Below, one piece after another: positions 1-64,000 of a DNA stretch of 64,000 nucleotides (positions within the stretch are counted from its first letter, which is position 1; each line of letters opens with the position of its first letter). Where the stretch lies: positions 1,612,001 to 1,676,000 of the forward strand of contig NZ_CP017244.1 in NCBI RefSeq assembly GCF_001908375.1. Reading direction: 5' to 3'. The notes below the pieces were generated by a model. That model was not told where the DNA came from and ran no database searches. It was given only the letters and a program-made list of their open reading frames with translations. The position numbers and the translations under genes are program-made. The stretch is from Rhizobium etli 8C-3. GTDB lineage: Bacteria > Pseudomonadota > Alphaproteobacteria > Rhizobiales > Rhizobiaceae.

Positions 1-639
1 AAAAACGGTGACGACATCGACGCTACGGCAGGCGGGAACCACGCCGACATTCGGCACGAGCCCCGGCGTCGGCTTGATGCCGACAAGATTGTTGAAGGCC
101 GCCGGCACGCGTCCGGAACCGGCCGTATCGGTGCCGAGCGCGAAGCTCGCCAGGCCCGAAGCAACGGCTACGGCCGACCCAGAACTCGAGCCCCCCGACA
201 CATAATCCCTGTCAAAGACCGAGCGCGGCGCACCGTGGGGCGACCGCGTGCCGTTGAGGCCGGTGGCGAACTGGTCGAGATTGGTCTTGCCGATCATCAA
301 AGCGCCGGCAGCTGTCAGCCGCGCCACCACCGCCGCGTCCTGCTCGGGGCGATAAGCAAAGGCCGGGCAGGCCGCCGTCGTCGGCAAGCCGGCAACATCG
401 ATATTGTCCTTGACCGCGAAGGGAATTCCCCAGAGCGGCAGACTGTTTGGTCCGGGAGCGCGGGCCATCAGCTCCCTGGCGGCATCGCGTAAATCATCGT
501 CGGGGGTCGGAGTGATGAAGATTGCCGGATCATCGGAAGCTCTGCGTCGGGCGATCACCTGCTCGACAAGGTCGAGGGGCGAAAGTCCGGCTGCATAGGC
601 GGATTGGAGCGAAGCGAGATCGAGAATGGTAGGGAGCAT
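1..639 (-). CDS. atzF: Allophanate hydrolase (amidase), N-terminal part, cut by window edge
   Basis: Last step of the guanidine (or urea) carboxylase pathway: hydrolyses allophanate to ammonia and CO2. The 213 residues visible read as an amidase-signature enzyme. The catalytic lysine lies in IPFAVKDNID, the Ser-rich core in SGGSSSGSAVAVA, and the nucleophile region in GTDTAGSGR, which together give the Lys-Ser-Ser triad. The start ATG overlaps the carboxylase stop (TGATG at 641-637), so translation is coupled. The reading frame stays open to base 1, so the rest of the amidase domain and any C-terminal domain lie outside the window. The amidase family is certain. Allophanate as the substrate is inferred from operon position, directly after the carboxylase. 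Confidence 0.9.
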   Translation of the reverse strand, partial: MLPTILDLASLQSAYAAGLSPLDLVEQVIARRRASDDPAIFITPTPDDDLRDAARELMARAPGPNSLPLWGIPFAVKDNIDVAGLPTTAACPAFAYRPEQDAAVVARLTAAGALMIGKTNLDQFATGLNGTRSPHGAPRSVFDRDYVSGGSSSGSAVAVASGLASFALGTDTAGSGRVPAAFNNLVGIKPTPGLVPNVGVVPACRSVDVVTVF

Positions 640-3600
640 CAGATTTCCTCCAGCACGACGAGGACATCGCCGGCTTTTACGTTGCGGCCGGGGCCTGCGC
701 GCAGATCGCGGACCCGACCTGGGGCATGGGCGGTCACATTGATTTCCATCTTCATCGATTCGATAATGGCGAGCGTCTGACCGGCGATGATCGGTTGACC
801 TTCCTCGACGAGGATCTTCCAGACGTTTCCGGGCACGGCGCTTTCGACGCCAAAGCAACCTTCGGGGATTTCGCCTCCAAGCCCACTGCCGGTGCCCTCG
901 TCGACGACGAAGCTGTCGAGGCCGAGATCCTTCCAGCGCTTGCGTTCGGCCTCGAACGCGGCTTGCTGATTGGCCTTGAAGTCATCAATCGCTGGTGCAT
1001 TGGCAGAAAGCTCCGCCTCATAGGCGGCATAGCTGAATTCGGTTTCCTCGATGCGGACTGGATAACCGCCATAGGGGAATGCGGCGCGCGCCTCGGTCAG
1101 CTCCTCGTGGCTCACCGGAAAGAACCGGATCTGGTCAAAGAAATCGAGCAGCCAGGGCTTGTCCTTGGAGAAGAACGGCGTCTGACGCCACGTATTCCAG
1201 ACCTGAATCGTGCGGCCGAACAACTGATAGCCGCCGGGACCTTCCATGCCATAGATGCACATATAGGCGCCCCCGATGCCGACGGCGTTTTCCGGCGTCC
1301 AGGTCCTGGCGGGATTGTATTTTGTCGTCACCAGCCGATGCCGGGGATCTACCGGTGTGGCAACCGGAGCGCCGAGATAGACGTCACCGAGCCCGAGTAC
1401 GAGATAGCTGGCGTCGAAGACGACCTTGCGCACAGCCTGTTCGTCGGCCAGGCCGTTGATGCGGCGGATGAACTCGATATTCGACGGACACCATGGCGCA
1501 TTCGGCCGGACGAGTTCCTGATACTTGCGCATCGCAAGTTCGGCATCTGGATCGTTCCAGGAGAGCGGCAGATGCACGATCCGGCTTGGGACCTTCACCG
1601 CCTGCGCCGGCGGCAGGGAAGCTTCGATCTCGGCGAGCAGGCCGAGAAGGCGCCTACGGGTAAGGCCGCCTCCGCCATAGTGGATCTGCAGCGATCGTAT
1701 GCCCGGAGTAAGATCGATAAGCCCGCCGAGCTTCGCCTCCTGGATTGCCTGCATCAAAAGATGGACACGCAAGCGGAGCGCAATGTCGAGCTGCATTGGC
1801 CCATATTCGACCAGCAGGTTGTCGTCTCCCTGCCGGCGATAGATCACGGGGACCGGCCCTGCATCGCTTCGCCCGACGATCGGCGAGCCGGCGGCGTCGG
1901 CGATGCGCTTGACCATTGGCCCGGCGATCGGGTCTCCGGCGCGTTTCACCGCGTGGAAGCGGATTTTGTCGCCTGGTTTGAATTGGCCCATCTTCCATTG
2001 CTCGTCGCGCGCAATCACCGCCGGACACACGAAACCGCCGAGACTTGGGCCGTCGGGACCGAGGATGATTGGCATGTCGCCGGTAAAGTCGATTGCGCCG
2101 ACGGCATAGGCATTGTCGTGCAGGTTCGAGGGGTGGAGGCCCGCTTCGCCGCCGTCGGCGCGGGCCCACTTCGGCGCCGGACCGATCAGACGCACTCCGG
2201 TGCGGGCACTGTTGAAATGGACTTCGTACTCCGTCGAAAACAGCGTTTCGATGTCTTCCTCCAGAAAGAAATCGGGAGCCCCATGCGGACCGTAGAGGAC
2301 ACCGACCTCCCAGGCGCGCGTGAGCTCGGCTGGATCGTTGGCCGGCTTTGATCTCGGCTGCGGCGTGCGGGCAAGCCGCAGCACATGCCCGGCGTGAAGG
2401 GTGCCGGTGGCATTCCCGCCGAACTGCCCCAGGCCGAAGGTTGCTCGTGAACCGAGTACTACCGGTGCTGCAAATCCGCCGGCCACGGCCAGATACGAGC
2501 GCTGGCCGGCGCCGACAATCGTCCCGATCGCAAGCGTCTGGCCCGCCTTGACGAGGATCGCCGTTCCCTGCTCAATCGACGTACCGTCGAGGGTCATCGG
2601 CATGTGCGCGCCGGCAAGGGCGATCTCGACATCCGAGAAGAATTTGAGCACCGGGCCGGATACGGTGAGCTCGAGAGCCGTCGCCTCGTCACCATTTCCG
2701 ACCAGCCTGTTGGCATGGCGGAACGATCGCTCGTCCATTGGTCCGCACGGCGGTACCCCGACGTGCCAGAGACCCAGCCGCCCGGGCAATTCCTGCAAGC
2801 TCGACTGGGCGCCCGGCGCAATCACCTCTACGACTTCGGGCACGAAGGTGAAATCCTTGAGCGCCGTCGTCGCTACATCACCACTCGAAAGGAGCTCCGA
2901 TTTCGCAATCGCCCTCAGATAATCGAGATTCGTTTCGATACCCGAAATCGCGCTTTCCTTTAGAGCCTTGCCGAGGGCCGCGATTGCGGCCGGGCGATCT
3001 TTGGCCCTCACGATCACCTTGGCAAGCATGGGATCGTAATAGGGACTAACCTCGGTGCCGGTCTCGACCCAACCATCGACACGGACGTTTTTTGGAAAGA
3101 CGACCTCGGTCAGCAGTCCAGCGCTTGGCCTGAACTCCGCATGCGGCATTTCTGCATAGATGCGCGCTTCGATGGCCGCGCCGCTGGGTACAAGGGCCGC
3201 GTTAGCGGTCAGCATATCCTCCCCAGCCGCCTGACGGATCATCCATTCGACCAAATCAATGCCGAAGACGGCCTCGGTCACCGGATGTTCGACCTGCAGT
3301 CGGGTATTGACCTCGAGGAAGTAGAATTCCTCGCCCGCAGGATCGTAGATGAATTCGACCGTTCCCGCCGAACGGTAGCCGGCGGAGGCACCGAGCGTAA
3401 CGGCCGCGGCATGCAGCCGCGTGCGAACCGCATCCGGCAATCCCGGCGCTGGTGTCTCTTCGATCACCTTCTGGTTCCTGCGCTGCAATGAGCAGTCGCG
3501 ATCGCCAAGCGCGATCACTCGGCCATTGCCATCGCCGAAGATCTGCACTTCAACATGGCGGGCCCTGGCGACAAAGCGCTCGAGATAGACGCGCGCATCA

Positions 3601-4175
3601 CCGAAACTTGCGCGCGCCGTGCGCTGCACGCTGTCGAAGGCCGCCTTCAGTTGGCCGGGATCATTGCAGAGTTGCATTCCGATGCCGCCGCCGCCGGCGG
3701 TCGATTTCAGCATCAGCGGATATCCGACGTCGGCCGCGGCCGTGAGCGCAGCTTCGCTCGTCTCCAGAAGACTGCTGCCTGGAAGCAGCGGCACCCCGCA
3801 CGATTGCGCCAGTTCGCGGGCGGTGTGCTTGAGTCCGAAAGCCGCGATATTGGCAGGCGTCGGGCCAATGAAGGCGATCCCTGCCTTTGCCAGGCGCTCG
3901 GCAAAGTCGATATTCTCCGAAAGGAAGCCGTAGCCGGGATGGACTGCCTCGGCACGTGTTGCAATGCAGGCAGCGATGACGGCCTCGACGTCGAGGTAGC
4001 TTGCGGCCGCCGGTGCCGGGCCGAGCCTTACCGCCTGATCCGCCATCAACACCGCCTTGGAAAAGCGGTCGACATCCGAATAGACGGCGACGGATGAAAT
4101 ACCCATGCGCTGCAACGTCTTGATGATCCGGACAGCGATCTCGCCCCGGTTTGCGATAAGAATCTTCTTGAACAT
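639..4175 (-). CDS. Biotin-dependent guanidine (urea-type) carboxylase
   Basis: ATP- and biotin-dependent carboxylase of 1178 aa. Domains in order: biotin carboxylase (N-terminal ANRGEIAVRI, glycine-rich ATP-grasp loop GGGGIGMQL, EVNTRLQVEHP), then carboxyltransferase domains of the AHS2/AHS1 (KipA/KipI-like) type, then a C-terminal biotinyl domain with biotin on Lys1142 in ESMKME. This is the usual length and layout of urea carboxylase. Enzymes in operons led by a guanidine-I riboswitch with DUF1989 partners are known to prefer guanidine, making carboxyguanidine. The riboswitch upstream of this operon therefore argues for guanidine as the physiological substrate, which sequence alone cannot prove. 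The gene sits 1 bp after the preceding DUF1989 gene and overlaps the allophanate hydrolase start. Confidence 0.92.
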   Translation of the reverse strand: MFKKILIANRGEIAVRIIKTLQRMGISSVAVYSDVDRFSKAVLMADQAVRLGPAPAAASYLDVEAVIAACIATRAEAVHPGYGFLSENIDFAERLAKAGIAFIGPTPANIAAFGLKHTARELAQSCGVPLLPGSSLLETSEAALTAAADVGYPLMLKSTAGGGGIGMQLCNDPGQLKAAFDSVQRTARASFGDARVYLERFVARARHVEVQIFGDGNGRVIALGDRDCSLQRRNQKVIEETPAPGLPDAVRTRLHAAAVTLGASAGYRSAGTVEFIYDPAGEEFYFLEVNTRLQVEHPVTEAVFGIDLVEWMIRQAAGEDMLTANAALVPSGAAIEARIYAEMPHAEFRPSAGLLTEVVFPKNVRVDGWVETGTEVSPYYDPMLAKVIVRAKDRPAAIAALGKALKESAISGIETNLDYLRAIAKSELLSSGDVATTALKDFTFVPEVVEVIAPGAQSSLQELPGRLGLWHVGVPPCGPMDERSFRHANRLVGNGDEATALELTVSGPVLKFFSDVEIALAGAHMPMTLDGTSIEQGTAILVKAGQTLAIGTIVGAGQRSYLAVAGGFAAPVVLGSRATFGLGQFGGNATGTLHAGHVLRLARTPQPRSKPANDPAELTRAWEVGVLYGPHGAPDFFLEEDIETLFSTEYEVHFNSARTGVRLIGPAPKWARADGGEAGLHPSNLHDNAYAVGAIDFTGDMPIILGPDGPSLGGFVCPAVIARDEQWKMGQFKPGDKIRFHAVKRAGDPIAGPMVKRIADAAGSPIVGRSDAGPVPVIYRRQGDDNLLVEYGPMQLDIALRLRVHLLMQAIQEAKLGGLIDLTPGIRSLQIHYGGGGLTRRRLLGLLAEIEASLPPAQAVKVPSRIVHLPLSWNDPDAELAMRKYQELVRPNAPWCPSNIEFIRRINGLADEQAVRKVVFDASYLVLGLGDVYLGAPVATPVDPRHRLVTTKYNPARTWTPENAVGIGGAYMCIYGMEGPGGYQLFGRTIQVWNTWRQTPFFSKDKPWLLDFFDQIRFFPVSHEELTEARAAFPYGGYPVRIEETEFSYAAYEAELSANAPAIDDFKANQQAAFEAERKRWKDLGLDSFVVDEGTGSGLGGEIPEGCFGVESAVPGNVWKILVEEGQPIIAGQTLAIIESMKMEINVTAHAPGRVRDLRAGPGRNVKAGDVLVVLEEI

Positions 4176-4176
4176 G

Positions 4177-4833
4177 TCAGATCTCGCTGTCCCAGACCAG
4201 CACCCGGATCGGGGTCGGATCGAAACCGTTGCAGGGATTGTTGATCTGCGGGCAATTGGAAATGACGAGCAAAATGTCCATCTCGGCTTTCAGCTCAACA
4301 TAGTCACCTGGCCCGGAGATCCCGTCGACGATCGTCATCTCGCCGCTTGGCTCGATCGGGACGTTCATGAAGAAATTGATGTTGGGGACGATATCGCGCT
4401 TGCTCATTCCGTGCTTGGAGACTTCAAGAACGAAATTGTCGCGGCAGGCATGGAGATATCTGGTTTGGTGGCCGAAGCGCACCGTATTGCTCTCGCAAGA
4501 GCAGGCACCGGCAGACGTATCATGGCGCCCGCAACTGTCGGCGGTCATTGTCAGCATCACCCGACCCTCATTGGAGATGATCCTCGTGCCGGTCGAAATA
4601 TAGGCCGCGCCCTGTTCGCGCATCGTATCCTGGTTGGAGTAGCGTTCGGAAAAGTCCTCGGCATTGTAGAACAGCGTGTCGACCGCCTGTTGGCCGTATG
4701 TGTCCTCGATACGGATGGTCTGACTCTTCCGGATCACCGCCGAAAATGGTGCCTCAGCCGGGATGTAATGGTCCTGCGCGACGTTCTCGAGCGTGCGGCC
4801 CGGCGCTGTTTGAATGAAATCGGTCATCGTCAT
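4177..4833 (-). CDS. Carboxyguanidine deiminase subunit (DUF1989, urea carboxylase-associated protein)
   Basis: A 218-aa DUF1989 protein, formerly called urea carboxylase-associated protein. The family pairs form a heteromeric carboxyguanidine deiminase (CgdAB) that converts carboxyguanidine to allophanate plus ammonia. Visible hallmarks are the YGQQAVDTL segment near residue 45, TADSCGRHD, the Cys-rich CSCESN region and the C-terminal ISNCPQINNPCNGF. The many conserved cysteines and histidines suit a metal-dependent amidine hydrolase. It lies between the longer paralogue and the carboxylase, with a 1-bp gap to the latter. I cannot say which of the two is CgdA and which CgdB. Confidence 0.85.
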   Translation of the reverse strand: MTMTDFIQTAPGRTLENVAQDHYIPAEAPFSAVIRKSQTIRIEDTYGQQAVDTLFYNAEDFSERYSNQDTMREQGAAYISTGTRIISNEGRVMLTMTADSCGRHDTSAGACSCESNTVRFGHQTRYLHACRDNFVLEVSKHGMSKRDIVPNINFFMNVPIEPSGEMTIVDGISGPGDYVELKAEMDILLVISNCPQINNPCNGFDPTPIRVLVWDSEI

Positions 4834-4840
4834 GTTTCCC

Positions 4841-5659
4841 TCACACTGCCGCCCGCGCGTTGTTTTCGAAGCCGCGAACAGCCTCGGCGGTCGCCGTCCG
4901 GCAAAGGTCGCCGCTCCGGGGCTCGGTCGCCGCGATACGCGTGACGGTCACCGGATTGGGCCGATAGACCGTGTCCGGGTTGAGCGCATGGGGGCAGTTG
5001 GAAAAGCCGACGATCATATCCATCTCGGCGCGCAGCTCGACATAATCGCCTTCATGCAGAAGTTCCGGCTTCCACGCGAACGCTCCGTTCCGGTCGACGC
5101 GGACCGGGGCAAAGAGTGCAAGGGCCGGCGGAATGTCGCGTTTGTCGAGCCCGGCTTTGGTGGCAAGGAGGATCAGGTTGTCACGGGTGTTGCGCGTGCC
5201 CTCACCGTATCTTGCCGCGTTCGACCCGGATGTGGACCCGCCCACCACCCCGTCATGGGCGCCCGAGGAGTCTTCCGTCACCGAAAACATCACTCGCCCC
5301 ATGTCAGAGAAAATCACACGACCTTTTCCCAGGACAGTTGTCCACTGCACCTTCATTGTATCGGGCAGGTTCAGCCGCTCGCTGGTCTCGGCGGCACTCC
5401 AGGCGATGAGGGAAAGGGTCGAGAATCCGCTGTCGAGGCTGACGCGAAATACCTCGTGCTTGTTGATATGTGTCGACCAATACCACCCACCAGGGATCAC
5501 CTCGCGGTGGATGATCTTGTCGGGCGCGATTTCGGGCGCCGGCAATGGGCTCGTACCGGGCAGTGCCTTTGGCGCATATTCGAGCCCCTTTTTCTGATGC
5601 TCCTCGTAACGCGCGCGGTTGGCAGCGATGTCTTGCGGCGAACGTCTGACACGTGTCAT
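4841..5659 (-). CDS. Carboxyguanidine deiminase subunit, longer DUF1989 paralogue
   Basis: Second DUF1989 protein, about 272 aa, paralogous to the next gene downstream; both share the pattern of SNCPHALNP near the C-terminus and TEDSSGAHDG in the middle. Together they are expected to form the two-subunit deiminase acting on carboxyguanidine. The start at 5659 (MTRVRRSPQD) is chosen because its ATG overlaps the stop of the ABC ATPase gene (ATGA) and an AGGAG lies about 9 nt upstream. A longer frame reaching 5698 exists but lacks that support. Confidence 0.85.
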   Translation of the reverse strand: MTRVRRSPQDIAANRARYEEHQKKGLEYAPKALPGTSPLPAPEIAPDKIIHREVIPGGWYWSTHINKHEVFRVSLDSGFSTLSLIAWSAAETSERLNLPDTMKVQWTTVLGKGRVIFSDMGRVMFSVTEDSSGAHDGVVGGSTSGSNAARYGEGTRNTRDNLILLATKAGLDKRDIPPALALFAPVRVDRNGAFAWKPELLHEGDYVELRAEMDMIVGFSNCPHALNPDTVYRPNPVTVTRIAATEPRSGDLCRTATAEAVRGFENNARAAV

Positions 5660-6483
5660 GACTGGATTTCTCCTGACGAAGCCAGGTCGTCCCGGCAATG
5701 CCCCTGGTAGGCGACCGGGCCGTCCCGATCAGGGCTGAAGATCGAAGGCGATCCGGCTTGCCGTGGCGGCCAGATTGAAATGTCTTTGGTGATGGTCGCG
5801 CCGTAGCGCAGTTTCTCCTCGGCTCGATCGCGCCGCCGCTCGAAGGCGACCACGCGGGTTGCAAGCGTGAACGCCTCGCGCATGTCATGGGTGACCATAA
5901 CGACGGTCATCTGCGTTTCGTGCCAGAGCCGTTTCATCAGCATGTGGATCTCGGCGCGGATACCTGGGTCGAGCGCGCCGAATGGCTCGTCAAGCAACAT
6001 CACTTTCGGCTTCATGATCAGCGCCTGGGCAAGCGCCAGCCGTTGCTGCATCCCCCCTGAAAGCTGTGCCGGATACTTGTCTTCCGCCCCCGCCAGGCCG
6101 ACTTCTGCGATCAACTGTCGCGCCGTGGCGATTGCGTCCCGCCGCGCAGCTCCAAAGAGCTTCGCCTTGAAGCGCGCGCCGGAAAATTCCTTGCCGAGCA
6201 GCACATTGCCGAGCACGGTGAGGTGCGGAAAGACCGAGTAGCGTTGGAAGACGACACCCCGATCGGGGCCGGGCTGCGCCGGAAGAAGCTCGCCATCGAG
6301 CAGAATCCGGCCTCTGGTTGGCTGTTCCTGACCGAGCAGCATACGCAGGAACGTCGACTTGCCGCAGCCCGAAGGCCCGACAAGTGCGACGAACGCACGC
6401 GAAGCGACGGTCAGCGATACGTTCTCAAGCACGATCTGGTCGCCGTATTCCTTCCAGACATTTTCGATCCTGAGTTCGCTCAT
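5656..6483 (-). CDS. ABC transporter ATP-binding protein (NitT/TauT type), guanidine import
   Basis: ATPase of about 275 aa for a nitrate/taurine-type importer. Walker A is GPSGCGKST, the signature is LSGGMQQRLALAQAL, Walker B is VMLLDEPFGALD and the H-loop is VTHDM. The start at 6483 (MSELRIEN) overlaps the permease stop as ATGA. It is the second gene of the three-gene transporter placed directly downstream of the guanidine riboswitch, so guanidine or a close relative is the likely cargo; this is inference from position. The C-terminal 40 residues are Arg/Pro-rich and not part of the core fold. Confidence 0.9.
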   Translation of the reverse strand: MSELRIENVWKEYGDQIVLENVSLTVASRAFVALVGPSGCGKSTFLRMLLGQEQPTRGRILLDGELLPAQPGPDRGVVFQRYSVFPHLTVLGNVLLGKEFSGARFKAKLFGAARRDAIATARQLIAEVGLAGAEDKYPAQLSGGMQQRLALAQALIMKPKVMLLDEPFGALDPGIRAEIHMLMKRLWHETQMTVVMVTHDMREAFTLATRVVAFERRRDRAEEKLRYGATITKDISIWPPRQAGSPSIFSPDRDGPVAYQGHCRDDLASSGEIQS

Positions 6484-7298
6484 CCCTGCTTCTCCAGTTC
6501 GGACCAAGGGAAGGCGGCGACGCGGATGCGATCAAGGACGTAGTTCGTCATGACGGCGAGCAGCGTGATCCAGACGACATAGGGGAAGATCACGTCCATC
6601 GCCAGATAGCGGCGGACGAGGAAGATGCGGTAGCCGAGGCCGGATTCCGAGGAAATCGCTTCTGCGGCAATCAGGAAAAGCCAGGCAGGTCCCAGCTGCA
6701 GCTTGAGGCAGATGATAAGCCGCGGCACGATCTGAGGAAGCACGACGCGCAAGGCGATCTGCCAGGAGGACCCGCCAAGCGTCTCGGCCTTGACGACCTG
6801 CTCACGCGGTAATTCCAACGCCTTCAGCGCTAGGTCGCGGATCATCGTCGGCGCGACGCCGATCACGATAAGCGCAATCTTGGATGTCTCGCCGAGACCC
6901 ATCACGATGAAGAGGATCGGAAGCAGCGCCAGCGGCGGCACCATAGAGACGACAGCGATGAAGGGAGCAAGGAGCGCCCGCAGATATGGCAGCATGCCGA
7001 TTAGCATTCCGGTCAGCAGCGCTGTCGCTGTGGAGATGCCGAGGCCCGCGAAAAGCCGGATCAAGCTCGCCCAGGTATCCGACCAGAGCGGATATTCGCC
7101 GGTGCGCTGATCTGCGATGAAGGCCATGCGTTCGATCGCCTGAACGAAACCGGAGAGAGTGGGCAGCAGCTTGTCGTTGGCATTCTCGGACAAGCGCGCC
7201 GCCGAACCGAAGGCATAGGCTACGATCAGCAACACGAAGGGCACCAGCATCAGGGCAAATTGCGCGCCCCGACTTGGCTTGATGTTGATCCAGCGCAT
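6480..7298 (-). CDS. ABC transporter permease (NitT/TauT type)
   Basis: Inner-membrane permease of 272 aa in the SsuC/TauC-like binding-protein-dependent family. Hydrophobic segments are visible at about residues 15-33, 85-108, 110-132, 135-150 and 235-255. The EAA-type cytoplasmic loop is around ETLGGSSWQIALRVVLPQIVPRL. It overlaps the ATPase gene by 4 bp and follows the binding-protein gene by about 60 bp. It should form the channel of the guanidine-operon importer. Confidence 0.9.
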   Translation of the reverse strand: MRWINIKPSRGAQFALMLVPFVLLIVAYAFGSAARLSENANDKLLPTLSGFVQAIERMAFIADQRTGEYPLWSDTWASLIRLFAGLGISTATALLTGMLIGMLPYLRALLAPFIAVVSMVPPLALLPILFIVMGLGETSKIALIVIGVAPTMIRDLALKALELPREQVVKAETLGGSSWQIALRVVLPQIVPRLIICLKLQLGPAWLFLIAAEAISSESGLGYRIFLVRRYLAMDVIFPYVVWITLLAVMTNYVLDRIRVAAFPWSELEKQG

Positions 7299-7362
7299 GA
7301 GGAAAGCTCCGCTGATGAAGGAATGACACGGCGCAGTTTCCCGCGCCGCCGGTCGAACTCGC

Positions 7363-8433
7363 TCAGAGCGCCCCGTCAGCAGCCGCCTTCATGTAGGTCT
7401 CGGTGAAGCGCAGCTTGACGTTGCCACTGTCGCCGAGGATCTTGCCGTCCGGCATTTCGATCCCGATGACATCTGCCGATGGCGCACCATTGCCGAGCAG
7501 GCCCTTCTCGAAGAGGAAGTTGCGCACCAGATCCATCGTCTTGGGAAGACTCTCGGATACGGTGAAGGCGACGGCGTCGGTGGGATTGTCAAAGAGCTTG
7601 GTCGCAGCGACCTGCGCTTCGAAACCTTCAAGGTCGGTGCCGGAAGCCGACCCCATGGTCTCGCGGGCCGCCTTGCCGTCCGGCGTATCGGCCTCCATCA
7701 GCGCGGCGGTCTCATACCAGATGCCAGCTAGCGCCTTGCCGAAATTGGGATTGTCCTTGAGCACATCAGTATTGGCGACCATCAAGTCGATGATTTCACC
7801 CGGCACCTGCGAACTGTCGAATACCTTCTTGGCCGAAGGATCCTCAAGGACACTGGAGACCAGGGGATTCCAGGTGACGACGGCGGTGACGTCGGGCGTC
7901 TTGTAGGCGCCAACCATGTCGGCGTCGGACGTGTTGACGACCTTCACATCGCGCTCTGTCAGCTTGATGCTTTCGAGCGCGCGCGCGAGCAGGTAATGCG
8001 AGACGGAATATTCGACGAGATTGACATTCTGGCCCTTGATATCGGCAAGACTCGTCTTGTCCTTGAGGATTACGGCGTCATTGCCATTCGAAAAGTCGCC
8101 GACGATCACGGCGGTCGTATCGACGCCGCCGGCGGCCGGAATGGAAAGGCCATCCATGTTGGTGAGCGTCACGGCGTCGAAGGCGCCGGCCGTGTATTGG
8201 TTCATCGACTCGACGTAATCGTTGAACTGCGTCACGTCGATCTTGATGCCGTATTTATCGGCCCATTTCTTGACGATACCGTGGTCGGCAGCATAGCCCC
8301 ATGGCATCCAGCCCACATAAATCGACCATGCAACCTTGAACTCGGTCTTTTGGGCAGCCTCGAGGTTGCCGAGACCCCCGATGAAGTAAGCGGCCAAGGC
8401 AGTGATGGAAAGAAGCTTCGAAAAAGTCTGCAT
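7363..8433 (-). CDS. ABC transporter substrate-binding protein (NitT/TauT-like)
   Basis: Periplasmic solute-binding protein of 356 aa, first gene of the operon. A signal peptide (MQTFSKLLSITALAAYFIGG to about residue 26, Ala-rich cleavage region) is followed by KVAWSIYVGWMPWGYAADHG, typical of the NitT/TauT family of binding proteins. A GGGGA ribosome-binding site lies 7 nt upstream of the ATG on the same strand, just after the terminator hairpin of the leader. The riboswitch therefore decides whether this gene and everything behind it is transcribed. Guanidine as ligand is inferred from the riboswitch. Confidence 0.9.
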   Translation of the reverse strand: MQTFSKLLSITALAAYFIGGLGNLEAAQKTEFKVAWSIYVGWMPWGYAADHGIVKKWADKYGIKIDVTQFNDYVESMNQYTAGAFDAVTLTNMDGLSIPAAGGVDTTAVIVGDFSNGNDAVILKDKTSLADIKGQNVNLVEYSVSHYLLARALESIKLTERDVKVVNTSDADMVGAYKTPDVTAVVTWNPLVSSVLEDPSAKKVFDSSQVPGEIIDLMVANTDVLKDNPNFGKALAGIWYETAALMEADTPDGKAARETMGSASGTDLEGFEAQVAATKLFDNPTDAVAFTVSESLPKTMDLVRNFLFEKGLLGNGAPSADVIGIEMPDGKILGDSGNVKLRFTETYMKAAADGAL

Positions 8434-8456
8434 AGAAATTCCCCTTTTGCTTTCTT

Positions 8457-8497
8457 CAAAAAGGGATTGGCAAAGACCATCGCGCCGCCAATCCCTT
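8457..8497 (-). terminator. Intrinsic terminator of the guanidine riboswitch leader
   Basis: Perfect 11-bp stem, AAGGGATTGGC pairing with GCCAATCCCTT, followed on the minus strand by a run of T. It sits between the riboswitch aptamer and the ribosome-binding site of the first gene. This is the expected off switch of a transcription-attenuating leader. Confidence 0.9.
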
Positions 8498-8502
8498 GGC
8501 TT

Positions 8503-8612
8503 ACGAGGTCTCCCGGGCTTTTGTCCCGCCGTGCATCCGGCAGGATTTCTCGCCCACCGACGGCAGCTCTCGGACCAGCACGCTTTTCAAGCGCCGGAAC
8601 CCTAGCCACCAA
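8503..8612 (-). promoter_or_regulatory. Guanidine-I (ykkC class) riboswitch
   Basis: On the minus strand the leader contains, in order and correct spacing, the ykkC landmarks CTAGGGTTCCG (8605-8595), CTGGTCCGAGAG (8578-8567), and GGGACAAAAGCCCGGGAGA (within 8532-8509). These are the conserved core elements of the guanidine-I aptamer. Ligand binding would stabilise the 3' part of the aptamer and prevent the downstream terminator hairpin, turning on the transporter and carboxylase operon when guanidine is present. Confidence 0.93.
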
Positions 8613-8626
8613 CTCACCTTTATCGA

Positions 8627-8643
8627 AGCAAGACGCGTGCCAA
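8627..8643 (-). promoter_or_regulatory. rpoN site: Sigma-54 (RpoN) promoter of the guanidine operon
   Basis: The minus strand reads TTGGCACGCGTCTTGCT, an essentially perfect -24/-12 element (TGGCACG-N4-TTGCT) with GG and GC 10 bp apart. It predicts a transcript starting near 8616, only a few bases before the riboswitch. An NtrC-type activator is the likely partner because the operon supplies ammonia, but I could not identify a clear enhancer site upstream. Confidence 0.85.
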
Positions 8644-9052
8644 ATTCTGGTAAATTGATTCTATAAGGTTTTCCTGTTGGTTCCGCTTGCTCATAGCGGC
8701 ACCGAGCGGCAATTGCTCATAATTTAGGCGAATTCCTCGACAAAGTTGAATTCGGCACGTGTCGATCAAGGTTGGAAGGCCTGGCTCCGAGAGGATTTTG
8801 TGGCCAGGCGCTGGCGGCGATGTCGCGTTGCGGCCACGATGGTTCGCAAGCAAGATGCAAGTTGCGCAAACCGATCTTTAGTTCGGTGGCGGCGAATTCC
8901 AGCGGTTTCGGCCCCACTCCCACCAAAGGACAGGATGGCTGCCGCGTGTTCGCTAAAACACAAGCATTGGTCGATCTCCCGGAAGCACTTTGGGGTGACT
9001 GAGTGTTTGCATTCGGTCCGATCCGTTGAGGCGTCTTGACGGTAACGAGCCC
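8644..9052. other. Intergenic region upstream of the guanidine operon, no gene seen
   Basis: About 400 bp with no convincing coding sequence. Open frames on both strands have no recognisable domain or ribosome-binding site. It should hold the enhancer sites needed by the sigma-54 promoter, but no clean NtrC palindrome is visible. Confidence 0.5.
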
Positions 9053-9456
9053 ATGGAAGAACAGGCCGAAACGATGCTGAAGGCTCATCTCGAAGAAACG
9101 CGGCAGCAGGCGAAATCGCTGGAAAGCTGCCTGAACCACATAGGTGGAGGGTCCTTGACTATCAAGGACATGGCCGGAAAAGTAACTGCGTTCGGTCAGA
9201 GCCTCGGTGGCTGTTTGTGAGCGACGAAATCGTCAAAGGCGCGCTGGCAAGCTACACATTCGAGCATTTTGAGATTGCGAGCTACAGGATCCTTATTGCG
9301 GCCGCAGAGTTTGCTGGCGACCAGCAAACCAAGGCGGTCTGCGAAGGCATTCTCAAAGAAGAAATTGCCATGGCAAAGTGGCTGGAGGACAACCTTCCCG
9401 TCGTAACCGAGGCTTACCTTCAGCGTGCCGAGGCCGAGGTCACTGCAAAACGGTAA
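9053..9456 (+). pseudogene. Frameshifted DUF892 (YciE/YciF ferritin-like) remnant
   Basis: Two overlapping frames together spell the middle and end of a DUF892 protein. The first (from 9053) has AHLEETRQQAKSLESCLNHIGG. The second (from 9217) has FEHFEIASYRILIAAAEFAG and KEEIAMAKWLEDNL. DUF892 is normally one domain of about 165 aa, so the switch of frame near 9217 points to an indel. The usual N-terminal helix (DLYDAEKQ-like) is missing as well. A GTGA overlap at 9217-9220 could in principle couple two peptides, but a decayed gene is simpler. Confidence 0.7.
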
Positions 9457-10114
9457 TCGGCTCGATAGCGGCAACAGGCAGCGTCTGCTTATGGGTGGCA
9501 GGCATTTTCCGATGCTCTGGCCGGACAACACGATCAGCCCCTGTCGACCATGCCGTTCTCACAGCTTGAAAGACCGATGAGGCGCAAAAGCCGTCTGTCA
9601 TCCAGGGCCAGCGTGAGTGCTTGTCACTCCATTGCGAGCGCGACGTGGTGATGTCCGCAGGCGCGAAGCCGGTCCAGGGCGTGTGTGCGGATCAAATTAC
9701 CTGTCACTTCCTCCTCGGATCCATCGGCTGCGATGACGCCAGCGGAAACATCGGGCGCAAGCTGTCTTGGTTGCCCATGCCGATACCGCGTTTCATTTGA
9801 CTGCGGCTACGGTCCAGTCGCTTTAGGTTGAATGCCATTCGTGCGCGGCCACCTCGAGGACGCGAGCCGCAATGGCAGCTCGGGACGCTCACCGTGACTG
9901 GGGTCACTCTCCAACCCAAGCTGCCGGCGCATCGTTGCTCTGCCATCTCCTCCGGCGCCGAAGATGCCGGCGAGAATTCCGGTGGGTCGGATTCCACCAG
10001 TTCTGGAGGAGGCCGCCGGTTTTTCGTTGATGAACTCAAAACAGCTAGTTGCGTTCTAGGTAGTTGACGAGCGCAGCTGTCGCACAAGGGCTGAGCAAAC
10101 GCGGAGAAATCACC
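9457..10114. other. Non-coding stretch, nothing recognised
   Basis: About 650 bp between the DUF892 remnant and the next small gene. Open frames on both strands have Arg/Ser/Pro-rich compositions typical of antisense noise, and no domain, RNA gene or repeat was recognised. Confidence 0.5.
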
Positions 10115-10507
10115 ATGAAACGCTACGCTTACGGGTGGATTACAGCCATTTTCTTTCTCGTTTCAATCCTGGGACACTGGGTTTTCGGTTGGTTCGCATA
10201 CGTCGATGAGGCGAGGCAACATGCCCAAACTCCTCAGTTTTCTGAATACGCTATCCAGCTCTCCCGAGATACTTTTGAAAATTGGCAATCGGAATTCCTC
10301 CAGTTGATGTGGCAAGTGGCGGGACTTGCTTATTTTCTCTATGTCGGCTCGCCTACCTCTAAGGAGAACGACGACAGACTTGAGGCAAAAATAGATGAGT
10401 TGCTCAAGATCAATGCCGGTGAGAGAGGCGCTGAAATCATTGCTGAGCTCGACGAGCGCTTTCTGCGGGTTCACGGTCATGCCAAGCCTCACGGCCATTC
10501 GCAGTGA
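10115..10507 (+). CDS. Small membrane protein, DUF6766-like
   Basis: A 130-aa protein starting MKRYAYGWI. One strong membrane segment lies at about residues 6-30 (ITAIFFLVSILGHWVFGWFAY). A second, weaker one lies near residue 72 (LMWQVAGLAYFLYVG), after the conserved-looking segment FENWQSEFLQ. The tail is charged and ends His-rich. The FENWQSEFLQ core with two helices matches the uncharacterised DUF6766 family as I recall it. The start at 10115 is favoured by GGAG a few bases upstream; the frame is open further upstream without support. Function unknown. Confidence 0.7.
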   Translation: MKRYAYGWITAIFFLVSILGHWVFGWFAYVDEARQHAQTPQFSEYAIQLSRDTFENWQSEFLQLMWQVAGLAYFLYVGSPTSKENDDRLEAKIDELLKINAGERGAEIIAELDERFLRVHGHAKPHGHSQ

Positions 10508-10635
10508 CGCTCGCACAGTTTCTGCCGCTCTGATCGGATCATCGCATTGCCGGGGTTAGTGCGGACCGTTATAGCATCAGCGCAGCCCCCGGTGACGCCC
10601 CTTTGATCTGGCTCGCACAAGTCTGGCTTCGGCCT

Positions 10636-12840
10636 CTATCGGGCGGCGGTCAGAACCTTGATGTCTCCTTTTCTTTCCAGCACATCGACCACGACGTTTT
10701 TTTTGGACCGTCGTATTGCAACGTCGATTTTTCCTTTGGGCACGGAAAGGTTCCTGAGAACCACCTCATCGAGGAAAGCCGGCAGCATCGGCTCGTTAAA
10801 GGTCACCTGGCTTTCGATCGGATCGAAGAGGATGCCCAGGCAGGACTGGAGCAGCGACAGCGGCGCAACAGCCGCCCACGCTTGTGGTGCGCAGGCCACC
10901 GGATAGAATGTCGGTCCTTGAGCGCGCCGTCGTGGAAAACCGCAGATCAGCTCGGGCAATCGCCTGAGGTCGATGTAACTCGCCGCAGCAAAGAGTCCCT
11001 CAAGTATCTTTGCCGCCTCTTGCTTGAATCCATAACGCGCCATTCCAATCCCGATCAGCGCATTGTCGTGCGGCCAGATGGATCCGTTGTGATAGCTCAT
11101 GGGATTGTAGCGCGCTTCGGTCGACGCCACCGTGCGTATGCCCCAACCGGGAAATGAAGGACCGCCCAAAAGTGTGCGCACGACGACTTCGGCGCGGTGC
11201 GGAAATGCAAGTCCCGTCAGCAGGACATGGCCGGCATTCGATGAGCGGACGCGGCAGGGCCGCCTAGACCCGTCGAGAGCCAGAACATATGTTTCCAGTT
11301 CCTCGTCATAAAAAGCAATGTCGAAATTCTTCTGCAATGCAACAGCGCGCGCGGTCAAGGAAACTGCCCGCGCCCGTTCGCCAAGTCTCTGGCAAAGCTC
11401 TGCTGCTTCCATAAATGCACCGTAGGCATATGCCTGCACTTCGACGAGCGCGATGGGCCCGGCTGCCAGGGATCCATCTGCATGAAAGACACTGTCATGG
11501 CTGTCCTTCCAGCCTTGGTTGATCAGCCCCTCGTGCACCTGCCGGCCGTATTCGACAAAACCGTCACCATCACCGTCGCCATGTTCAATAATCCAATCAA
11601 GGGCAGCGTGAATGTTTGGCCAGATACCTCTTATAGTCTCCAGGTCACCCGTTCTCTTGAAATATTCGCCGGCCAGGATCACGAACAGCGGTGTCGCGTC
11701 AACACTGCCATAGTACCGTCGGAATGGCACTTCTTTGAGCTCCGCCATTTCGCCACAGCGTACCTCATGAAGTATTTTGCCTGGTTCGGCATCGGCCATC
11801 GGGTCGAATTCGGTGGCTTGATTGGCAGCGAGATGCTTGAGAACACCTTTGGCAATCGCCGGATCCAACCACAGTGTCTGCAGGGCGGTGATCAGCGCGT
11901 CGCGGCCGAACACTGTGCTGAACCAAGGAATGCCGGCATATGGAAATGGTCCCTGCTCCGTATCGGTGATGAGCATGTTCAGGTCGGACATGCTTCGCCG
12001 GACGATCTCATTGAAGATGTCGTTGGACGAGCTGATCGAAGCCGCACGGGACGACGTCGATTGCAAAGCCCGACGGGCATCACGCATAGCAATAAAGAAT
12101 GGTTTCAAGCCTGTGCGGGTTTCGTCTTGCGGGTTGCAATCGACGCGCAGAAAGTAAGTCTGGGTCCCTTGCGGCTGCAGGTCGAGCTCGAAGCGAGCTG
12201 TTCCTTCGTGCAATTCGCTTGGCGGCGGGAAGAAGCCAATGCGTGAGACCCTCCGCTTGCGGTCGAGCCCCTCGTAGCTCAGCAAAATAGTATCTCGGTC
12301 CATGATCGGGCTGTCGATCCGCCCCCTGCGGGCACGGCTTGTTCCCCGCACCTCGAACAGATCCGCAAAGTCCGCGGCAAAAGCAATCTGCAGCGAGACC
12401 CTATGCAGTCTGTCATCGAAATTATGGACAGTTATTCGTTCATGCAGGCTTCCCTGCCAGAGGAACTGCGATCGTCGTATATGGATGAGGTCATGGGCAA
12501 TGGTCAGGCGGTCCTGGTCGTAGAGATCCGGGTTTGTCAGGTCGCACGTCAACGTCGCGTTGTCCTCCCTGAGCGACGACGACAGAAGTAGCGGCCGCTG
12601 CCCGCCGATCGTCAGGTAGAAGTGGGAAAGATGACGCGTGTCACGATGGAACAGTCCCTCAGGACTTCCGGGGCCTGACAGGGCGTCGCCATTATGATCG
12701 AAAACGCAAAACGTATCACCATGCTTGAGCGTGCGCGGCCGCCTTTCGTGCAAAGACGCAGCCGCGGGAATGAAAAACTGGACGGGCGGCCCCCCGCTTC
12801 TGACAGCGGGCGAACCCAACTCCTGGCCATGCACCGGCAT
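10636..12840 (-). CDS. Glycogen-debranching-type amylo-alpha-1,6-glucosidase family protein
   Basis: A 734-aa protein. The N-terminal beta-rich domain (GDE_N_bis type, with LKHGDTFCVFDHNGDA and GLFHRDTRHLSHF) precedes a C-terminal six-hairpin (alpha/alpha)6 domain. The latter carries GIPWFSTVFGRDALITALQ, a likely sugar-binding GWKDSHDS and YHNGSIWPHDNALI. The family is annotated as amylo-alpha-1,6-glucosidase but most rhizobial members are untested. It follows a GT4 glycosyltransferase by 12 bp, so the two probably act on the same glucan or storage/osmoprotective glucoside. The exact substrate cannot be told from sequence. Confidence 0.88.
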   Translation of the reverse strand: MPVHGQELGSPAVRSGGPPVQFFIPAAASLHERRPRTLKHGDTFCVFDHNGDALSGPGSPEGLFHRDTRHLSHFYLTIGGQRPLLLSSSLREDNATLTCDLTNPDLYDQDRLTIAHDLIHIRRSQFLWQGSLHERITVHNFDDRLHRVSLQIAFAADFADLFEVRGTSRARRGRIDSPIMDRDTILLSYEGLDRKRRVSRIGFFPPPSELHEGTARFELDLQPQGTQTYFLRVDCNPQDETRTGLKPFFIAMRDARRALQSTSSRAASISSSNDIFNEIVRRSMSDLNMLITDTEQGPFPYAGIPWFSTVFGRDALITALQTLWLDPAIAKGVLKHLAANQATEFDPMADAEPGKILHEVRCGEMAELKEVPFRRYYGSVDATPLFVILAGEYFKRTGDLETIRGIWPNIHAALDWIIEHGDGDGDGFVEYGRQVHEGLINQGWKDSHDSVFHADGSLAAGPIALVEVQAYAYGAFMEAAELCQRLGERARAVSLTARAVALQKNFDIAFYDEELETYVLALDGSRRPCRVRSSNAGHVLLTGLAFPHRAEVVVRTLLGGPSFPGWGIRTVASTEARYNPMSYHNGSIWPHDNALIGIGMARYGFKQEAAKILEGLFAAASYIDLRRLPELICGFPRRRAQGPTFYPVACAPQAWAAVAPLSLLQSCLGILFDPIESQVTFNEPMLPAFLDEVVLRNLSVPKGKIDVAIRRSKKNVVVDVLERKGDIKVLTAAR

Positions 12841-12852
12841 TAAGGATCCTCC

Positions 12853-13947
12853 TTATGCGATAACCTGCAGTTCGGGTGTCCCCTTGACAGGACGGCGTAG
12901 TCGCGGCGCTTTCAAGCGCACACCTGGCAACCGCCGATAGATTGCCAGGTAATCTCGGGCCATGCGTTCTGCAGTGAAGCTGCGCTCGAATGCTGTGCGG
13001 ACCTGCCGACGATCAAGCCTCAAGAGCCAGTCGATATTTTCAATGGCTTCCGCAACGCTATCGACGGCAATCCCCGAAATACCATCTTCGATAATCTCAG
13101 GTACCGACCCGCGACGGAAGGCCAGCACCGGCGTCCCGCAGGCCATGGCTTCGATCATAACCAGTCCGAAGGGCTCCGGCCAGTCAATTGGGAAAAGAAG
13201 AGCACTGGCATTACCCAGGAAGCTGGCCTTCTGATGCTCGTTGATTTCGCCAACGAACTCCACATTCGCATGCATCTCGACCATCGGCTTGATGATGCTA
13301 TCCCAGTAGACGTAGTCGGCGGCATCCACCTTTGCGGCGATCTTGAGCGGCATGCCCACGCGGGATGCAATCTCAATTGCGATGTCAGGACGCTTTTCAG
13401 GTGAAATCCGCCCCAGGAAAGCGAGATATCCACCGCGTGGACGTTCGGTGAATGGAAGGATATCGATCGGCAATCCATGATAGACAGTCCCTGCCCAATC
13501 AACGGCAGGCATCGGCAGGCGTTGATCGTTTGAGATCGATACAAGCGGAATGTCAGAAAACATTCTGTAGAGGGGCTTCAGGTCCGGCAGGTCCAGTCTT
13601 CCATGGAGCGTTGTCACAGTCCGATCGGCAAATTCCCGGATGACCGGAAAATGCAAGAAATCAATGTGGAAATGCAACACATCGAAGTCCAGAGCTCGCC
13701 GGCGTATCTCCTCCAGCATCACGACCTGGTACGGCAATGGGTCCTTCATACTTGGATGGAGACGTAGGGCCACGTCCGAACAGGAAACAAGTTTGGCAGA
13801 CGTGAGGGAATCGCCGCTGGCAAACAAGGTGACGTCATGGCCTTGCCGGACGAGCTCCTCTGTCAGGTATGAGACGATCCGTTCGGTTCCTCCGTAGAGC
13901 TTCGGCGGAACGCGTTCTGCAAGTGGTGCTATCTGAGCGATCTTCAT
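12853..13947 (-). CDS. Glycosyltransferase family 4 protein
   Basis: A 364-aa GT-B glycosyltransferase. The N-terminus MKIAQIAPLAERVPPKLYGG has the acceptor-side motif, ERIVSYLTEELVRQGHDVTLF follows, then FLGRISPEKRPDIAIEIASR at the domain linker. The donor-site pattern is EPFGLVMIEAMACGTPVLAF, where the GT4 E-x7-E is EPFGLVMIE. The start at 13947 has AGGAGG 9 nt upstream; the frame continues to 13992 without such a signal. It is transcribed together with the debranching-type enzyme. The pair is common in rhizobia and related bacteria; the product is not established. Confidence 0.9.
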   Translation of the reverse strand: MKIAQIAPLAERVPPKLYGGTERIVSYLTEELVRQGHDVTLFASGDSLTSAKLVSCSDVALRLHPSMKDPLPYQVVMLEEIRRRALDFDVLHFHIDFLHFPVIREFADRTVTTLHGRLDLPDLKPLYRMFSDIPLVSISNDQRLPMPAVDWAGTVYHGLPIDILPFTERPRGGYLAFLGRISPEKRPDIAIEIASRVGMPLKIAAKVDAADYVYWDSIIKPMVEMHANVEFVGEINEHQKASFLGNASALLFPIDWPEPFGLVMIEAMACGTPVLAFRRGSVPEIIEDGISGIAVDSVAEAIENIDWLLRLDRRQVRTAFERSFTAERMARDYLAIYRRLPGVRLKAPRLRRPVKGTPELQVIA

Positions 13948-14548
13948 CGACAAAACCTCCTCATATGAGCAAAGATTCGACGGCAAAAACACGCCCGCAA
14001 TCGCGCGGCGTTTGTCAGTGGCAGCAGCAAGCGTGACCGGAATCTATCTCCTTTCTCGTCTGAGTTGTTGTTGCAGCGACTTCGCCCCGCAAATTGATCC
14101 CCCATTCAATCTGACAGGAAACGTGTGGAAGGATCGTGTGCACGCGCTCTTCGGTTCCGTGTCTTTGTCGAGTAATTTGACCGCAGACATCAGATCATCA
14201 TGGCTTGAAGGCTGCCGACCGTCCGGAAGCCTACGCAGCTCCGCCTTTCGTCGATCGGTGAAGCGGCCTGAGGCCCAGAAAGCACGGTTTGCGCGCTTAT
14301 CGTGACGACAGAGCCGCACTGGCCTCCGTACATCACTGGGATCGGAAAATTCGACATGATGGCGCAGCAAATGGAGCAGACCTCTCTCGGCTGCTTGCCC
14401 GAATATTGAAGAAGACGTTGTTCGTGCGCGGTCCTTCCTCATCATCAACTCCAACACTAGCGTTGGAACGACGCCGGTGCTTTTACAGCGACCACTTTAA
14501 AAAAATGCCATGCGGGAGACTGCATTTCAAGAACTGTAGCTGCAATTT
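13948..14548. other. Intergenic region between divergent operons, no gene seen
   Basis: About 600 bp separating the minus-strand glycosyltransferase operon from the plus-strand hsp20. Frames on both strands lack recognisable domains. Promoters for both directions should lie here; the only clear element is the CIRCE operator at its right end. Confidence 0.5.
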
Positions 14549-14575
14549 TTAGCACTCGTGAGCCGTGAGTGCTAA
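14549..14575 (+). promoter_or_regulatory. CIRCE operator (HrcA binding site)
   Basis: TTAGCACTC, nine bases, then GAGTGCTAA: an exact match to the CIRCE inverted repeat. CIRCE is bound by the heat-labile repressor HrcA and normally controls groESL and dnaK. Here it lies about 135 bp before a small heat-shock gene. Confidence 0.93.
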
Positions 14576-14710
14576 TTTTTGTCTGACCGCTCTTGAACCT
14601 GAAAATTCCTCAACCAAATCAGTTCCGTCAGCTGCCCGTACGGAGCTGACTGCTGGAGGCGCAAGTTTCCATGCGTCTTCATTCCATGTTGCTTTACGGA
14701 GGATATGGCT
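14576..14710 (+). promoter_or_regulatory. ROSE-like RNA thermometer in the hsp20 leader
   Basis: The leader ends with TTGCTTTACGGAGGAT, the ROSE 3' signature in which a U-U-G-C-U strand pairs imperfectly with the Shine-Dalgarno. An upstream hairpin (GTCAGCT/AGCTGAC, 14627-14650) fits the first stem of ROSE leaders. Melting at high temperature should free the ribosome-binding site. Confidence 0.75.
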
Positions 14711-15196
14711 ATGAGAAACGAATTCGACTTCGCCCCCCTTTACCGGTCCAGCATCGGCTTCGACCGCGTCTTCAATCTCCTCAACAATGCGCAGCGGTTT
14801 CAAGCCGTCGATACCTGGCCGCCCTATGACATCGTCAAGCTAGGCGAGGACGAGTACCGCATAACCATGGCAGTTGCAGGCTTCGCCGAGGAAGACCTGT
14901 CGCTCACACACGAGCGAAATGTGCTCGTCGTTGCCGGTGCCAAGCCCGACAAGGAGGATATGCAATATCTGCATCACGGTATCGCCGGCCGGTCGTTCGA
15001 ACGACGTTTCGAGCTTGCCGACCATGTTAAGGTGCTTGGGGCGAGCCTGAAGAACGGCCTTCTATCGGTCGAGCTGAAACGCGAGATCCCCGAAGAGATG
15101 AAGCCGCGACGCATTGCTATCGGAACGAATGAGCCAAAGCGGGCCGAAGAGGCGACTGAGCCGCTGCAGATCGAAGGCGAAAAACAGGTGGCGTGA
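14711..15196 (+). CDS. Small heat-shock protein Hsp20 (IbpA-like)
   Basis: ATP-independent holdase chaperone of 161 aa in the alpha-crystallin family, cytoplasmic. The N-terminal FDFAPLYRSSIGFDRVF and the core WPPYDIVKLGEDEYRITMAVAGF are typical of class A rhizobial sHsps. The C-terminal part has RRFELADHVKV and NGLLSVELKREIP; a PRRIAI segment carries the I/V-x-I/V-like motif. Two in-frame ATGs exist (14705 and 14711). GGAGG at 14698-14702 is too close to the first and 8 nt from the second, so 14711 is preferred. Control is predicted to be double: CIRCE/HrcA at transcription and ROSE at translation. Confidence 0.92.
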   Translation: MRNEFDFAPLYRSSIGFDRVFNLLNNAQRFQAVDTWPPYDIVKLGEDEYRITMAVAGFAEEDLSLTHERNVLVVAGAKPDKEDMQYLHHGIAGRSFERRFELADHVKVLGASLKNGLLSVELKREIPEEMKPRRIAIGTNEPKRAEEATEPLQIEGEKQVA

Positions 15197-15252
15197 TCGA
15201 ACTTGGCAAAGGCCGCGCCGGTCTTTTCGGCTCGGCCGACATGGAGGCTTAG

Positions 15253-15495
15253 GTGAGGGACGTGATCTCACTCCCTGTGGCCACAGCAACAGTCAAGCTT
15301 CGACAGGCTACGCAAGCCATAGACCAGCATCCAGTCCTTGCGCTTCATCGCAAGATGAACAGGTTGTTCGATGATGATGTCTTGCGGTGTCGAGGGCGAT
15401 TGCCCGATCGTCAGGTCCGCTTTCGCTCCGAAATCGCCTGGACGAAGATGAAGTTGCGATGGTCTGCCAAGCGCATCACGATCAACAGCCAATGA
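15253..15495 (+). pseudogene. Degenerate N-terminal fragment of a second-class Hsp20 gene
   Basis: The 80-codon frame contains HPVLALHRKMNRLFDD, the N-terminal signature of class C-type bacterial Hsp20 proteins (usually NPFLALHREMNRLFDD). The alpha-crystallin core that should follow is absent and the frame ends after SAKRITINSQ. Placed directly behind the intact hsp20, it looks like the left-over of a tandem sHsp pair. Confidence 0.6.
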
Positions 15496-15599
15496 CCACT
15501 TTGCCGCTGTTGGATTTCGGTGGGTATCCTAACGACGACCGGCAGCGGCAGTCACTCGCATAGCCGCAGATGGAGTGCCAAACGAGGGAGGTGATTGAA

Positions 15600-15821
15600 A
15601 TGACTTTATCGTCAGGAGAGGTAAGGGCCATAATCGGTCCGGTGGACGAGGTCTTGCTTGCAGATATTTTGGCGACTGGAGCTTCGGCAAAGGAACTGGC
15701 AGAGGCCTGGGCCTGGGTGAATGCAGAGGAAGCTCTGGCCGATGAAGGCCGTCCGATGCCGACGGGAAGAATTGCGCGGCTCGTTGATCTGCTGGATCCC
15801 GGCCAGGAGAACGAACTGTGA
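15600..15821 (+). CDS. Small conserved acidic protein, function unknown
   Basis: A 73-aa protein (MTLSSGEVRAIIGPVDEVLL...). It has a GGGAGG ribosome-binding site 7-8 nt upstream of the ATG, good codon usage and an even helical pattern (ILATGASAKELAEAWAWVNAEEAL). No transmembrane segment or signal peptide is visible. It resembles small hypothetical proteins I associate with rhizobial stress regions, but I cannot assign a family or function. A frame open from 15570 would add 10 residues without a ribosome-binding site. Confidence 0.65.
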   Translation: MTLSSGEVRAIIGPVDEVLLADILATGASAKELAEAWAWVNAEEALADEGRPMPTGRIARLVDLLDPGQENEL

Positions 15822-16201
15822 AGCGCCGCTTGCCGTTTCTTTGTGCGACTGATTAGTGGAACGGATCGTGTGACAAATAGGCTGCGCGGCCTTGCGTGAC
15901 GCAAGAGCAGAACGCGGTGACAGCGTCGTCAGGAGCCCGCAGTTTCCAGGCAAGGACGGTGCGCGCGCCCCTTGGCTGTATATCCCGTGTTGCTCTGTGT
16001 TCGTGCTGCCGGCTTTCCCACTGCTCGGCCGGTCGATGGAACCGGCTCTTGACGCTATGCGGATGGATAGCGCTCCACGCGCAATCCTGAGCAGAAGAGG
16101 CGATCATTGTCGCCGAGATCGAGTACGATCGGCGGCGGTGGAGCCTTTCATAAGTCCACTTGGGCGCTATGCTCTCTCCAAGACCAACCTTAGGGTCCTT
16201 C
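15822..16201. other. Intergenic stretch, nothing recognised
   Basis: About 380 bp. Frames on both strands are short and without recognisable domains. Probably contains the promoter of the following small gene. Confidence 0.45.
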
Positions 16202-16471
16202 ATGACCGACCAATGTCGAAATCACTTTCGGGAAAGAATGACGATCCTCGGCGAACTTGACGCCGTCTCCTTCATTCCTTGGGTCCGACGCCATGCCGCT
16301 AAGCTCGGGCTTGCCCAGGCGATCGCCCATACCAGTTCCGAGCGGCTCGAGGTCGACATTGCCGGGCCCGTGGAGTTGATCGACATGATGGAGATCGCAT
16401 GTTTGCTCGGTCCCATCGATGTTTGGGTCGAGACAATCCACCGCACACCAATCGACAGGGGAACGGGCTGA
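16202..16471 (+). CDS. Acylphosphatase-like small protein
   Basis: An 89-aa protein (MTDQCRNHFRERMTILGELD...) with the acylphosphatase layout: a beta strand, then FIPWVRRHAAKLGL in the position of the family's FRxxxxxxAxxLGLxG helix, then a strand-helix-strand with EVDIAGPVELIDMMEIACLLG. The nucleophile-binding Arg near the N-terminus and the catalytic Asn expected in GWVRN are not clearly conserved (AQAIAHTSS instead). It may therefore be a catalytically altered member. The ATG at 16202 is preferred over one at 16160 because the extra N-terminus does not fit the fold. Confidence 0.55.
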   Translation: MTDQCRNHFRERMTILGELDAVSFIPWVRRHAAKLGLAQAIAHTSSERLEVDIAGPVELIDMMEIACLLGPIDVWVETIHRTPIDRGTG

Positions 16472-16504
16472 CCTGCGCATCTTGTGCCTTATATTTAATC
16501 AATA

Positions 16505-16552
16505 TTGCCAATGCGAAAAGATTATGCAAACGTGGCCGCGCTTGATTGGCAA
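16505..16552. promoter_or_regulatory. Inverted repeat TTGCCAAT/ATTGGCAA before the Rieske operon
   Basis: Exact 8-bp arms at 16505-16512 and 16545-16552, 32 bp apart, within the AT-rich promoter region of the operon that starts at 16616. It could be an operator with two half-sites on different helical faces. No regulator gene lies next to it, so the binding protein is unknown. Confidence 0.4.
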
Positions 16553-16615
16553 AATTGGACGCCTTGCCCCCGACTTTACCAACCAAGTGATTGATATTAC
16601 ATAGAAAGCCGAGTG

Positions 16616-17269
16616 ATGCTGTCTGACACGACGGGTTCCTGGACGCCAGTCGCCCTTTCCGCGGATTTGCCCAAGGGAACCGTTGTTCCAGCACGGACGC
16701 CAGCCGGGCAGATTGCCCTTTGGCGAAGTCGGTCGGGGCGCGTGGCAGCATCGGCCGACCGGTGTCCGCATCGCGGCATGCGCTTGTCTCACGGTTTCGT
16801 GCGTGGCGAGGCACTTTCGTGCATTTATCACGGCTGGAGTTACACCCGGACTGGAACCTGTCTGCGCATCCCGGCCCATCCGGGCCTCACTCCGCCCGAA
16901 ACGATCCGCTTGGAGACGCAACGGGTCGAAGAGTCTGACGGCGTCATCTGGGTTGGCGCCGGGCAACCTGTGGCCGGGCCCCCGCGGCTTGAAGGTCTGG
17001 TTCCATTGCGGTCCTTGGTGGCAGATGCCCGCACGCAGTTGGTCGAGGCTGCAGCGAACGGAAAGGCTGGCCCCAATGGCCTTGTCTGGCATGCGCACAA
17101 CGGCCAGACAATCCGGCTGTTGCTCGTTCCCCAAGACGCCGGCCAGACATTGATTCATGTCCTGCTTGACAAAGATAGCAGCCTGGCCGCGCGCATCGCC
17201 GCCTCACGGGCATCTGAAACTTTGCGGCGGATGGCCGAGGCGCTTCAGGCAAAAGGGAAAGCGTCATGA
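16616..17269 (+). CDS. Stand-alone Rieske [2Fe-2S] protein
   Basis: A 217-aa protein with a complete Rieske centre: CPHRGMRLSHG (C-x-H) and CIYHGWSY (C-x2-H) in the first 85 residues. The remaining ~110 residues contain no D-x2-H-x4-H mononuclear-iron motif, so it cannot be an oxygenase by itself. It overlaps the next gene by 4 bp (ATGA). That gene encodes an oxygenase domain lacking Rieske ligands, so this protein most likely supplies the missing cluster as electron donor. In the caffeine pathway the extra Rieske domain is part of the reductase NdmD; here it is separate and no flavin reductase is fused to it. A GTG immediately upstream is an alternative start. Confidence 0.85.
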   Translation: MLSDTTGSWTPVALSADLPKGTVVPARTPAGQIALWRSRSGRVAASADRCPHRGMRLSHGFVRGEALSCIYHGWSYTRTGTCLRIPAHPGLTPPETIRLETQRVEESDGVIWVGAGQPVAGPPRLEGLVPLRSLVADARTQLVEAAANGKAGPNGLVWHAHNGQTIRLLLVPQDAGQTLIHVLLDKDSSLAARIAASRASETLRRMAEALQAKGKAS

Positions 17270-18111
17270 GGCAAGACGCGATGATCAACGAGTGGTATCC
17301 CGTCGGCCTCTTCAGCCAGCTTGACATGGAGGGGCGCAAGACCGCCCTGATGGGAGAGCCTATCGAAGTGGCACTTGATGGCCACGGAAACATCAACGTG
17401 AAATCCAGCGACGGGCGATTTCTCCCGGTTTGTCTCCGATACGGCCATATATGGTCCTCTGTCGGCAAACCTCGAAAGGATCTTTTTTCAATTCCTGAGG
17501 CCGATCAGGCCGGCCGCCGCTTTGTCGATGTCGGTGTCGCTCGCGTGCGCTGCTCGCCGCTTCGCGCGGTGGAGAACTTTCTCGACATAGCGCATTTTCC
17601 CTTTGTTCATACCGACATTTTGGGCGCCGAGCCCCACACCGAAGTTCACGACTACAAGGTCGAAATCCGCGAAGAAGAAGACGAGGTCTGGGCCACGCAG
17701 GTCAAATTCTACCAACCGCAGGCTGCCAAGTCGGCAAGCGGCGGCATCACGACCGAATACATGTACCGCGTGCCGGCGCCGACTTGCTCCGTCCTTTACA
17801 AGACCTGTCCGCCTCGCCCCGGTGAATGGGATGTCATCGCTCTTTTCGTCCAGCCCCTTGCTGAAGACCTGTGTGACGTCTGGCCATGGATGGCGCTCTT
17901 CGACGATGCCACGCCGATGACCGATCTGATTCACTTTCAGCAGACGATCTTCCTTCAGGACCGGTCCATTCTCGAAAACCAGATCCCCAGGCTCCTGCCC
18001 CTCGATCCCGGAATGGAAATCCCCACCAGAGCCGACCTGACATCGATCGCTTACAGGCGCTGGCTGAAGCGCCACCACTACACCTATGGGGCACAATTGG
18101 TGGCGCAATGA
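17266..18111 (+). CDS. Rieske-less non-haem iron oxygenase, NdmC-like N-demethylase
   Basis: A 281-aa catalytic subunit. The short N-terminal part begins INEWYPVG like Rieske oxygenases but has none of the cysteine or histidine cluster ligands. The mononuclear iron motif is ENFLDIAHFPFVHTDILG. The C-terminal half (YKTCPP, ALFVQPLAEDL, IPRLLPLDPGMEIPTRAD, YRRWL) resembles, from memory, NdmC of Pseudomonas putida CBB5. NdmC removes the N7-methyl of 7-methylxanthine and likewise has lost its Rieske centre, relying on partners NdmD and NdmE. A Rieske protein lies directly before and a GST-like protein directly after, matching that logic. The substrate here is inferred, probably an N-methylated purine or similar heterocycle. 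Confidence 0.75.
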   Translation: MRQDAMINEWYPVGLFSQLDMEGRKTALMGEPIEVALDGHGNINVKSSDGRFLPVCLRYGHIWSSVGKPRKDLFSIPEADQAGRRFVDVGVARVRCSPLRAVENFLDIAHFPFVHTDILGAEPHTEVHDYKVEIREEEDEVWATQVKFYQPQAAKSASGGITTEYMYRVPAPTCSVLYKTCPPRPGEWDVIALFVQPLAEDLCDVWPWMALFDDATPMTDLIHFQQTIFLQDRSILENQIPRLLPLDPGMEIPTRADLTSIAYRRWLKRHHYTYGAQLVAQ

Positions 18112-18767
18112 AGCTCTATGATTACGTTCTCTCGCCCAGTTGCTACAAAGTTCGCCTGATGGCGGCATTGGCCGGCGTGAAGCTGGAAATCCGGCCGGTC
18201 GACTTTCATCCCGGCGCCGAGCACCGCAGCATCGAGCTCATGGCGATCAATCCGGCGGGCTCGATCCCGATCTTCGAAGATGGCGATCTGATCCTGACTG
18301 AATCCGCCGCCATACTGACCTACCTCGCCGCCAAGGCGGCGCCAAGGTGGCTAGGCAGCGGCACGCCGGAAGAAACGGCGTGCGTCCAGCAGTGGCTTTC
18401 CTTCTCACACCGGCTGACCGCCAACCTCGGAGGTGCGCGCCTTCATGAAATGCTTCTGCGGCCGGGAGACATCGCCTCGCTTCAAGCACACGGGATCGCC
18501 GCGCTTCGCGAACTGGAAGCGAAGCTTGTCGAGCGGGGCTTGCGAGGATTTCGGTTCCTGGCGTCGAACCACCCGACAATTGCCGATATCGCGTGCTTTC
18601 CCTACGTGGCGCTCGCCCCGGATGGCGGCATCTCGCTCGACCCCTATCCCACCATCAGGCTCTGGTCGCGTGCAATCCGCAGCCTCGACAATTTTATCGA
18701 GATGCCTGGCATCCACAGGCTGCACGAATTAAAGCCCGACCCCTGCGTTCAACCGGACGAGGTGTGA
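18108..18767 (+). CDS. Glutathione S-transferase-like protein (NdmE-like position)
   Basis: A 219-aa GST-fold protein. The thioredoxin-like N-terminus is MKLYDYVLSPSCYKVRLMAA, with the cis-Pro region NPAGSIPIFEDGD and the ESAAI glutathione-site motif (LTESAAILTYLA), followed by an all-helical C-terminal domain (FLASNHPTIADIACF with the conserved N-capping Asp). It overlaps the oxygenase stop by ATGA. In the NdmCDE complex a GST-like protein, NdmE, is structural, holding NdmC and NdmD together. The same order here suggests that role, although a genuine glutathione transferase or isomerase activity cannot be excluded. Confidence 0.85.
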   Translation: MKLYDYVLSPSCYKVRLMAALAGVKLEIRPVDFHPGAEHRSIELMAINPAGSIPIFEDGDLILTESAAILTYLAAKAAPRWLGSGTPEETACVQQWLSFSHRLTANLGGARLHEMLLRPGDIASLQAHGIAALRELEAKLVERGLRGFRFLASNHPTIADIACFPYVALAPDGGISLDPYPTIRLWSRAIRSLDNFIEMPGIHRLHELKPDPCVQPDEV

Positions 18768-18768
18768 C

Positions 18769-20148
18769 TTGGGCGGTCATCTCCTGACGAATTGTGCTGC
18801 CGTCATCGCCAACGATGGCGAGGGGCTGCGTGTGTGCCGGAACGTGGACCTGCTGACGAACGGTCCTTCGATCGTTGCAATCGGCGAAAATCTCCGCAAA
18901 GGAGGGCTGCCGGCCGGGACCATCACTCAGGACGCGACCGGCTGGTTCGTCTATCCGGGGCTCGTCAATACCCACCACCACTTCTTCCAATGCTTTGTGC
19001 GCAACCGGGCGGAGCTCGACTGGACGAAGCTTTCGGTCATCGAATGGCTTGATCGCATCTATCCAATCTTCTCGCACCTGACCGAGGACTGCTTTTATCA
19101 TGCCTCCGTCACCGCCATGGCGGAGATGATCAAGCACGGCTGCACGACGGCCTTCGACCACCAGTACTGCTTCCCGCGCCGAGCTGGCAAGCAACTGATC
19201 GACCGTCAGTTCGAGGCAGCCGAGCTGCTGGGCATGCGCTTTCATGCGGGCCGCGGTGGCAACACGCTGCCGAAGTCCGAAGGTTCGACCATCCCGGACG
19301 CCATGCTGGAGACGACGGACGAATTCATCGCCGACTGCGCGCGCCTGATCGACACTTACCACGATGCAAACCCCTTCAGCATGCGGCAGGTCGTGGTCGC
19401 GCCTTGCCAGCCGGTCAACTGCTATAGAGAGACATTCGTCGAGGCAGCAGCGCTGGCCCGCGACCGCAGCGTGCAGCTCCATACCCATGTCGGCGAAGGC
19501 GAAAGCCCCGTCATCGAGGCTCGACACGGCATGAGGACGGTCGATTACTGCGAAGAACTCGGATTTGCCGGTCCCGATACCTTTTATGCCCATTGCTGGG
19601 AACTCACCCATGACGAACTGCGCATGATGGCGGCAAGCGGCACCGGTGTCTCCCACTGCCCCGAGCCGGTCTATCTGGTCGGCGCCGAGGTCACCGATAT
19701 TCCCGCCATGTCGGCCTTCGGTCTCCGTGTCGGACTCGGCTGCGATGGAGCCGCCTCGAACGACAATTCAAACCTGATGCATTGCTTGCACTCCGCCTAC
19801 ATGCTGCAGTGTTTGACAGCCTCGACACGCGCGCATCCCGTCCCGCCTCCGGTCGATTTTCTCGGCTATGCGACAACCGGCGGGGCAGCCCTCCTCGGCC
19901 GCCGGGATATCGGCCGGCTTGCTCCGGGCATGGCCGCCGACCTGTTTGCAATTGACACCCGGCGCATGGATTACATCGGCACGCGGCATGACCCGCTGAG
20001 CCTGATTGCCAAAGTAGGCGTCGGAATGCCGACCGACATGACAATGATCAACGGACGCATCGTCTGGGCCAAGGGCGAGTTCATCGGGCTCGATGAACTG
20101 GCGCTGTTTTCCGAAGCCGAGGCTGCACTCGCAACTGTGGAATTCTAA
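18769..20148 (+). CDS. Amidohydrolase, 8-oxoguanine/guanine deaminase family
   Basis: Zinc-dependent deaminase of 459 aa in the COG0402 branch with 8-oxoguanine and isoxanthopterin deaminases. Metal and catalytic motifs are VNTHHHFFQ (HxH), LHTHVGEGE, AHCWEL and GLGCDGAASNDNSN (catalytic Asp). It begins with TTG at 18769, one base after the GST stop, with GAGG at 18757-18760; no ATG fits. Its place between the demethylase genes and a nucleobase-type transporter suggests it deaminates an aminopurine, for example turning 7-methylguanine into 7-methylxanthine before demethylation. That substrate is a hypothesis; the family call is firm. Confidence 0.85.
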   Translation: MGGHLLTNCAAVIANDGEGLRVCRNVDLLTNGPSIVAIGENLRKGGLPAGTITQDATGWFVYPGLVNTHHHFFQCFVRNRAELDWTKLSVIEWLDRIYPIFSHLTEDCFYHASVTAMAEMIKHGCTTAFDHQYCFPRRAGKQLIDRQFEAAELLGMRFHAGRGGNTLPKSEGSTIPDAMLETTDEFIADCARLIDTYHDANPFSMRQVVVAPCQPVNCYRETFVEAAALARDRSVQLHTHVGEGESPVIEARHGMRTVDYCEELGFAGPDTFYAHCWELTHDELRMMAASGTGVSHCPEPVYLVGAEVTDIPAMSAFGLRVGLGCDGAASNDNSNLMHCLHSAYMLQCLTASTRAHPVPPPVDFLGYATTGGAALLGRRDIGRLAPGMAADLFAIDTRRMDYIGTRHDPLSLIAKVGVGMPTDMTMINGRIVWAKGEFIGLDELALFSEAEAALATVEF

Positions 20149-20172
20149 AAAAGGACAATAAGGGAACTGAAC

Positions 20173-21273
20173 ATGCTGAAAAACCTCACCCGCAGAACAT
20201 TGATGAAGGCTGTTGCCGCCTCCGGCCTCGCAGGCGCGCTTGGCGGCCGCACTTCCATGGCAGCCGACGAGCCGCTCGGCATTTCCCTCGTGATCCCCTC
20301 GCCGGTGGGCGACGTTGGCTGGGGACATGCCCTTGCCGCCGGTCTCGAACCCGTCAAGGCCGCGTACGGCGACAAAGTAAAGGTCACGGTCATCGAGAAC
20401 ATTCCGGAGGGTCCGGATGCCGACCGCATCATGAACAAGACGGTTGCCGACGGAAACAAATTCCTGATCGCCGGCTCCTTCGGCTATCAGAACGGTGCCC
20501 TGCAGATTGCCCGCCGGAATCCGGCGGTCACCGTGCTGCATGCCTCCGGTTTCCAGGTAGCACCGAACTTTTCGCCCTTCGCAGCCAAGTATTTTCAGGG
20601 AACCTATCTGCTTGGCATGGCAGCCGCTGCGCTCTCCAAGACCGGCAAGCTAGGCTCGGTGTCCGCCTTTGCCATTCCCGAACTGATCACGTCCATCAAC
20701 GCCTTTACGCTCGGTGCTCAGTCGGTGAAACCGGATATCGAAGTGTCGGTCGTGTGGGTGAACTCGTGGTTCGATCCGGCCAAGGAGCAGGAAGCCGCAA
20801 AGGCGCTGATGGCACAGAAGTGCGATGTGATCTTTTCCAATGCGCAGGACACGCCGTCGGTCATCTCGGCTTGCGAGGAAGCTGGCGTTTACGCGTTCAA
20901 CCTCAACTCGTCGATGAAGAAGTACGCGGCCAAGACCTATCTCGGCTGTGTCGCCACCGACTGGTCGCCGTTCTTCAAGGCCTCGGTGGACGCTCATATC
21001 GCCGGCACGTTCAAAGGCGGCAATGCCTTCCTCGGCGTCGCTGAAAAGGTCGTCGAGGTTGCAGACTGGAATCCGGATATCCCGGCCGACGTCATGACGA
21101 AAATCAAGGAGATCGAGGCGAAGATCGCCAGCGGCAGCTTCACTCCCTTCACAGGGCCGATCACCAAGGCCGATGGCAGCGATGCGGCACCGTCTGGTGC
21201 AACGCTCACTGATGGCGAGGTCGTCGCCATGAATTGGCACGTCAAGGGTGTCACGACGCCTCTGCCGAAGTGA
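20173..21273 (+). CDS. BMP-family ABC transporter substrate-binding protein
   Basis: A 366-aa periplasmic lipoprotein-like or Tat-exported binding protein of the BMP/PnrA family, which binds nucleosides, purine bases and related ligands. The N-terminus carries TRRTLMKAVAASGLAGALGG, a plausible twin-arginine signal, with cleavage near SMAADEP. Characteristic segments are SPVGDVGWGHALAAGLE and EGPDADRIMNKTVADGNK. It lies 24 bp after the deaminase gene and begins the four-gene transporter BMP-ATPase-permease-permease. The twin arginine implies export in folded form. Confidence 0.9.
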   Translation: MLKNLTRRTLMKAVAASGLAGALGGRTSMAADEPLGISLVIPSPVGDVGWGHALAAGLEPVKAAYGDKVKVTVIENIPEGPDADRIMNKTVADGNKFLIAGSFGYQNGALQIARRNPAVTVLHASGFQVAPNFSPFAAKYFQGTYLLGMAAAALSKTGKLGSVSAFAIPELITSINAFTLGAQSVKPDIEVSVVWVNSWFDPAKEQEAAKALMAQKCDVIFSNAQDTPSVISACEEAGVYAFNLNSSMKKYAAKTYLGCVATDWSPFFKASVDAHIAGTFKGGNAFLGVAEKVVEVADWNPDIPADVMTKIKEIEAKIASGSFTPFTGPITKADGSDAAPSGATLTDGEVVAMNWHVKGVTTPLPK

Positions 21274-21276
21274 GCC

Positions 21277-22800
21277 ATGACCGTTCCGCTCCTGTCGCTG
21301 CGCGGCATTTCCAAGAGCTACGGCCAGAACCGGGCCAATCAAGCCATAGACCTGGACGTGGCCCCCAAGTCGATCCATGCAGTCCTCGGAGAAAACGGGG
21401 CGGGTAAATCGACACTGATGAAGGTGATCTATGGCGTCGAACAACCGGACAGCGGAGCCGTTATCTGGGAAGGAGAACCTTTGAGCCTCGCATCCCCTGC
21501 GCAGGCAAGGCGCAAGGGCATCGGAATGGTCTTTCAGCACTTCTCGCTGTTCGAGACCCTGACGGTGGTGGAGAACACGCAACTGGTCGTTCCGGGCCGG
21601 AAAGCCGAACTTACTGATGCCATCGGCAAGCTCGGACGCGACTTCGGGCTCGAAGTCGATCCGCTTGCCCATGTGCACACGCTTTCCGTCGGCGAGCGGC
21701 AGCGGGTGGAGATCATCCGCTGTCTGCTGACAAACCCGAAACTGCTGATCCTCGACGAGCCGACCTCTGTCCTGCCGCCGCAATCGGTGGAGAGACTCTT
21801 CGAGACATTGCGTCGCCTGCGCGACGATGGCGTCTCCATTCTCTTCATCTCGCATAAACTGGAGGAAATCCGCGCGATCTGCGACAGGGCAACCATTCTG
21901 CGCGGCGGGTGCGTTACCGGGCATGTGGATCCGCGAAAACACGATGCTCATGACCTGGCCCGCATGATGATCGGCCGCGACATGCCGGAGCCCCTGCCGG
22001 CGTTGCCCATTTCTGGCGGGGAAAAGCGGCTTGAGATCATTGGCCTCGACTATCGGCCGGATGACCCCTTTGCCATGCCGCTCTCCACTTTAAGCCTCAC
22101 GGTTCGTTCGGGCGAAATCCTCGGCATAGCCGGAATTTCCGGCAACGGGCAGAGCGAGCTTGCTTCGCTCATTTCCGGCGAAGTGGTCCTGCCAGGAGAA
22201 CAGCGTGAGCGGATCTACATGATGGGAAAGGACGTGAGCACGCTCAATGCGGCTGCTCGCCGGCAGCTTGGATTTGCCTTCGTTCCCGAAGACCGGCTTG
22301 GGCGTGGCGCCGTACCCGAAATGTCGCTCACCCAAAACAGCCTGCTGACCGCTCATCCGCTCAACCTTCTCCGTTACGGTCTCGTCGACGAGCCGAAGGC
22401 GATGACATTCACCAATGAGTGCATTCGCCAGTACGATGTCCGCACGCCCGGCCCAGGGGTCGAAGCCGGCTCTCTTTCTGGCGGCAATCTGCAGAAATTC
22501 ATCGTCGGCCGAGAGATCATGCTGTCTCCCAAACTGCTTTTCATCGCACAGCCGACATGGGGCGTCGATATCGGCGCAGCATCGGCCATCCGCAGGCGGC
22601 TTGTCGGGCTGCGTAACGAAGGCATGGCGATCCTCATCATTTCAGAGGAACTCGAAGAGCTTTTCGAACTCTGCGATTTCATTCAGGTGTTGCACCACGG
22701 CGTGCTGAGCCCGGCTCTCGTTACGCGGGACACGCGGCCGGAGGACATCGGCCGATATATGATCGGTGCGTATTCTTCGCAGGAGAAGGCTCCAGCATGA
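21277..22800 (+). CDS. ABC transporter ATP-binding protein (nucleoside/sugar type, two ATPase domains)
   Basis: A 507-aa duplicated ATPase. The first domain has Walker A GENGAGKST, signature LSVGERQRVEIIRCLL and Walker B LLILDEPTSVL. The second has the altered Walker A GISGNGQSE, signature LSGGNLQKFIVGREI and a degenerate Walker B LLFIAQPTWGVD, in which the usual Asp-Glu is replaced by Ala-Gln, so the second site probably does not hydrolyse ATP. This asymmetry is usual for the RbsA/YufO-like family. It starts 3 bp after the binding-protein gene and overlaps the next permease by ATGA. Confidence 0.92.
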   Translation: MTVPLLSLRGISKSYGQNRANQAIDLDVAPKSIHAVLGENGAGKSTLMKVIYGVEQPDSGAVIWEGEPLSLASPAQARRKGIGMVFQHFSLFETLTVVENTQLVVPGRKAELTDAIGKLGRDFGLEVDPLAHVHTLSVGERQRVEIIRCLLTNPKLLILDEPTSVLPPQSVERLFETLRRLRDDGVSILFISHKLEEIRAICDRATILRGGCVTGHVDPRKHDAHDLARMMIGRDMPEPLPALPISGGEKRLEIIGLDYRPDDPFAMPLSTLSLTVRSGEILGIAGISGNGQSELASLISGEVVLPGEQRERIYMMGKDVSTLNAAARRQLGFAFVPEDRLGRGAVPEMSLTQNSLLTAHPLNLLRYGLVDEPKAMTFTNECIRQYDVRTPGPGVEAGSLSGGNLQKFIVGREIMLSPKLLFIAQPTWGVDIGAASAIRRRLVGLRNEGMAILIISEELEELFELCDFIQVLHHGVLSPALVTRDTRPEDIGRYMIGAYSSQEKAPA

Positions 22801-23897
22801 GGGCTTTATTTGCAGCTATCCTTCCCACCCTTGTCCGTCGGGAGCGCGCCTCGCTGACCGCCACCTTGCTTGCGCCTGCCGTTGCGCTGGGGGTGGCTAC
22901 CATTTTCAATCTCGGACTCTACGTGTTGATGGGCCGTGATCCGATCGCCGTCTTCTACGCGATGCTCCTAGAACCCTTCCTCTCCTGGGCGTCGTTCTCG
23001 GAAGTCATGCTGAAGACGGGCCCCCTTCTCCTCATCGCGCAGGGCCTGGCGATCGGCTTTCGCGCCAAGGTCTTCAACATCGGTGCCGAGGGCCAGTTCA
23101 TTCTGGGTGCGATCTTCGCCTCGGCCATCCCCGTATGGTTGCCGCAGGCGACGGGTCAATGGATTTGGCCACTGATGCTGGTCCTTGGCGCACTCGGTGG
23201 TGCTTCATGGGCATCGCTAACGGCCTTGTGGCGCGTCAGGCTCAATGCGAACGAGATCCTCGTTTCCCTGATGCTGAGCCTCGTTGCCGCGCAATTGCTC
23301 AACTACCTGCTGCTTGGTCCCTGGAAGGATCCCAACGGGTTTAACTTTCCTCAGTCTGTGATGTTCCAGTATGACGCGATGGTGCCGATCTTGATCTCCG
23401 GCACCCGCATCAACGTTTCCCTGCTCCTGACGATCGTCTTATCGATGGCGGCGTGGATCTTCATGCAGAAGAGCTTCTCCGGCTATAGGCTCCAGGTCGT
23501 CGGCCTCGCGCCGCGTGCCGCCGGCTACGCCGGTTTCAATGAAGGCCGGGCGATCTGGCTTTCCCTTCTCATTGGCGGCTGCGCCGCAGGGCTTGCTGGC
23601 GCAGCCGAGGTTGCCGGTCCCCTCGGCCAGTTGCAGCGCTCGATTTCGACGGGTTATGGCTATGCGGCTATTATCGTCGCCTATCTCGGCGGACTGCATC
23701 CAATCGGGATCATGGTCTCTGCACTGTTCATGGCGGCGCTCTACATCGGGGGGGACAATGCCATGGTGTCGGCAAACTTGCCGATTGCCGCGGTCCGCGT
23801 ATTTCAAGGCAGTCTCCTCGTCGCCTATCTCATCGCCGTCGCCTTCGTGCGGTACCGTCTCGAATGGCGCCTTTCCGTCTACCGGAGCCAGCCATGA
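22797..23897 (+). CDS. ABC transporter permease (BMP/nucleoside type), subunit 1
   Basis: A 366-aa inner-membrane permease of the YufP/NupP group in the branched-chain/ribose permease superfamily. Eight or more hydrophobic helices are visible, with the conserved FRAKVFNIGAEGQFILGAI near residue 90 and SGYRLQVVGLAPRAAGYAGF around residue 225. Both overlaps with neighbours are 4 bp, so the operon is tightly coupled. It should pair with the next gene to form the heterodimeric channel. Confidence 0.92.
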   Translation: MRALFAAILPTLVRRERASLTATLLAPAVALGVATIFNLGLYVLMGRDPIAVFYAMLLEPFLSWASFSEVMLKTGPLLLIAQGLAIGFRAKVFNIGAEGQFILGAIFASAIPVWLPQATGQWIWPLMLVLGALGGASWASLTALWRVRLNANEILVSLMLSLVAAQLLNYLLLGPWKDPNGFNFPQSVMFQYDAMVPILISGTRINVSLLLTIVLSMAAWIFMQKSFSGYRLQVVGLAPRAAGYAGFNEGRAIWLSLLIGGCAAGLAGAAEVAGPLGQLQRSISTGYGYAAIIVAYLGGLHPIGIMVSALFMAALYIGGDNAMVSANLPIAAVRVFQGSLLVAYLIAVAFVRYRLEWRLSVYRSQP

Positions 23898-24805
23898 ACG
23901 CCATCGAATTCATCCTTGCCGGGATGCTCGCGGCTGCGACACCGTTCCTGCTTGCAGCTCTCGGCGAGCTGGTGGTCGAGCGAGCCGGGGTTCTCAACCT
24001 CGGCGCCGAGGGTTTGATGGCGTTCGGTGCGGTGCTGGCCTTCATCATCGTCTATCATGGTGGGAGCCATCTTTTGGGTTTCGTCGCCGCCGGTCTCGGC
24101 AGCGCCGCACTTTCAATCGTATTTGCCGTCGTCGCGGTCGGACTTCGTGCAAACCAGGTAGCGACAGGCCTTGCGATCGGCATTCTCGGCCAAGGCCTCT
24201 CGGCGCTCTTCGGCAAGACTTATGAAAGCCTTACGGTCAGGGGGCTTCCAAAGTTCGCCTTTCCCTGGCTTTCCGATATTCCAGTGATCGGCCACCTTTT
24301 CATCCAAGATGCCGTCGTCTGGCTTTCCCTTGCCGCAACATTCGCCATCTGGGCGATGTTTGCCTATACGAAGGCCGGTCTTGTCGTCCGGGCGATCGGC
24401 GAAAATCCCAAAGCCGCCCATGCTGTCGGATATTCAGTCATCGCCGTCCGCTTCGCCGCTATCGCCTTCGGCGGAACGATGGCAGGGTTTGCCGGCGCCT
24501 ACGCCTCAGTCGTCTACACACCGCTTTGGGCCGATGGGATGATCGCCGGTCGTGGCTGGATCGCAATCGCCCTCGTGGTCTTCGGGACGTGGCTCACGGG
24601 TCGGATCTTTCTAGGCGCGTGCCTCTTCGGAGCCGTGTCACTGACGGGGCTCGCAGCCCAGGCGGCCGGACTGGACGTCCCATCACAACTGCTGGCGAGC
24701 CTACCCTATCTCGTCACGATTATCGTGCTGGGCATCATTTCGGCAGACCGCCGCCTGCTTAAGCTGAATGGCGTCGCATCGCTCGGCGAGCCTTTCGAAC
24801 GCTAG
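23894..24805 (+). CDS. ABC transporter permease (BMP/nucleoside type), subunit 2
   Basis: A 303-aa permease, partner of the preceding subunit. The motif GVLNLGAEGLMAFGAVLAF parallels FNIGAEGQF of its partner, and VVRAIGENPKAAHAVGYSV is the cytoplasmic coupling loop. The start at 23894 overlaps the upstream stop (ATGA); the frame is open further upstream but inside the neighbour. It is the last gene of the Rieske/deaminase/importer operon. Confidence 0.92.
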   Translation: MNAIEFILAGMLAAATPFLLAALGELVVERAGVLNLGAEGLMAFGAVLAFIIVYHGGSHLLGFVAAGLGSAALSIVFAVVAVGLRANQVATGLAIGILGQGLSALFGKTYESLTVRGLPKFAFPWLSDIPVIGHLFIQDAVVWLSLAATFAIWAMFAYTKAGLVVRAIGENPKAAHAVGYSVIAVRFAAIAFGGTMAGFAGAYASVVYTPLWADGMIAGRGWIAIALVVFGTWLTGRIFLGACLFGAVSLTGLAAQAAGLDVPSQLLASLPYLVTIIVLGIISADRRLLKLNGVASLGEPFER

Positions 24806-25008
24806 CATAACGCGAAGCGGCTTTTGAACATTCGGGTGTAACGAGAGTTCCACCGATGAACCTGCGTTGCGGCACAACCGGCCGTTGGCCGAAGGCGCGC
24901 GTTTCGGGACCGCATTCTCGCTCCGGATTGTGGTCGAGAACCGGTGTCCAAAAAATTATTCCGAGTTCCACCTGGACAAGCTTAGACCCTACTCCTGGCA
25001 CCTCTCGC

Positions 25009-25045
25009 AAAAAGGCATCGGCATTGGCGCAAATTGATGCTTTTC
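25009..25045. promoter_or_regulatory. Shared operator, copy 1 (AAAAAGGCATC-N16-GATGCTTTTC)
   Basis: Imperfect palindrome with arms AAAAAGGCATC (25009-25019) and GATGCTTTTC (25036-25045), spacer 16 bp, about 55 bp before the creatininase-family start. The same arms and the same spacer length occur at 26919-26955. The rest of the 24806-25099 intergenic region holds no gene. Confidence 0.7.
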
Positions 25046-25099
25046 GCATGCACGCAGGTTCCCTACTCAATAGGGGAAGGCCAAGGAAGGGATGCGGCA

Positions 25100-25897
25100 A
25101 TGGCGATGCCATTTTACTGGAACGAGCTCAATACCTCTGATTTCGCGGCGCTATCTTGCGACACGACGATAGCCATCCTGCCGATAGCGTCGACAGAACA
25201 GCATGGGCCGCATCTGCCAATCGCCACCGATGTCGCAATCGCAAACGGAATGCTTGCGGCGTTGCGCAAGGAGCGGCCCGAAGACCTCGACATACTGGTC
25301 CTGCCGACACAGGAGATCGGCAAGGCGAATGAACATATCTATGGCCCTGGCACGCTTTCGCTTGGTGCCGAACTCTTGATCCCGGTCTGGACAGCGATTG
25401 GTGCAAAGGTCGCGGAAGCTGGCATCCGCAAAATGGTGATCGTCAATTCGCATGGCGGCAATGTCGACATTATGAGCATCGTCGCGCGCGAACTGCGCGT
25501 CCGTCACCAGATGGCCGTGCTGTCGACGCAGTGGGGACGGTTCGGAAATCCGGAAGGCATGATCAGCGAACACGAAGCAAAATATGGTATTCACGGCGGC
25601 GAGGTGGAGACCTCCCTGATGCTGCATTTCCGGCCGGACCTAGTGCGCATGGACAAGGCGCAGAATTTTGCCTCGAAAGCCGAATGGATGCGAGAACTGT
25701 CGAAATATATTCAGCCTCTACCCCCACATTCTTTGGCGTGGATTGCGCATGATCTCAATCCCAACGGCGTCGTCGGCGACGCCTCGCGCGGCACGGCGGA
25801 AAAGGGCGCAGCCATCTGCCGCCATCAAGTAAAGGGCTTCATCGAGATGCTCTATGATCTGAAGCACTATCCTCTTTCAAATCTCTTCACGAAGTAA
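25100..25897 (+). CDS. Creatininase-family amidohydrolase
   Basis: A 265-aa metal-dependent hydrolase of the creatininase/FAPy-deformylase (ArfB)/MftE family. The metal-binding and catalytic motifs are STEQHGPHLPIATDVAIA near residue 33, VNSHGGN near residue 119 and HGGEVETS near residue 168. Family members open small cyclic amides or deformylate a formamidopyrimidine, so a ring-opening or deformylation step in heterocycle breakdown is plausible. The start at 25100 is preferred by the GGAAGG upstream; a frame open from 25034 runs through the operator and leader. It faces the LysR gene and carries the same operator in front as the neighbouring ABC operon. Confidence 0.88.
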   Translation: MAMPFYWNELNTSDFAALSCDTTIAILPIASTEQHGPHLPIATDVAIANGMLAALRKERPEDLDILVLPTQEIGKANEHIYGPGTLSLGAELLIPVWTAIGAKVAEAGIRKMVIVNSHGGNVDIMSIVARELRVRHQMAVLSTQWGRFGNPEGMISEHEAKYGIHGGEVETSLMLHFRPDLVRMDKAQNFASKAEWMRELSKYIQPLPPHSLAWIAHDLNPNGVVGDASRGTAEKGAAICRHQVKGFIEMLYDLKHYPLSNLFTK

Positions 25898-25899
25898 GG

Positions 25900-26850
25900 T
25901 CAACCGGCTGCCGGCTTGTCGGGCGTGATGTGACCCTTGACCTGAAGTTCCTTTACAAGACCGGCAAGCTCTGCCAGCAGGTATTCCACGAACAGGCTGG
26001 TTGCAGCGTCCAGCGGCGCACGCACACGGGCAAACAACTTCATCGGCTGCTGGCGCGCATGCGGCTCGGCGACCGGACGGAAAACCAGTTCCCCCTTTCG
26101 GCACTCGGTGATCACGTCGAGCGGATTGAGCATCGATAACCCTGCCCCGCATTTCACCAGCTTCTTCAGCATCTCCGAAGCATTGGTCTCGAGCACCGGC
26201 TCGACATGAACATCGAGCCGCGCGAGGGCAAGATTGATCACTTCGCGCAGGCTGGTGCCCTGTTGGGCCAGCACCAGTCGTTCCTGCACCACGTCTGTCA
26301 GGTTGATCGGGCCGGGACCGATAAGCCGATGGCCAGGTGGCAGGACGACACCGATCGGGATATCGAAAGTTCCGAGAGTGCGTATTCCAGGTGTCGCCGG
26401 AATATTGAAGCCGAGGCCGATATCCACCTCACCCGACAGCACGGGATTGACCGTCATCGTGCCGGCATCATTCCTGATCTGGAAGAATACACGCGGATGC
26501 TCCAACTGAAATCGGCTGATGATTTCCGCCAGGGGCCCGGCGGCAAGCCCGACCGTCGTTACCAGACGCACCTTGCCCGCCTGCTGCATCCTCAGACTGC
26601 GGATGCGGCCCTCCAAACGATCGTAATTCTTCAGAACCTCACGAATGTGTTCTATGCACAGTTCGCCCGCCGCAGTCAGCCTGAGGCCGCGCGGCAGGCG
26701 CTCGAAGAGCGGAGCGCCCATTTCCGCTTCCAGCGCCAGGATCTGCCGATTGATGGCAGAGGAAGCGACGTTCAATCGCGCCGCTGCCTTGCGGATAGAG
26801 CCCGACCGCGCAATTTCGTTAATGTAGAGAAGCTTCCTGGAATGCAGCAT
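25900..26850 (-). CDS. LysR-family transcriptional regulator
   Basis: A 316-aa regulator. The winged helix-turn-helix at residues 1-60 (MLHSRKLLYINEIARSGSIR, AAARLNVASSAINRQILALE) precedes a periplasmic-binding-protein-like effector domain. The start at 26850 has GAGGG upstream; ATGs at 26868 and 26964 lack a ribosome-binding site. It is divergent from the ABC/deaminase operon starting at 27036 and convergent with the creatininase gene, ending 3 bp away. It is the natural candidate to bind the repeated operator at 25009 and 26919 and to respond to the transported heterocycle. Confidence 0.9.
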   Translation of the reverse strand: MLHSRKLLYINEIARSGSIRKAAARLNVASSAINRQILALEAEMGAPLFERLPRGLRLTAAGELCIEHIREVLKNYDRLEGRIRSLRMQQAGKVRLVTTVGLAAGPLAEIISRFQLEHPRVFFQIRNDAGTMTVNPVLSGEVDIGLGFNIPATPGIRTLGTFDIPIGVVLPPGHRLIGPGPINLTDVVQERLVLAQQGTSLREVINLALARLDVHVEPVLETNASEMLKKLVKCGAGLSMLNPLDVITECRKGELVFRPVAEPHARQQPMKLFARVRAPLDAATSLFVEYLLAELAGLVKELQVKGHITPDKPAAG

Positions 26851-26912
26851 CGCGCGCCCTCGGTGCATCAAATTTAAGCACGCAGCCCAAATTCGGAACG
26901 CGCACCGTTTGA

Positions 26913-26955
26913 GATGCCAAAAAGGCATCGTTGCGCACGAATTTTGATGCTTTTC
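26913..26955. promoter_or_regulatory. Shared operator, copy 2, in the divergent LysR/ABC promoter
   Basis: AAAAAGGCATC (26919-26929), 16 bp, GATGCTTTTC (26946-26955), the same architecture as at 25009-25045. An additional half site gives a second palindrome, GATGCC-N5-GGCATC (26913-26929). It lies about 65 bp upstream of the LysR start and 80 bp upstream of the ABC binding-protein start, a typical LysR autoregulation position. Confidence 0.7.
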
Positions 26956-27035
26956 AAAGAGCAACGCAATCGCTCAAATAAAGAAAATGGGATGCCGGTA
27001 GGGGCAATCCCTGGCACAATAGGGGAAAGCCGAAC

Positions 27036-28052
27036 ATGTCCAATGCACTGAAAAAGATTGCACTCACCGCATTGCTTGGTCTCGGGACCGCGATTGCCAC
27101 GGCCGTGCCGGGCCACGCACTCGACAAGGTAAGCTATGGCACCAACTGGCTGGCGCAGGCCGAGCATGGCGGCTTCTACCAGGCGCTCGCCGACGGCACC
27201 TACGAGAAGTATGGTCTCGACGTCACCATCGTTCAGGGCGGGCCGAATGCAGCAAACAGCGCGCTGCTGATATCCGGCAAGATCGACTTCTACATGGGCG
27301 GTTCACAGGGCGAAATCACCGCCGTCGAGCAAGGCATTCCTTTGGTGGATGTGGCAGCCATCTTCCAGAAAGACCCGCAGGTGCTGATTGCGCATCCTGA
27401 TGCCGGCATCGACACCTTCGAGGATCTGGCCAAGCTGAAGACGTTCTTCCTCGGCAAGGACGGTTACCTGACCTACTTCGAGTGGATGAAATCCAATTAC
27501 AAAGGCTTCAAGGACGAACAGTACAAACCCTACAACTTCAATCCTGGACCGTTCATCGCCGACAAGGAGTCTGCCCAGCAGGGCTACCTGACGTCCGAAC
27601 CCTACGAAATCCAGAAGCAGACCGGCTGGGAGCCGAAGGTGTTCCTGCTCGCCGACAACGGCTATACCCCATACTCCACGATGATCACGACGACCCAGAT
27701 GATGATCGACACGAAACCGGACGTCGTCCAGCGCTTCGTCGATGCCTCGATCGAAGGTTGGTACAATTACCTCTACAGTGACAACAGCAAGGCGAATGAA
27801 CTGATCAAGAAGGACAATCCGGAAATGACGGATGGTCAAATCGCCTATTCGATTGCCAAGATGAAGGAATTCGGCATCGTTGAATCCGGCGACGCCATGG
27901 ACAAGGGCATCGGCTGCATCACTGGCGCGCACTACAAGAAGTTCTTCGACGAAATGGTGGCGATCAAGATCTTCAAGGCAGACACGGATTATACCAAGGC
28001 CTTTACGACCAAGTTCGTCTGCAAGGGCACCGGCATGTCGCTGAAAAAGTAA
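27036..28052 (+). CDS. ABC transporter substrate-binding protein, NMT1/THI5-like
   Basis: A 338-aa periplasmic protein with a signal peptide (MSNALKKIALTALLGLGTAI, cleavage after GHA near residue 28). VSYGTNWLAQAEHGGFYQAL follows, the signature of NMT1/THI5-like binding proteins such as those for pyrimidines and thiamine precursors. Downstream segments LLISGKIDFYMGGS and ITTTQMMIDTKPDVVQRFV agree. A leader stretch CAATAGGGGAA just before the start is shared with the creatininase gene and supplies the ribosome-binding site. A pyrimidine-like or related N-heterocycle ligand is likely but not shown. Confidence 0.9.
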   Translation: MSNALKKIALTALLGLGTAIATAVPGHALDKVSYGTNWLAQAEHGGFYQALADGTYEKYGLDVTIVQGGPNAANSALLISGKIDFYMGGSQGEITAVEQGIPLVDVAAIFQKDPQVLIAHPDAGIDTFEDLAKLKTFFLGKDGYLTYFEWMKSNYKGFKDEQYKPYNFNPGPFIADKESAQQGYLTSEPYEIQKQTGWEPKVFLLADNGYTPYSTMITTTQMMIDTKPDVVQRFVDASIEGWYNYLYSDNSKANELIKKDNPEMTDGQIAYSIAKMKEFGIVESGDAMDKGIGCITGAHYKKFFDEMVAIKIFKADTDYTKAFTTKFVCKGTGMSLKK

Positions 28053-28125
28053 GCCACAGGGCTGTGTGAAGAGCTTGCCGCGCCCCAGCGTCAAGCTGCA
28101 TCCTCTTCAAACAAAGAGACCCGCA

Positions 28126-28953
28126 ATGCCCCTAGCCGAAGTCCAGACGGCGCCGCTGGCTGAAAAACGCAAACGGCCGCTGGTCGCCATGCAATCCGTT
28201 TCGAAGGTTTTCTCCAGCGGGACGGTCGCGCTTTCCGGCATGTCGCTCACGGTCGAGACTGGCGAGTTCATCAGCCTGCTCGGCCCGTCGGGTTGCGGCA
28301 AGTCGACTGCGCTTCGCATCATCGCCGGCCTTGGTGATATCACGTCCGGCAGCATCGACTGGCCAAGTTCGCGCATCAACGCAAAGGGACTTCCCGAAGG
28401 CGATATCGGTTTCGTCTTCCAGGAGCCGACGCTGATGCCGTGGAAGAACGTCTTCGGCAATGTCCATCTGCCGCTGAAGCTGCGCGGCATTTCAAAGGCC
28501 GCGGCCAGCGATCAGATCATGAGCGCGCTCGCGACCGTCGGCTTGCAGGATTTCGCCGGCGCCTATCCGCGCGAGCTTTCTGGCGGCATGAAGATGCGCG
28601 TCTCGATCGCCCGTGCGCTCGTAACCAAGCCGAAACTACTTTTGATGGACGAACCCTTCGCGGCACTCGACGAAATCACCCGACAGAAGCTGAACGACGA
28701 TGTATTGCGGCTCTGGAAGGAGACGGGCATCACCGTGATCTTCGTCACCCACTCCGTCTTCGAATCGGCCTATCTGTCTAGCCGCATCGTTGTCATGAAG
28801 GCGCGCCCCGGCCGGGTTCACGCAGATCTTTCGCTTGTGACGAGCCGCGAGCGCGACGCGCATTATCGCACCTCGGAAGAATACCGGCGCGCCTGCGAAA
28901 CGGTCTCCCATTCGCTGATCGGGGCAATCAACGCTGCAAAGGAAGATCGTTGA
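28126..28953 (+). CDS. ABC transporter ATP-binding protein (NitT/TauT type)
   Basis: A 275-aa ATPase. Walker A is GPSGCGKST, signature LSGGMKMRVSIARAL, Walker B LLLMDEPFAALDE and H-loop VTHSVFE. The start at 28126 (MPLAEVQTAP) is an ATG close to a GAGA. A GTG at 28066 would add 20 residues and cannot be excluded. The gene lies between the binding protein and permease of the same transporter and overlaps the region just before the permease start. Confidence 0.9.
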   Translation: MPLAEVQTAPLAEKRKRPLVAMQSVSKVFSSGTVALSGMSLTVETGEFISLLGPSGCGKSTALRIIAGLGDITSGSIDWPSSRINAKGLPEGDIGFVFQEPTLMPWKNVFGNVHLPLKLRGISKAAASDQIMSALATVGLQDFAGAYPRELSGGMKMRVSIARALVTKPKLLLMDEPFAALDEITRQKLNDDVLRLWKETGITVIFVTHSVFESAYLSSRIVVMKARPGRVHADLSLVTSRERDAHYRTSEEYRRACETVSHSLIGAINAAKEDR

Positions 28954-28955
28954 AG

Positions 28956-29795
28956 ATGGACACAGCCGACGCCTTCGCGCCGTCGATCCCCAATCGGCCT
29001 AACCCCAAGCGGCGTGATTTGGCGCTTCGCATCTCCGTACCCTTCGCCGTCATAGCCGTCGTTGTCCTGATTTGGGGGCTCTATGTTAAGCTCTCCGGTG
29101 TTCCGCCCTATATTCTGCCCGGACCAATCGCCGTGGCCAATGCCTTTGCCACGGATTGGGGCACGCTCGCCCCCGCTCTTTGGGTCACGACCAAGATCAC
29201 CTTCATGTCGCTGATGCTGGCACTGTTCGGCGGCGTTGGTTTTGCGATCTTCCTCGTTCAATCCCGGTGGATCGAGATCGCCTTCTACCCGCTTGCAGTG
29301 ATCCTGCAGGTAACACCGATTGTAGCTATATCGCCTCTCATCCTCATTTACGCACCATCGACGCAGGTGGCGCTCCTCATCTGCGCTTTCCTCGTTGCCT
29401 TCTTTCCAATCCTTTCCAACATGGTCCAGGGCCTGAAAAGCGTCGATCACAATCTGATCAATCTCTTCGAACTTTACGGTGCCACGCGTTGGCAGACGCT
29501 GCTCTATCTCAAGCTGCCTGCAGCCCAGCCCTATTTCATGACAGGGCTGAGGATCGGTGGCGGGCTTGCGCTGATTGCCGCTGTTGTGGCGGAATTCGCC
29601 GCCGGCTCAGCCGGCGCCGGTTCCGGCCTCGCCTTTCGCCTGCTCGAGGCCCAGTATCGGCTGAACATACCCCGACTCTTCGCGGCGTTGCTGATGCTGT
29701 CGCTGCTCGGCGTCGCAATCTTTGCCGTCACGTCCTTCATCTCGTGGCTCAGCCTGCATCGCTGGCATGAAAGCAGCCTGAAACGGGAAAACTGA
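28956..29795 (+). CDS. ABC transporter permease (NitT/TauT type)
   Basis: A 279-aa inner-membrane permease with about six hydrophobic helices (for example FAVIAVVVLIWGLYV near residue 35). The cytoplasmic coupling loop is ELYGATRWQTLLYLKLPAAQPYF. The start at 28956 is the first ATG after the ATPase stop; the TTG at 28950 is an alternative. The stop overlaps the next gene's ATG (TGATG), so the transporter is coupled to the amidohydrolase. Confidence 0.9.
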   Translation: MDTADAFAPSIPNRPNPKRRDLALRISVPFAVIAVVVLIWGLYVKLSGVPPYILPGPIAVANAFATDWGTLAPALWVTTKITFMSLMLALFGGVGFAIFLVQSRWIEIAFYPLAVILQVTPIVAISPLILIYAPSTQVALLICAFLVAFFPILSNMVQGLKSVDHNLINLFELYGATRWQTLLYLKLPAAQPYFMTGLRIGGGLALIAAVVAEFAAGSAGAGSGLAFRLLEAQYRLNIPRLFAALLMLSLLGVAIFAVTSFISWLSLHRWHESSLKREN

Positions 29796-31108
29796 TGACC
29801 TATTCCTTCATCTCACCTCCGAATGCCGGCCGATTCGTGCTGAGCAATGCCACGCTTCCGGCGGCAGCCGTCAGCGGCTACGCCGCACCGACCGAAGAGG
29901 GTCTCGTCCGAGCCGACATCGTCGTCACGGACGGTCTGGTTTCCGCCCTTCTGCCACCAGGCGAAGCATCGGCCGACTATGCAAGGTCCGATCTTAGGGG
30001 CGGCATGGCCTGGCCATGCTTCGTGGACGCTCATACGCATCTCGACAAGGGACATATCTGGTCCCGCAACGCCAACCTCGACGGCACCTTCATGGGAGCG
30101 TTGGAGGCGGTGCGCGCCGATCGGGAGGCGCATTGGTCCGCCACAGACGTCAGAATGCGAATGGAATTCTCGCTACGCTCCGCCTACGCCCACGGCACCA
30201 GCCTCATCCGCACGCATCTCGATTCTATCGATCCGCAGCACAGGATTTCCTTCGACGTCTTCGACGAGGTGCGGGAGGCCTGGAAGGACAGGATTGCACT
30301 GCAAGCTGTCGCGCTTTTTCCCATGGAACTGATGACAGATGCGGCCTATTTCGCCGATCTCGTGACGGTCGTTCGCAATCAAGGCGGCCTGCTCGGCGGG
30401 GTCACGAAGATGGGACCAGACCTCGCCTGGCAGTTGGACAGGCTTTTTCGTGCCGCAGCAGACAATGGGCTCGACGTCGACCTGCATGTAGACGAAACGG
30501 ACGATCCGGGCGCTGAAACGCTAAAAGCAATCGCCGCCTCGGTGATCCGCAACGGCTTTCAGGGCAAGGTCACGGCAGGCCACTGCTGCTCGCTCGCCCG
30601 ACAGGACGACGGTCTTGCCCAGCGAACTGTCGAACTGGTCGCAAGGGCCGGCCTGTCGATCATCTCGCTTCCGATGTGCAACATGTATCTCCAGGACCGC
30701 CATCCGAACCGCACGCCACGATGGCGTGGGGTGACGCTCTTCAAGGAGCTTGCCAAAGCCGGAATCGAGACCGCCGTCGCGTCCGACAATACCCGCGACC
30801 CGTTCTACGCCTATGGCGATCTTGATCCGGTCGAGGTTTTCCGCGAGGCGGTACGCATCCTGCATCTCGATCATCCTCTGGATACGGCCGCTCGAATCAT
30901 CACCACGTCACCAGCGTCGATCGTCGGCCGCCCGGATATCGGCCGGATCGCCCCCGGAAGCCCGGCCGACCTCGTCCTCTTCAGCGCCCGGCGCTGGAGC
31001 GAATTTCTCTCCCGTCCGCAGTCTGACCGCGTCGTGCTTCGGCGCGGCAAGGTGATCGACCGCAGCCTGCCGGATTACCGTGAACTCGATAGTGTCGTTG
31101 GAGCCTGA
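29795..31108 (+). CDS. Cytosine-deaminase-like amidohydrolase
   Basis: A 437-aa metal-dependent amidohydrolase near CodA. Motifs are DAHTHLDKGHIW (HxH with the Lys typical of cytosine/isocytosine-type deaminases), DVDLHVDETDDP, AGHCCSL and VASDNTRDPFYAYGD (catalytic Asp). It follows its importer with a TGATG overlap and precedes an FAD-linked oxidase by one base. It probably deaminates a six-membered N-heterocycle brought in by the transporter; the true substrate is unknown. Confidence 0.87.
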   Translation: MTYSFISPPNAGRFVLSNATLPAAAVSGYAAPTEEGLVRADIVVTDGLVSALLPPGEASADYARSDLRGGMAWPCFVDAHTHLDKGHIWSRNANLDGTFMGALEAVRADREAHWSATDVRMRMEFSLRSAYAHGTSLIRTHLDSIDPQHRISFDVFDEVREAWKDRIALQAVALFPMELMTDAAYFADLVTVVRNQGGLLGGVTKMGPDLAWQLDRLFRAAADNGLDVDLHVDETDDPGAETLKAIAASVIRNGFQGKVTAGHCCSLARQDDGLAQRTVELVARAGLSIISLPMCNMYLQDRHPNRTPRWRGVTLFKELAKAGIETAVASDNTRDPFYAYGDLDPVEVFREAVRILHLDHPLDTAARIITTSPASIVGRPDIGRIAPGSPADLVLFSARRWSEFLSRPQSDRVVLRRGKVIDRSLPDYRELDSVVGA

Positions 31109-31109
31109 C

Positions 31110-32519
31110 ATGCCGGATTACGAAAAGATCAAAGAGCAGCTTGCAGGCATAGCCATCGAGGACAATCCTGCGCTCGTGCGTCAAAAGAGCCGCGATTTCT
31201 ACTGGTACTCGCCGATCCTGAAGGCCCAGCTCGACAACGTGACCGCTGATCTCGTCGTTACGCCGAAAAACGAAGCCGAAGTAATCCAGGTGCTGAAGGT
31301 CGCCTTTGCACACGGCGTACCCGTAACGCCGCGCGGCGCCGGCACCGGCAATTACGGCCAGGCAATGCCGCTTTCCGGCGGCATCGTGCTCAATCTTGCG
31401 GCCATGGACAAGATCAAGGAAATCCATCCTGGGCGCGTCATCTGCGAGCCGGGCATCGTCATCGCGCAACTGGACAAGCAGACGAAGGCCCATTCCGGCC
31501 AGGAACTGCGCTTCCACCCGTCGACGGCCCAGACCGCAACGATCGGCGGCTTCATTGCTGGCGGCTCCGGCGGCGTCGGCTCGATCACCTGGGGTGGACT
31601 GCGCGACCTCGGTAATATCCTGCGGCTGCGCGTCGTTACCATGGAAGCAGAACCGCGGGTACTCGACCTGACGGGCTGGGACCTGCAGAAGGTGAGCCAC
31701 GCCTATGGTACGAACGGCATCATCACCGAGATCGAAATGCCCCTCGCGCCGGCCTACGACTGGGTGGACGTGCTGGTCGGTTACGACGATTTCATGACGG
31801 CCGTCCGCTTCTCCGATAAGCTCGCGCGGTGCAACGGCATCCTGGTCAAGGAAATCGCGCCCATTGCCGCCCCGATCCCGCATGACTATTTCACCCGCCA
31901 CAGGCCCTACATCCGCAAGGATCAGTCACTCGTCGTCTTGATGATTGCCCCGCATTCCATGGATGCGTTCCTTGCCTTTGCGGCATCGCAGAACGGCGAG
32001 ATCATTTTCCGTTCCGACAAGGTGGAGAGCATGCGGGGTCTTCCGCATGCCTACGAGCTTGCCTGGAATCACACGACGCTCCGTGCGCTGAGGATCGACC
32101 CGAACTTCACCTATCTTCAGGTCCAGTATCCGGGACCGGACCATGTCGAGAAGGTCCGCAAGATGGTCGAAATCTTCGGCGATGAAGTGCCGGGGCATCT
32201 CGAATTCATCAGGTTCGACGGCCAGATCCAGTGCTCCGGCCTGCCGCTGGTGCGCTACACGAGCGAAGAGCGGCTCGAGGAAATCATTCAGATCCATCAG
32301 GATCATGGATGCCCGATCTTCAATCCGCACCGCTATACGCTGGAGGAGGGCGGCATGAAGCGGACTGACAAGATCCAGCTTGCTTTCAAGCATGAAACGG
32401 ACCCAAAGGGCCTGCTCAATCCCGGCAAGATGATTGCCTGGGAGAACCCCAATTTCGACTTCTCGGCAGGCAAGAACTATCTGTTCCCGGGTCTTGCCAG
32501 CATCATGGAGCCTTCATGA
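31110..32519 (+). CDS. FAD-linked oxidase (GlcD/PCMH type)
   Basis: A 469-aa flavoenzyme with a PCMH-type FAD domain: DLVVTPKNEAEVIQVLKVA, TPRGAGTGNYGQAMPLSGG (the pyrophosphate-binding loop) and TIGGFIAGGSGGVGSITWG. The C-terminal domain has HPHRYTLEEGG-like NPHRYTLEEGG and KGLLNPGKMIAW, as in GlcD/vanillyl-alcohol oxidase relatives. The start at 31110 follows the upstream stop by one base; the frame is open from 31080. The pairing with a deaminase and a flavodoxin-fold reductase suggests oxidation of a deaminated heterocycle or hydroxy acid. Confidence 0.88.
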   Translation: MPDYEKIKEQLAGIAIEDNPALVRQKSRDFYWYSPILKAQLDNVTADLVVTPKNEAEVIQVLKVAFAHGVPVTPRGAGTGNYGQAMPLSGGIVLNLAAMDKIKEIHPGRVICEPGIVIAQLDKQTKAHSGQELRFHPSTAQTATIGGFIAGGSGGVGSITWGGLRDLGNILRLRVVTMEAEPRVLDLTGWDLQKVSHAYGTNGIITEIEMPLAPAYDWVDVLVGYDDFMTAVRFSDKLARCNGILVKEIAPIAAPIPHDYFTRHRPYIRKDQSLVVLMIAPHSMDAFLAFAASQNGEIIFRSDKVESMRGLPHAYELAWNHTTLRALRIDPNFTYLQVQYPGPDHVEKVRKMVEIFGDEVPGHLEFIRFDGQIQCSGLPLVRYTSEERLEEIIQIHQDHGCPIFNPHRYTLEEGGMKRTDKIQLAFKHETDPKGLLNPGKMIAWENPNFDFSAGKNYLFPGLASIMEPS

Positions 32520-33097
32520 GGGTTCTCGTCCTTCATTCCCATCCGGTTAAATCAAGTTACGGTGCAGCGCTTTACCGACAGACGCTCGAAAGTCTCGCAA
32601 CGGCCGGACACAGCGTCGATGGCTGCGATCTTTATGCGGAAAGCTTCGATCCGGTGCTCTCCTGTGGCGATCGCCTCGTCTATCACGAATATCCGGAGAA
32701 TATCGCGCTGGTGAAAACCTATGTCGATCGCCTCAAGCAGGCGGAAGGGCTCGTCATCGTCACACCCGTTTGGAATTTCGGTTTCCCGGCGATCCTCAAG
32801 GGATATTTCGACCGCGTGTGGCTGCCGGGTGTATCTTTCGAGCTGGTTGACGGACAGGTGCAATCGCGGCTGCGGCACATCCAAAAACTGGCAGCCGTCC
32901 TGACTTACGGCGCCACGCCTTTTCGCGCCTTCGTCGCCGGCAATCCGCCGAAGAAGATCGTCAAGCGGGTGCTACGCGCCCAGATAAACCCGCTGAAGCC
33001 TGTGACTTTCCTCGCCCACTACGACATGAACAACTGCACGGCGGAAACGCGCGCTGCATTCCTTGGCAAGGTGAAGACGGCAATGGAGCGATTCTAG
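32516..33097 (+). CDS. NAD(P)H dehydrogenase/flavodoxin-fold oxidoreductase
   Basis: A 193-aa protein of the NQO1/MdaB-like flavodoxin-2 family. The N-terminal LVLHSHPVKSSYGAALYRQ binds FMN or FAD phosphate, and TPVWNFGFPAILKGYFDRVW is the family's flavin-ring loop. It overlaps the oxidase stop by ATGA and ends overlapping the RidA gene stop on the other strand. It may recycle reduced flavin or a quinone for the oxidase, or remove a reactive quinoid intermediate. Confidence 0.87.
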   Translation: MRVLVLHSHPVKSSYGAALYRQTLESLATAGHSVDGCDLYAESFDPVLSCGDRLVYHEYPENIALVKTYVDRLKQAEGLVIVTPVWNFGFPAILKGYFDRVWLPGVSFELVDGQVQSRLRHIQKLAAVLTYGATPFRAFVAGNPPKKIVKRVLRAQINPLKPVTFLAHYDMNNCTAETRAAFLGKVKTAMERF

Positions 33098-33483
33098 AAA
33101 ACTTTAGCAGCCGTCACTTCGACCTCGACCAGAAATTCCGGCCGGGTGAAGCCACTGACGATGATCAGCGTCGACGTGGGCTTCACGTCCGCGGTAAAGC
33201 GGTCGCGGACGGCCATATAAGCTGGGAAATCCTCGCGCCGCGTCACGAATCCCGAAATACGGATGACATCGGCAAAGCTCATTTCTGCCTCTTCGAGTAT
33301 AGCCCTAATCGCTTCAAAGCACATCTCGGCCTGCCCTGTCACAGTCCCGGGCACCGTCTCATCAAGGCAGATCCCGAGTTGGCCGGATGTCACCAGCAAC
33401 GAAGCTCCCGGGGGCACCAGGAGGCCGTGATTATAGTTTCCGAAGGGTCGGCGGACCGACGGTGGATTGAAAACTTTCGTCAT
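33094..33483 (-). CDS. RidA family protein
   Basis: A 129-aa YjgF/YER057c/UK114-type protein. Segments LLVTSGQLGI, GQAEMCFEAIRAILEEAEMS and IISGF-like VIRISGFVTR fit, as does the C-terminal VSGFTRPEFLVEVEVTA. RidA proteins hydrolyse enamine/imine intermediates, and one member, RutC, acts in pyrimidine breakdown. It is convergent with the flavodoxin gene rather than co-transcribed. The catalytic Arg expected near the C-terminus (here TRPEFLVEVE) is present. The start at 33483 has GAGG upstream. Confidence 0.85.
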   Translation of the reverse strand: MTKVFNPPSVRRPFGNYNHGLLVPPGASLLVTSGQLGICLDETVPGTVTGQAEMCFEAIRAILEEAEMSFADVIRISGFVTRREDFPAYMAVRDRFTADVKPTSTLIIVSGFTRPEFLVEVEVTAAKVF

Positions 33484-33782
33484 GGAAGTGCCTCGTTCGA
33501 AACCTATCGTTAAAGCGAAAACCGTCGTGTTCCAAGACCTTATCTTTCTGACCGAAAGGGCAAAATCCACCGTTGACCACAGACCATGGGGCCAATCGCT
33601 GCCGCGTCGTCCCAAGCCATTCCAGATGGGCTGGCGGAGAGGCGGCCTGGCCCCGTTCTCCTTAAGCCGCAGGCCTTCGAAGCCCAGTCCTCAATTTTTG
33701 TTGTCCGGTCATCGAACGGAACCCTTTGTCGACTGCACCCAAGTAGCGTAAAATCGACCTTCCGGCCCAATGAGGATGGTCA

Positions 33783-34268
33783 ATGAGGGGACGATACTCC
33801 AGACGATCCAAAGCTTGCTGCCTTGCAATAGCAATCTCGTTTTCGTCTTATGCTCCAGTCTCAGCAGACTGCCGATCAGCCCTCGACAGCCCGGAGTGGC
33901 CACGGATTGCCAGGTCAATTGCCTCCTTGCAGCTGTGCGAACAGATTCCAGTCGGCCCAAATCAAACAGCCCGGTTTCAGGTGGAATCGGTCGATTTCTG
34001 TTCCGTTTCGAACGGTGTCTCCTCGGTCACCGCACGGGCATTGCTGACCTGCGAGGCTGAGCCAGAGGCGCTTTTCCAGACGCCACCCCTCGACAGTCAA
34101 GTTGTGGCCACGATAACGCTTGATACTGTTGAATGCCGGATAAGAGATACGAATCTTGAAATCAGCGGCGAAATTGGCGCCCTCTTGTCCGGACTGACAG
34201 AAACTCAAGAGATCGCCCGCAATTGGGCTCAATCGCAGCTCTCACTCCTGTGCGCAATGTACCGATGA
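33783..34268 (+). CDS. Secreted protein of unknown function
   Basis: A 161-aa protein with an N-terminal signal (basic RRSK then hydrophobic CCLAIAISFSSYAPVSA, cleavage before DCRS). Mature part is rich in acidic residues and has four or five cysteines (DCRSAL, QLCEQIP, DFCSVS, LTCEAEP, VECRIRD), consistent with disulphide bonds in the periplasm. GAGG lies 9 nt upstream of the ATG. I do not recognise the family. Position between RidA and the KTSC gene gives no functional hint. The about 300 bp before it (33484-33782) hold no other gene I can see. Confidence 0.55.
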   Translation: MRGRYSRRSKACCLAIAISFSSYAPVSADCRSALDSPEWPRIARSIASLQLCEQIPVGPNQTARFQVESVDFCSVSNGVSSVTARALLTCEAEPEALFQTPPLDSQVVATITLDTVECRIRDTNLEISGEIGALLSGLTETQEIARNWAQSQLSLLCAMYR

Positions 34269-34501
34269 GGAAATGTCCCCTGCCGATCCGAGCTTTGCTG
34301 GTCATTAGGTGTTTTTCGAGAACGAGCAGCACGTTTGGCACGAATTTGCATTTTGCGATCGGCACGGTCGGCCGTGCAAATGGCCGCTAGGCCCAACAAT
34401 CCGACGCTCGCTGACAACACCTGCCATATACGGGCGTCCAGTTACCATTGGCTCGGACCCTTGTCGTCACACCCTGCAGCGTCACCCTCGGAGCTAAAAC
34501 C

Positions 34502-34708
34502 TCACTCCTCCTTGAAAATTCGATATGTGAAACGATTTCGGATATGGGCGTTGAAGAACCGTCCCTTCGAAAAGGCCCGTCTAAACGCCTCATATGTCTC
34601 GGGAGGAACATCCTCGTAGTCGTAGCGGTTCTCGCTGGTGACCAACCAGACCGAGAGAGTGCGCGTCGCCGCGTCATAATTGGTCTCGCGGATCAAATGC
34701 GAAGGCAT
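34502..34708 (-). CDS. KTSC domain protein
   Basis: A 68-aa protein built from a single KTSC domain: the N-terminus MPSHLIRETNYDAATRTLSV is followed by YDYEDVPPETYEAFRRAFSKGRFFNAHIRNRF. This domain is found alone in many proteobacteria and fused to some nucleic-acid enzymes; its role is unknown. The gene is monocistronic, with no partner within 250 bp on either side. Confidence 0.85.
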   Translation of the reverse strand: MPSHLIRETNYDAATRTLSVWLVTSENRYDYEDVPPETYEAFRRAFSKGRFFNAHIRNRFTYRIFKEE

Positions 34709-34977
34709 TGCCCCTCCATCGGTCAGCCGTCTTACTCAATCGCTTCTGGCACAGGTTGCCACCTGAAGGCGGCGCACCCATGGGAGCCCGCATGTGACCG
34801 GGTAACATCGATCCACGTGCCACATGTGCTCGTTGCAACGACTGACGCATCACAAGGCCTGGTCTTGAGCCGAGCTCGATCGCCAGTCGTCTTGTCGCAG
34901 CTTGCGGAAAAGGGTCCCAGGTCGCACGACATCATGAGCAGAATCTTCTCAAAAATTCGTACCCTCAATCCCGCTCA

Positions 34978-35571
34978 CTAGAGTGAGGCACGATATCGGT
35001 TCCGTTCCTGTTCGATCTGCTCGGGGCTATAGGGATCGAGGCTGTCGTCGAATCGCGTCCAGCCCTCCTCCATATAGGCGCGGCGGCGTTCGGCAGGATC
35101 CACCCAACTGGAGCGGCGCAGGATGGCTTCGACTTCGCCGACCCTACCCTCGTCCACTCTTGCACTTACGAGCGTCCCACCCCGACGTACGCCCTCTGCA
35201 TAAAGGTGAGCATCCTCTTCGGATACGCCCGAGCTGGTGAGGGCTCCGATCAAGCCGCCCGCAGCTCCGCCAGCCAATGCACCGGCAGCGGCGCCAGCCG
35301 CCGTCGCGACCAGCCAACCCGCTGCGACGACAGGCCCGACGCCTGGAATGGCCATCAGGCCCAACCCTGCAAGCAGTCCGCCGGTGCCACCCAACGCCGC
35401 GCCGATACCGGCGCCAGTCGCCGCACCTACGGCTGCGCCAGAGGTTTTGTCCTTTTCGCCATTGTTCGAGATGAGGCTGATATCATCCGAGGGAATGCCA
35501 GCCGATTCCAATTCATCCACGGCCGAGCGCGCGTCAAAATAGTCATCGAATAGTCCAGTTACGGTTCTCAT
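34978..35571 (-). CDS. YflT/general-stress-like protein with glycine-zipper segment
   Basis: A 197-aa protein. The N-terminal domain (MRTVTGLFDDYFDARSAVDE, LESAGIPSDDISLISN) is the heat-induced stress protein YflT/GSP17M fold. A Gly/Ala-rich hydrophobic hairpin at about residues 50-125 (AGIGAALGGTGGLLAGLGLM, AGALAGGAAGGLIGAL) looks like a glycine-zipper membrane insert. The C-terminal repeat of the fold (GVRRGGTLVSARVDEGR, VEAILRRS) precedes an acidic tail. The start at 35571 has GGGAGA upstream. Probably a stress-induced envelope protein. Confidence 0.8.
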   Translation of the reverse strand: MRTVTGLFDDYFDARSAVDELESAGIPSDDISLISNNGEKDKTSGAAVGAATGAGIGAALGGTGGLLAGLGLMAIPGVGPVVAAGWLVATAAGAAAGALAGGAAGGLIGALTSSGVSEEDAHLYAEGVRRGGTLVSARVDEGRVGEVEAILRRSSWVDPAERRRAYMEEGWTRFDDSLDPYSPEQIEQERNRYRASL

Positions 35572-35582
35572 TGTTCTCTCCC

Positions 35583-35863
35583 TTATTTGGCGATCACGTT
35601 TCCTTGGTAGTCGAGTGCGATCGATACCGATTTGCCGTCCTTGGCGGCCGACGCCGTCATCGGTGTAACCTGCATTCTCCATGCGCTCCTTGGCCTGGGC
35701 CTCGGTAAAGCTGTTGGCCCCTTCGAGTGGGGCGGCCGGGTTTTTTGTCCCCGGTCACGACAGCAGGCGTGTTTGCCTTCGACGAGGGAGCGGGGCTGTC
35801 TGGGCAAATGCCGAGAGCGCGGGGTCCCGAAAGGGCCACCATCACGAGGATGATGTTTTTCAT
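35583..35863 (-). pseudogene. Frameshifted small secreted PepSY-like protein
   Basis: Three minus-strand frames combine into a known type of small rhizobial exported protein. One gives the signal-peptide start (MKNIILVMVALSG, then PAVVTGDKKP). A second gives ENAGYTDD. A third gives AKDGKSVSIALDYQGNVIAK, the typical C-terminus. At least two frame changes, plus loss of about 18 codons in the middle, show the gene is broken. It lies just upstream of the YflT-like gene on the same strand. Confidence 0.65.
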
Positions 35864-35923
35864 CGGTTTCGGATCTCATGTCCTATCCATGACCGCCGAA
35901 CACCACGGTGCGCTTTAAGTTCC

Positions 35924-36060
35924 AGCCGCTTGTGGCAAGACCTGCATGGCGATCCGGGGTATCATCGCCGAAAGCGGAGAGATCATCAAAAATCGAAGCT
36001 CAGCCGCACTCGAGGCAAAACTGATCCCTGCGACCGAGGCCATCGAACATTTTCGAAATC
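35924..36060 (+). pseudogene. Second DUF892 (YciE/YciF) fragment
   Basis: The frame reads ACGKTCMAIRGIIAESGEII then SAALEAKLIPATEAIEHF, matching the middle of DUF892 proteins (C-x-A-I-x-G-I-I-A-E ... ALDAGLIASAQAVEHYE). An in-frame TAA lies just before it and the family sequence is lost after EAIEHF. It covers a different part of the domain from the remnant at 9053. Confidence 0.5.
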
Positions 36061-36219
36061 GTGAACCAAGGCTCGCTGATCGTCTCGGTCAAGGAACTGG
36101 TCGTGCAAGAACGGGAATTGATATGACCACAGTAACGACCTCCAGGCACCGTACTTCTTCTCGCCGCCAGGGAACACACGCCCTCCCCGGCAGTTCTCCT
36201 CTCATGGAAGGAGATCATC

Positions 36220-36507
36220 ATGATCAGCGGAACAAAAGGTGCCCGATGGGAGGGTGTCAATGAAAACGGAGGACGGCCTTTATGCCTGCGTGCCGGGCAG
36301 AAGGAACGCCGGCAAGAGGGCAAAGGCATTGAGTACCGGAGCCAGGCTCCGAAAATCGGCCAGGGCGTAGCCGGTGCCAAGGCAGACGAGCTTGCGAGGA
36401 TGAACGCGCTTCGCGAAGCTGCCCGCCGGCACACCGATATATTTCTCTCCGACAGTACCAAGGATGTCGACCAACAAAAGGCGTCGCGAAATCGCAAACA
36501 GCCTTAA
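36220..36507 (+). CDS. Possible small basic protein, uncertain
   Basis: A 95-codon frame (MISGTKGARWEGVNENGGRP...) with a strong ribosome-binding site (GGAAGGAG, about 8 nt before the ATG). The second half is charged and helical (GAKADELARMNALREAARRH). No family is recognised and composition is only weakly coding-like. It might also be the left-over of a longer gene. The remaining part of 36061-36525 shows nothing else. Confidence 0.3.
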   Translation: MISGTKGARWEGVNENGGRPLCLRAGQKERRQEGKGIEYRSQAPKIGQGVAGAKADELARMNALREAARRHTDIFLSDSTKDVDQQKASRNRKQP

Positions 36508-36525
36508 ACTCCGAGGATCGATGCA

Positions 36526-36681
36526 ATGTTTCTGATGACAAGAATTGCCGCCGCCTGCTGCGTTGTTCTCGCCCTTTCCTCTTGCGGGAACACTATCCGC
36601 GGCGTCGGGCGTGATGCTGCCAATACCGTGGATGCCACCCAGAGTGCCGGAAATCGGGTCGGCAAAGCGGCGGCGAACTGA
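36526..36681 (+). CDS. Entericidin-like small lipoprotein
   Basis: A 51-aa lipoprotein: MFLMTRIAAACCVVLALSSC gives a short signal with lipobox LSSC, so the mature protein starts at Cys20. The mature part is GNTIRGVGRDAANTVDATQS followed by AGNRVGKAAAN, the glycine- and alanine-rich helix typical of entericidin A/B (EcnA/EcnB) relatives. Such peptides sit in the membrane and have been linked to stationary-phase lysis and envelope stress. It has GAGGATCG upstream. Only one member is present, not the antidote/toxin pair. Because of its size it is easily missed. Confidence 0.75.
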   Translation: MFLMTRIAAACCVVLALSSCGNTIRGVGRDAANTVDATQSAGNRVGKAAAN

Positions 36682-37032
36682 GGGGGCCCGATTGGCGCCC
36701 CGTTCGCGGCCACCCCTGGGCCAAATTCGCGGTCGGACATTCAGCCGGCCGACCGGAGCGATTTTGTTTCCGTCCTGACGACGCAATGACGCTTGAGGGC
36801 CAACTCGTCAACGCTGCCCGTGTCGCATGACGGTTCGGGGCGCCACGCTTCACGTCCACCTCAATCGTTCGGGCTCAATCGTTCGGGCGATGCCATTACA
36901 GACTTGATGTTCTCAGGAGGCAGCGGCCGAATAGGGTCGTGCAATGCTCACCGCGATGGTCGCGGCCAAGGCGTCGAAACGCCGCCGATGGCTGTTGCCC
37001 GGCGGAGGTTGCAATCGTGACCAGCGCCTGCG
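36682..37032. other. Intergenic region after the entericidin-like gene
   Basis: About 350 bp between convergent genes. A short direct repeat (TCAATCGTTCGGGC, around 36862-36889) is present; no gene recognised. Confidence 0.45.
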
Positions 37033-39231
37033 CTAAGCAGCGTCTGGAAGGCCGCCGATCAATTTGTCGAGCGTGATCGGATAGTGCCTCACCCTGACGC
37101 CGGTCGCGTTATAGACCGCATTGGCGATTGCGGCAGAGACACCGCAAAGCCCGAGCTCGGCGATGCCCTTGGCCTTCATCGGTGACGACATCACATCAGT
37201 CTCGTCCAGGAAAATCACATCCTGATGGGGTATGTCGGCATGCACCGGCACCTCGTAGCCGGCAAGGTCGTGATTGACGAAGAAGCCACGACGCGTGTCG
37301 ACGGCCAGTTCTTCGGAAAGAGCCCCGCCCGCTCCCATGGTCATCGCACCGATCACCTGGCTACGCGCGGTAATCGGATTGAGAATGCGTCCTGCCGCGC
37401 ACACTGCCAGCATCCGTCTGATGCGCGTTTCTCCCGTGGCGACATCCACCCCCACCTCGACGAAATGCGCGCCGAAAGTCGATTGCTGGTACGTTTCGGA
37501 AAGCTTGCCCCACTCGATCGTATCTTCGCCAACCAATCCCTCGACGCCCGCTGCCTCCGACAGCGGCACCGAGCGGTTGCCGGAACGGACCTCGCCGTCT
37601 TCGAAGACGACGTCGTCGGAATTGAAACCAAGTTTCTGGGCTATGGCTTCCCTCAGCTTCACACAGGCAGCGTAGACACCCGAAGTCGAACAGTTGCCGC
37701 CGAACTGCCCGCCGGAGCCGGCGGACACCGGAAAGCGGGAATCGCCAAGCCGGACCGCGACCTTGTCGACGGTGACGCCCATCATCTCGGCCGCAGTCTG
37801 CGCGATGATGGTGTAACTGCCCGTTCCGATATCGGTCATGTCAGTTTCGACGGTAACGATCCCTTCCCGGGCAAGTCGCACGCGCGCTGCGGAAGGAAGC
37901 AGCAGGTTGTTGCGAAATGCAGCAGCAACGCCAAAGCCGATCAGCCAGTTGCCCTCGCGCTTCGACCCCGGCCTTCCTCGCGCAGCCCACCCGAAGCGCT
38001 CGGAGCCGAGCTTCAGACATCCGGCTAGATCGCGATGTGAGAACCGCCGCTCGGGCTTTTCGGGATCGACCTGGGTGTCATTGATAAGCCTGAACTGCAC
38101 GGGATCGAGACCGAGCTTCTCGGCCATCTCGTCGATGGCGATCTCCAGCGCCATCATACCGGGCGCTTCGCCCGGAGCACGCATGGCGTTGCCCTCGGGA
38201 AGGTCGAGCCTCGCCAAACGCATCGCCGTCATGCGGTTGGCGCCGGCGTAGAGCAACCTGGTCTGGTTGACGGCCGTTTCGAGCTGACCGCCTTCAAGAT
38301 CGCCTGACCAGCTTTCATGGCCGATCGCGATAATCTTGCCGTTGCGCTCCGCGCCGATGCGGATACGCTGGATGGTCGCCGGGCGGTGGGTCGTGTTGTT
38401 CACCATGAACGGACGCGGCAGTGCCACTTTAACAGGTCGTTTGGCAGCCTTTGCTCCAAAGGCGGCAAGGACGGCATCGGCACGCAGAAACAGCTTTCCT
38501 CCGAACCCGCCGCCGATGAATGGCGAGATCAGATGAATTTTCTCCTTTTCCACGTCGAGGGTGGTCGCCAGGTCTGATCGCCACCAGTCTATCATCTGGC
38601 TCGAGGTCCAGACGCTCAGCTCGTCGCCATCCCAGGCTGCAATGGAGGCATGCGGCTCCATCATCGCGTGGGACTGGTCCGGCGTCGTGTAGGTTTCGTC
38701 GAGCGTGATCGGAGCCGTCCTGAAAGCCGCATCGAAGTCGCCGGCAGCTGAGTCCGGCTGCTGGGACTCGTCCGGCCTCACCGCCGCCTCCTTCGCTTCT
38801 GTGAGGTCGAAGACGCCCTCTTCTTCGGCATAGTCGACCTCGACCAGCGCTGCGGCGGCGCGGGCTTGTTCGAAGGTTTCGGCCACGACAACGGCGATCG
38901 CCTGGTGGTAATGCTGGATTTCGTCACCTCCGAAGAGCTTGGCGGTGTTAAACTTGCCCTTCTTCCGTTCGCCGACTTCAAGGGCGGTCACGACGGCGAT
39001 GACGCCTAAGGCTTTTTTCGCGGCAGAGACATTCATGGATTTGATGCGGCCCTTGGCGATAGCCGCACCCAAGGGATAGCCGTAGGCATACGGCATATTT
39101 GGATCATGCCACTCGTAGGCGTAGGTCGCCCGGCCGGTCGTCTTGAGCTGGCCGTCGATGCGGTGGATTGGCTGGCCGACGACCTTGAGCTGGTCGATCG
39201 GGTTCATCGTTGCTGGCGTGTCGAACTGCAT
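37033..39231 (-). CDS. paoC: Periplasmic aldehyde oxidoreductase, molybdenum-binding subunit
   Basis: A 732-aa large subunit of the xanthine oxidase family, PaoC (YagR) group. Molybdopterin and substrate-site motifs are visible: FIGGGFGGKLF near residue 245, RAPGEAPGMMALE near residue 350 and GSGGQFGGNCSTSG. The catalytic glutamate lies in KGIAELGLCGV near the C-terminus. PaoABC oxidises a broad range of aldehydes in the periplasm using the molybdopterin-cytosine-dinucleotide cofactor. It is the last gene of a three-gene operon, 3 bp after the FAD subunit. The MoCD-type chaperone PaoD expected for maturation is not next to it. Confidence 0.88.
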   Translation of the reverse strand: MQFDTPATMNPIDQLKVVGQPIHRIDGQLKTTGRATYAYEWHDPNMPYAYGYPLGAAIAKGRIKSMNVSAAKKALGVIAVVTALEVGERKKGKFNTAKLFGGDEIQHYHQAIAVVVAETFEQARAAAALVEVDYAEEEGVFDLTEAKEAAVRPDESQQPDSAAGDFDAAFRTAPITLDETYTTPDQSHAMMEPHASIAAWDGDELSVWTSSQMIDWWRSDLATTLDVEKEKIHLISPFIGGGFGGKLFLRADAVLAAFGAKAAKRPVKVALPRPFMVNNTTHRPATIQRIRIGAERNGKIIAIGHESWSGDLEGGQLETAVNQTRLLYAGANRMTAMRLARLDLPEGNAMRAPGEAPGMMALEIAIDEMAEKLGLDPVQFRLINDTQVDPEKPERRFSHRDLAGCLKLGSERFGWAARGRPGSKREGNWLIGFGVAAAFRNNLLLPSAARVRLAREGIVTVETDMTDIGTGSYTIIAQTAAEMMGVTVDKVAVRLGDSRFPVSAGSGGQFGGNCSTSGVYAACVKLREAIAQKLGFNSDDVVFEDGEVRSGNRSVPLSEAAGVEGLVGEDTIEWGKLSETYQQSTFGAHFVEVGVDVATGETRIRRMLAVCAAGRILNPITARSQVIGAMTMGAGGALSEELAVDTRRGFFVNHDLAGYEVPVHADIPHQDVIFLDETDVMSSPMKAKGIAELGLCGVSAAIANAVYNATGVRVRHYPITLDKLIGGLPDAA

Positions 39232-39234
39232 TGC

Positions 39235-40185
39235 TTACCCCCTGGCTTGAGAGATGACCGCTGCGAGCGTGCGCGCGACCAGGTCGACCTTGAAACGGTT
39301 CTGTTCGGTAGGACGGGCGTCGGCGAGAAGGACACCGGCGACGGCGCGGGCTCCTTTCGGCAGCTGGGCTTCGGCCGCCTCGACGCGCCAAGGCTTGTGG
39401 GCGACGCCACCGACGGCGACGCGACCGGTCCCGTCGGGTTGGATAACCGCGCCCACCGAAACGAGTGCGAAGGCGTAGGAGGCGCGATCGCGGACCTTCC
39501 TGTAGACGTGACGACCGCCGATCGGCGGTGGGAGGATGACCCCTGTGATGAACTCGCCGCGTTCGAGAACCGTCTCGATATGCGGGGTGTTACCAGGCAG
39601 GCGGTGGAAATCGGCGATGGGGATCAAACGCATGCTGCCGTCGACCTTTACCGTTTCGACCACGGCATCCAGCGCTCGCATGGCGATCGCCATGTCGCTC
39701 GGATGGGTGGCGATGCAGGCGTCGCTCGTGCCGACGACGGCGTGCTGGCGGGTGAAGCCGCCAATGGCCGAACAGCCGCTGCCTGGCTGGCGCTTGTTGC
39801 ACGGCTGGTTCGGGTCGTAGAAGTACGGACAGCGCGTGCGCTGCAAAAGGTTTCCCGCCGTCGTCGCCCTGTTGCGGAGTTGACCGGAAGCGCCCGCGAC
39901 GAGCGCTCGGGTCAGGAGCCCGTAATCTCGACGAACGGTCTCGTGTGCCGCAAGGTCCGTGTTGCGGACAAGGGCGCCGATGCGCAGTCCGCCCTCCGAA
40001 GTCGGTTCAATCTTGTCCAATCCGAGGCCGTTCACGTCGATCAGATGCGTCGGCGTTTCGATTTCGAGCTTCATGAGGTCGAGAAGGTTGGTGCCGCCTG
40101 CGATGAACTTTGCCTGCGGATTGGATGCGGCCGCCCCGACCGCGGCCTCCACGGAGGAGGCACGTTCATAGGTGAAGGCTCTCAT
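39235..40185 (-). CDS. paoB: Periplasmic aldehyde oxidoreductase, FAD-binding subunit
   Basis: A 316-aa subunit with a PCMH-type FAD domain ([17 protein letters not shown]). It has the extra cysteine cluster that in PaoB holds a [4Fe-4S] centre: [27 protein letters not shown] and [12 protein letters not shown]. This insertion separates PaoB from ordinary xanthine dehydrogenase FAD subunits. The start at 40185 (MRAFTYERA) overlaps the 2Fe-2S gene stop by ATGA. Confidence 0.88.
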
Positions 40186-40817
40186 GCTTTTGTCCCCGCG
40201 ACTTCGACGATGGCGTCGACAATGTTGGAATAGGCGCCGCAACGACAGATATTGCCGCTCATGCGCTCGCGGATTTCGGCTGGGGTGACTGACGCCTGTG
40301 CGGTTAGGTCACCGGTGACATGGCTCGGGATGTTTGCCTTGATCTCCTCGAGCACCGCCACGGAGGAACAGATCTGTCCAGGGGTGCAATAGCCGCACTG
40401 GAAACCGTCGTGCTTGACGAAGGCAGCCTGCATCGGGTGGAGGTCGCCTGGCTCTCCGAGACCTTCGATCGTCGTGATCTGCTCGCCGTCATGCATGACG
40501 GCAAGCGTCAAACACGAGATGACGCGACGACCGTCGACCATGACGGTGCACGCGCCGCACTGGCCGTGGTCGCATCCCTTCTTCGACCCTGTCAGATGGA
40601 GGTGCTCGCGCAGCGCATCGAGGAGCGTCGTTCTATTGTCGAGGTTGAGCGTACGCCTCTCGCCATTGACGGTGAAGGACATTTTCGTCGTGTAGTTCAT
40701 TGTGTTCTCCGCAGATTGTGCCGCTGCTCCGGCTGCCACGCCGGTGACCGCGACGGTCGCGGCAGACGAGATCAGTAAATCCCGACGGGAGATTTCGAGT
40801 TGGATTGGGATTTGCAT
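40182..40817 (-). CDS. paoA: Periplasmic aldehyde oxidoreductase, 2Fe-2S subunit with Tat signal
   Basis: A 211-aa subunit. A twin-arginine signal ([19 protein letters not shown]) exports the folded complex. A plant-type [2Fe-2S] site ([12 protein letters not shown] ... C) and the second cluster in [12 protein letters not shown] and GNICRCGAY follow. All eight cluster cysteines are present. The start at 40817 (MQIPIQLE) has GGAG 7 nt upstream; a longer start at 40844 is possible. The twin-arginine leader supports assignment to the periplasmic Pao group rather than cytoplasmic xanthine dehydrogenase. Confidence 0.88.
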
Positions 40818-41189
40818 GTCCAGCTCCACTTCACGCTCATTCATTGAAGCGCCGTCTAGCCGATGCGGCAAAGGCGCCAGCAGCCTAGATAGGGCAGAAT
40901 CGAGCGATGATTAGATTTGTCAGTTGCATGCCCTTATCGATCTGATTCATAAATTGCCCTTTCTCCGGGCTAACGGAAAGTCGAGAGGCAGACGGACACC
41001 TGAGGCGACCGGCCTTTTCCTGCGATCCTCGGCCTGCTAGGACCGAGTATCCCACAGGGCTGAGATCGGCGTCACGAATTTGAAGGCAGCATCGCCCAGC
41101 GCGGCAAGCAAAGTGAGGGGCTAGATGCATCCGCGCTTTGGGCAGGATGTGTCATCGGTTCCGTTCGCCGTAGCGGACATCAAATCAAC
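40818..41189. other. Intergenic region upstream of paoABC
   Basis: About 370 bp between paoA and the convergent end of the VOC gene. It should contain the paoABC promoter; no convincing gene or repeat seen. Confidence 0.45.
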
Positions 41190-41615
41190 TCAATCCTGCG
41201 GTGGCAGATTGGCCGGGTTCCACACAACTTCCCAAAGGTGGCCGTCCGGATCAGTAAAATATCCAGCGTATCCACCGTAGAACGTCTCCTCAGCGGGCTT
41301 TACGATGTCTGCTCCCGCAAGCCGGGCTTGTTCCATGACCTCGTCAACTTCGTGTCGATGCGAGACGTTGTGGCCGATCGAAAACGAAGCGCTGCTCGCC
41401 TGCGCTTTCGCCAGACCGCTATCGTGAGCCAGGTCATCCCGATCCCAGATCGCAAGCTTTAAGCCGCTCGAAAGCTCAAAGAACGCCACGGCGCCATGCT
41501 CGAACTCACGGCCGACGATGCCTTGAGTAGGCAGTTTCAGGCCGTCCCGATAAAACACAAGCGACCGGTCAAGATCAGCGACACCCAGCGTCAAGACAGA
41601 AATTCGCGGTTTCAT
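41190..41615 (-). CDS. VOC (glyoxalase/bleomycin resistance) family protein
   Basis: A 141-aa protein with the two beta-alpha-beta-beta-beta halves of the VOC fold: VLTLGVADLDRSLVFYRDGL in the first and GGYAGYFTDPDGHLWEVVWN in the second. The C-terminal Glu of WEVVWN is a usual metal ligand. Function within the VOC superfamily cannot be fixed; detoxification of an electrophile or aldehyde would suit the neighbouring aldehyde oxidoreductase. Of two ATGs, 41615 is chosen because GGAGG is 7 nt away from it and only one base from the ATG at 41621. Confidence 0.85.
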   Translation of the reverse strand: MKPRISVLTLGVADLDRSLVFYRDGLKLPTQGIVGREFEHGAVAFFELSSGLKLAIWDRDDLAHDSGLAKAQASSASFSIGHNVSHRHEVDEVMEQARLAGADIVKPAEETFYGGYAGYFTDPDGHLWEVVWNPANLPPQD

Positions 41616-41840
41616 GGACATTCCTCCGTGTCATTGAGCTCCGTCCCATCCGAAATCGACGGGGCTCATTTCTGCGGCAATTCATCAATTGCTGAAGCCA
41701 TTTCCGTAAATGCAACTGTCGCGCCCTTATATGGAGCGTTCTCCAGTTCCCGCCATGTTGGCAGGTTTGTTTCAGGCTGCCGTTTCGGTGAAACGGGCGT
41801 CAGACGGGAGGGCAAGGGAAGAACTGCCCTCCCGCAAACG

Positions 41841-43370
41841 TCAGGCCGCTTCGGCAGAGAAACGCGCAAACAGCGGCTTCAGGCGGGGATGACGCGCCGC
41901 CTGAGGAGGATGAATCGCCACGGTTCTGCCCGATTTCGTCTCGCGCCTGAGCCATTCGCTGATGGTCTCCGCGCTGGTATGATCCATGTAAATCAGGTGT
42001 TTGCCGATGATATTGACTTTGCGGCCTTCGGGCAGCGCTTCGAGCGTGCTCAGCAGCGCCGGCACGTCCTTGCAGGTAACCGCTCCGCCCAGCCGGACAT
42101 GAATTTCATCGTCGACCTCGGAATGCCTGATTGCGAGCTTTCGCCGCAGATAGGGTAGAATTTCGAGGATCGACAGCGCAAGGCCGAGCGCCACCCCGAC
42201 CAGCAGGTCCTGCAGGACGACCATGGCCACCGTGACGGCCCAGATTCCAACCGGCAAGAGGCCATGGTGTTCGAACAGGTGGCGTACATGGTGAAGGCTG
42301 ATCAGCCGCCAGCCGGTGACGAGCAGCACGGCGGCGAGCGCCGTCAACGGTACCATTTCCAGCAAGCCCGGCAAAAGTGCAACCAGGCCCAGGATCCATA
42401 CGCCATGCAGCACTGCCGAGGTCCGCGTGCGAGCCCCAGCCTGTATATTGGCCGATGAACGGACGATGACACCGGTGATAGGCAATGCCCCGAGCAATCC
42501 GCAAAGCCCGTTACCGACGCCTTGGGCGAACAGTTCCTTGTTGAAACGCGTGCGTTGCCCGTCATGCATGCGGTCGACTGCTGCGGCCGAAAGAAGCGTT
42601 TCGGCGCTGGCAATGATGGCAATCATCAGGGTCGTCAAGATAATGCCCGGTTGCACGAGCCGGGCAAAATCCTCGGTCTTCGGTAGCGATATGCTCTCTG
42701 CCAGCGAAACAGGCACTTCCACACGGGCGATCGGCAGTTCAAGTGTTGTCGTCAAGACCGTGGCGGCAGCAACCCCGACAAGCGCCCCCGGAACCAGCGC
42801 CAGCCATTTGGGCCGGAACTGTTCCCAGCAGACCATGGCGAGCAGAGCGATAAGACCGACCAGCAGCGCTACGGCCTCGTTGGTCACGCTGGCACCCCAC
42901 AGTCTACCGACACTCTCGTTTATCGCGGTGACATTCTCGATGCCGCCTGCGGCAGGCTTGGCATCCATGAGCACATGGACCTGCCCGAGGATGATCAAAA
43001 TGCCGATGCCGGCCAACATGCCATGAACAACGGCCGGCGAAATCGCTCTGAACCAGGAGCCGATCCTGAGGAAACCCGCCATGATCTGCAGGAAACCGAC
43101 AACGATGAGCACGGGACCGAGCATGGCAACGCCATACTGTTCGACGAAGCCGAAGACGATGACAGCAAGACCGGCGGCAGGCCCGGAGACCTGAAGAGGC
43201 GAGCCTGCCAGCAGGCCGACGACGAGGCCTCCAATGATACCGGAGATAAGCCCCATGGCCGCTGGTACCCCGGAGGCGATCGCAATTCCCAGGCAAAGCG
43301 GAATGGCGACAAGAAAAACCACCAGAGACGAAGCGAGGTCGCGCGAAAATGCAGAGCCGTTGTTTATCAT
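41841..43370 (-). CDS. SulP-family anion (bicarbonate/sulfate) transporter with STAS domain
   Basis: A 509-aa SulP transporter. About 10-12 hydrophobic segments occupy residues 10-390 (for example AIPLCLGIAIASGVPAAMGL and ISGIIGGLVVGLL, the SulP signature region). A C-terminal STAS domain follows (VRLGGAVTCKDVPALLSTLE, VNIIGKHLIYMDHTSAETIS). The start at 43370 (MINNGSAF) has GGGGAG upstream; the open frame extends to 43562 over the carbonic anhydrase end. It is 4 bp downstream of a carbonic anhydrase gene, and such pairs are commonly bicarbonate uptake systems. Confidence 0.9.
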   Translation of the reverse strand: MINNGSAFSRDLASSLVVFLVAIPLCLGIAIASGVPAAMGLISGIIGGLVVGLLAGSPLQVSGPAAGLAVIVFGFVEQYGVAMLGPVLIVVGFLQIMAGFLRIGSWFRAISPAVVHGMLAGIGILIILGQVHVLMDAKPAAGGIENVTAINESVGRLWGASVTNEAVALLVGLIALLAMVCWEQFRPKWLALVPGALVGVAAATVLTTTLELPIARVEVPVSLAESISLPKTEDFARLVQPGIILTTLMIAIIASAETLLSAAAVDRMHDGQRTRFNKELFAQGVGNGLCGLLGALPITGVIVRSSANIQAGARTRTSAVLHGVWILGLVALLPGLLEMVPLTALAAVLLVTGWRLISLHHVRHLFEHHGLLPVGIWAVTVAMVVLQDLLVGVALGLALSILEILPYLRRKLAIRHSEVDDEIHVRLGGAVTCKDVPALLSTLEALPEGRKVNIIGKHLIYMDHTSAETISEWLRRETKSGRTVAIHPPQAARHPRLKPLFARFSAEAA

Positions 43371-43374
43371 GGCA

Positions 43375-44079
43375 CTACTCCCCGGCAAGGGTTGCGGCAA
43401 CCCGCGGCATGACATGCGGGTGGTCTCGTCCTGTGATGGCGACCGGCAGCGGCTCGCCATCCCGCACATCGGTAAAGGTCGCCAAAGTCCCGTCATAGAC
43501 TTGGACCTCGCCTGTTCCGATGTCGAAGAACCATCCGTGCAGCGTGATCTCGTTGGTCGCAAGTTTCGCAGCCACCGACGGATGGGTCTTTAAATGGTCG
43601 AGCTGCACGACGACGTTTTCCATTGCCACTGCGCGCACGCGATCGGTTTCGGAGAGATCGTCGGGATAAGCTTGGCAAACAATCGAATAAGCCGCATGGC
43701 TGTGCCGCAGCCAGGCCGCGACATTCGGCATCGGATCCAGCATCTGCGGGTGGCACAACCCTTTCATCGCCCCGCAATCGGAGTGACCGCAGACAACAAT
43801 GTCGCTGACGCCGAGCGCCAGGATGGCATATTCGATTGCGGAAGAAACGCCGCCATTGAGGGTCGAAAAGGGGGGAACGATATTGCCGGCATTGCGGCAG
43901 ACGAAGAGATCGCCAGGCCCGGATTGGGTTATCGTTTCCGGCATCACGCGGCTGTCGGCACAAGATATCATCAGGGCATGTGGCTGCTGGCCTTCGCGCG
44001 CCAGCTTGCGGTAAAGCGCCGAATGATTCGGAAATACGGCGCCACGAAAACTGGAGATACCTTTCAGGAAATCACCCAT
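43375..44079 (-). CDS. Beta-class carbonic anhydrase
   Basis: Zinc enzyme of 234 aa interconverting CO2 and bicarbonate. The zinc ligands and catalytic dyad are visible: SCADSRVMPE (Cys, Asp-Arg dyad) and VCGHSDCGAMKG (His and second Cys). FVCRNAGNIVPP is also conserved. It is co-transcribed with the SulP transporter. Coupling to bicarbonate use by the biotin carboxylase elsewhere in the window is possible but only a suggestion. Confidence 0.92.
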   Translation of the reverse strand: MGDFLKGISSFRGAVFPNHSALYRKLAREGQQPHALMISCADSRVMPETITQSGPGDLFVCRNAGNIVPPFSTLNGGVSSAIEYAILALGVSDIVVCGHSDCGAMKGLCHPQMLDPMPNVAAWLRHSHAAYSIVCQAYPDDLSETDRVRAVAMENVVVQLDHLKTHPSVAAKLATNEITLHGWFFDIGTGEVQVYDGTLATFTDVRDGEPLPVAITGRDHPHVMPRVAATLAGE

Positions 44080-44559
44080 CTATCGGATCCTCTTTCTGGC
44101 CGGACGTCAGACTGTGAGGATGTCTCTCATCCGGCGGGTTGCAGAAGCGACCTGTTCGCAGTTGCACAATAAAGGGCAGGAAGAGATCAAAAGAAGAGTC
44201 TCGCAGCATATTGCATCGCAACATTTTTTGAACGAGACGTGATTTAGCTGTTTGTCTCTGTCTATCCACGACTTCACACGGGGTGGCGCCGCCGAACTCG
44301 CCGTCGATTCGCAGCTGCCTCCAGGGTGATGCTGTCCCGCTTGAGCGGCAAGCATCCGCACCTATTCAGGAGCCTTCAATGGGCAAAATGGGTCGAGAGG
44401 GCGGTTCTGCCGCATGTGATGTCGCCGCCTTTGCACGAATCCGATGGCCTCCTCCCGTCATTGGAACCTTCATCCGGAGAACCGAGATCAGAAGACCATT
44501 ATTGGCCTCTTTCGCAGCTTTGATTTGGCATGGTTGCGCGGGTTCTTCCTTCGCCCGCG
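44080..44559. other. Intergenic region upstream of carbonic anhydrase
   Basis: About 480 bp. It contains the promoter side of the carbonic anhydrase operon. Open frames on both strands have no domain or ribosome-binding site. Confidence 0.45.
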
Positions 44560-44976
44560 TCAATCCGGATAGCGGTCGAACATTGGAAGCGCGTGGATGT
44601 GCGTGGACCAAGGCAAGCGCTCGGCAACCTGCACCTGAATGTCAGGGGCAACCATCGTTGGGTCGTCGAGGGTGGCAATTTGCACGTCAACGATTCCGGG
44701 AATAAGGGTTTCGTTCACATAGCTAAGGCCTGTCCCGCATGTTGCGCAGAAATGTCGGTGCGCTTGGCCGTTGGATGACCAGACGCGAGGTTCGCCTTTG
44801 GTAATTCGGAAGCCGCCGGCCTCTACCCCCATCCAGCCGACCATCGGCGCACCAGAGGACCGGCGACAGTCCTCGCAGTGGCAGACCGCGGCATGAACAG
44901 GTCGATCCGTTTCATATCGAACGGCACCGCAACGGCAACCGCCAGTTAGTCGGCTGTTGGAGACGGCTTCCACCAT
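44560..44976 (-). CDS. GFA family (glutathione-dependent formaldehyde-activating-like) protein
   Basis: A 138-aa zinc-binding protein of the GFA/CENP-V fold. Cysteine motifs are GGCRCGAVRYE, CHCEDCRRSSG and FCATCGTGL. Members of the family are annotated for S-hydroxymethylglutathione formation but most are of unknown substrate. The start at 44976 (MVEAVSN) has GGAGGG 6 nt upstream; the ATG at 44991 has none. Confidence 0.88.
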   Translation of the reverse strand: MVEAVSNSRLTGGCRCGAVRYETDRPVHAAVCHCEDCRRSSGAPMVGWMGVEAGGFRITKGEPRVWSSNGQAHRHFCATCGTGLSYVNETLIPGIVDVQIATLDDPTMVAPDIQVQVAERLPWSTHIHALPMFDRYPD

Positions 44977-45557
44977 TTGTACTCCCTCCAAGAGCTTTGC
45001 ATCACCTCACCGATTGCGTCCTATAACACGAAATAGCCATCTTTCCTTGACCGCTGGCGAATTTCTCGCTTGAAATTTCGTTCTCAGCACTGGAGCCGGA
45101 TGCAATTAGCCGTATGATGGTGGGCAATCCGTGATGATCTGGGAAGCGGTCGAAGCCACATTCAATGACATCCCTCCCGTCCGCAAGCCTGGTCAGTGCT
45201 TGACCTTCCAATCGCCCCGGCGCAAGCCCCAGGCTTCGCTTTGATTTTCGCCGTTCGGTGGCGATCGGCAGGACGAGCCGGCGACGCCGTGGCTTTCCTG
45301 AACTACGCCATTTCATTGCGGCGGACATAGCGTTCGTCGCTGCCTGCGCCGACTGGTTCGGGCTTGGTCATGGCGTTCATCCGTCAGTTCGACTGCACGC
45401 CGGGACAAAAAGAGGCATCGAATCAAGACCATGGCACCGGTTCGGAAAACGAGCGGCGGCGCAAGGCTAAGTCATTGAAATTCGATTCAATTCGAATCGG
45501 AACAATCGATCAGTGATTCAGTTGATTCGCGATGATTGGAGTCAGGAGTCCGCGTAA
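44977..45557. other. Intergenic region between GFA gene and ku operon
   Basis: About 580 bp. A 108-codon minus-strand frame at 45002-45328 shows no recognised domain and is not called. The right end carries AT-rich inverted repeats close to the first ku gene. Confidence 0.45.
45484..45498. promoter_or_regulatory. Inverted repeat GATTC-N5-GAATC upstream of ku
   Basis: Palindrome 60 bp before the first ku start, within a stretch with several further GATTC/GATTG words (45505-45540). It may be an operator or part of the promoter. No known regulator motif is matched. Confidence 0.35.
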
Positions 45558-46457
45558 ATGGTTACCCCGCGAGCGAATTGGAAGGGCTACATCAAGTTCG
45601 GTGAAGTTGCGTTTCCAGTGGCGCTTTACACGGCTGCCTCGTCCTCCGAGCGGATCGCCTTCAATACCTTGAACCGCAAGACGGGCAATCGCGTCCGCCG
45701 CGAATTCGTGGATAGCGAAACCGGCGACCCGGTGGAGCGCGAGGCGCAGGTGAAGGGTTTCGAGATCGAGGATGGGCGTTTTGTTGTCCTCGAACCCGAA
45801 GAGGTCGCGGCGGCCGTTCCAGATAGCGACAAGACTCTCAAGGTCGAGGCATTCGTTCCTTGCACCGAGGTCGACGACGTCTATTTCGACAAACCGTATT
45901 ATCTCGCGCCCGACAAGACAGGCAGCGACGCCTACAAGCTCCTGCGCGACGGCATGAAGAGGGCCAAAGTCGCCGCGATCGCGCGCACCGTCCTGTTCCG
46001 GCGCCTTCGCACTCTCCTTATCCGACCACACGGCAAGGGTCTGATTGGATCGACGTTGAATTACGACTACGAGGTGCGTTCATCGGAAAAAGCGTTCGAG
46101 GAAATGCCCGACCTGAAGATTGAAGGCGAGATGCTGGAGCTGGCAAAGCACATCATCAACACCAAGAAGGGCGAGTTCGACCCGAAACGGTTCGACGACC
46201 GCTACGAGGAGGCGGTGGCCGAGCTCGTCAAAGCAAAGATGGAGGGCCGAACGCTGCCGAAGAAGAAGGCACCCACAGCATCCAGACCGAGCGATCTTCT
46301 GCAGGCCCTACGTGAAAGTGCCGGAATGTCCACTCCCGCCAAGAGCAAACGCACCGCGGCCAACGCCAACGCCGGTAAAGGCCGACAAAAAGCCAATCCG
46401 GCCGCCGCATCCAAAGCTCCCAGCACTGGTGGCGGCCACCAGCGCCGCGCTGGCTGA
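45558..46457 (+). CDS. ku: Ku protein (non-homologous end joining)
   Basis: Homodimeric DNA-end-binding protein of 299 aa that threads onto double-strand breaks and recruits LigD. N-terminal ANWKGYIKFGEVAFPVALYT, the bridge-region KPYYLAPDKTG and the C-terminal Ku core ILI-type LELAKHIINTKKGEFDPKRF identify the family. The lysine/alanine-rich tail (residues ~240-299) is a typical rhizobial extension that binds DNA. It is followed by a second, divergent Ku 15 bp downstream and then by an ATP-dependent ligase. Confidence 0.93.
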   Translation: MVTPRANWKGYIKFGEVAFPVALYTAASSSERIAFNTLNRKTGNRVRREFVDSETGDPVEREAQVKGFEIEDGRFVVLEPEEVAAAVPDSDKTLKVEAFVPCTEVDDVYFDKPYYLAPDKTGSDAYKLLRDGMKRAKVAAIARTVLFRRLRTLLIRPHGKGLIGSTLNYDYEVRSSEKAFEEMPDLKIEGEMLELAKHIINTKKGEFDPKRFDDRYEEAVAELVKAKMEGRTLPKKKAPTASRPSDLLQALRESAGMSTPAKSKRTAANANAGKGRQKANPAAASKAPSTGGGHQRRAG

Positions 46458-46472
46458 TTGAAGAGGAACACC

Positions 46473-47291
46473 ATGGCTCTCCGCCCCCACTGGAAAGGCT
46501 ATCTGAAGCTTTCGCTGGTTACCTGCCCGGTACAGATGATGCCGGCTACGTCGGAAAATGAAAAGGTGCGCTTCCACACGCTGAACCGGCAAACCCAAAA
46601 TCGTGTCGTGAGCCACTATGTCGATGCCGTCACTGGCAAAGAGGTGAACGACGAAGACGAAGTCAAAGGTTACCAAACAGGCGAGCACGACTATCTCATC
46701 CTCGAAGACGAGGAGCTCGAAAATGTTGCACTCGAAAGTACAAAAACGATAGACATCGAGGTATTCACGCCGCGCGATAGCGTTGACTGGATCTGGCTCG
46801 ATACGCCTTACTACCTGTCTCCCGACGATCCTGTCGGGCAGGAAGCGTTCTCTGTCATTCGCGATGCCATGGCGGCCGAGAACATGGTCGGTATTTCCAG
46901 ACTTGTGATCTCCCGGCGGGAACGCGCTGTCATGCTTGAGCCGCGCGGCAAGGGCATCGTGCTCTGGACATTGCGTTATGGGGATGAGGTGCGCGACCCC
47001 CAACCCTATTTCGAAAGGATTGACGACGAGACGGCCGACAATGAATTGATGCCCCTTGTCCAGCAACTCATCAAAAAGCAGACACAACACTGGAACCCGA
47101 AGATGGCCTCCGACCCTGTCCAGAACAGGCTCCTCGACATCATCGAGGCGAAGAAGAAGTTGATGAAGGCGCCCGCCAGGACAAAGGCGAAAGGCAAGAA
47201 CAAGGAAGAGCCGGCGCCCAACAACGTCATCAATATCATGGATGCCTTGAGAAAGTCGGTCGAAGCGGAAAATCGCTCAGGGAGGCATTAG
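46473..47291 (+). CDS. ku: Second Ku protein
   Basis: A 272-aa Ku paralogue (LRPHWKGYLKLSLVTCPVQM, DTPYYLSPDDPVGQEAF, MPLVQQLIKKQTQHWNPKMA). It is clearly different from the preceding Ku, so the two may form a heterodimer, as reported for paired Ku genes in some rhizobia. The start at 46473 has GAGGAAC upstream; an in-frame ATG at 46458 just behind the first ku stop lacks it. It ends 4 bp before the ligase gene. Confidence 0.93.
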   Translation: MALRPHWKGYLKLSLVTCPVQMMPATSENEKVRFHTLNRQTQNRVVSHYVDAVTGKEVNDEDEVKGYQTGEHDYLILEDEELENVALESTKTIDIEVFTPRDSVDWIWLDTPYYLSPDDPVGQEAFSVIRDAMAAENMVGISRLVISRRERAVMLEPRGKGIVLWTLRYGDEVRDPQPYFERIDDETADNELMPLVQQLIKKQTQHWNPKMASDPVQNRLLDIIEAKKKLMKAPARTKAKGKNKEEPAPNNVINIMDALRKSVEAENRSGRH

Positions 47292-47295
47292 CCTC

Positions 47296-48342
47296 ATGAG
47301 GAGCCCCCGCCGGTCCTCGTTGCCATTGCTCGACGTGTCGCATTCGACTCTCCAGTCGCGTCCGATCCGCAAACGCGACCCTGAGCAGCCGAACCTGCCT
47401 TTCGATCCGATGCCGCAGCGCGTGGAACCCTGTCTGGCGCTGCTGAAGACAACTGTTCCGCTGGGACCCGATTGGCTTTACGAAGTGAAGTGGGATGGTT
47501 ACCGGCTCGCGATCCATATCGAACAAGAGAGCGTAAGCATCGTTACCCGCGGCGGCCATGACTGGACCCTGCGATTTCCCTCGATCGCCGCGGCGGCAAA
47601 GCGCCTTGGGGTGACGACGGCCATTCTCGATGGCGAGGCCGTTGTTCTCGACGCCGAGGGCCGGTCGGACTTCGGCGCCTTGCAGCGTTCGCTCGGAGGT
47701 CGGGGCGGCAAACGGATCTCAAGCGAGTCCGTCCTCTACGCCTTCGATCTTCTCTACCTCGACGGACACGATCTAACCCGCACCGAGCTTTCCGTGCGCC
47801 GGCAGGTTCTTGAGGACCTGGTACCACAAAGCGGCAATGGGACGATCCGCCTTTCAAAAGCGATAGAACTGCCGGCCGACGATCTCCTTGCGCACGCATG
47901 CCAGGTCGGCCTGGAAGGGATCATAGCAAAGCATCGCAATCGGCCCTACCGCAGCGGCCGGACCGGCGACTGGCTGAAGATCAAGTGCGTCCAGAGTGAG
48001 AGCTTCATGATTGTCGGCTACGAACAATCGGGATCGGCCCGCGGCGGCATTGGCAGTCTTCTATTGGCCGGCAAGAAGGGCTTCCAATGGGTTTATGTCG
48101 GCTCGGTCGGGACCGGTTTCACCAGGAGCGGTGCCGAGGATTTGAAAAAGACCCTCGATCAGCTGAAAACGGACAAGCCGGTGGTTCCGCTTAAAGGCAA
48201 GCGCTTCGTCTTCGTGCAGCCGACACTGATCGCCGAAATCGAGTTTCGCGGCTGGACAGATGACCGCTATCTGCGCCACGCTTCCTACAAGGGGCTTCGG
48301 GAGGTTCAGGACAACGCGGCCGTTTTCGATGTGATGGATTGA
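47296..48342 (+). CDS. Stand-alone ATP-dependent DNA ligase (LigD ligase-domain type)
   Basis: A 348-aa ligase with nucleotidyltransferase and OB domains only, lacking the polymerase and phosphoesterase parts of LigD. The adenylated lysine lies in LYEVKWDGYRL (KxDG). Other motifs are TAILDGEAVVLD, YAFDLLYLDGHDL, LEGIIAKHRN and GDWLKIKC. It belongs to the LigD-associated or LigC-like ligases and follows both ku genes in one operon; it probably offers an alternative sealing activity to full LigD. Confidence 0.9.
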   Translation: MRSPRRSSLPLLDVSHSTLQSRPIRKRDPEQPNLPFDPMPQRVEPCLALLKTTVPLGPDWLYEVKWDGYRLAIHIEQESVSIVTRGGHDWTLRFPSIAAAAKRLGVTTAILDGEAVVLDAEGRSDFGALQRSLGGRGGKRISSESVLYAFDLLYLDGHDLTRTELSVRRQVLEDLVPQSGNGTIRLSKAIELPADDLLAHACQVGLEGIIAKHRNRPYRSGRTGDWLKIKCVQSESFMIVGYEQSGSARGGIGSLLLAGKKGFQWVYVGSVGTGFTRSGAEDLKKTLDQLKTDKPVVPLKGKRFVFVQPTLIAEIEFRGWTDDRYLRHASYKGLREVQDNAAVFDVMD

Positions 48343-48546
48343 CCTGCCACCGTCGGCGCCGAGATGACCGGCTTGGGCATGTCAGTGATGTGGAAAAGTC
48401 CCTTCTCGAGCGCGAGCTGGAATATTGGCTTGCACGGCGCGCCAGCATGCATCTGCTATGGCGTAAGCCAGCCGTCGTGCGCTTTAACATGACGGCAACT
48501 CAAGCATGCCGTCTATGCGATCTTTGGCAGAGTGACCAGATGCCGC

Positions 48547-51186
48547 TCAAGCGGCGGCTCTTGTCTTGCCCAAACGTTTTATCGCCTGCTCCAGGGGCCG
48601 CTGACCATCACAATAGCCCTGCCAAGCCGATGTCTTTGCTAGAAGAACCGGCACGGTCCTGACCGTGAATCGCTTCGGATCGAGGTCGGATTTAACCTGC
48701 GTCCATGTCAGCGGCATCGATACGGTGGCGCCCGGCCGGGCTCGTGGTGACAATGGTGCAACCGCCGTCGCCATGCGGTCATTGCGCAGATAGTCGAGGA
48801 ATATCCGGCCGTTCCTCAAGCTCTTGGTCATCTTGATCAGGTAGAGCTCGGGATTATCGCGCGCCATCTGCTGGCACACGGCATGTGCAAACCCTTTCGC
48901 CTCCGGCCAAGAGAGCGGCTTGCGTTTGTTGATGGCAAGCGGAGTGACCACATGAAGGCCCTTGCCGCCAGTTGTCTTACAGAAACTGATCAAGCCGAGT
49001 TCCTCAAGCCTGTCGCGCATGTCTCGGGCTGCTGAAACGACTGTGGAAAAGGGGACGTTAGGACCAGGATCGAGGTCGAAGACGAGCCGCCCCGGCACTT
49101 CCGGCTGATGCGGCTCGCAATTCCAAGGATGCAGTTCGACAGCACCAATCTGAGCGACGGCGGCCAAACCCTCGATCCGGTCGATCTGCAGATAAGGCTT
49201 CTTGTCACCGAAGACCTTGACCAGTTCGAGGAGGCTCGAGGTGCCCGGCATGGCATGTCGCTGGAAAAATTGCTCGCCACCGATCCCGTCGGGTGCGCGG
49301 ATAATGGAGCAGGGCCGTCCCTTGAGATGGTCGATCATCCAGGAGCCGACGGCTTCGTAATAGCGGGCCAGCTCTTCCTTTGTGATGGGGCCCCCGTCAT
49401 CTGCATCCGGCCATAGCGGCTTGTCCGGGTTGGAAATCAGCACGCCCATCACATCGGCCTTGACGCCCTTGCGCCGCGTCGACCTCGACTCCGGAGCCAA
49501 CGCCGGCCGAGGCACCTCGGCTTTTGAAGGCTTGGCCGGCCGTTCGGCTTCGATTTCCTTGGCCGGTTTGTCGTCGCGCAGCCCCTTAAAGGCAGCCTGG
49601 CGGACAAGACCGTCGGCAGTCCAGCCTGCGAATTCGATTTCCGCCACCAGCTCGGGCTTCAGCCAAGTGACCTCCGCCGCCTTCTTCGGCGCGCCGATGC
49701 CAGTAAAGGGCGATTTCGTCGTCTCGAGCGCCTTCAACTTCGGAAGCAGCGTTTCCAGTTGCTTGGCGCCGTATCCGGTACCGACACGGCCGACATAGAC
49801 GAAATGGTCGCCGTGGTAGACGCCGACCAGCAAGGATTTGAACTTGCCATTCGCCTTGGCATAAGCCCCCAGGACGACCTCATGGCCGGCCCTACATTTG
49901 GATTTGGCCCAGGTTTCGGTCCGGCCGGATTGGTACGGAGCGTCCACCTGTTTCGAGATGATGCCTTCCAGCGACAGCTTGCAGGCGGACCTGAGGACCG
50001 CGTCGCCGTCCGTTTCGAAATGCTCGACAAACCGGATGCGGGAACTGTCTCCTGCCTCAGTCAGCAGGCTCTGCAACCGCGCCTTTCGATCCACAACCGA
50101 AAGAGATCGCAAATCCTCACCGCCGTCATAGAGAAGATCGAATGCGAAATAGACGAGATCGCCTGTTCTGCCTTGCGAAAGCGCCGCTTGGAGAGCGGCG
50201 AAATCGGGCGCACCATTCGCGTCAAGGGCGCAGATCTCACCATCGATAATCGAATCGGGCAGAGAAGATGCCGCCTTGCCTATTTCGCGATACTTGTCCG
50301 TCCAGTCGAGGCCCTTGCGGGTCTTCAATGTCGCCTCGCCGTCCAGCACCCGCATCTGGATCCGATAACCGTCGAACTTGATTTCGTGGATCCAGCCCTT
50401 GCCCACGGGGGGGCGCTCCAGGGTCTGACAGAGCTGTGGAGCGATGAAATCAGGCAGGTCGACAGGCGTGACCGACCCCTTGCCGGCCCGTACATCTGAT
50501 TTTCGCTCTTCGGCGGCCAGCCCTCGATGGCTGTCCCAGACTGCATCAGCCTGGACGTCGCCTCCTGCGACCATGAATGGTTTTGGCTTGCGCCCCTTGC
50601 CAGCTGCGATCATCTCCATTGTTCGGCCGGAGGCGACCGAGGTGTCATTCTCCTCCAGGATAGCCGCGCCATTGTCCTCGACCGAAAACGCGTCATGGTG
50701 CTTGATCAGCAGCCAGTTGGTTCGCTTACCACGTTCGCGATCGTTACCCATGCGCACCAGCACGAAGCCGCCATGCAGGCGTTTGCCGTCCAGGGTGAAT
50801 TTGAAGTCGCCCTTTGCCAGAGCTTGCTTCGGGCTGTTCTTTCCTTCAGGTTTCCAATAGCCGCGGTCCCACAGCATGACAGTACCGCCGCCATACTGGC
50901 CTTTCGGGATCGTGCCTTCGAAATCGCCATAATCCAGTGGATGGTCCTCCACCTCGACCGCCAGCCGCTTGTCATGAGGGTCGAGAGACGGGCCTTTGGT
51001 GACCGCCCAGGACTTGAAAACCCCATCGAGCTCAAGCCTCAGATCGTAGTGAAGACGGGTTGCGTCGTGCTTCTGGATGACGAAACGAGGACGATTGCTG
51101 CCGGCAATGCGCTTTTCGCCGCTTGGCTCAGCCGTCCTTTGAAAATCGCGCTTCGACCGATAGGTCGATAGTTTGTCATTGGCCAT
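48547..51186 (-). CDS. ligD: DNA ligase D (phosphoesterase-ligase-polymerase)
   Basis: A 879-aa multifunctional repair enzyme. Order: N-terminal 3'-phosphoesterase ([20 protein letters not shown], then [20 protein letters not shown] with its metal-binding His residues), central ligase (adenylation Lys in [28 protein letters not shown]), C-terminal archaeo-eukaryotic-primase-like polymerase ([11 protein letters not shown] for the metal aspartates, [13 protein letters not shown]). This domain order, with the phosphoesterase first, is usual in alpha-proteobacteria. The start at 51186 (MANDKLSTY) is used; the open frame runs to 51465 without support. It faces the ku/ligase operon. Confidence 0.93.
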
Positions 51187-51308
51187 GGTTGGTCCCGAAA
51201 ACAGCGTCCGACAGCGGAATGCCGATTGGCAGCTGGAAGTTCCATGGTAGCGCTCATCATCGGGCCACGGGAGGCCTCGCCTCTTCAAAGACGAGGCTGG
51301 CCCATGTC

Positions 51309-51620
51309 CTAGACAACGGCTACACGTGCTGGCCGAACCGGATGGATGGCCGGCTTTCTGTTCAACGGAACCATGACGGCAGGCATGCCCGCTTCGTGAC
51401 AGGCGGCCAGAAATGCTTCGCGCGCGATCACAGCGGCAATAGTGCCGTTGAGCGCACCCCGGCATGTCTTCACGGCCCGTTCATGGCGCTCTCCGTGGCG
51501 CAGTGGCCATTCGTTCTCGAGAAAATCCAACGCGTCGTAAGCGCCTGTAAATGTCCGCTCCAAACCGCATTGCAGCCGGATCCTTACCGGCCGAGTCCAT
51601 GGAACATCGTTGAGCGGCAT
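51309..51620 (-). CDS. DUF982 domain protein
   Basis: A 103-aa protein with the DUF982 pattern: [60 protein letters not shown] and [15 protein letters not shown]. The family is found in many copies in rhizobia, of unknown function, often on plasmids. Ribosome-binding-site-like AGGAGGAAAAG precedes the ATG. No partner gene; lies between ligD and alkB. Confidence 0.85.
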
Positions 51621-51740
51621 CTTTTCCTCCTTTCATGCCACCAATGATCCTGACGAATTGATATTGGGAGTCGTCTGCGACTGTTCAAGATTGCAAGGCC
51701 AACCAGAACATCGACCGTACCGGCAACCTGCACGATTTCG

Positions 51741-52316
51741 TCAGCCGATCTCCCGGAAGGTAACGGAATAGCGAAGCTGCTCGACAGGCGGGATGGAATG
51801 CTCCCATTCGCTCCGGGCGGCACCCGACAGCAGATAGACAGAACCCGGCTCGGCGATCACCGAGACACGCTCCCAGTTCGAGCCGGCGCGGCGCCGCAGC
51901 CTGAAAGTACATGGCGACAGCAATGAGACACCGATGACCCTGCCGAACACCTTTTTGTCTCTATGCCAACCGATCGGCGCGCCCGGCGCATATTCGGTGA
52001 TCAGCGCCTGTTGCAATTGATCGGGTTCGATAGCGGCGGAAGCTGCCGCAAGGGAGCGCACGGGCAAAAGGAACGACGGGACCTCGCCAATACGCCTCAC
52101 CCGTTCGGTATCGAAGTCATACTTCCAGCCATAGGAAATGATCCTTCGCTTGCCCTCAAACCCATGAAAATCAAAGGGTTTTAACGGCAATTCCCTTATC
52201 TCGCGAAGCAGATCCGACTGGATCGTCTCCGGAACGACGGCTGGTTGGTAGCCAAAGCCCTCAGGCAGTCGCGGCTGCGCTTGGCCAAACAAGTCCGCTT
52301 GCTGCGAAATGCTCAT
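51741..52316 (-). CDS. AlkB-like 2-oxoglutarate/Fe(II) dioxygenase
   Basis: A 191-aa protein of the AlkB superfamily that oxidatively removes alkyl groups from nucleic-acid bases or other targets. The iron-binding triad is readable: IGWHRDKKVFG (HxD) and SEWEHSIPP (distal His); RYSVTFR supplies the 2-oxoglutarate arginine. GRVIGVSLLSPCTFRLRRR is the central strand. Together with ku and ligD it makes this a DNA-repair island. Which lesion it handles is not evident. Confidence 0.87.
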   Translation of the reverse strand: MSISQQADLFGQAQPRLPEGFGYQPAVVPETIQSDLLREIRELPLKPFDFHGFEGKRRIISYGWKYDFDTERVRRIGEVPSFLLPVRSLAAASAAIEPDQLQQALITEYAPGAPIGWHRDKKVFGRVIGVSLLSPCTFRLRRRAGSNWERVSVIAEPGSVYLLSGAARSEWEHSIPPVEQLRYSVTFREIG

Positions 52317-52337
52317 GATCAGTTCCTCGCCGGCGTG

Positions 52338-52532
52338 TCAGTGGACACACGGCGTTTTGACGACTGCGGCGAAATCTTCCGCCACCAGTTCGCTGATCGC
52401 AATCAGGACCTCCTCGGCCGAGAAGCCGGAAGCAATGGTGGTGCGGATCAGATCCTGCAGATCAGGCTCGACAACATCGCGGCAATCGTCCAGCCGCTCG
52501 TTGGAGATTGTTATGCTGCGCAGTTCTTCCAT
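52338..52532 (-). CDS. Small acidic protein, function unknown
   Basis: A 64-aa protein (MEELRSITISNERLDDCRDV, then LQDLIRTTIASGFSAEEVLI). It looks like a small folded helical domain with a hydrophobic core. It lies just upstream of alkB on the same strand, 21 bp before its ATG, so the two may be co-transcribed. The start at 52532 is preferred over 52589, which adds a low-complexity N-terminus. Confidence 0.6.
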   Translation of the reverse strand: MEELRSITISNERLDDCRDVVEPDLQDLIRTTIASGFSAEEVLIAISELVAEDFAAVVKTPCVH

Positions 52533-53392
52533 CTTCGACCTTTCACGGTGCGGGCTGCCGGCTCCATATGCCGCCGGGGCCAAGATCATCTACGGACGAC
52601 GATCGGTATATGGCGATAGCCGAGGTGCATCTTCTTTTTCCACCTGCGAAGATGCTGGTGGACATTGTTGTCTCTGACGATCACCTGCATCTCCTTCTTT
52701 CCTTATCATTGTGGTCAATCTCAGGCCCGAGTTCCAGTTAACTGCGCGTGAGAAGGCAGGGCTGCGGCTTCCAGTTGTTGCCCCCGAGCGACGACCTCAC
52801 CGCGCTCGCGCGGCTTCATGGCCGCAGGCGCCGCAGCAATGCTTGTCTTATTCAATCGAGTACCCTGGCAGCACAGGGGCGAAAAATCTCGCCAGACCCT
52901 TAACTCGCGGATTATCGACGTCATCATGACGCAAGCCGCGCGCTGCGCGATTATCTGGTTGATGGCCAAAAGATAAGAGGTGGCCGTTTGCAATGCAATG
53001 CCGGACCCTCTTTCGGGCAATGTCCTCTTGTGGTGCGACAACGACCGGAAAGTGCAGCGTTGACGATATTCCACAATGAAAGAGTCGCTCATAGTCGGTA
53101 TTTCAGGCGCTTTTTGAAAAACGCGGAGCCATCGCATTGGCGATTGCAGGATCACCGCCGGCAGGGCAGCTTGCGGCGTGCATGACATCGGGTCTGCGGC
53201 CAGAAAAGCACGAGGCAACTCTCGGGTTTAAGCTCATCGACGAGCGGGTTCGGTAATCAGTCATGGTGGCTGATCAGGCTCTGAACCTCGAAGGAAAAGA
53301 GGTCCGCCAGCGCGGCAAGGTCATATCCGCCGGCTCGATTTCGACCAAGCTAGCTCGCCATAAATTCTGCGACACATTAATCACACCTCCTC
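52533..53392. other. Intergenic region between alkB and hsp20
   Basis: About 860 bp with no convincing gene. A 165-codon minus-strand frame (52721-53218) has no domain, no ribosome-binding site and unusual composition, so it is not called. Confidence 0.45.
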
Positions 53393-53420
53393 TTGTATGC
53401 CACCGTCTTTGAATTAGATT
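53393..53420 (+). promoter_or_regulatory. Candidate heat-shock-type promoter of the second hsp20
   Basis: TTGTAT, a 16-bp spacer, then TAGATT, about 110 bp before the hsp20 start. The CTTGT-type -35 fits rhizobial RpoH promoters loosely; a housekeeping sigma is equally possible. No CIRCE is present. Confidence 0.4.
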
Positions 53421-53530
53421 CATAGAGCCCGGTCGCCCAATGATGGGGCCGGCTGAGTCAAGCAGGCGTCAAGAACGTCGTGGACTTGGCGCTTCCTTGT
53501 ATCCATGTTGCTTCGAAGGAGGATATGGCT
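53421..53530 (+). promoter_or_regulatory. ROSE-like RNA thermometer before the second hsp20
   Basis: The leader ends CCATGTTGCTTCGAAGGAGG, nearly identical to the element before the hsp20 at 14711. TTGCTT can pair with the AGGAGG Shine-Dalgarno. A GC-rich hairpin (CCGGTCGCCC ... GGGGCCGG, around 53430-53452) precedes it, like the first stem of ROSE leaders. Confidence 0.75.
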
Positions 53531-54004
53531 ATGAGAAGCACGTTTGATTTCTCTCCGCTCTTCCGGTCGAGCGTCGGCTTCGACCGAATGCTGAACGCGC
53601 TTGAGGCTGCGAACCGTATGGCGCCGGCCGAAAACTGGCCTCCATACGATATCGTGAAGTCCGGCGAGGACGACTATCGCATCGTCATGGCGGTGGCCGG
53701 ATTCTCGGAAAAAGAGCTGACCATAACGCACGAGCAGAACATGCTGATCGTGACGAGTGAGAAGGCTGACGAAGACGAGAAGCAGTACCTGCACCGCGGC
53801 ATTCCAAGCCAAGCGTTCGAGCGACGCTTCGAGCTTGCCGACTATGTCAAGGTCACGGCGGCTAAGCTTGTCGACGGTCTGCTGACGATCGATCTGAAAC
53901 GCGAAATCCCCGAGGAGATGAAGCCCCACCGCATCGAAATCACAGACGAGACGGCTCCTCGTCAGGGCAATATGCATCAGATCGAGGCCGAGGCAGCCGC
54001 TTAA
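53531..54004 (+). CDS. Small heat-shock protein Hsp20 (IbpA-like), second copy
   Basis: A 157-aa alpha-crystallin-family chaperone, paralogous to the one at 14711 (shared FDFSPLFRSSVGFDRML, WPPYDIVKSGEDDYRIVMAV, FERRFELADYVKV, LKREIPEEMKP). The start at 53531 is chosen because GGAGG is 8 nt upstream, whereas the ATG at 53525 is too close. Expression is predicted to be heat-controlled by the ROSE leader only. A strong hairpin follows the gene. Confidence 0.92.
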   Translation: MRSTFDFSPLFRSSVGFDRMLNALEAANRMAPAENWPPYDIVKSGEDDYRIVMAVAGFSEKELTITHEQNMLIVTSEKADEDEKQYLHRGIPSQAFERRFELADYVKVTAAKLVDGLLTIDLKREIPEEMKPHRIEITDETAPRQGNMHQIEAEAAA

Positions 54005-54026
54005 GCCCGATCTCACCATTGTGGGG

Positions 54027-54054
54027 CAGGTGCCGGACAAGCGTCCGGCACCTG
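54027..54054 (+). terminator. Strong hairpin after hsp20
   Basis: Perfect 12-bp stem CAGGTGCCGGAC / GTCCGGCACCTG with an AAGC loop, 22 bp after the hsp20 stop. No clear T-run follows, so it may act as an RNA-stabilising or Rho-assisted terminator. It also separates hsp20 from the end of the convergent GMC gene. Confidence 0.55.
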
Positions 54055-54132
54055 GATCTGCGGACCGAGCGCGGTGACCTCACCGGTGATAAGCGAGATC
54101 ACCAAGCGCCATCTCAAGCACGTCTTCAAGAC

Positions 54133-55758
54133 TCAAAGCTGCTTCAGAATGGTTTCCGATGCCTTCTCCGCGATCATAATCACTGGCGAGTTCGTGTTGC
54201 CGGAGACAATCGTCGGCATGACAGAAGCGTCGGCGATGCGCAACCTGTCGATCCCGCGCACCTTCAGCGTCGGATCCACCACTGCCAAAGTGTCATGCCC
54301 CATCTTGCACGTGCCGACCGGGTGAAAGATGGTCGTCGCGATGTCGCCTGCCCTGCGGATCAAATCCTCGTCGCTGTCGTGTTCCCCACCGGGAAGCATT
54401 TCCTGCGGCCGGAAGCGCGCAAGCGCCTTCGCTTTCATAAGGTTGCGCGCGTGGCGGATGGACCGTGCCGCCAAAATCCGGTCGCCGGCAGTGGAAAGAT
54501 AATTCGGGCGGATTTCCGGCGGCAGCGCCGCGTCGCGCGTCGTCACATGCACCGTGCCGCGGCTTTCGGGCCGCAGGTTGCAGACCGACACCGTTACGGC
54601 TGGATAGCGATGCAGCGGCTCGCCGAGCCGATCGGTGCTAAGCGGTTGGACATGGTACTCGAGATCGGCCGTCGCGACGGCCGGATCACTCTTGGCAAAG
54701 ATACCGAGCTGGCTCGGCGCCATGGAGAGTGGACCGGACCGGCTGATGGCATATCGCAAGCCCATGCCGGCGCGGCTGAAGAGACTGTGATAGAGCTGGT
54801 TCAGTGTGCGCGCGCCTTCAATCTTGAAGACCGTGCGGATCTGAAGATGGTCCTGAAGGTTCTCTCCTACACCCGGAAGGTCGTGATGGACGGGAATGGC
54901 GTTGGCGCAGAGCACCTGCGGCCGGCCGACGCCCGACAATTCCAGGATCTTCGGAGAGTTGATCGCGCCAGCCGACAGCACGACTTCTCGGGATGCGCGA
55001 GCGACGCAGTGGCGGCCGCGATGCCGGAAGCGCACGCCGGTGACTGTCTTTCCGTCGAATTCAAGTCGCTCGGTTTCGGCCCCTGTGAGCAGGCGCAGAT
55101 TCGTGCGTTTCATCGCCGGCCGCAAGAAGGCTTTTGTTGTGTTCCAGCGTAGGCCGCCGCGTTGGTTGACCTCGAAATAACCCGAGCCTTCGTTGTCACC
55201 GCCGTTGAAGTCGCCGGTCTTGGGAATGCCGAGTTCTTCCGCCGCGTCGCGAAAGGCGTCAAGAATCGGCCAGGAGAGGCGCTGGCGCTCGACGCGCCAT
55301 TCACCACCGGCCCCGTGCGTCGCGGACTTGCCACGATAATTGTCTTCTGACTTCAAGAAATAGGGCAGGACGTCGTCCCAGCCCCACCCGACATTGCCGG
55401 CCTGCCGCCAACCGTCGTAGTCTGCGGCTTGCCCGCGCATATAGATCATGCCGTTGATCGACGAGCAGCCCCCGAGCAGCTTGCCGCGCGGATAGTTCAG
55501 TGCGCGGCCGTTGAGGCCGGCTTCCGCGGCCGTCTTCATCATCCAGTCGGTGCGCGGGTTGCCCATGCAATAGAGATAGCCTATCGGCACATGAACCCAG
55601 TGGTAGCGATCCGAGCCGCCGGCTTCGAGCAGCAGGACCCGGTTCTTCGGGTCAGCCGACAGGCGGTTTGCCAGGACGCATCCGGCCGAGCCGGCACCGA
55701 CGACGATGAAATCGTAGCTGCCTTCGTCCACCGGCATTTCGGTGCTATGCATGGTCAT
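54133..55758 (-). CDS. GMC-family oxidoreductase (choline dehydrogenase-like)
   Basis: A 541-aa FAD-dependent alcohol dehydrogenase or oxidase. The ADP-binding motif is FIVVGAGSAGCVLANRLS, the GMC signature 1 is YPRGKLLGGCSSINGMIYMR, signature 2 region is SAGAINSPKILELSGVG, and the active site has FHPVGTCKMG and SGNTNSPVIMIAEK (catalytic His-Asn pair). The start at 55758 overlaps the kinase stop by ATGA. As last gene of the sugar operon it probably oxidises a polyol or related alcohol; the electron acceptor is unknown. Confidence 0.9.
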   Translation of the reverse strand: MTMHSTEMPVDEGSYDFIVVGAGSAGCVLANRLSADPKNRVLLLEAGGSDRYHWVHVPIGYLYCMGNPRTDWMMKTAAEAGLNGRALNYPRGKLLGGCSSINGMIYMRGQAADYDGWRQAGNVGWGWDDVLPYFLKSEDNYRGKSATHGAGGEWRVERQRLSWPILDAFRDAAEELGIPKTGDFNGGDNEGSGYFEVNQRGGLRWNTTKAFLRPAMKRTNLRLLTGAETERLEFDGKTVTGVRFRHRGRHCVARASREVVLSAGAINSPKILELSGVGRPQVLCANAIPVHHDLPGVGENLQDHLQIRTVFKIEGARTLNQLYHSLFSRAGMGLRYAISRSGPLSMAPSQLGIFAKSDPAVATADLEYHVQPLSTDRLGEPLHRYPAVTVSVCNLRPESRGTVHVTTRDAALPPEIRPNYLSTAGDRILAARSIRHARNLMKAKALARFRPQEMLPGGEHDSDEDLIRRAGDIATTIFHPVGTCKMGHDTLAVVDPTLKVRGIDRLRIADASVMPTIVSGNTNSPVIMIAEKASETILKQL

Positions 55759-57284
55759 GCCGCAGCTCCCGCCACCTGGCCTTTGGTTACCGAAAGCCGC
55801 CGCCAGAGTGGGGTCATCGCTTCTGCTATGTCCCTGTAAAGCCCATAGCGCCTGTTGTAATGCGCCGTCAGCGCATCGTTCGGCCTGTAGTGCCGTTCCA
55901 CCCGCACCATGGCATTCGCCCCTTCCGTGAAATTGGCAAAGAGGCCGACGCCCGTTCCTGCCGCAATCGCCGCGCCCAATGCGCCCGTTTCCCTGGAGAC
56001 AGCGACAGAAACCGGCATATCCAGCACGTCGGCGAATACCTGCGGCCACAGGCGGCTGCGCGATCCGCCGCCCGACAGGACGGCCTCGTCGAAGATGGCG
56101 CCCGCCTTGCGGATCGTCTCGATGTGCTGGCGATGTCCGAAGGCGACGCCTTCCAGTAGGGCGCGAACCAGGTGCCCCTTGCCATGCCAGCCAGCAACTC
56201 CATAAAAGCCCGCCCGCGCATGTCCGTCCTGCTGGGCACCGTAAAGATAGGGGTGATAGAGTGGATCGTCGGGCGCCGGCTCGATCGCAGCCGCCAAAGC
56301 GCAGCAGCCGTCGAAGGGCGATAGGCCATCCTGATATTCCCCCACGAAGAACTCGCGCACCAGCCATTCGAGATTGGCGGCCGAGGTCGCGCTGTTTTCC
56401 ATCGCCATGTAACGACTGCGGTCGAAGGTCGAGGACATGAAGACCGGGCCGTCGAGGGCGGGGCGATCGATGATCACCTGGTTGATGCTCCACGTGCCTG
56501 CGATGATCGAGGCACTGCCGGTGCGCGAGACGCCCGAACCGAGCGCTGAGGCGATGACGTCGAACAACCCGCCGATGACTGGCGTGCCGGCTGCAAGCCC
56601 GGTCTGCGCTGCGACCTCTTCCGTCACGCTGCCAGCGATGTCAGCGCTTTCGATGAGCGGCGGCAAGAGGTTCATGCAGTCTGCCAGCCCATAGGCAGCC
56701 ATCAATGCACGGTCGTAACGGCGGGCGGCGAGATCGAGGAGGCCGGCGCCCGACATGTCCGAGACCTCGCTGACACGACGGCCCGTCAGACGGTTGACGA
56801 CGAAATCCTTGGAGAAGAACACCGTGCCGATACGTTCGAAGAGCTCCGGCCTGTGGCGCTTCAGCCAGGCAAGAAGCGTTGGCGTCTGCGAGGGCCAGGG
56901 GCGTTGGCGGCCGATCTCATAGGTCCGGTCGCCGACGCCTTCGATCGCCCATTCTTCGACGAGGCTTGTCGCCCGCGTGTCGAGCGACTGGATGCCAAGG
57001 AGCGGTTCGCCGTTCCTGTCGAGCGCATAAAGCCCGTTGCCATGGCCGGCACAACCGATTGCGGCGATATCGGTCGCGGCGATGCCCGCCTTGTCCAGGC
57101 AGGTGCGGATGACGCGCTTGGCATTGGCCCAGAGTTCGTCGAGATCGCGCTCGACATGGCCGGGATATGGCATGCTGCTGTGGCCCTCCTGCGCGCCATG
57201 CGCCAGTTCCTGCCCCGTCCGGTCGAAGATCACCGCCTTGATGACGGTGTTGCCGGCGTCGATCCCCAAAAGATAGTCTCCCAT
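55755..57284 (-). CDS. FGGY-family carbohydrate kinase
   Basis: A 509-aa sugar or polyol kinase. Phosphate-binding GIDAGNTVIKAVIFD near the N-terminus, the first-domain IGCAGHGNGLYAL, catalytic-side segment GGLFDVIASALGSG and the C-terminal adenosine motif SGGGSRSRLWPQVFADVL identify the FGGY fold. It resembles L-xylulose/erythritol/AI-2-type kinases. It lies just before the GMC gene (overlap) and after the aldolase. The start at 57284 has GGAGGG 6 nt upstream; a TTG at 57290 is less likely. The substrate is not determined from sequence. Confidence 0.9.
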   Translation of the reverse strand: MGDYLLGIDAGNTVIKAVIFDRTGQELAHGAQEGHSSMPYPGHVERDLDELWANAKRVIRTCLDKAGIAATDIAAIGCAGHGNGLYALDRNGEPLLGIQSLDTRATSLVEEWAIEGVGDRTYEIGRQRPWPSQTPTLLAWLKRHRPELFERIGTVFFSKDFVVNRLTGRRVSEVSDMSGAGLLDLAARRYDRALMAAYGLADCMNLLPPLIESADIAGSVTEEVAAQTGLAAGTPVIGGLFDVIASALGSGVSRTGSASIIAGTWSINQVIIDRPALDGPVFMSSTFDRSRYMAMENSATSAANLEWLVREFFVGEYQDGLSPFDGCCALAAAIEPAPDDPLYHPYLYGAQQDGHARAGFYGVAGWHGKGHLVRALLEGVAFGHRQHIETIRKAGAIFDEAVLSGGGSRSRLWPQVFADVLDMPVSVAVSRETGALGAAIAAGTGVGLFANFTEGANAMVRVERHYRPNDALTAHYNRRYGLYRDIAEAMTPLWRRLSVTKGQVAGAAA

Positions 57285-57314
57285 TCGCAACCCTCCCAGG
57301 TTTCGGTTACGCCT

Positions 57315-58157
57315 TCACCCCTGCTGATAGAGCGCCAAGGCGTCCTCGCTGCTCGCATCCTCGTGCACGATCGCCATGAGCCCGCGCACCACGGCGCTCG
57401 GGTTGGCATGTTGATAGATGTTGCGCCCATAGACCATCCCCACCGCCCCTTGCCGCATCAAGGCGGCGGACTTGGCGAACACGGCGCGCAGGTCTTCCTT
57501 GCCGCCGCCGCGCACCAGGACCGGGCAGCGCGCCGCCTCGACCACGCGGTGAAAATCGTCCGTATTCATCGTCGGATCCGCCTTGACGATGTCTGCGCCC
57601 ATCTCACGGGCAAGCCGCGTCAGCGTGACGATCTTGTCGGCATCGCCATCGACCATGTAGCCGCCGCGTTCGGTGACCGGCTGCATGACGAGCGGCTCGA
57701 TCATCAGCGGCATGCCGTATTTTTCGCAGTCTGCCCGCACGCGAGAAATGTTGTGCACGCACTGGCGCAAGAGATCCGGCTCGTCCGGCAGCATGAACAG
57801 GTTGACCACCACGCAGGCGGCATCCATCTGCAACGCGCCGATCAGCGGCTCCGCCTCGTTCTGCAACACCGCCCACATGTGGCGATGGCGGATCCGGTTA
57901 TAGGGGTTGCCCATATCGATGCGCATGACGAGCGCCGGCTTCTCCTTGCCGGCAACGTCCTGCAGCAGGTCGGCTTGGCCGTAGTTCATCTGGATCGCAT
58001 CCGGCTTCGCATCGACCAGCGCCTTCACGATCGCCGGCATGTTCTCCAGTCCATCGAGGAAGGACGGTTCGTTGCACACGCCGTGATCGATCGCCACGTC
58101 CAGGCAGCGGCCGTTGCCGAACAGCCGGTTCATCCGGATCTTGCGGTTGTCTCGCAT
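57315..58157 (-). CDS. Class I aldolase of the LsrF/FbaB (DeoC/LacD-type) family
   Basis: A 280-aa TIM-barrel aldolase. The phosphate-binding end is RGGGKEDL ... GAVGMVYGRNIYQHANP, and the Schiff-base lysine probably lies in GADIVKADPTMN. The N-terminal CLDVAIDHGVCNEP is typical of FbaB/LsrF relatives. It should cleave or thiolyse a phosphorylated ketose made by the kinase and dehydrogenase of this operon. The GlpD-like gene overlaps its start by 28 bp. A ribosome-binding site AAAGGAG precedes the ATG. Confidence 0.87.
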   Translation of the reverse strand: MRDNRKIRMNRLFGNGRCLDVAIDHGVCNEPSFLDGLENMPAIVKALVDAKPDAIQMNYGQADLLQDVAGKEKPALVMRIDMGNPYNRIRHRHMWAVLQNEAEPLIGALQMDAACVVVNLFMLPDEPDLLRQCVHNISRVRADCEKYGMPLMIEPLVMQPVTERGGYMVDGDADKIVTLTRLAREMGADIVKADPTMNTDDFHRVVEAARCPVLVRGGGKEDLRAVFAKSAALMRQGAVGMVYGRNIYQHANPSAVVRGLMAIVHEDASSEDALALYQQG

Positions 58158-59881
58158 GGTTCACTCCTTTGTTTGTTCCTTGCCGAAAGGGTTGCCTCCG
58201 CGACGCCGTGGCGCTCGCGCATGAGGGTGAGAAAACGGGTACGCTCTTCGTCCTTGCGCTGCGCCGGCCAGCCTTTCTCCTCGGCCAGGAGGTCGAGCGC
58301 GACCTCGGTCATGTCGAGGCAAAGCTCACCGGTGATGGCAAGTGTCGTTCGCCGGAGGAGCAGGTCGTCCAGATACTCGACCGCCTCCGTGCGGATGAGA
58401 TACAGCAGTTCGCGGGCGCTGTAGCCGGCATGAGGCAAGAGGGTATCCGCTCCCGCGGCGATGAATTGGGCAACGTCCTTTGCATCGGTGCCATAGCGCT
58501 CAAAGAGCGTTGCGGCTCGTTCGAGCGAAAGGCCCGTCGAACCCGAGAGGTCGCCAATCCAGCCGCGACGATCTATCGGAAACCCGCGTCCGCCGCCGAA
58601 AGTGCGCTCGGCCGTATCGAGGCGGCGGCTCCGGTCGAGCCGTTCCAACGCCATATCGGCGGCGAGCTCGCCGAAGGAGCGGAAGGTCGTCCACTTGCCG
58701 CCGATCATGCACAACACCGGCGGCCCGCCGTCGCGGCTTTCGAGAACGGTGCAATAATGGTCACGCGGGATGCGGCCGGTAAAGCTGTCACTGCTTGCCG
58801 GCAGCGGGCGCACGCCTGCGAACTGGAAGACGATCTCTTCCTGGCGGATGCGCACACCCGGCAACACGAAGGCGAGCGATTGCAGGATATAGTCCCGCTC
58901 GTCGGCCTCGCAGCGCACCTGTCCCGGGTCGTCCACGCGGATATCCGTCGAGCCGACAAGCACCTTGCCGAGATAAGGAAAGAGGATGCAGATGCGCCCG
59001 TCCTCATTCTCGTAGTAAATCATGTGGCCGTCGAGCATGTCGCGAAGGCCCGCATTGTCGATGATGAGGTGCGAGCCCTTCGTGCCGCCGATCAACGGTG
59101 CGGGACGAGCCGCCTCAGGAAAAAGGGCGCCATTGGCGATGTCAATCCAGCCGCCGGTCGCATTGACGACGAGTGACGGCCTGATTGCCAGGGCTTCGCC
59201 CGAGATCCCACAGTGCAGCAGAAATTCCCCAGTCCGTACATGTTCGATCGTCGCATGGTTCAAGGCGCTGGCGCCCGGGCCGGCCAAGAGACCATCATGC
59301 AGGAGCTCGATACCGATGCGCTCGGGGTGACTAACCCACGCATCATAATAGGTGGCGGAGTTGCGGATGGCCGGGTTGAGCGCCGGCCATTTCGAAAGCG
59401 TGTTTCTGCGACCGCGAAACTGATGGCGCGGCATCAGGGCGCGCTTGCGCGTCAGGAAATCGTAGATGCTCAGGCCGGCCTTGATGGCAACGGCGCCGCG
59501 GCGGCTCGGCCGGCGGGTGAGCCCCACAAAGCGCACGATGCCGTTTGCGAGCCCCGAAAAGATATCGAAGATCGGCACCATGGTCGGCAGTGGGGCGACA
59601 TAGTGCGGCGCATTGCGCAGCAATCGGTCGCGCTCGGCGAGCGATTCCTGCACGAGGTTGAACTCGCCGTTTTCCAGGTAGCGCAGACCGCCATGCACCA
59701 TGCGCGAGAGTGCGGCGCTGGCCCCTGAGCAATAGTCGCCCTTTTCCACGATGAGCACGTTGACGCCCTGCAGCGCCAGCTCGCGGAACACGCTGAGACC
59801 GTTGATGCCGCCGCCAAGGACGCACACGTCCACCTTCGGGCTTCGGCGAAGCCCGTCCAATGTCTGTTCGCGGTTCATCAT
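58130..59881 (-). CDS. GlpD-like FAD-dependent (polyol-phosphate) dehydrogenase
   Basis: A 583-aa flavoprotein like glycerol-3-phosphate dehydrogenase or the erythritol-phosphate dehydrogenase EryB. FAD-binding VCVLGGGINGLSVFRELALQ, GlpD motif SRMVHGGLRYLE and active-site region GGTKGSHLIID are visible, as is the C-terminal DAO-associated domain. Its position between an aldo/keto reductase and an aldolase suggests oxidation of a phosphorylated polyol. Two ATGs (59881, 59878) are possible. Confidence 0.9.
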   Translation of the reverse strand: MMNREQTLDGLRRSPKVDVCVLGGGINGLSVFRELALQGVNVLIVEKGDYCSGASAALSRMVHGGLRYLENGEFNLVQESLAERDRLLRNAPHYVAPLPTMVPIFDIFSGLANGIVRFVGLTRRPSRRGAVAIKAGLSIYDFLTRKRALMPRHQFRGRRNTLSKWPALNPAIRNSATYYDAWVSHPERIGIELLHDGLLAGPGASALNHATIEHVRTGEFLLHCGISGEALAIRPSLVVNATGGWIDIANGALFPEAARPAPLIGGTKGSHLIIDNAGLRDMLDGHMIYYENEDGRICILFPYLGKVLVGSTDIRVDDPGQVRCEADERDYILQSLAFVLPGVRIRQEEIVFQFAGVRPLPASSDSFTGRIPRDHYCTVLESRDGGPPVLCMIGGKWTTFRSFGELAADMALERLDRSRRLDTAERTFGGGRGFPIDRRGWIGDLSGSTGLSLERAATLFERYGTDAKDVAQFIAAGADTLLPHAGYSARELLYLIRTEAVEYLDDLLLRRTTLAITGELCLDMTEVALDLLAEEKGWPAQRKDEERTRFLTLMRERHGVAEATLSARNKQRSEPCETTARSG

Positions 59882-59890
59882 GATAATCCG

Positions 59891-60886
59891 TTATCCGTCC
59901 ATGTTGGCCAGCTTTGCCGACAAGGCCGCGTCGATGGCCGCGAGATCTTCGGGTGAAAGCCGAAGCGTGCCGGCCCGGGCATTGTCGAGTGCCTGTGCCG
60001 GATTGCGCGCGCCGCAAAGGGCGAAGGTCACACCGGGCTGGGCCAGTGTCCAGGCGATCACCGTCTGGGCGATGCTTGCATCGTGACGCTGCGCAACAGG
60101 TCGGATCGCCTCGGAGAAATCATGGGCCTTCTGCCGGTTGGCGACGGAAAAACGCGGATGGTCCCTACGCTGATCGTCGCCGGAGAATATCCGATCTGGC
60201 CCGATGCTGCCCGAAAGCAGCCCGAGGGCCAAAGAGGAATAGCTGAGCGTCGATACGCCTTTTGCTACGCTGAGCGGCAAGAGGTCCGTCTCGATCTCTC
60301 GATCGATCATGCTGTACCGCTCCTGGATGGCGTCAAGCGAGCCAGTGGCTATGTACTGCTCAAGCGTGGATCGATTGACATTGCTGGCGCCGATGGCGCG
60401 GATCTTGCCGGCTCGCTGCAGTTTTTCCAACGCCGCGACCGTCTCCTCCACCGGCGTCGTCGCGTCCTGCCAATGGGTGATGTAGAGGTCGATATAATCC
60501 GTGCCGAGCCGGCGAAGGCTGTCCTCGACTTCATGGACGATCGATTCCCCGCCGAGATAGCGGTGAACCGGCTGACCGTCCTGATCGAAGAAGTGACTGC
60601 CCTTCTGCGTGTGCCAGACAAGGCCACATTTCGTGGCGATCACTGCCTTGTCACGCCGGCCGGCAAGCGCCTTGCCGACGATTTCCTCCGAGCGGCCGAG
60701 CCCGTAGGCGGGCGCCGTGTCGATGAGGGTCACGCCCGCTTCGAGCGAGGCCTGGATGGCGGCGATGGATTGCGCCTCGTCGGTTCCCCCCCACATCCAG
60801 CCACCAATCGCCCAGGTTCCGAGCCCAACAGCAGACGCAGTGACGCCGGAGCGCCCGATCTCCCGGATCAGTTGTTCGCCGCTCAT
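59891..60886 (-). CDS. Aldo/keto reductase
   Basis: A 331-aa NADPH-dependent oxidoreductase of the AKR superfamily. SAVGLGTWAIGGWMWGG at the N-terminus, the catalytic Tyr in DTAPAYGLGRSEEIVG, Lys in KAVIATKCG, and the DYIDLYITHW strand are visible, as is IGASNVN. The start at 60886 overlaps the SorC regulator stop (ATGA). It could interconvert an aldose or ketose and polyol in the first step of the pathway. Confidence 0.9.
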   Translation of the reverse strand: MSGEQLIREIGRSGVTASAVGLGTWAIGGWMWGGTDEAQSIAAIQASLEAGVTLIDTAPAYGLGRSEEIVGKALAGRRDKAVIATKCGLVWHTQKGSHFFDQDGQPVHRYLGGESIVHEVEDSLRRLGTDYIDLYITHWQDATTPVEETVAALEKLQRAGKIRAIGASNVNRSTLEQYIATGSLDAIQERYSMIDREIETDLLPLSVAKGVSTLSYSSLALGLLSGSIGPDRIFSGDDQRRDHPRFSVANRQKAHDFSEAIRPVAQRHDASIAQTVIAWTLAQPGVTFALCGARNPAQALDNARAGTLRLSPEDLAAIDAALSAKLANMDG

Positions 60887-61890
60887 GCAGAAACTCCCTC
60901 TTCGGAGGCGATTTCAAGAAGGCGTGCCCCGGTCGCCTCGTCGGTGACGAGCGTGTCGAGATGGTTGCCGCGCAGGACGCTGAGGATCGGGCCAGCCTTG
61001 TTGGGGCCGCTGGCGACGCCGATCTTCATCGGGATCGAGGCGAATTCAGCCAGCGTCAGCGACACCAGCGAACGATTGAGGCTGTAGTCGCAAACCCGGC
61101 CCCGGTCATCAAGCAGGTGGGCAAGCAATTCGCACCTTGCGCCCGAGCGCTCGATCGCCACCCGATCAGTGCTAGAAGAAGGATGCAGGTCGTAATAGCT
61201 GGAGTCGTCCGTCAGGATCGAGCCGATGCCGACGACCGCCACCTTCGCCTCACGCGCACGTTTGAAGACGTCGGCGACAGAGCGCATGTTGATCAGCATC
61301 GCGCGCTGCTCGGCATCGTCGGCAAAAAGAGGCGCGTGGATCTGATAGGAGCGGCCCCCGAGCCGGTCGGCCATAAGGGTCGAGACATGGTTGACGTCGG
61401 TGTAGTGCTTGCCCTGTACGCAGCCAGTTGCCGGAATGACCTCGACATCGAAACGGCGCGGCGGCTGCAGACCGGCGACGACGGCGCTCACCCCTTTACC
61501 GCCAGTGATGCAGATTGTGTCGCCATCGCCGATCTCCTCCATCAGCAGGCGGGCCGCCGCCTCTCCGACCGCCTGGAGGGCGGTCTGCGGATTTTCGGAG
61601 ACGGTCGGGACCACGATCGCGCGGCTGATGCCGCCGAGTGCAAGAAGCCGTTCCTCCATGTCGACCAAGGGCTCGACCGGGGACTTGATCTTGATCTCGA
61701 CGAGGCCGAGCTGACGGCCGCGCTTGATGAGTCGGTTGACGGTGGCTTGCGAGATGCCGAGTTGGCCGGCGATCTGTGCCTGCGTCAGGCCCTCCATGAA
61801 GTGAAGGACGAGCGCCTGGTGCATCTGGCGGGCGATGACAATCTCCTCGCGCGGCATCGTCGTCTTGGGTTTCAATTTCACAATTGGCAT
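60883..61890 (-). CDS. SorC/DeoR-type sugar-binding transcriptional regulator
   Basis: A 335-aa regulator. The N-terminal helix-turn-helix is LVLHFMEGLTQAQIAGQLGI then SQATVNRLIKRGRQLGL. The C-terminal sugar-phosphate isomerase-like effector domain has ICITGGKGVSAVVAGLQP and VVGIGSILTDDSS. It is of the SorC/LsrR/EryD kind, binding phosphorylated sugars, and is encoded inside the operon it likely represses, directly between the permease and the aldo/keto reductase. Confidence 0.9.
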   Translation of the reverse strand: MPIVKLKPKTTMPREEIVIARQMHQALVLHFMEGLTQAQIAGQLGISQATVNRLIKRGRQLGLVEIKIKSPVEPLVDMEERLLALGGISRAIVVPTVSENPQTALQAVGEAAARLLMEEIGDGDTICITGGKGVSAVVAGLQPPRRFDVEVIPATGCVQGKHYTDVNHVSTLMADRLGGRSYQIHAPLFADDAEQRAMLINMRSVADVFKRAREAKVAVVGIGSILTDDSSYYDLHPSSSTDRVAIERSGARCELLAHLLDDRGRVCDYSLNRSLVSLTLAEFASIPMKIGVASGPNKAGPILSVLRGNHLDTLVTDEATGARLLEIASEEGVSA

Positions 61891-61891
61891 G

Positions 61892-62881
61892 TCAGGCAGC
61901 CTTCTGCTTGTGCAGGAAATGGTCGATGGAAACGGCAGCGAGCAGAATGCACCCCTTGATCATATCCTGCCAATAGACTGAAACATCGAGCAGGATTAGA
62001 GAGCTGGTCACGACAGAGAGAAGCGCGATGCCGAGGATGGCGCCGAATATCGTGCCTGAGCCGCCGTTGAGCGAGGCGCCGCCGATCACCGCCGCAGCGA
62101 TGATGTTGAGTTCCATGCCAACGCCGAAGGTCGGGGTCGCCGCGCCGAAGCGAGACATGTAGATGACACCTGCGACACCGGCGAGCGTGGAGCACAGCAC
62201 CGTCACCCAGAATTTCACCTGATGGGTCTTGATGCCGGAATAGAGCGCGGCCTTCTCGTTGCTGCCTGTATAGAAGACTTTGCGGAAGGCTGTGGCCCGG
62301 CGCAGCAGAAAATCGAACAGGATGACGACGGCGACGAAGATCAAGATGACGTAGGGTACGCCGTAAAACGTACCCTGCCCCACCGCCTTGAAGCTTGCAG
62401 GCAGCGTGAAGAGCGAGAGCGGTGTGCCCTTTGTGATGATGAGGCAAAGGCCGCGCACGATCACCATTGCCGCAAGCGAGGTGATGAAGTGGTTGAGACC
62501 CACGACCGTCACAAAGAAACCCATTATGCCACCGATCGCGCTGCTCGCGAGGATGCCGATGAGCGATGCGGTCCAAGGGTCGAGTCCGGCGAGGAAGAGA
62601 GAGCCCGAGAGCACCATCGCGAAGCAGACCACCGAGCCTACCGCCAGGTCGATGCCGCCGACGATGAGCAGGATCGTCATGCCCACGACGACGATGCCTT
62701 CAACGGAGAAGCTCATTAACATGGCGCGGAAATTGCCAAACGTCAGGAAGTGCGGCGAAGCAAAACTCATGATCACGCAGAGCGCGAGGATGATCGCGAT
62801 CAGCCCTGCCTCGCGCATTGTGCCGATGCGCTTGATGGACGCCGCCTTCGGCGCCCCTGTCGCCAACGTGTCGATTGCCAT
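61892..62881 (-). CDS. ABC transporter permease (ribose/AI-2 type)
   Basis: A 329-aa inner-membrane permease of the RbsC group with about eight to ten helices, and the conserved signatures GGIDLAVGSVVCFAMVLSG and GVGMELNIIAAAVIGGASLN with SGTIFGAILGIALL. The start at 62881 (MAIDTLATG) has GAGAGACGG upstream. It lies 20 bp after the ATPase gene and 1 bp before the regulator gene. Confidence 0.92.
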   Translation of the reverse strand: MAIDTLATGAPKAASIKRIGTMREAGLIAIILALCVIMSFASPHFLTFGNFRAMLMSFSVEGIVVVGMTILLIVGGIDLAVGSVVCFAMVLSGSLFLAGLDPWTASLIGILASSAIGGIMGFFVTVVGLNHFITSLAAMVIVRGLCLIITKGTPLSLFTLPASFKAVGQGTFYGVPYVILIFVAVVILFDFLLRRATAFRKVFYTGSNEKAALYSGIKTHQVKFWVTVLCSTLAGVAGVIYMSRFGAATPTFGVGMELNIIAAAVIGGASLNGGSGTIFGAILGIALLSVVTSSLILLDVSVYWQDMIKGCILLAAVSIDHFLHKQKAA

Positions 62882-62903
62882 TCCCGTCTCTCCCAGATTG
62901 TCC

Positions 62904-64000
62904 TCACGCGGCATGGCTGGCCGCCTTTGCCGTGCCCACACCCGAAGCGAGGCGAATCACGGCCTCCTCCGTCATCTCGTCTCCACCAAGCTCGCCGGCG
63001 ATGCGTCCCTCCCGAACGACAAGCACGCGGTCACATAGCCCGAGGAGCTCCGGCATTTCCGAAGAGATAACGATGATGCCGATGCCCGACCGCGCGAGCT
63101 CGCGTAGCAGGCGGTGGATTTCGGTTTTCGCGCCGACATCGATGCCGCGCGTTGGCTCGTCCATCAGGATGACCTTCGGCTTCACCGCAAGCTGCTTGGC
63201 GAGTGCAACCTTCTGCTGGTTGCCACCTGACAGCGATTTGACCGGCGCCTCAATGTCGCCCATGCGCACCGCAAGCCGTCGCGCGAAATTCTCTGCCAGT
63301 GCGGCTTCCGCACGACGATTCAACAGGCCGATCGGATTGGTCAAAGACGTAAGGTCCAGCACGGATATGTTCTTTGCGATGGACATTTCCAAAAAGACGC
63401 CCGAGCCCTTGCGGTCTTCTGAGAGATACACGATCCCCGCCTTAACGGCATCGCAATAGGCGCGGATCGACTGCGCCTTGCCATGCAGGCGCACCGTGCC
63501 CGCCGTGCGCGACTTGAGCCCGCAGATGCCTTCGGCGATTTCCGTACGGCCGGAGCCGATAAGGCCGCCGATCCCGAGGATCTCGCCTTTGCGCAGCGCG
63601 AAGCTCACATCATGGAACCGCTCGCCGTCACCAATATTGTCGATCTCGAGGATCGCCTCCCCGCACGCGTCGTCCGCACCGAGCTTGTCCGGATAGAGCT
63701 GCGTGATCTCGCGTCCCACCATGCGGCGCACCACGTCGTCCGGGGTGATGTCGGCGATGTGGTCGGTACATACGTAGCGGCCGTCGCGGAACACGGTAAC
63801 CCGGTCGCAAAGGCTGAAAATCTCGGCCATGCGGTGGCTGATATAGATGATCGAAATGCCGTTCTGCTTAAGGTCGCGAATGATTGCAAAGAGCTGCCGC
63901 GCCTCCGTGTCTGTCAGCGCCGCGGTAGGCTCGTCCAGGATCAGCACGCGGCAGTCGAGCGTCAGAGCCTTGGCGATCTCGACGAGTTGCTGGCTGGAAA
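62904..64000 (-). CDS. ABC transporter ATP-binding protein (sugar type), cut by window edge
   Basis: C-terminal part of a duplicated RbsA-type ATPase. The frame stays open to base 64000. The visible part starts inside the first domain with the signature end [12 protein letters not shown] and Walker [11 protein letters not shown]. The second domain has [14 protein letters not shown] in place of Walker A, signature [15 protein letters not shown] and Walker [15 protein letters not shown]. The binding protein of this importer must lie beyond the right edge. Confidence 0.92.

Follow-up and report, generated by a model that had tools for sequence, protein, structure and literature searches.

Two neighbouring genes of Rhizobium etli 8C-3 encode a Rieske protein and a Rieske-less oxygenase that, judged from sequences and models, resemble two copies of a single Rieske oxygenase alpha subunit, worn away in complementary ways. 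They lie within the 64,000-nucleotide stretch of DNA that was analysed, here called the window, and the two half-worn copies, with helper proteins, probably act together on purines from the surroundings in many root-nodule and related bacteria. Our overall reading, held at a probability of about 0.6 from sequence and model evidence, is that they would form a split mono-oxygenase in a mixed oligomer, served by a general electron donor and acting in N-methylpurine demethylation. With the gene for a GST-like protein they constitute a three-gene unit (16616-17269, 17266-18111 and 18108-18767, all + strand) with an ATGA overlap at each junction; the order stand-alone Rieske protein, Rieske-less oxygenase and GST, and both 4-bp overlaps, as claimed in an earlier sequence-only reading of this DNA, are borne out by the ORF coordinates and Pfam matches. 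The features of the locus are:

16202..16471, + strand: acylphosphatase-like companion, 89 aa (PF00708, E 4.4e-4; genome-wide co-occurrence)
16505..16529, strand unassigned: putative operator block TTGCCAATGCGAAAAGATTATGCAA, outer dyad TTGC/GCAA (conserved in loci; shuffles)
16616..17269, + strand: stand-alone Rieske half (alpha' subunit), 217 aa (Pfam, alignments, model)
17266..18111, + strand: catalytic half, NdmC-like, 281 aa (Pfam, alignments, tree, model)
18108..18767, + strand: NdmE-type GST-like protein (Pfam and GST comparisons)
18769..20148, + strand: amidohydrolase, guanine/8-oxoguanine deaminase-like (Pfam, NCBIfam; match in 79 of 80 loci)
20173..21273, + strand: BMP-family periplasmic binding protein (Pfam; best solved relative AtzT)
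21277..22800, + strand: ABC transporter ATPase (domain search)
22797..23897, + strand: ABC permease 1 (domain search)
23864..24805, + strand: ABC permease 2 (ORF; match in 80 of 80 loci)

Conservation of this organization was evaluated in 80 loci fetched from a species-level genome collection, which are the best 80 of 186 confirmed places and therefore close relatives. The Rieske and GST genes flank the oxygenase gene in all 80, and tblastn located the Rieske gene in 80, the GST gene in 80, the amidohydrolase gene in 79 and the BMP gene in 79. The overlap of the Rieske and oxygenase genes is 4 bp in 64 loci, 1 bp in 14, 8 bp in one and 19 bp in one, and that of the oxygenase and GST genes is 4 bp in 79. 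When ORFs of at least 110 aa from the 80 loci were clustered, the acylphosphatase-like ORF was present in 46 and its antisense shadow in 33, with no other neighbour family in more than 29. Flanking ORFs of other loci were assigned by Pfam to regulators, transporters and unrelated enzymes, several having no family, and Rfam returned no match up to E 1 across 15200-17300 that would place a riboswitch ahead of the operon.

The 217-aa Rieske protein matches the Rieske family PF00355 (E 1.6e-20, Pfam) and its cluster ligands, C50, H52, C69 and H72, are invariant across the 29 close rows of alignment A4. C69 is not invariant in the wider alignment A2 (28 rows) because one Komagataeibacter protein has lost it; a Rieske protein minus a cluster cysteine, adjoining a diverged Rieske-less subunit, is encoded at 6787-7320 of the Komagataeibacter (kombucha) locus L084. 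The R. etli chain stops after an NdmD-type tail, without a fused reductase, and has a metal-less remnant of a catalytic domain in common with the N-terminal half of NdmD-type proteins. Five models of the protein, built from an alignment of only 29 close rows, have pLDDT values of 61.4 to 87.9. Comparison of profiles made from the Rieske rows (A4) and the oxygenase rows (A3) aligned only 38 columns, in the N-terminal strands (E 4e-5, probability 70). A Rieske centre on its own small protein had been proposed from the sequence, and the protein is indeed free-standing and has no fused reductase, but from sequence and model it looks like an eroded whole alpha subunit rather than a plain small Rieske protein.

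In the 281-aa oxygenase the sole Pfam domain is VanA_C (3.2e-20), no Rieske motif was found among 69 Rieske-less oxygenase rows, and the iron-site residues D107, H110, H115 and D232 do not vary across the 51 rows of alignment A3, as anticipated for an oxygenase with the mononuclear-iron motif and without Rieske ligands. The motif, ENFLDIAHFPFVH, occupies residues 103-115. Sequence and model indicate that the Rieske barrel is kept, minus the cluster loops, with residues 112-122 of the model below pLDDT 50. The set of Rieske ligands, CxH...CxxH, and iron ligands, including the bridging Asp, is complete only across the Rieske protein and the oxygenase combined. As 3,027 homologues at E<=1e-3 were obtained among 3,501 candidates, the Rieske-less oxygenase is not a chance find. 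It has 44% identity to a Pseudomonas putida record named methylxanthine N7-demethylase (M1EY73) and 28% identity to HpxD-type enzymes, which plasmid annotation calls xanthine hydroxylase subunits.

In the usual Rieske non-haem-iron oxygenase the Rieske and catalytic sites are not on separate chains as they are here, and SxtT/GxtA, NdmA/NdmB and dicamba monooxygenase, which match the two halves in fold, are single-chain alpha subunits. The closest known system is the 7-methylxanthine N7-demethylase NdmCDE of P. putida CBB5, described in PMC4408171 as the first case of a Rieske domain leaving its oxygenase; its three proteins are reported to form a 3:3:3 complex (PMC10380055). Both systems have a Rieske-less oxygenase, a Rieske half on another protein and an NdmE-type GST, tightly clustered. 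Unlike NdmCDE, the window encodes a free-standing Rieske half, with its gene ahead of the oxygenase gene, lacks the fused FMN/NADH/plant-type 2Fe-2S reductase of NdmD, has an acylphosphatase-like gene and an adjoining BMP-type importer and deaminase, and has its oxygenase in a sister clade of NdmC. The fused ndmCDE homologues found in Sinorhizobium (L086) and elsewhere, given as of unknown function in PMC4408171, share the Rieske-less oxygenases, the GST and, in most loci read, adjoining BMP ABC genes; unlike the window, they carry the Rieske domain and reductase on a single chain of about 590 aa, frequently have a second oxygenase gene, and show the acylphosphatase-like gene in 0 of 19 loci.

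The loci were sorted by gene arrangement into five forms. Form I has one or more oxygenase genes with a fused Rieske-reductase and a GST, as NdmCDE (L083, a Klebsiella plasmid; L086, S. meliloti). Form II, Rieske, oxygenase and GST without reductase, is that of the window, Qingshengfaniella (L085) and families f25, f150 and f164, with the Rieske-GST pair divergent from the oxygenase gene in L146 and L178; in form IIb the order is oxygenase, Rieske, GST (L120, L121, L126). Form III (L193-L196) has oxygenases of the window's clade and the same first three genes but, unlike the window, a separate VanB-type reductase gene after the GST gene; in the related arrangement of Komagataeibacter L084 two split sets have a reductase between them. 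In form IV two oxygenase genes are separated by 14-16 kb, and a single Rieske gene and a single GST gene lie in the interval; the whole arrangement was read in G403 (L214, L215) and G968 (L221), other form IV assignments being based on the flanks of the oxygenase genes only. On plasmid pPp1290 (L082, 14850-16605), the annotation divides the Rieske and reductase parts among three separate ORFs, which may represent a fused gene that has been broken. An NdmC-type profile was matched at E<=1e-60 in 58 of 247 genomes sampled from the window's family, at E<=1e-20 in 11 of 385 from the class, reduced to 8 by setting aside three with only longer two-domain oxygenases, and at E<=1e-60 in 16 of 398 from the phylum, reduced to 15 by one unsplit oxygenase (G694). 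The free-standing composition marks a large clade over several alphaproteobacterial families and is not a local oddity. The suggestion of a new composition in a rhizobium therefore needs amending: no account of a free-standing Rieske half was found in the sections available of the open literature searched, including PMC4408171, PMC10380055, PMC13237722, PMC12445004, PMC8055839 and PMC6834077, but the clade is not confined to one rhizobium.

The careful oxygenase tree has 61 rows, thinned from 94; the 33 left out include four that were excluded for their length or odd placement (koHyp, L206, L182 and a row of L120), all of which fall within the Rieske-less clade in the quick tree of 94 rows. 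All 49 Rieske-less rows are in one clade (100/99), with NdmC and its kin forming a clade of six rows (100/97) and forms II, III, IV and the Komagataeibacter rows a clade of 29 (99/99) that joins NdmC at 92/88. The quick tree has the same outline, with weaker SH-aLRT values for the clade of 29 and the NdmC join (93 and 86). A single HpxD row, serving as outgroup, is placed apart from the window's clade; unlike HpxD-type xanthine hydroxylases, the R. etli oxygenase chain has no Rieske ligands and is outside the HpxD branch. From both trees, therefore, the oxygenase is not placed away from NdmC, yet is not an NdmC: the proposed likeness to NdmC is upheld by the 44% identity to M1EY73 and the 92/88 join, but the position is that of a sister clade, outside the NdmC clade. 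The sister of all the Rieske-less subunits is a clade (100/99) of unsplit, BMP-linked oxygenases of family f193 (L222-L242), which, unlike the window's proteins, combine the two domains in a single chain of about 328 aa; a BMP gene adjoins in 17 of 20 loci, and no GST-like ORF was matched in their short flanks. Relatives of the unsplit query were found in 41 of 120 genomes of family f193. In the Rieske tree (72 rows), fused and C-R-E proteins (94) are apart from R-C-E ones (80), with three long rows separate; fused, free and unsplit forms are left in an open fork, which gives no order for the gain versus loss of the reductase fusion.

With VanB-type (Komagataeibacter) and HpxE (Pantoea) queries, tblastn at 1e-15 located a reductase near the operon in none of the 80 loci, some of which end at contig ends. 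A form III reductase query against 33 genomes, a first pass that may miss distant reductases, had matches of 74-100% identity in the four form III genomes and of 44-48% within fused proteins in six. Of 25 form II and IV genomes, 17 had only 29-41% matches and 8 had no VanB-type reductase at E<=1e-20; therefore, a dedicated VanB-type reductase is no regular part of window-type systems. The best VanB-type reductase of the R. etli genome (35% identity, C4:1767016) was not taken as a partner, as it sits among genes which, from their ORFs, we take to be a dimethylamine-type demethylation cluster, and a second match was set aside as part of a 703-aa protein.

The third protein of the unit has a GST_N domain (8.3e-17, Pfam) and is 58% identical to the Qingshengfaniella cluster GST, 37-43% to four GSTs from the clusters of Klebsiella, S. 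meliloti and Komagataeibacter and 24% to a generic GST. These values agree with the NdmE-like GST predicted to follow the oxygenase, in a comparison made with cluster GSTs and not with CBB5 NdmE itself.

The acylphosphatase-like gene (16202-16471) is a conserved fourth gene that the sequence-only reading missed. Its 89-aa product scores 20.9 bits with PF00708, against a gathering value of 22.5, and the homologue in L085 scores 23.7, above the cut-off. Positions that we take, by eye, to be those of the catalytic Arg and Asn of acylphosphatases are not conserved in alignment A6, the conserved core being G17, L35, G55 and LGP, and no solved structure matched at E<=1. The gene is upstream of the Rieske gene in 79 of the 80 loci. 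It is also present in 15 of 17 additional form II loci drawn from the genome samples (L133 and L135 lack it), in 10 of 13 more distant form II loci (missing in L122-L124), L142 being counted in both sets, in two of two form IV loci and in both form III loci whose flanks are long enough (L216, L217), L193-L196 being too short to reach its position. It is absent from 19 form I, 3 form IIb and 21 unsplit loci, the last mostly with 1.5-kb flanks. Across the 247-genome family sample, 41 genomes have a match at E<=6.1e-20, and the strongest match after these is 2.8e-11. All 41 are among the 58 genomes with an NdmC-type gene: they make up 41 of the 42 not classed as fused-only, with none among the 16 fused-only genomes and none among the 189 that lack an NdmC-type gene. 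The 42 and 16 are our own sorting from locus reading; G569, whose locus was not read, went into the 42 by default, and G591, with one more oxygenase gene (L182) of unsettled kind, was put with the fused-only genomes. Exact-test values are inflated by shared ancestry and therefore the counts are relied on instead. The gene is on the same contig as an oxygenase gene in 40 of the 41 genomes and on another contig in G497, and it is lacking in G395, an NdmC-type genome, as well as in L051; G497, G395 and the three stand-alone-Rieske loci L122-L124 weaken the co-occurrence. On the strength of this co-occurrence, the protein probably assists the free Rieske half, as a partner with no catalytic role of its own.

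In 66 of the 80 loci the operator-like block TTGCCAATGCGAAAAGATTATGCAA separates the fourth gene from the Rieske gene, some 110 bp ahead of the latter. It has one match in the window versus none in 100 shuffles, does not recur on the + strand of 1.6 Mb and is absent from the 12 more distant loci checked.

Features of the adjoining genes and of the oxygenase itself point to a purine substrate. The BMP protein is closest among solved relatives to AtzT (5e-80), a structure of which held guanine, the tightest ligand tested at about 110 nM (PMC6834077). The amidohydrolase is nearest to 8-oxoguanine deaminase-type entries, although its score of 373 bits falls short of the NCBIfam equivalog cut-off of 532, and is a probable purine deaminase of the pathway. 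Other members, too, have purine genes close by: HpxO in L082, allantoinase in L085 and xanthine dehydrogenase-family genes in L086. Following the first iron-binding histidine, [FY]VHTDILG is common to the window clade, NdmC, S. meliloti C2 and form IV but is not found in unsplit relatives or C1. Residues 203-213, in a strand near the C-terminus, are CDVWPWMALFD in the window clade and different in NdmC, so the substrate need not be 7-methylxanthine; the shared motif with a divergent strand is read as a related, non-identical substrate. Our first choice would be an N-methylated guanine or xanthine, and purine N-demethylation by the predicted complex is plausible.

The Rieske and catalytic halves would be neighbours in a mixed oligomer, with electrons passing from the Rieske centre of one subunit across the interface, via the bridging Asp107, to the iron of the other. 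The GST may hold the pair, as proposed for NdmE, and the Rieske half would be fed by a general, not dedicated, reductase or ferredoxin. A purine base imported by the BMP-type ABC transporter would then most likely undergo oxidative N-demethylation, as an N-methylpurine such as 7-methylguanine or, after the amidohydrolase, 7-methylxanthine, and the demethylated product would feed the ordinary purine pathway.

The same genes could instead serve hydroxylation of a purine ring carbon, for example C8 of guanine or xanthine, with the amidohydrolase deaminating the 8-oxo product to urate. The kinship with HpxD-type enzymes, the 8-oxoguanine deaminase-like amidohydrolase and the guanine-binding type of importer are consistent with such a reaction, but the oxygenase is far closer to NdmC (44% versus 28%) and shares with it FVHTDILGAEP, which differs in HpxD and unsplit relatives, and we consider ring hydroxylation unlikely.

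Small Rieske proteins are usually ferredoxins, and the one here might serve a complete oxygenase elsewhere, leaving the NdmC-like protein non-catalytic. This is very improbable, given that alpha-subunit Rieske domains are better matches among the references (SxtT 5.2e-24; best ferredoxin 2.3e-6), that the protein bears the NdmD-type tail, and that the NdmC-like gene adjoins it in all 80 close loci and encodes invariant iron ligands. Scarcely any weight falls on the stand-alone state being a decayed, inactive NdmCDE system that has lost its reductase: the operon without one and the 8 of 25 genomes with no VanB-type match fit such decay, but the metal ligands are invariant in the aligned rows, the gene overlaps are kept over 80 loci and the clade is wide.

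Retaining the split N-demethylase, a broader picture can be drawn, which we offer tentatively, as possible but on the doubtful side. A modular oxygenase would combine a free electron-delivery half derived from a worn alpha subunit with catalytic halves, one or two in number and interchangeable (in G403 and G968 a single Rieske gene and a single GST gene accompany two catalytic genes), a GST serving as scaffold and, as fourth subunit, a dead protein of acylphosphatase fold that replaces the covalent reductase by recruiting a general donor. Such a machine would serve the uptake and demethylation of modified, perhaps N7-methylated, guanine released in soil when RNA and DNA are turned over. The clade displays the Rieske split without reductase fusion, which we read as the outcome of two copies eroding in complementary ways; it also provides a close relative that is not split and brings to light a fourth gene that had been overlooked. 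Electron crossing between half-sites on different chains becomes testable, as does the range of purines that are oxidised or demethylated by rhizobia and other soil bacteria.

Downstream of the operon, 25034-33519 is a possible second catabolic cluster, with creatininase family, amidohydrolase 3, FAD-binding oxidase, flavodoxin-like and L-PSP family genes together with LysR and an NMT1-type ABC importer, the last two names being our own reading; its first genes match in only 3 of the 80 related loci. The window also has a guanidine-I riboswitch at 8508-8616 (- strand), above the gathering score, and two ROSE thermoregulators, at 14628-14717 and 53429-53537 (both + strand), the first of which overlaps the start of an HSP20 ORF at 14705.
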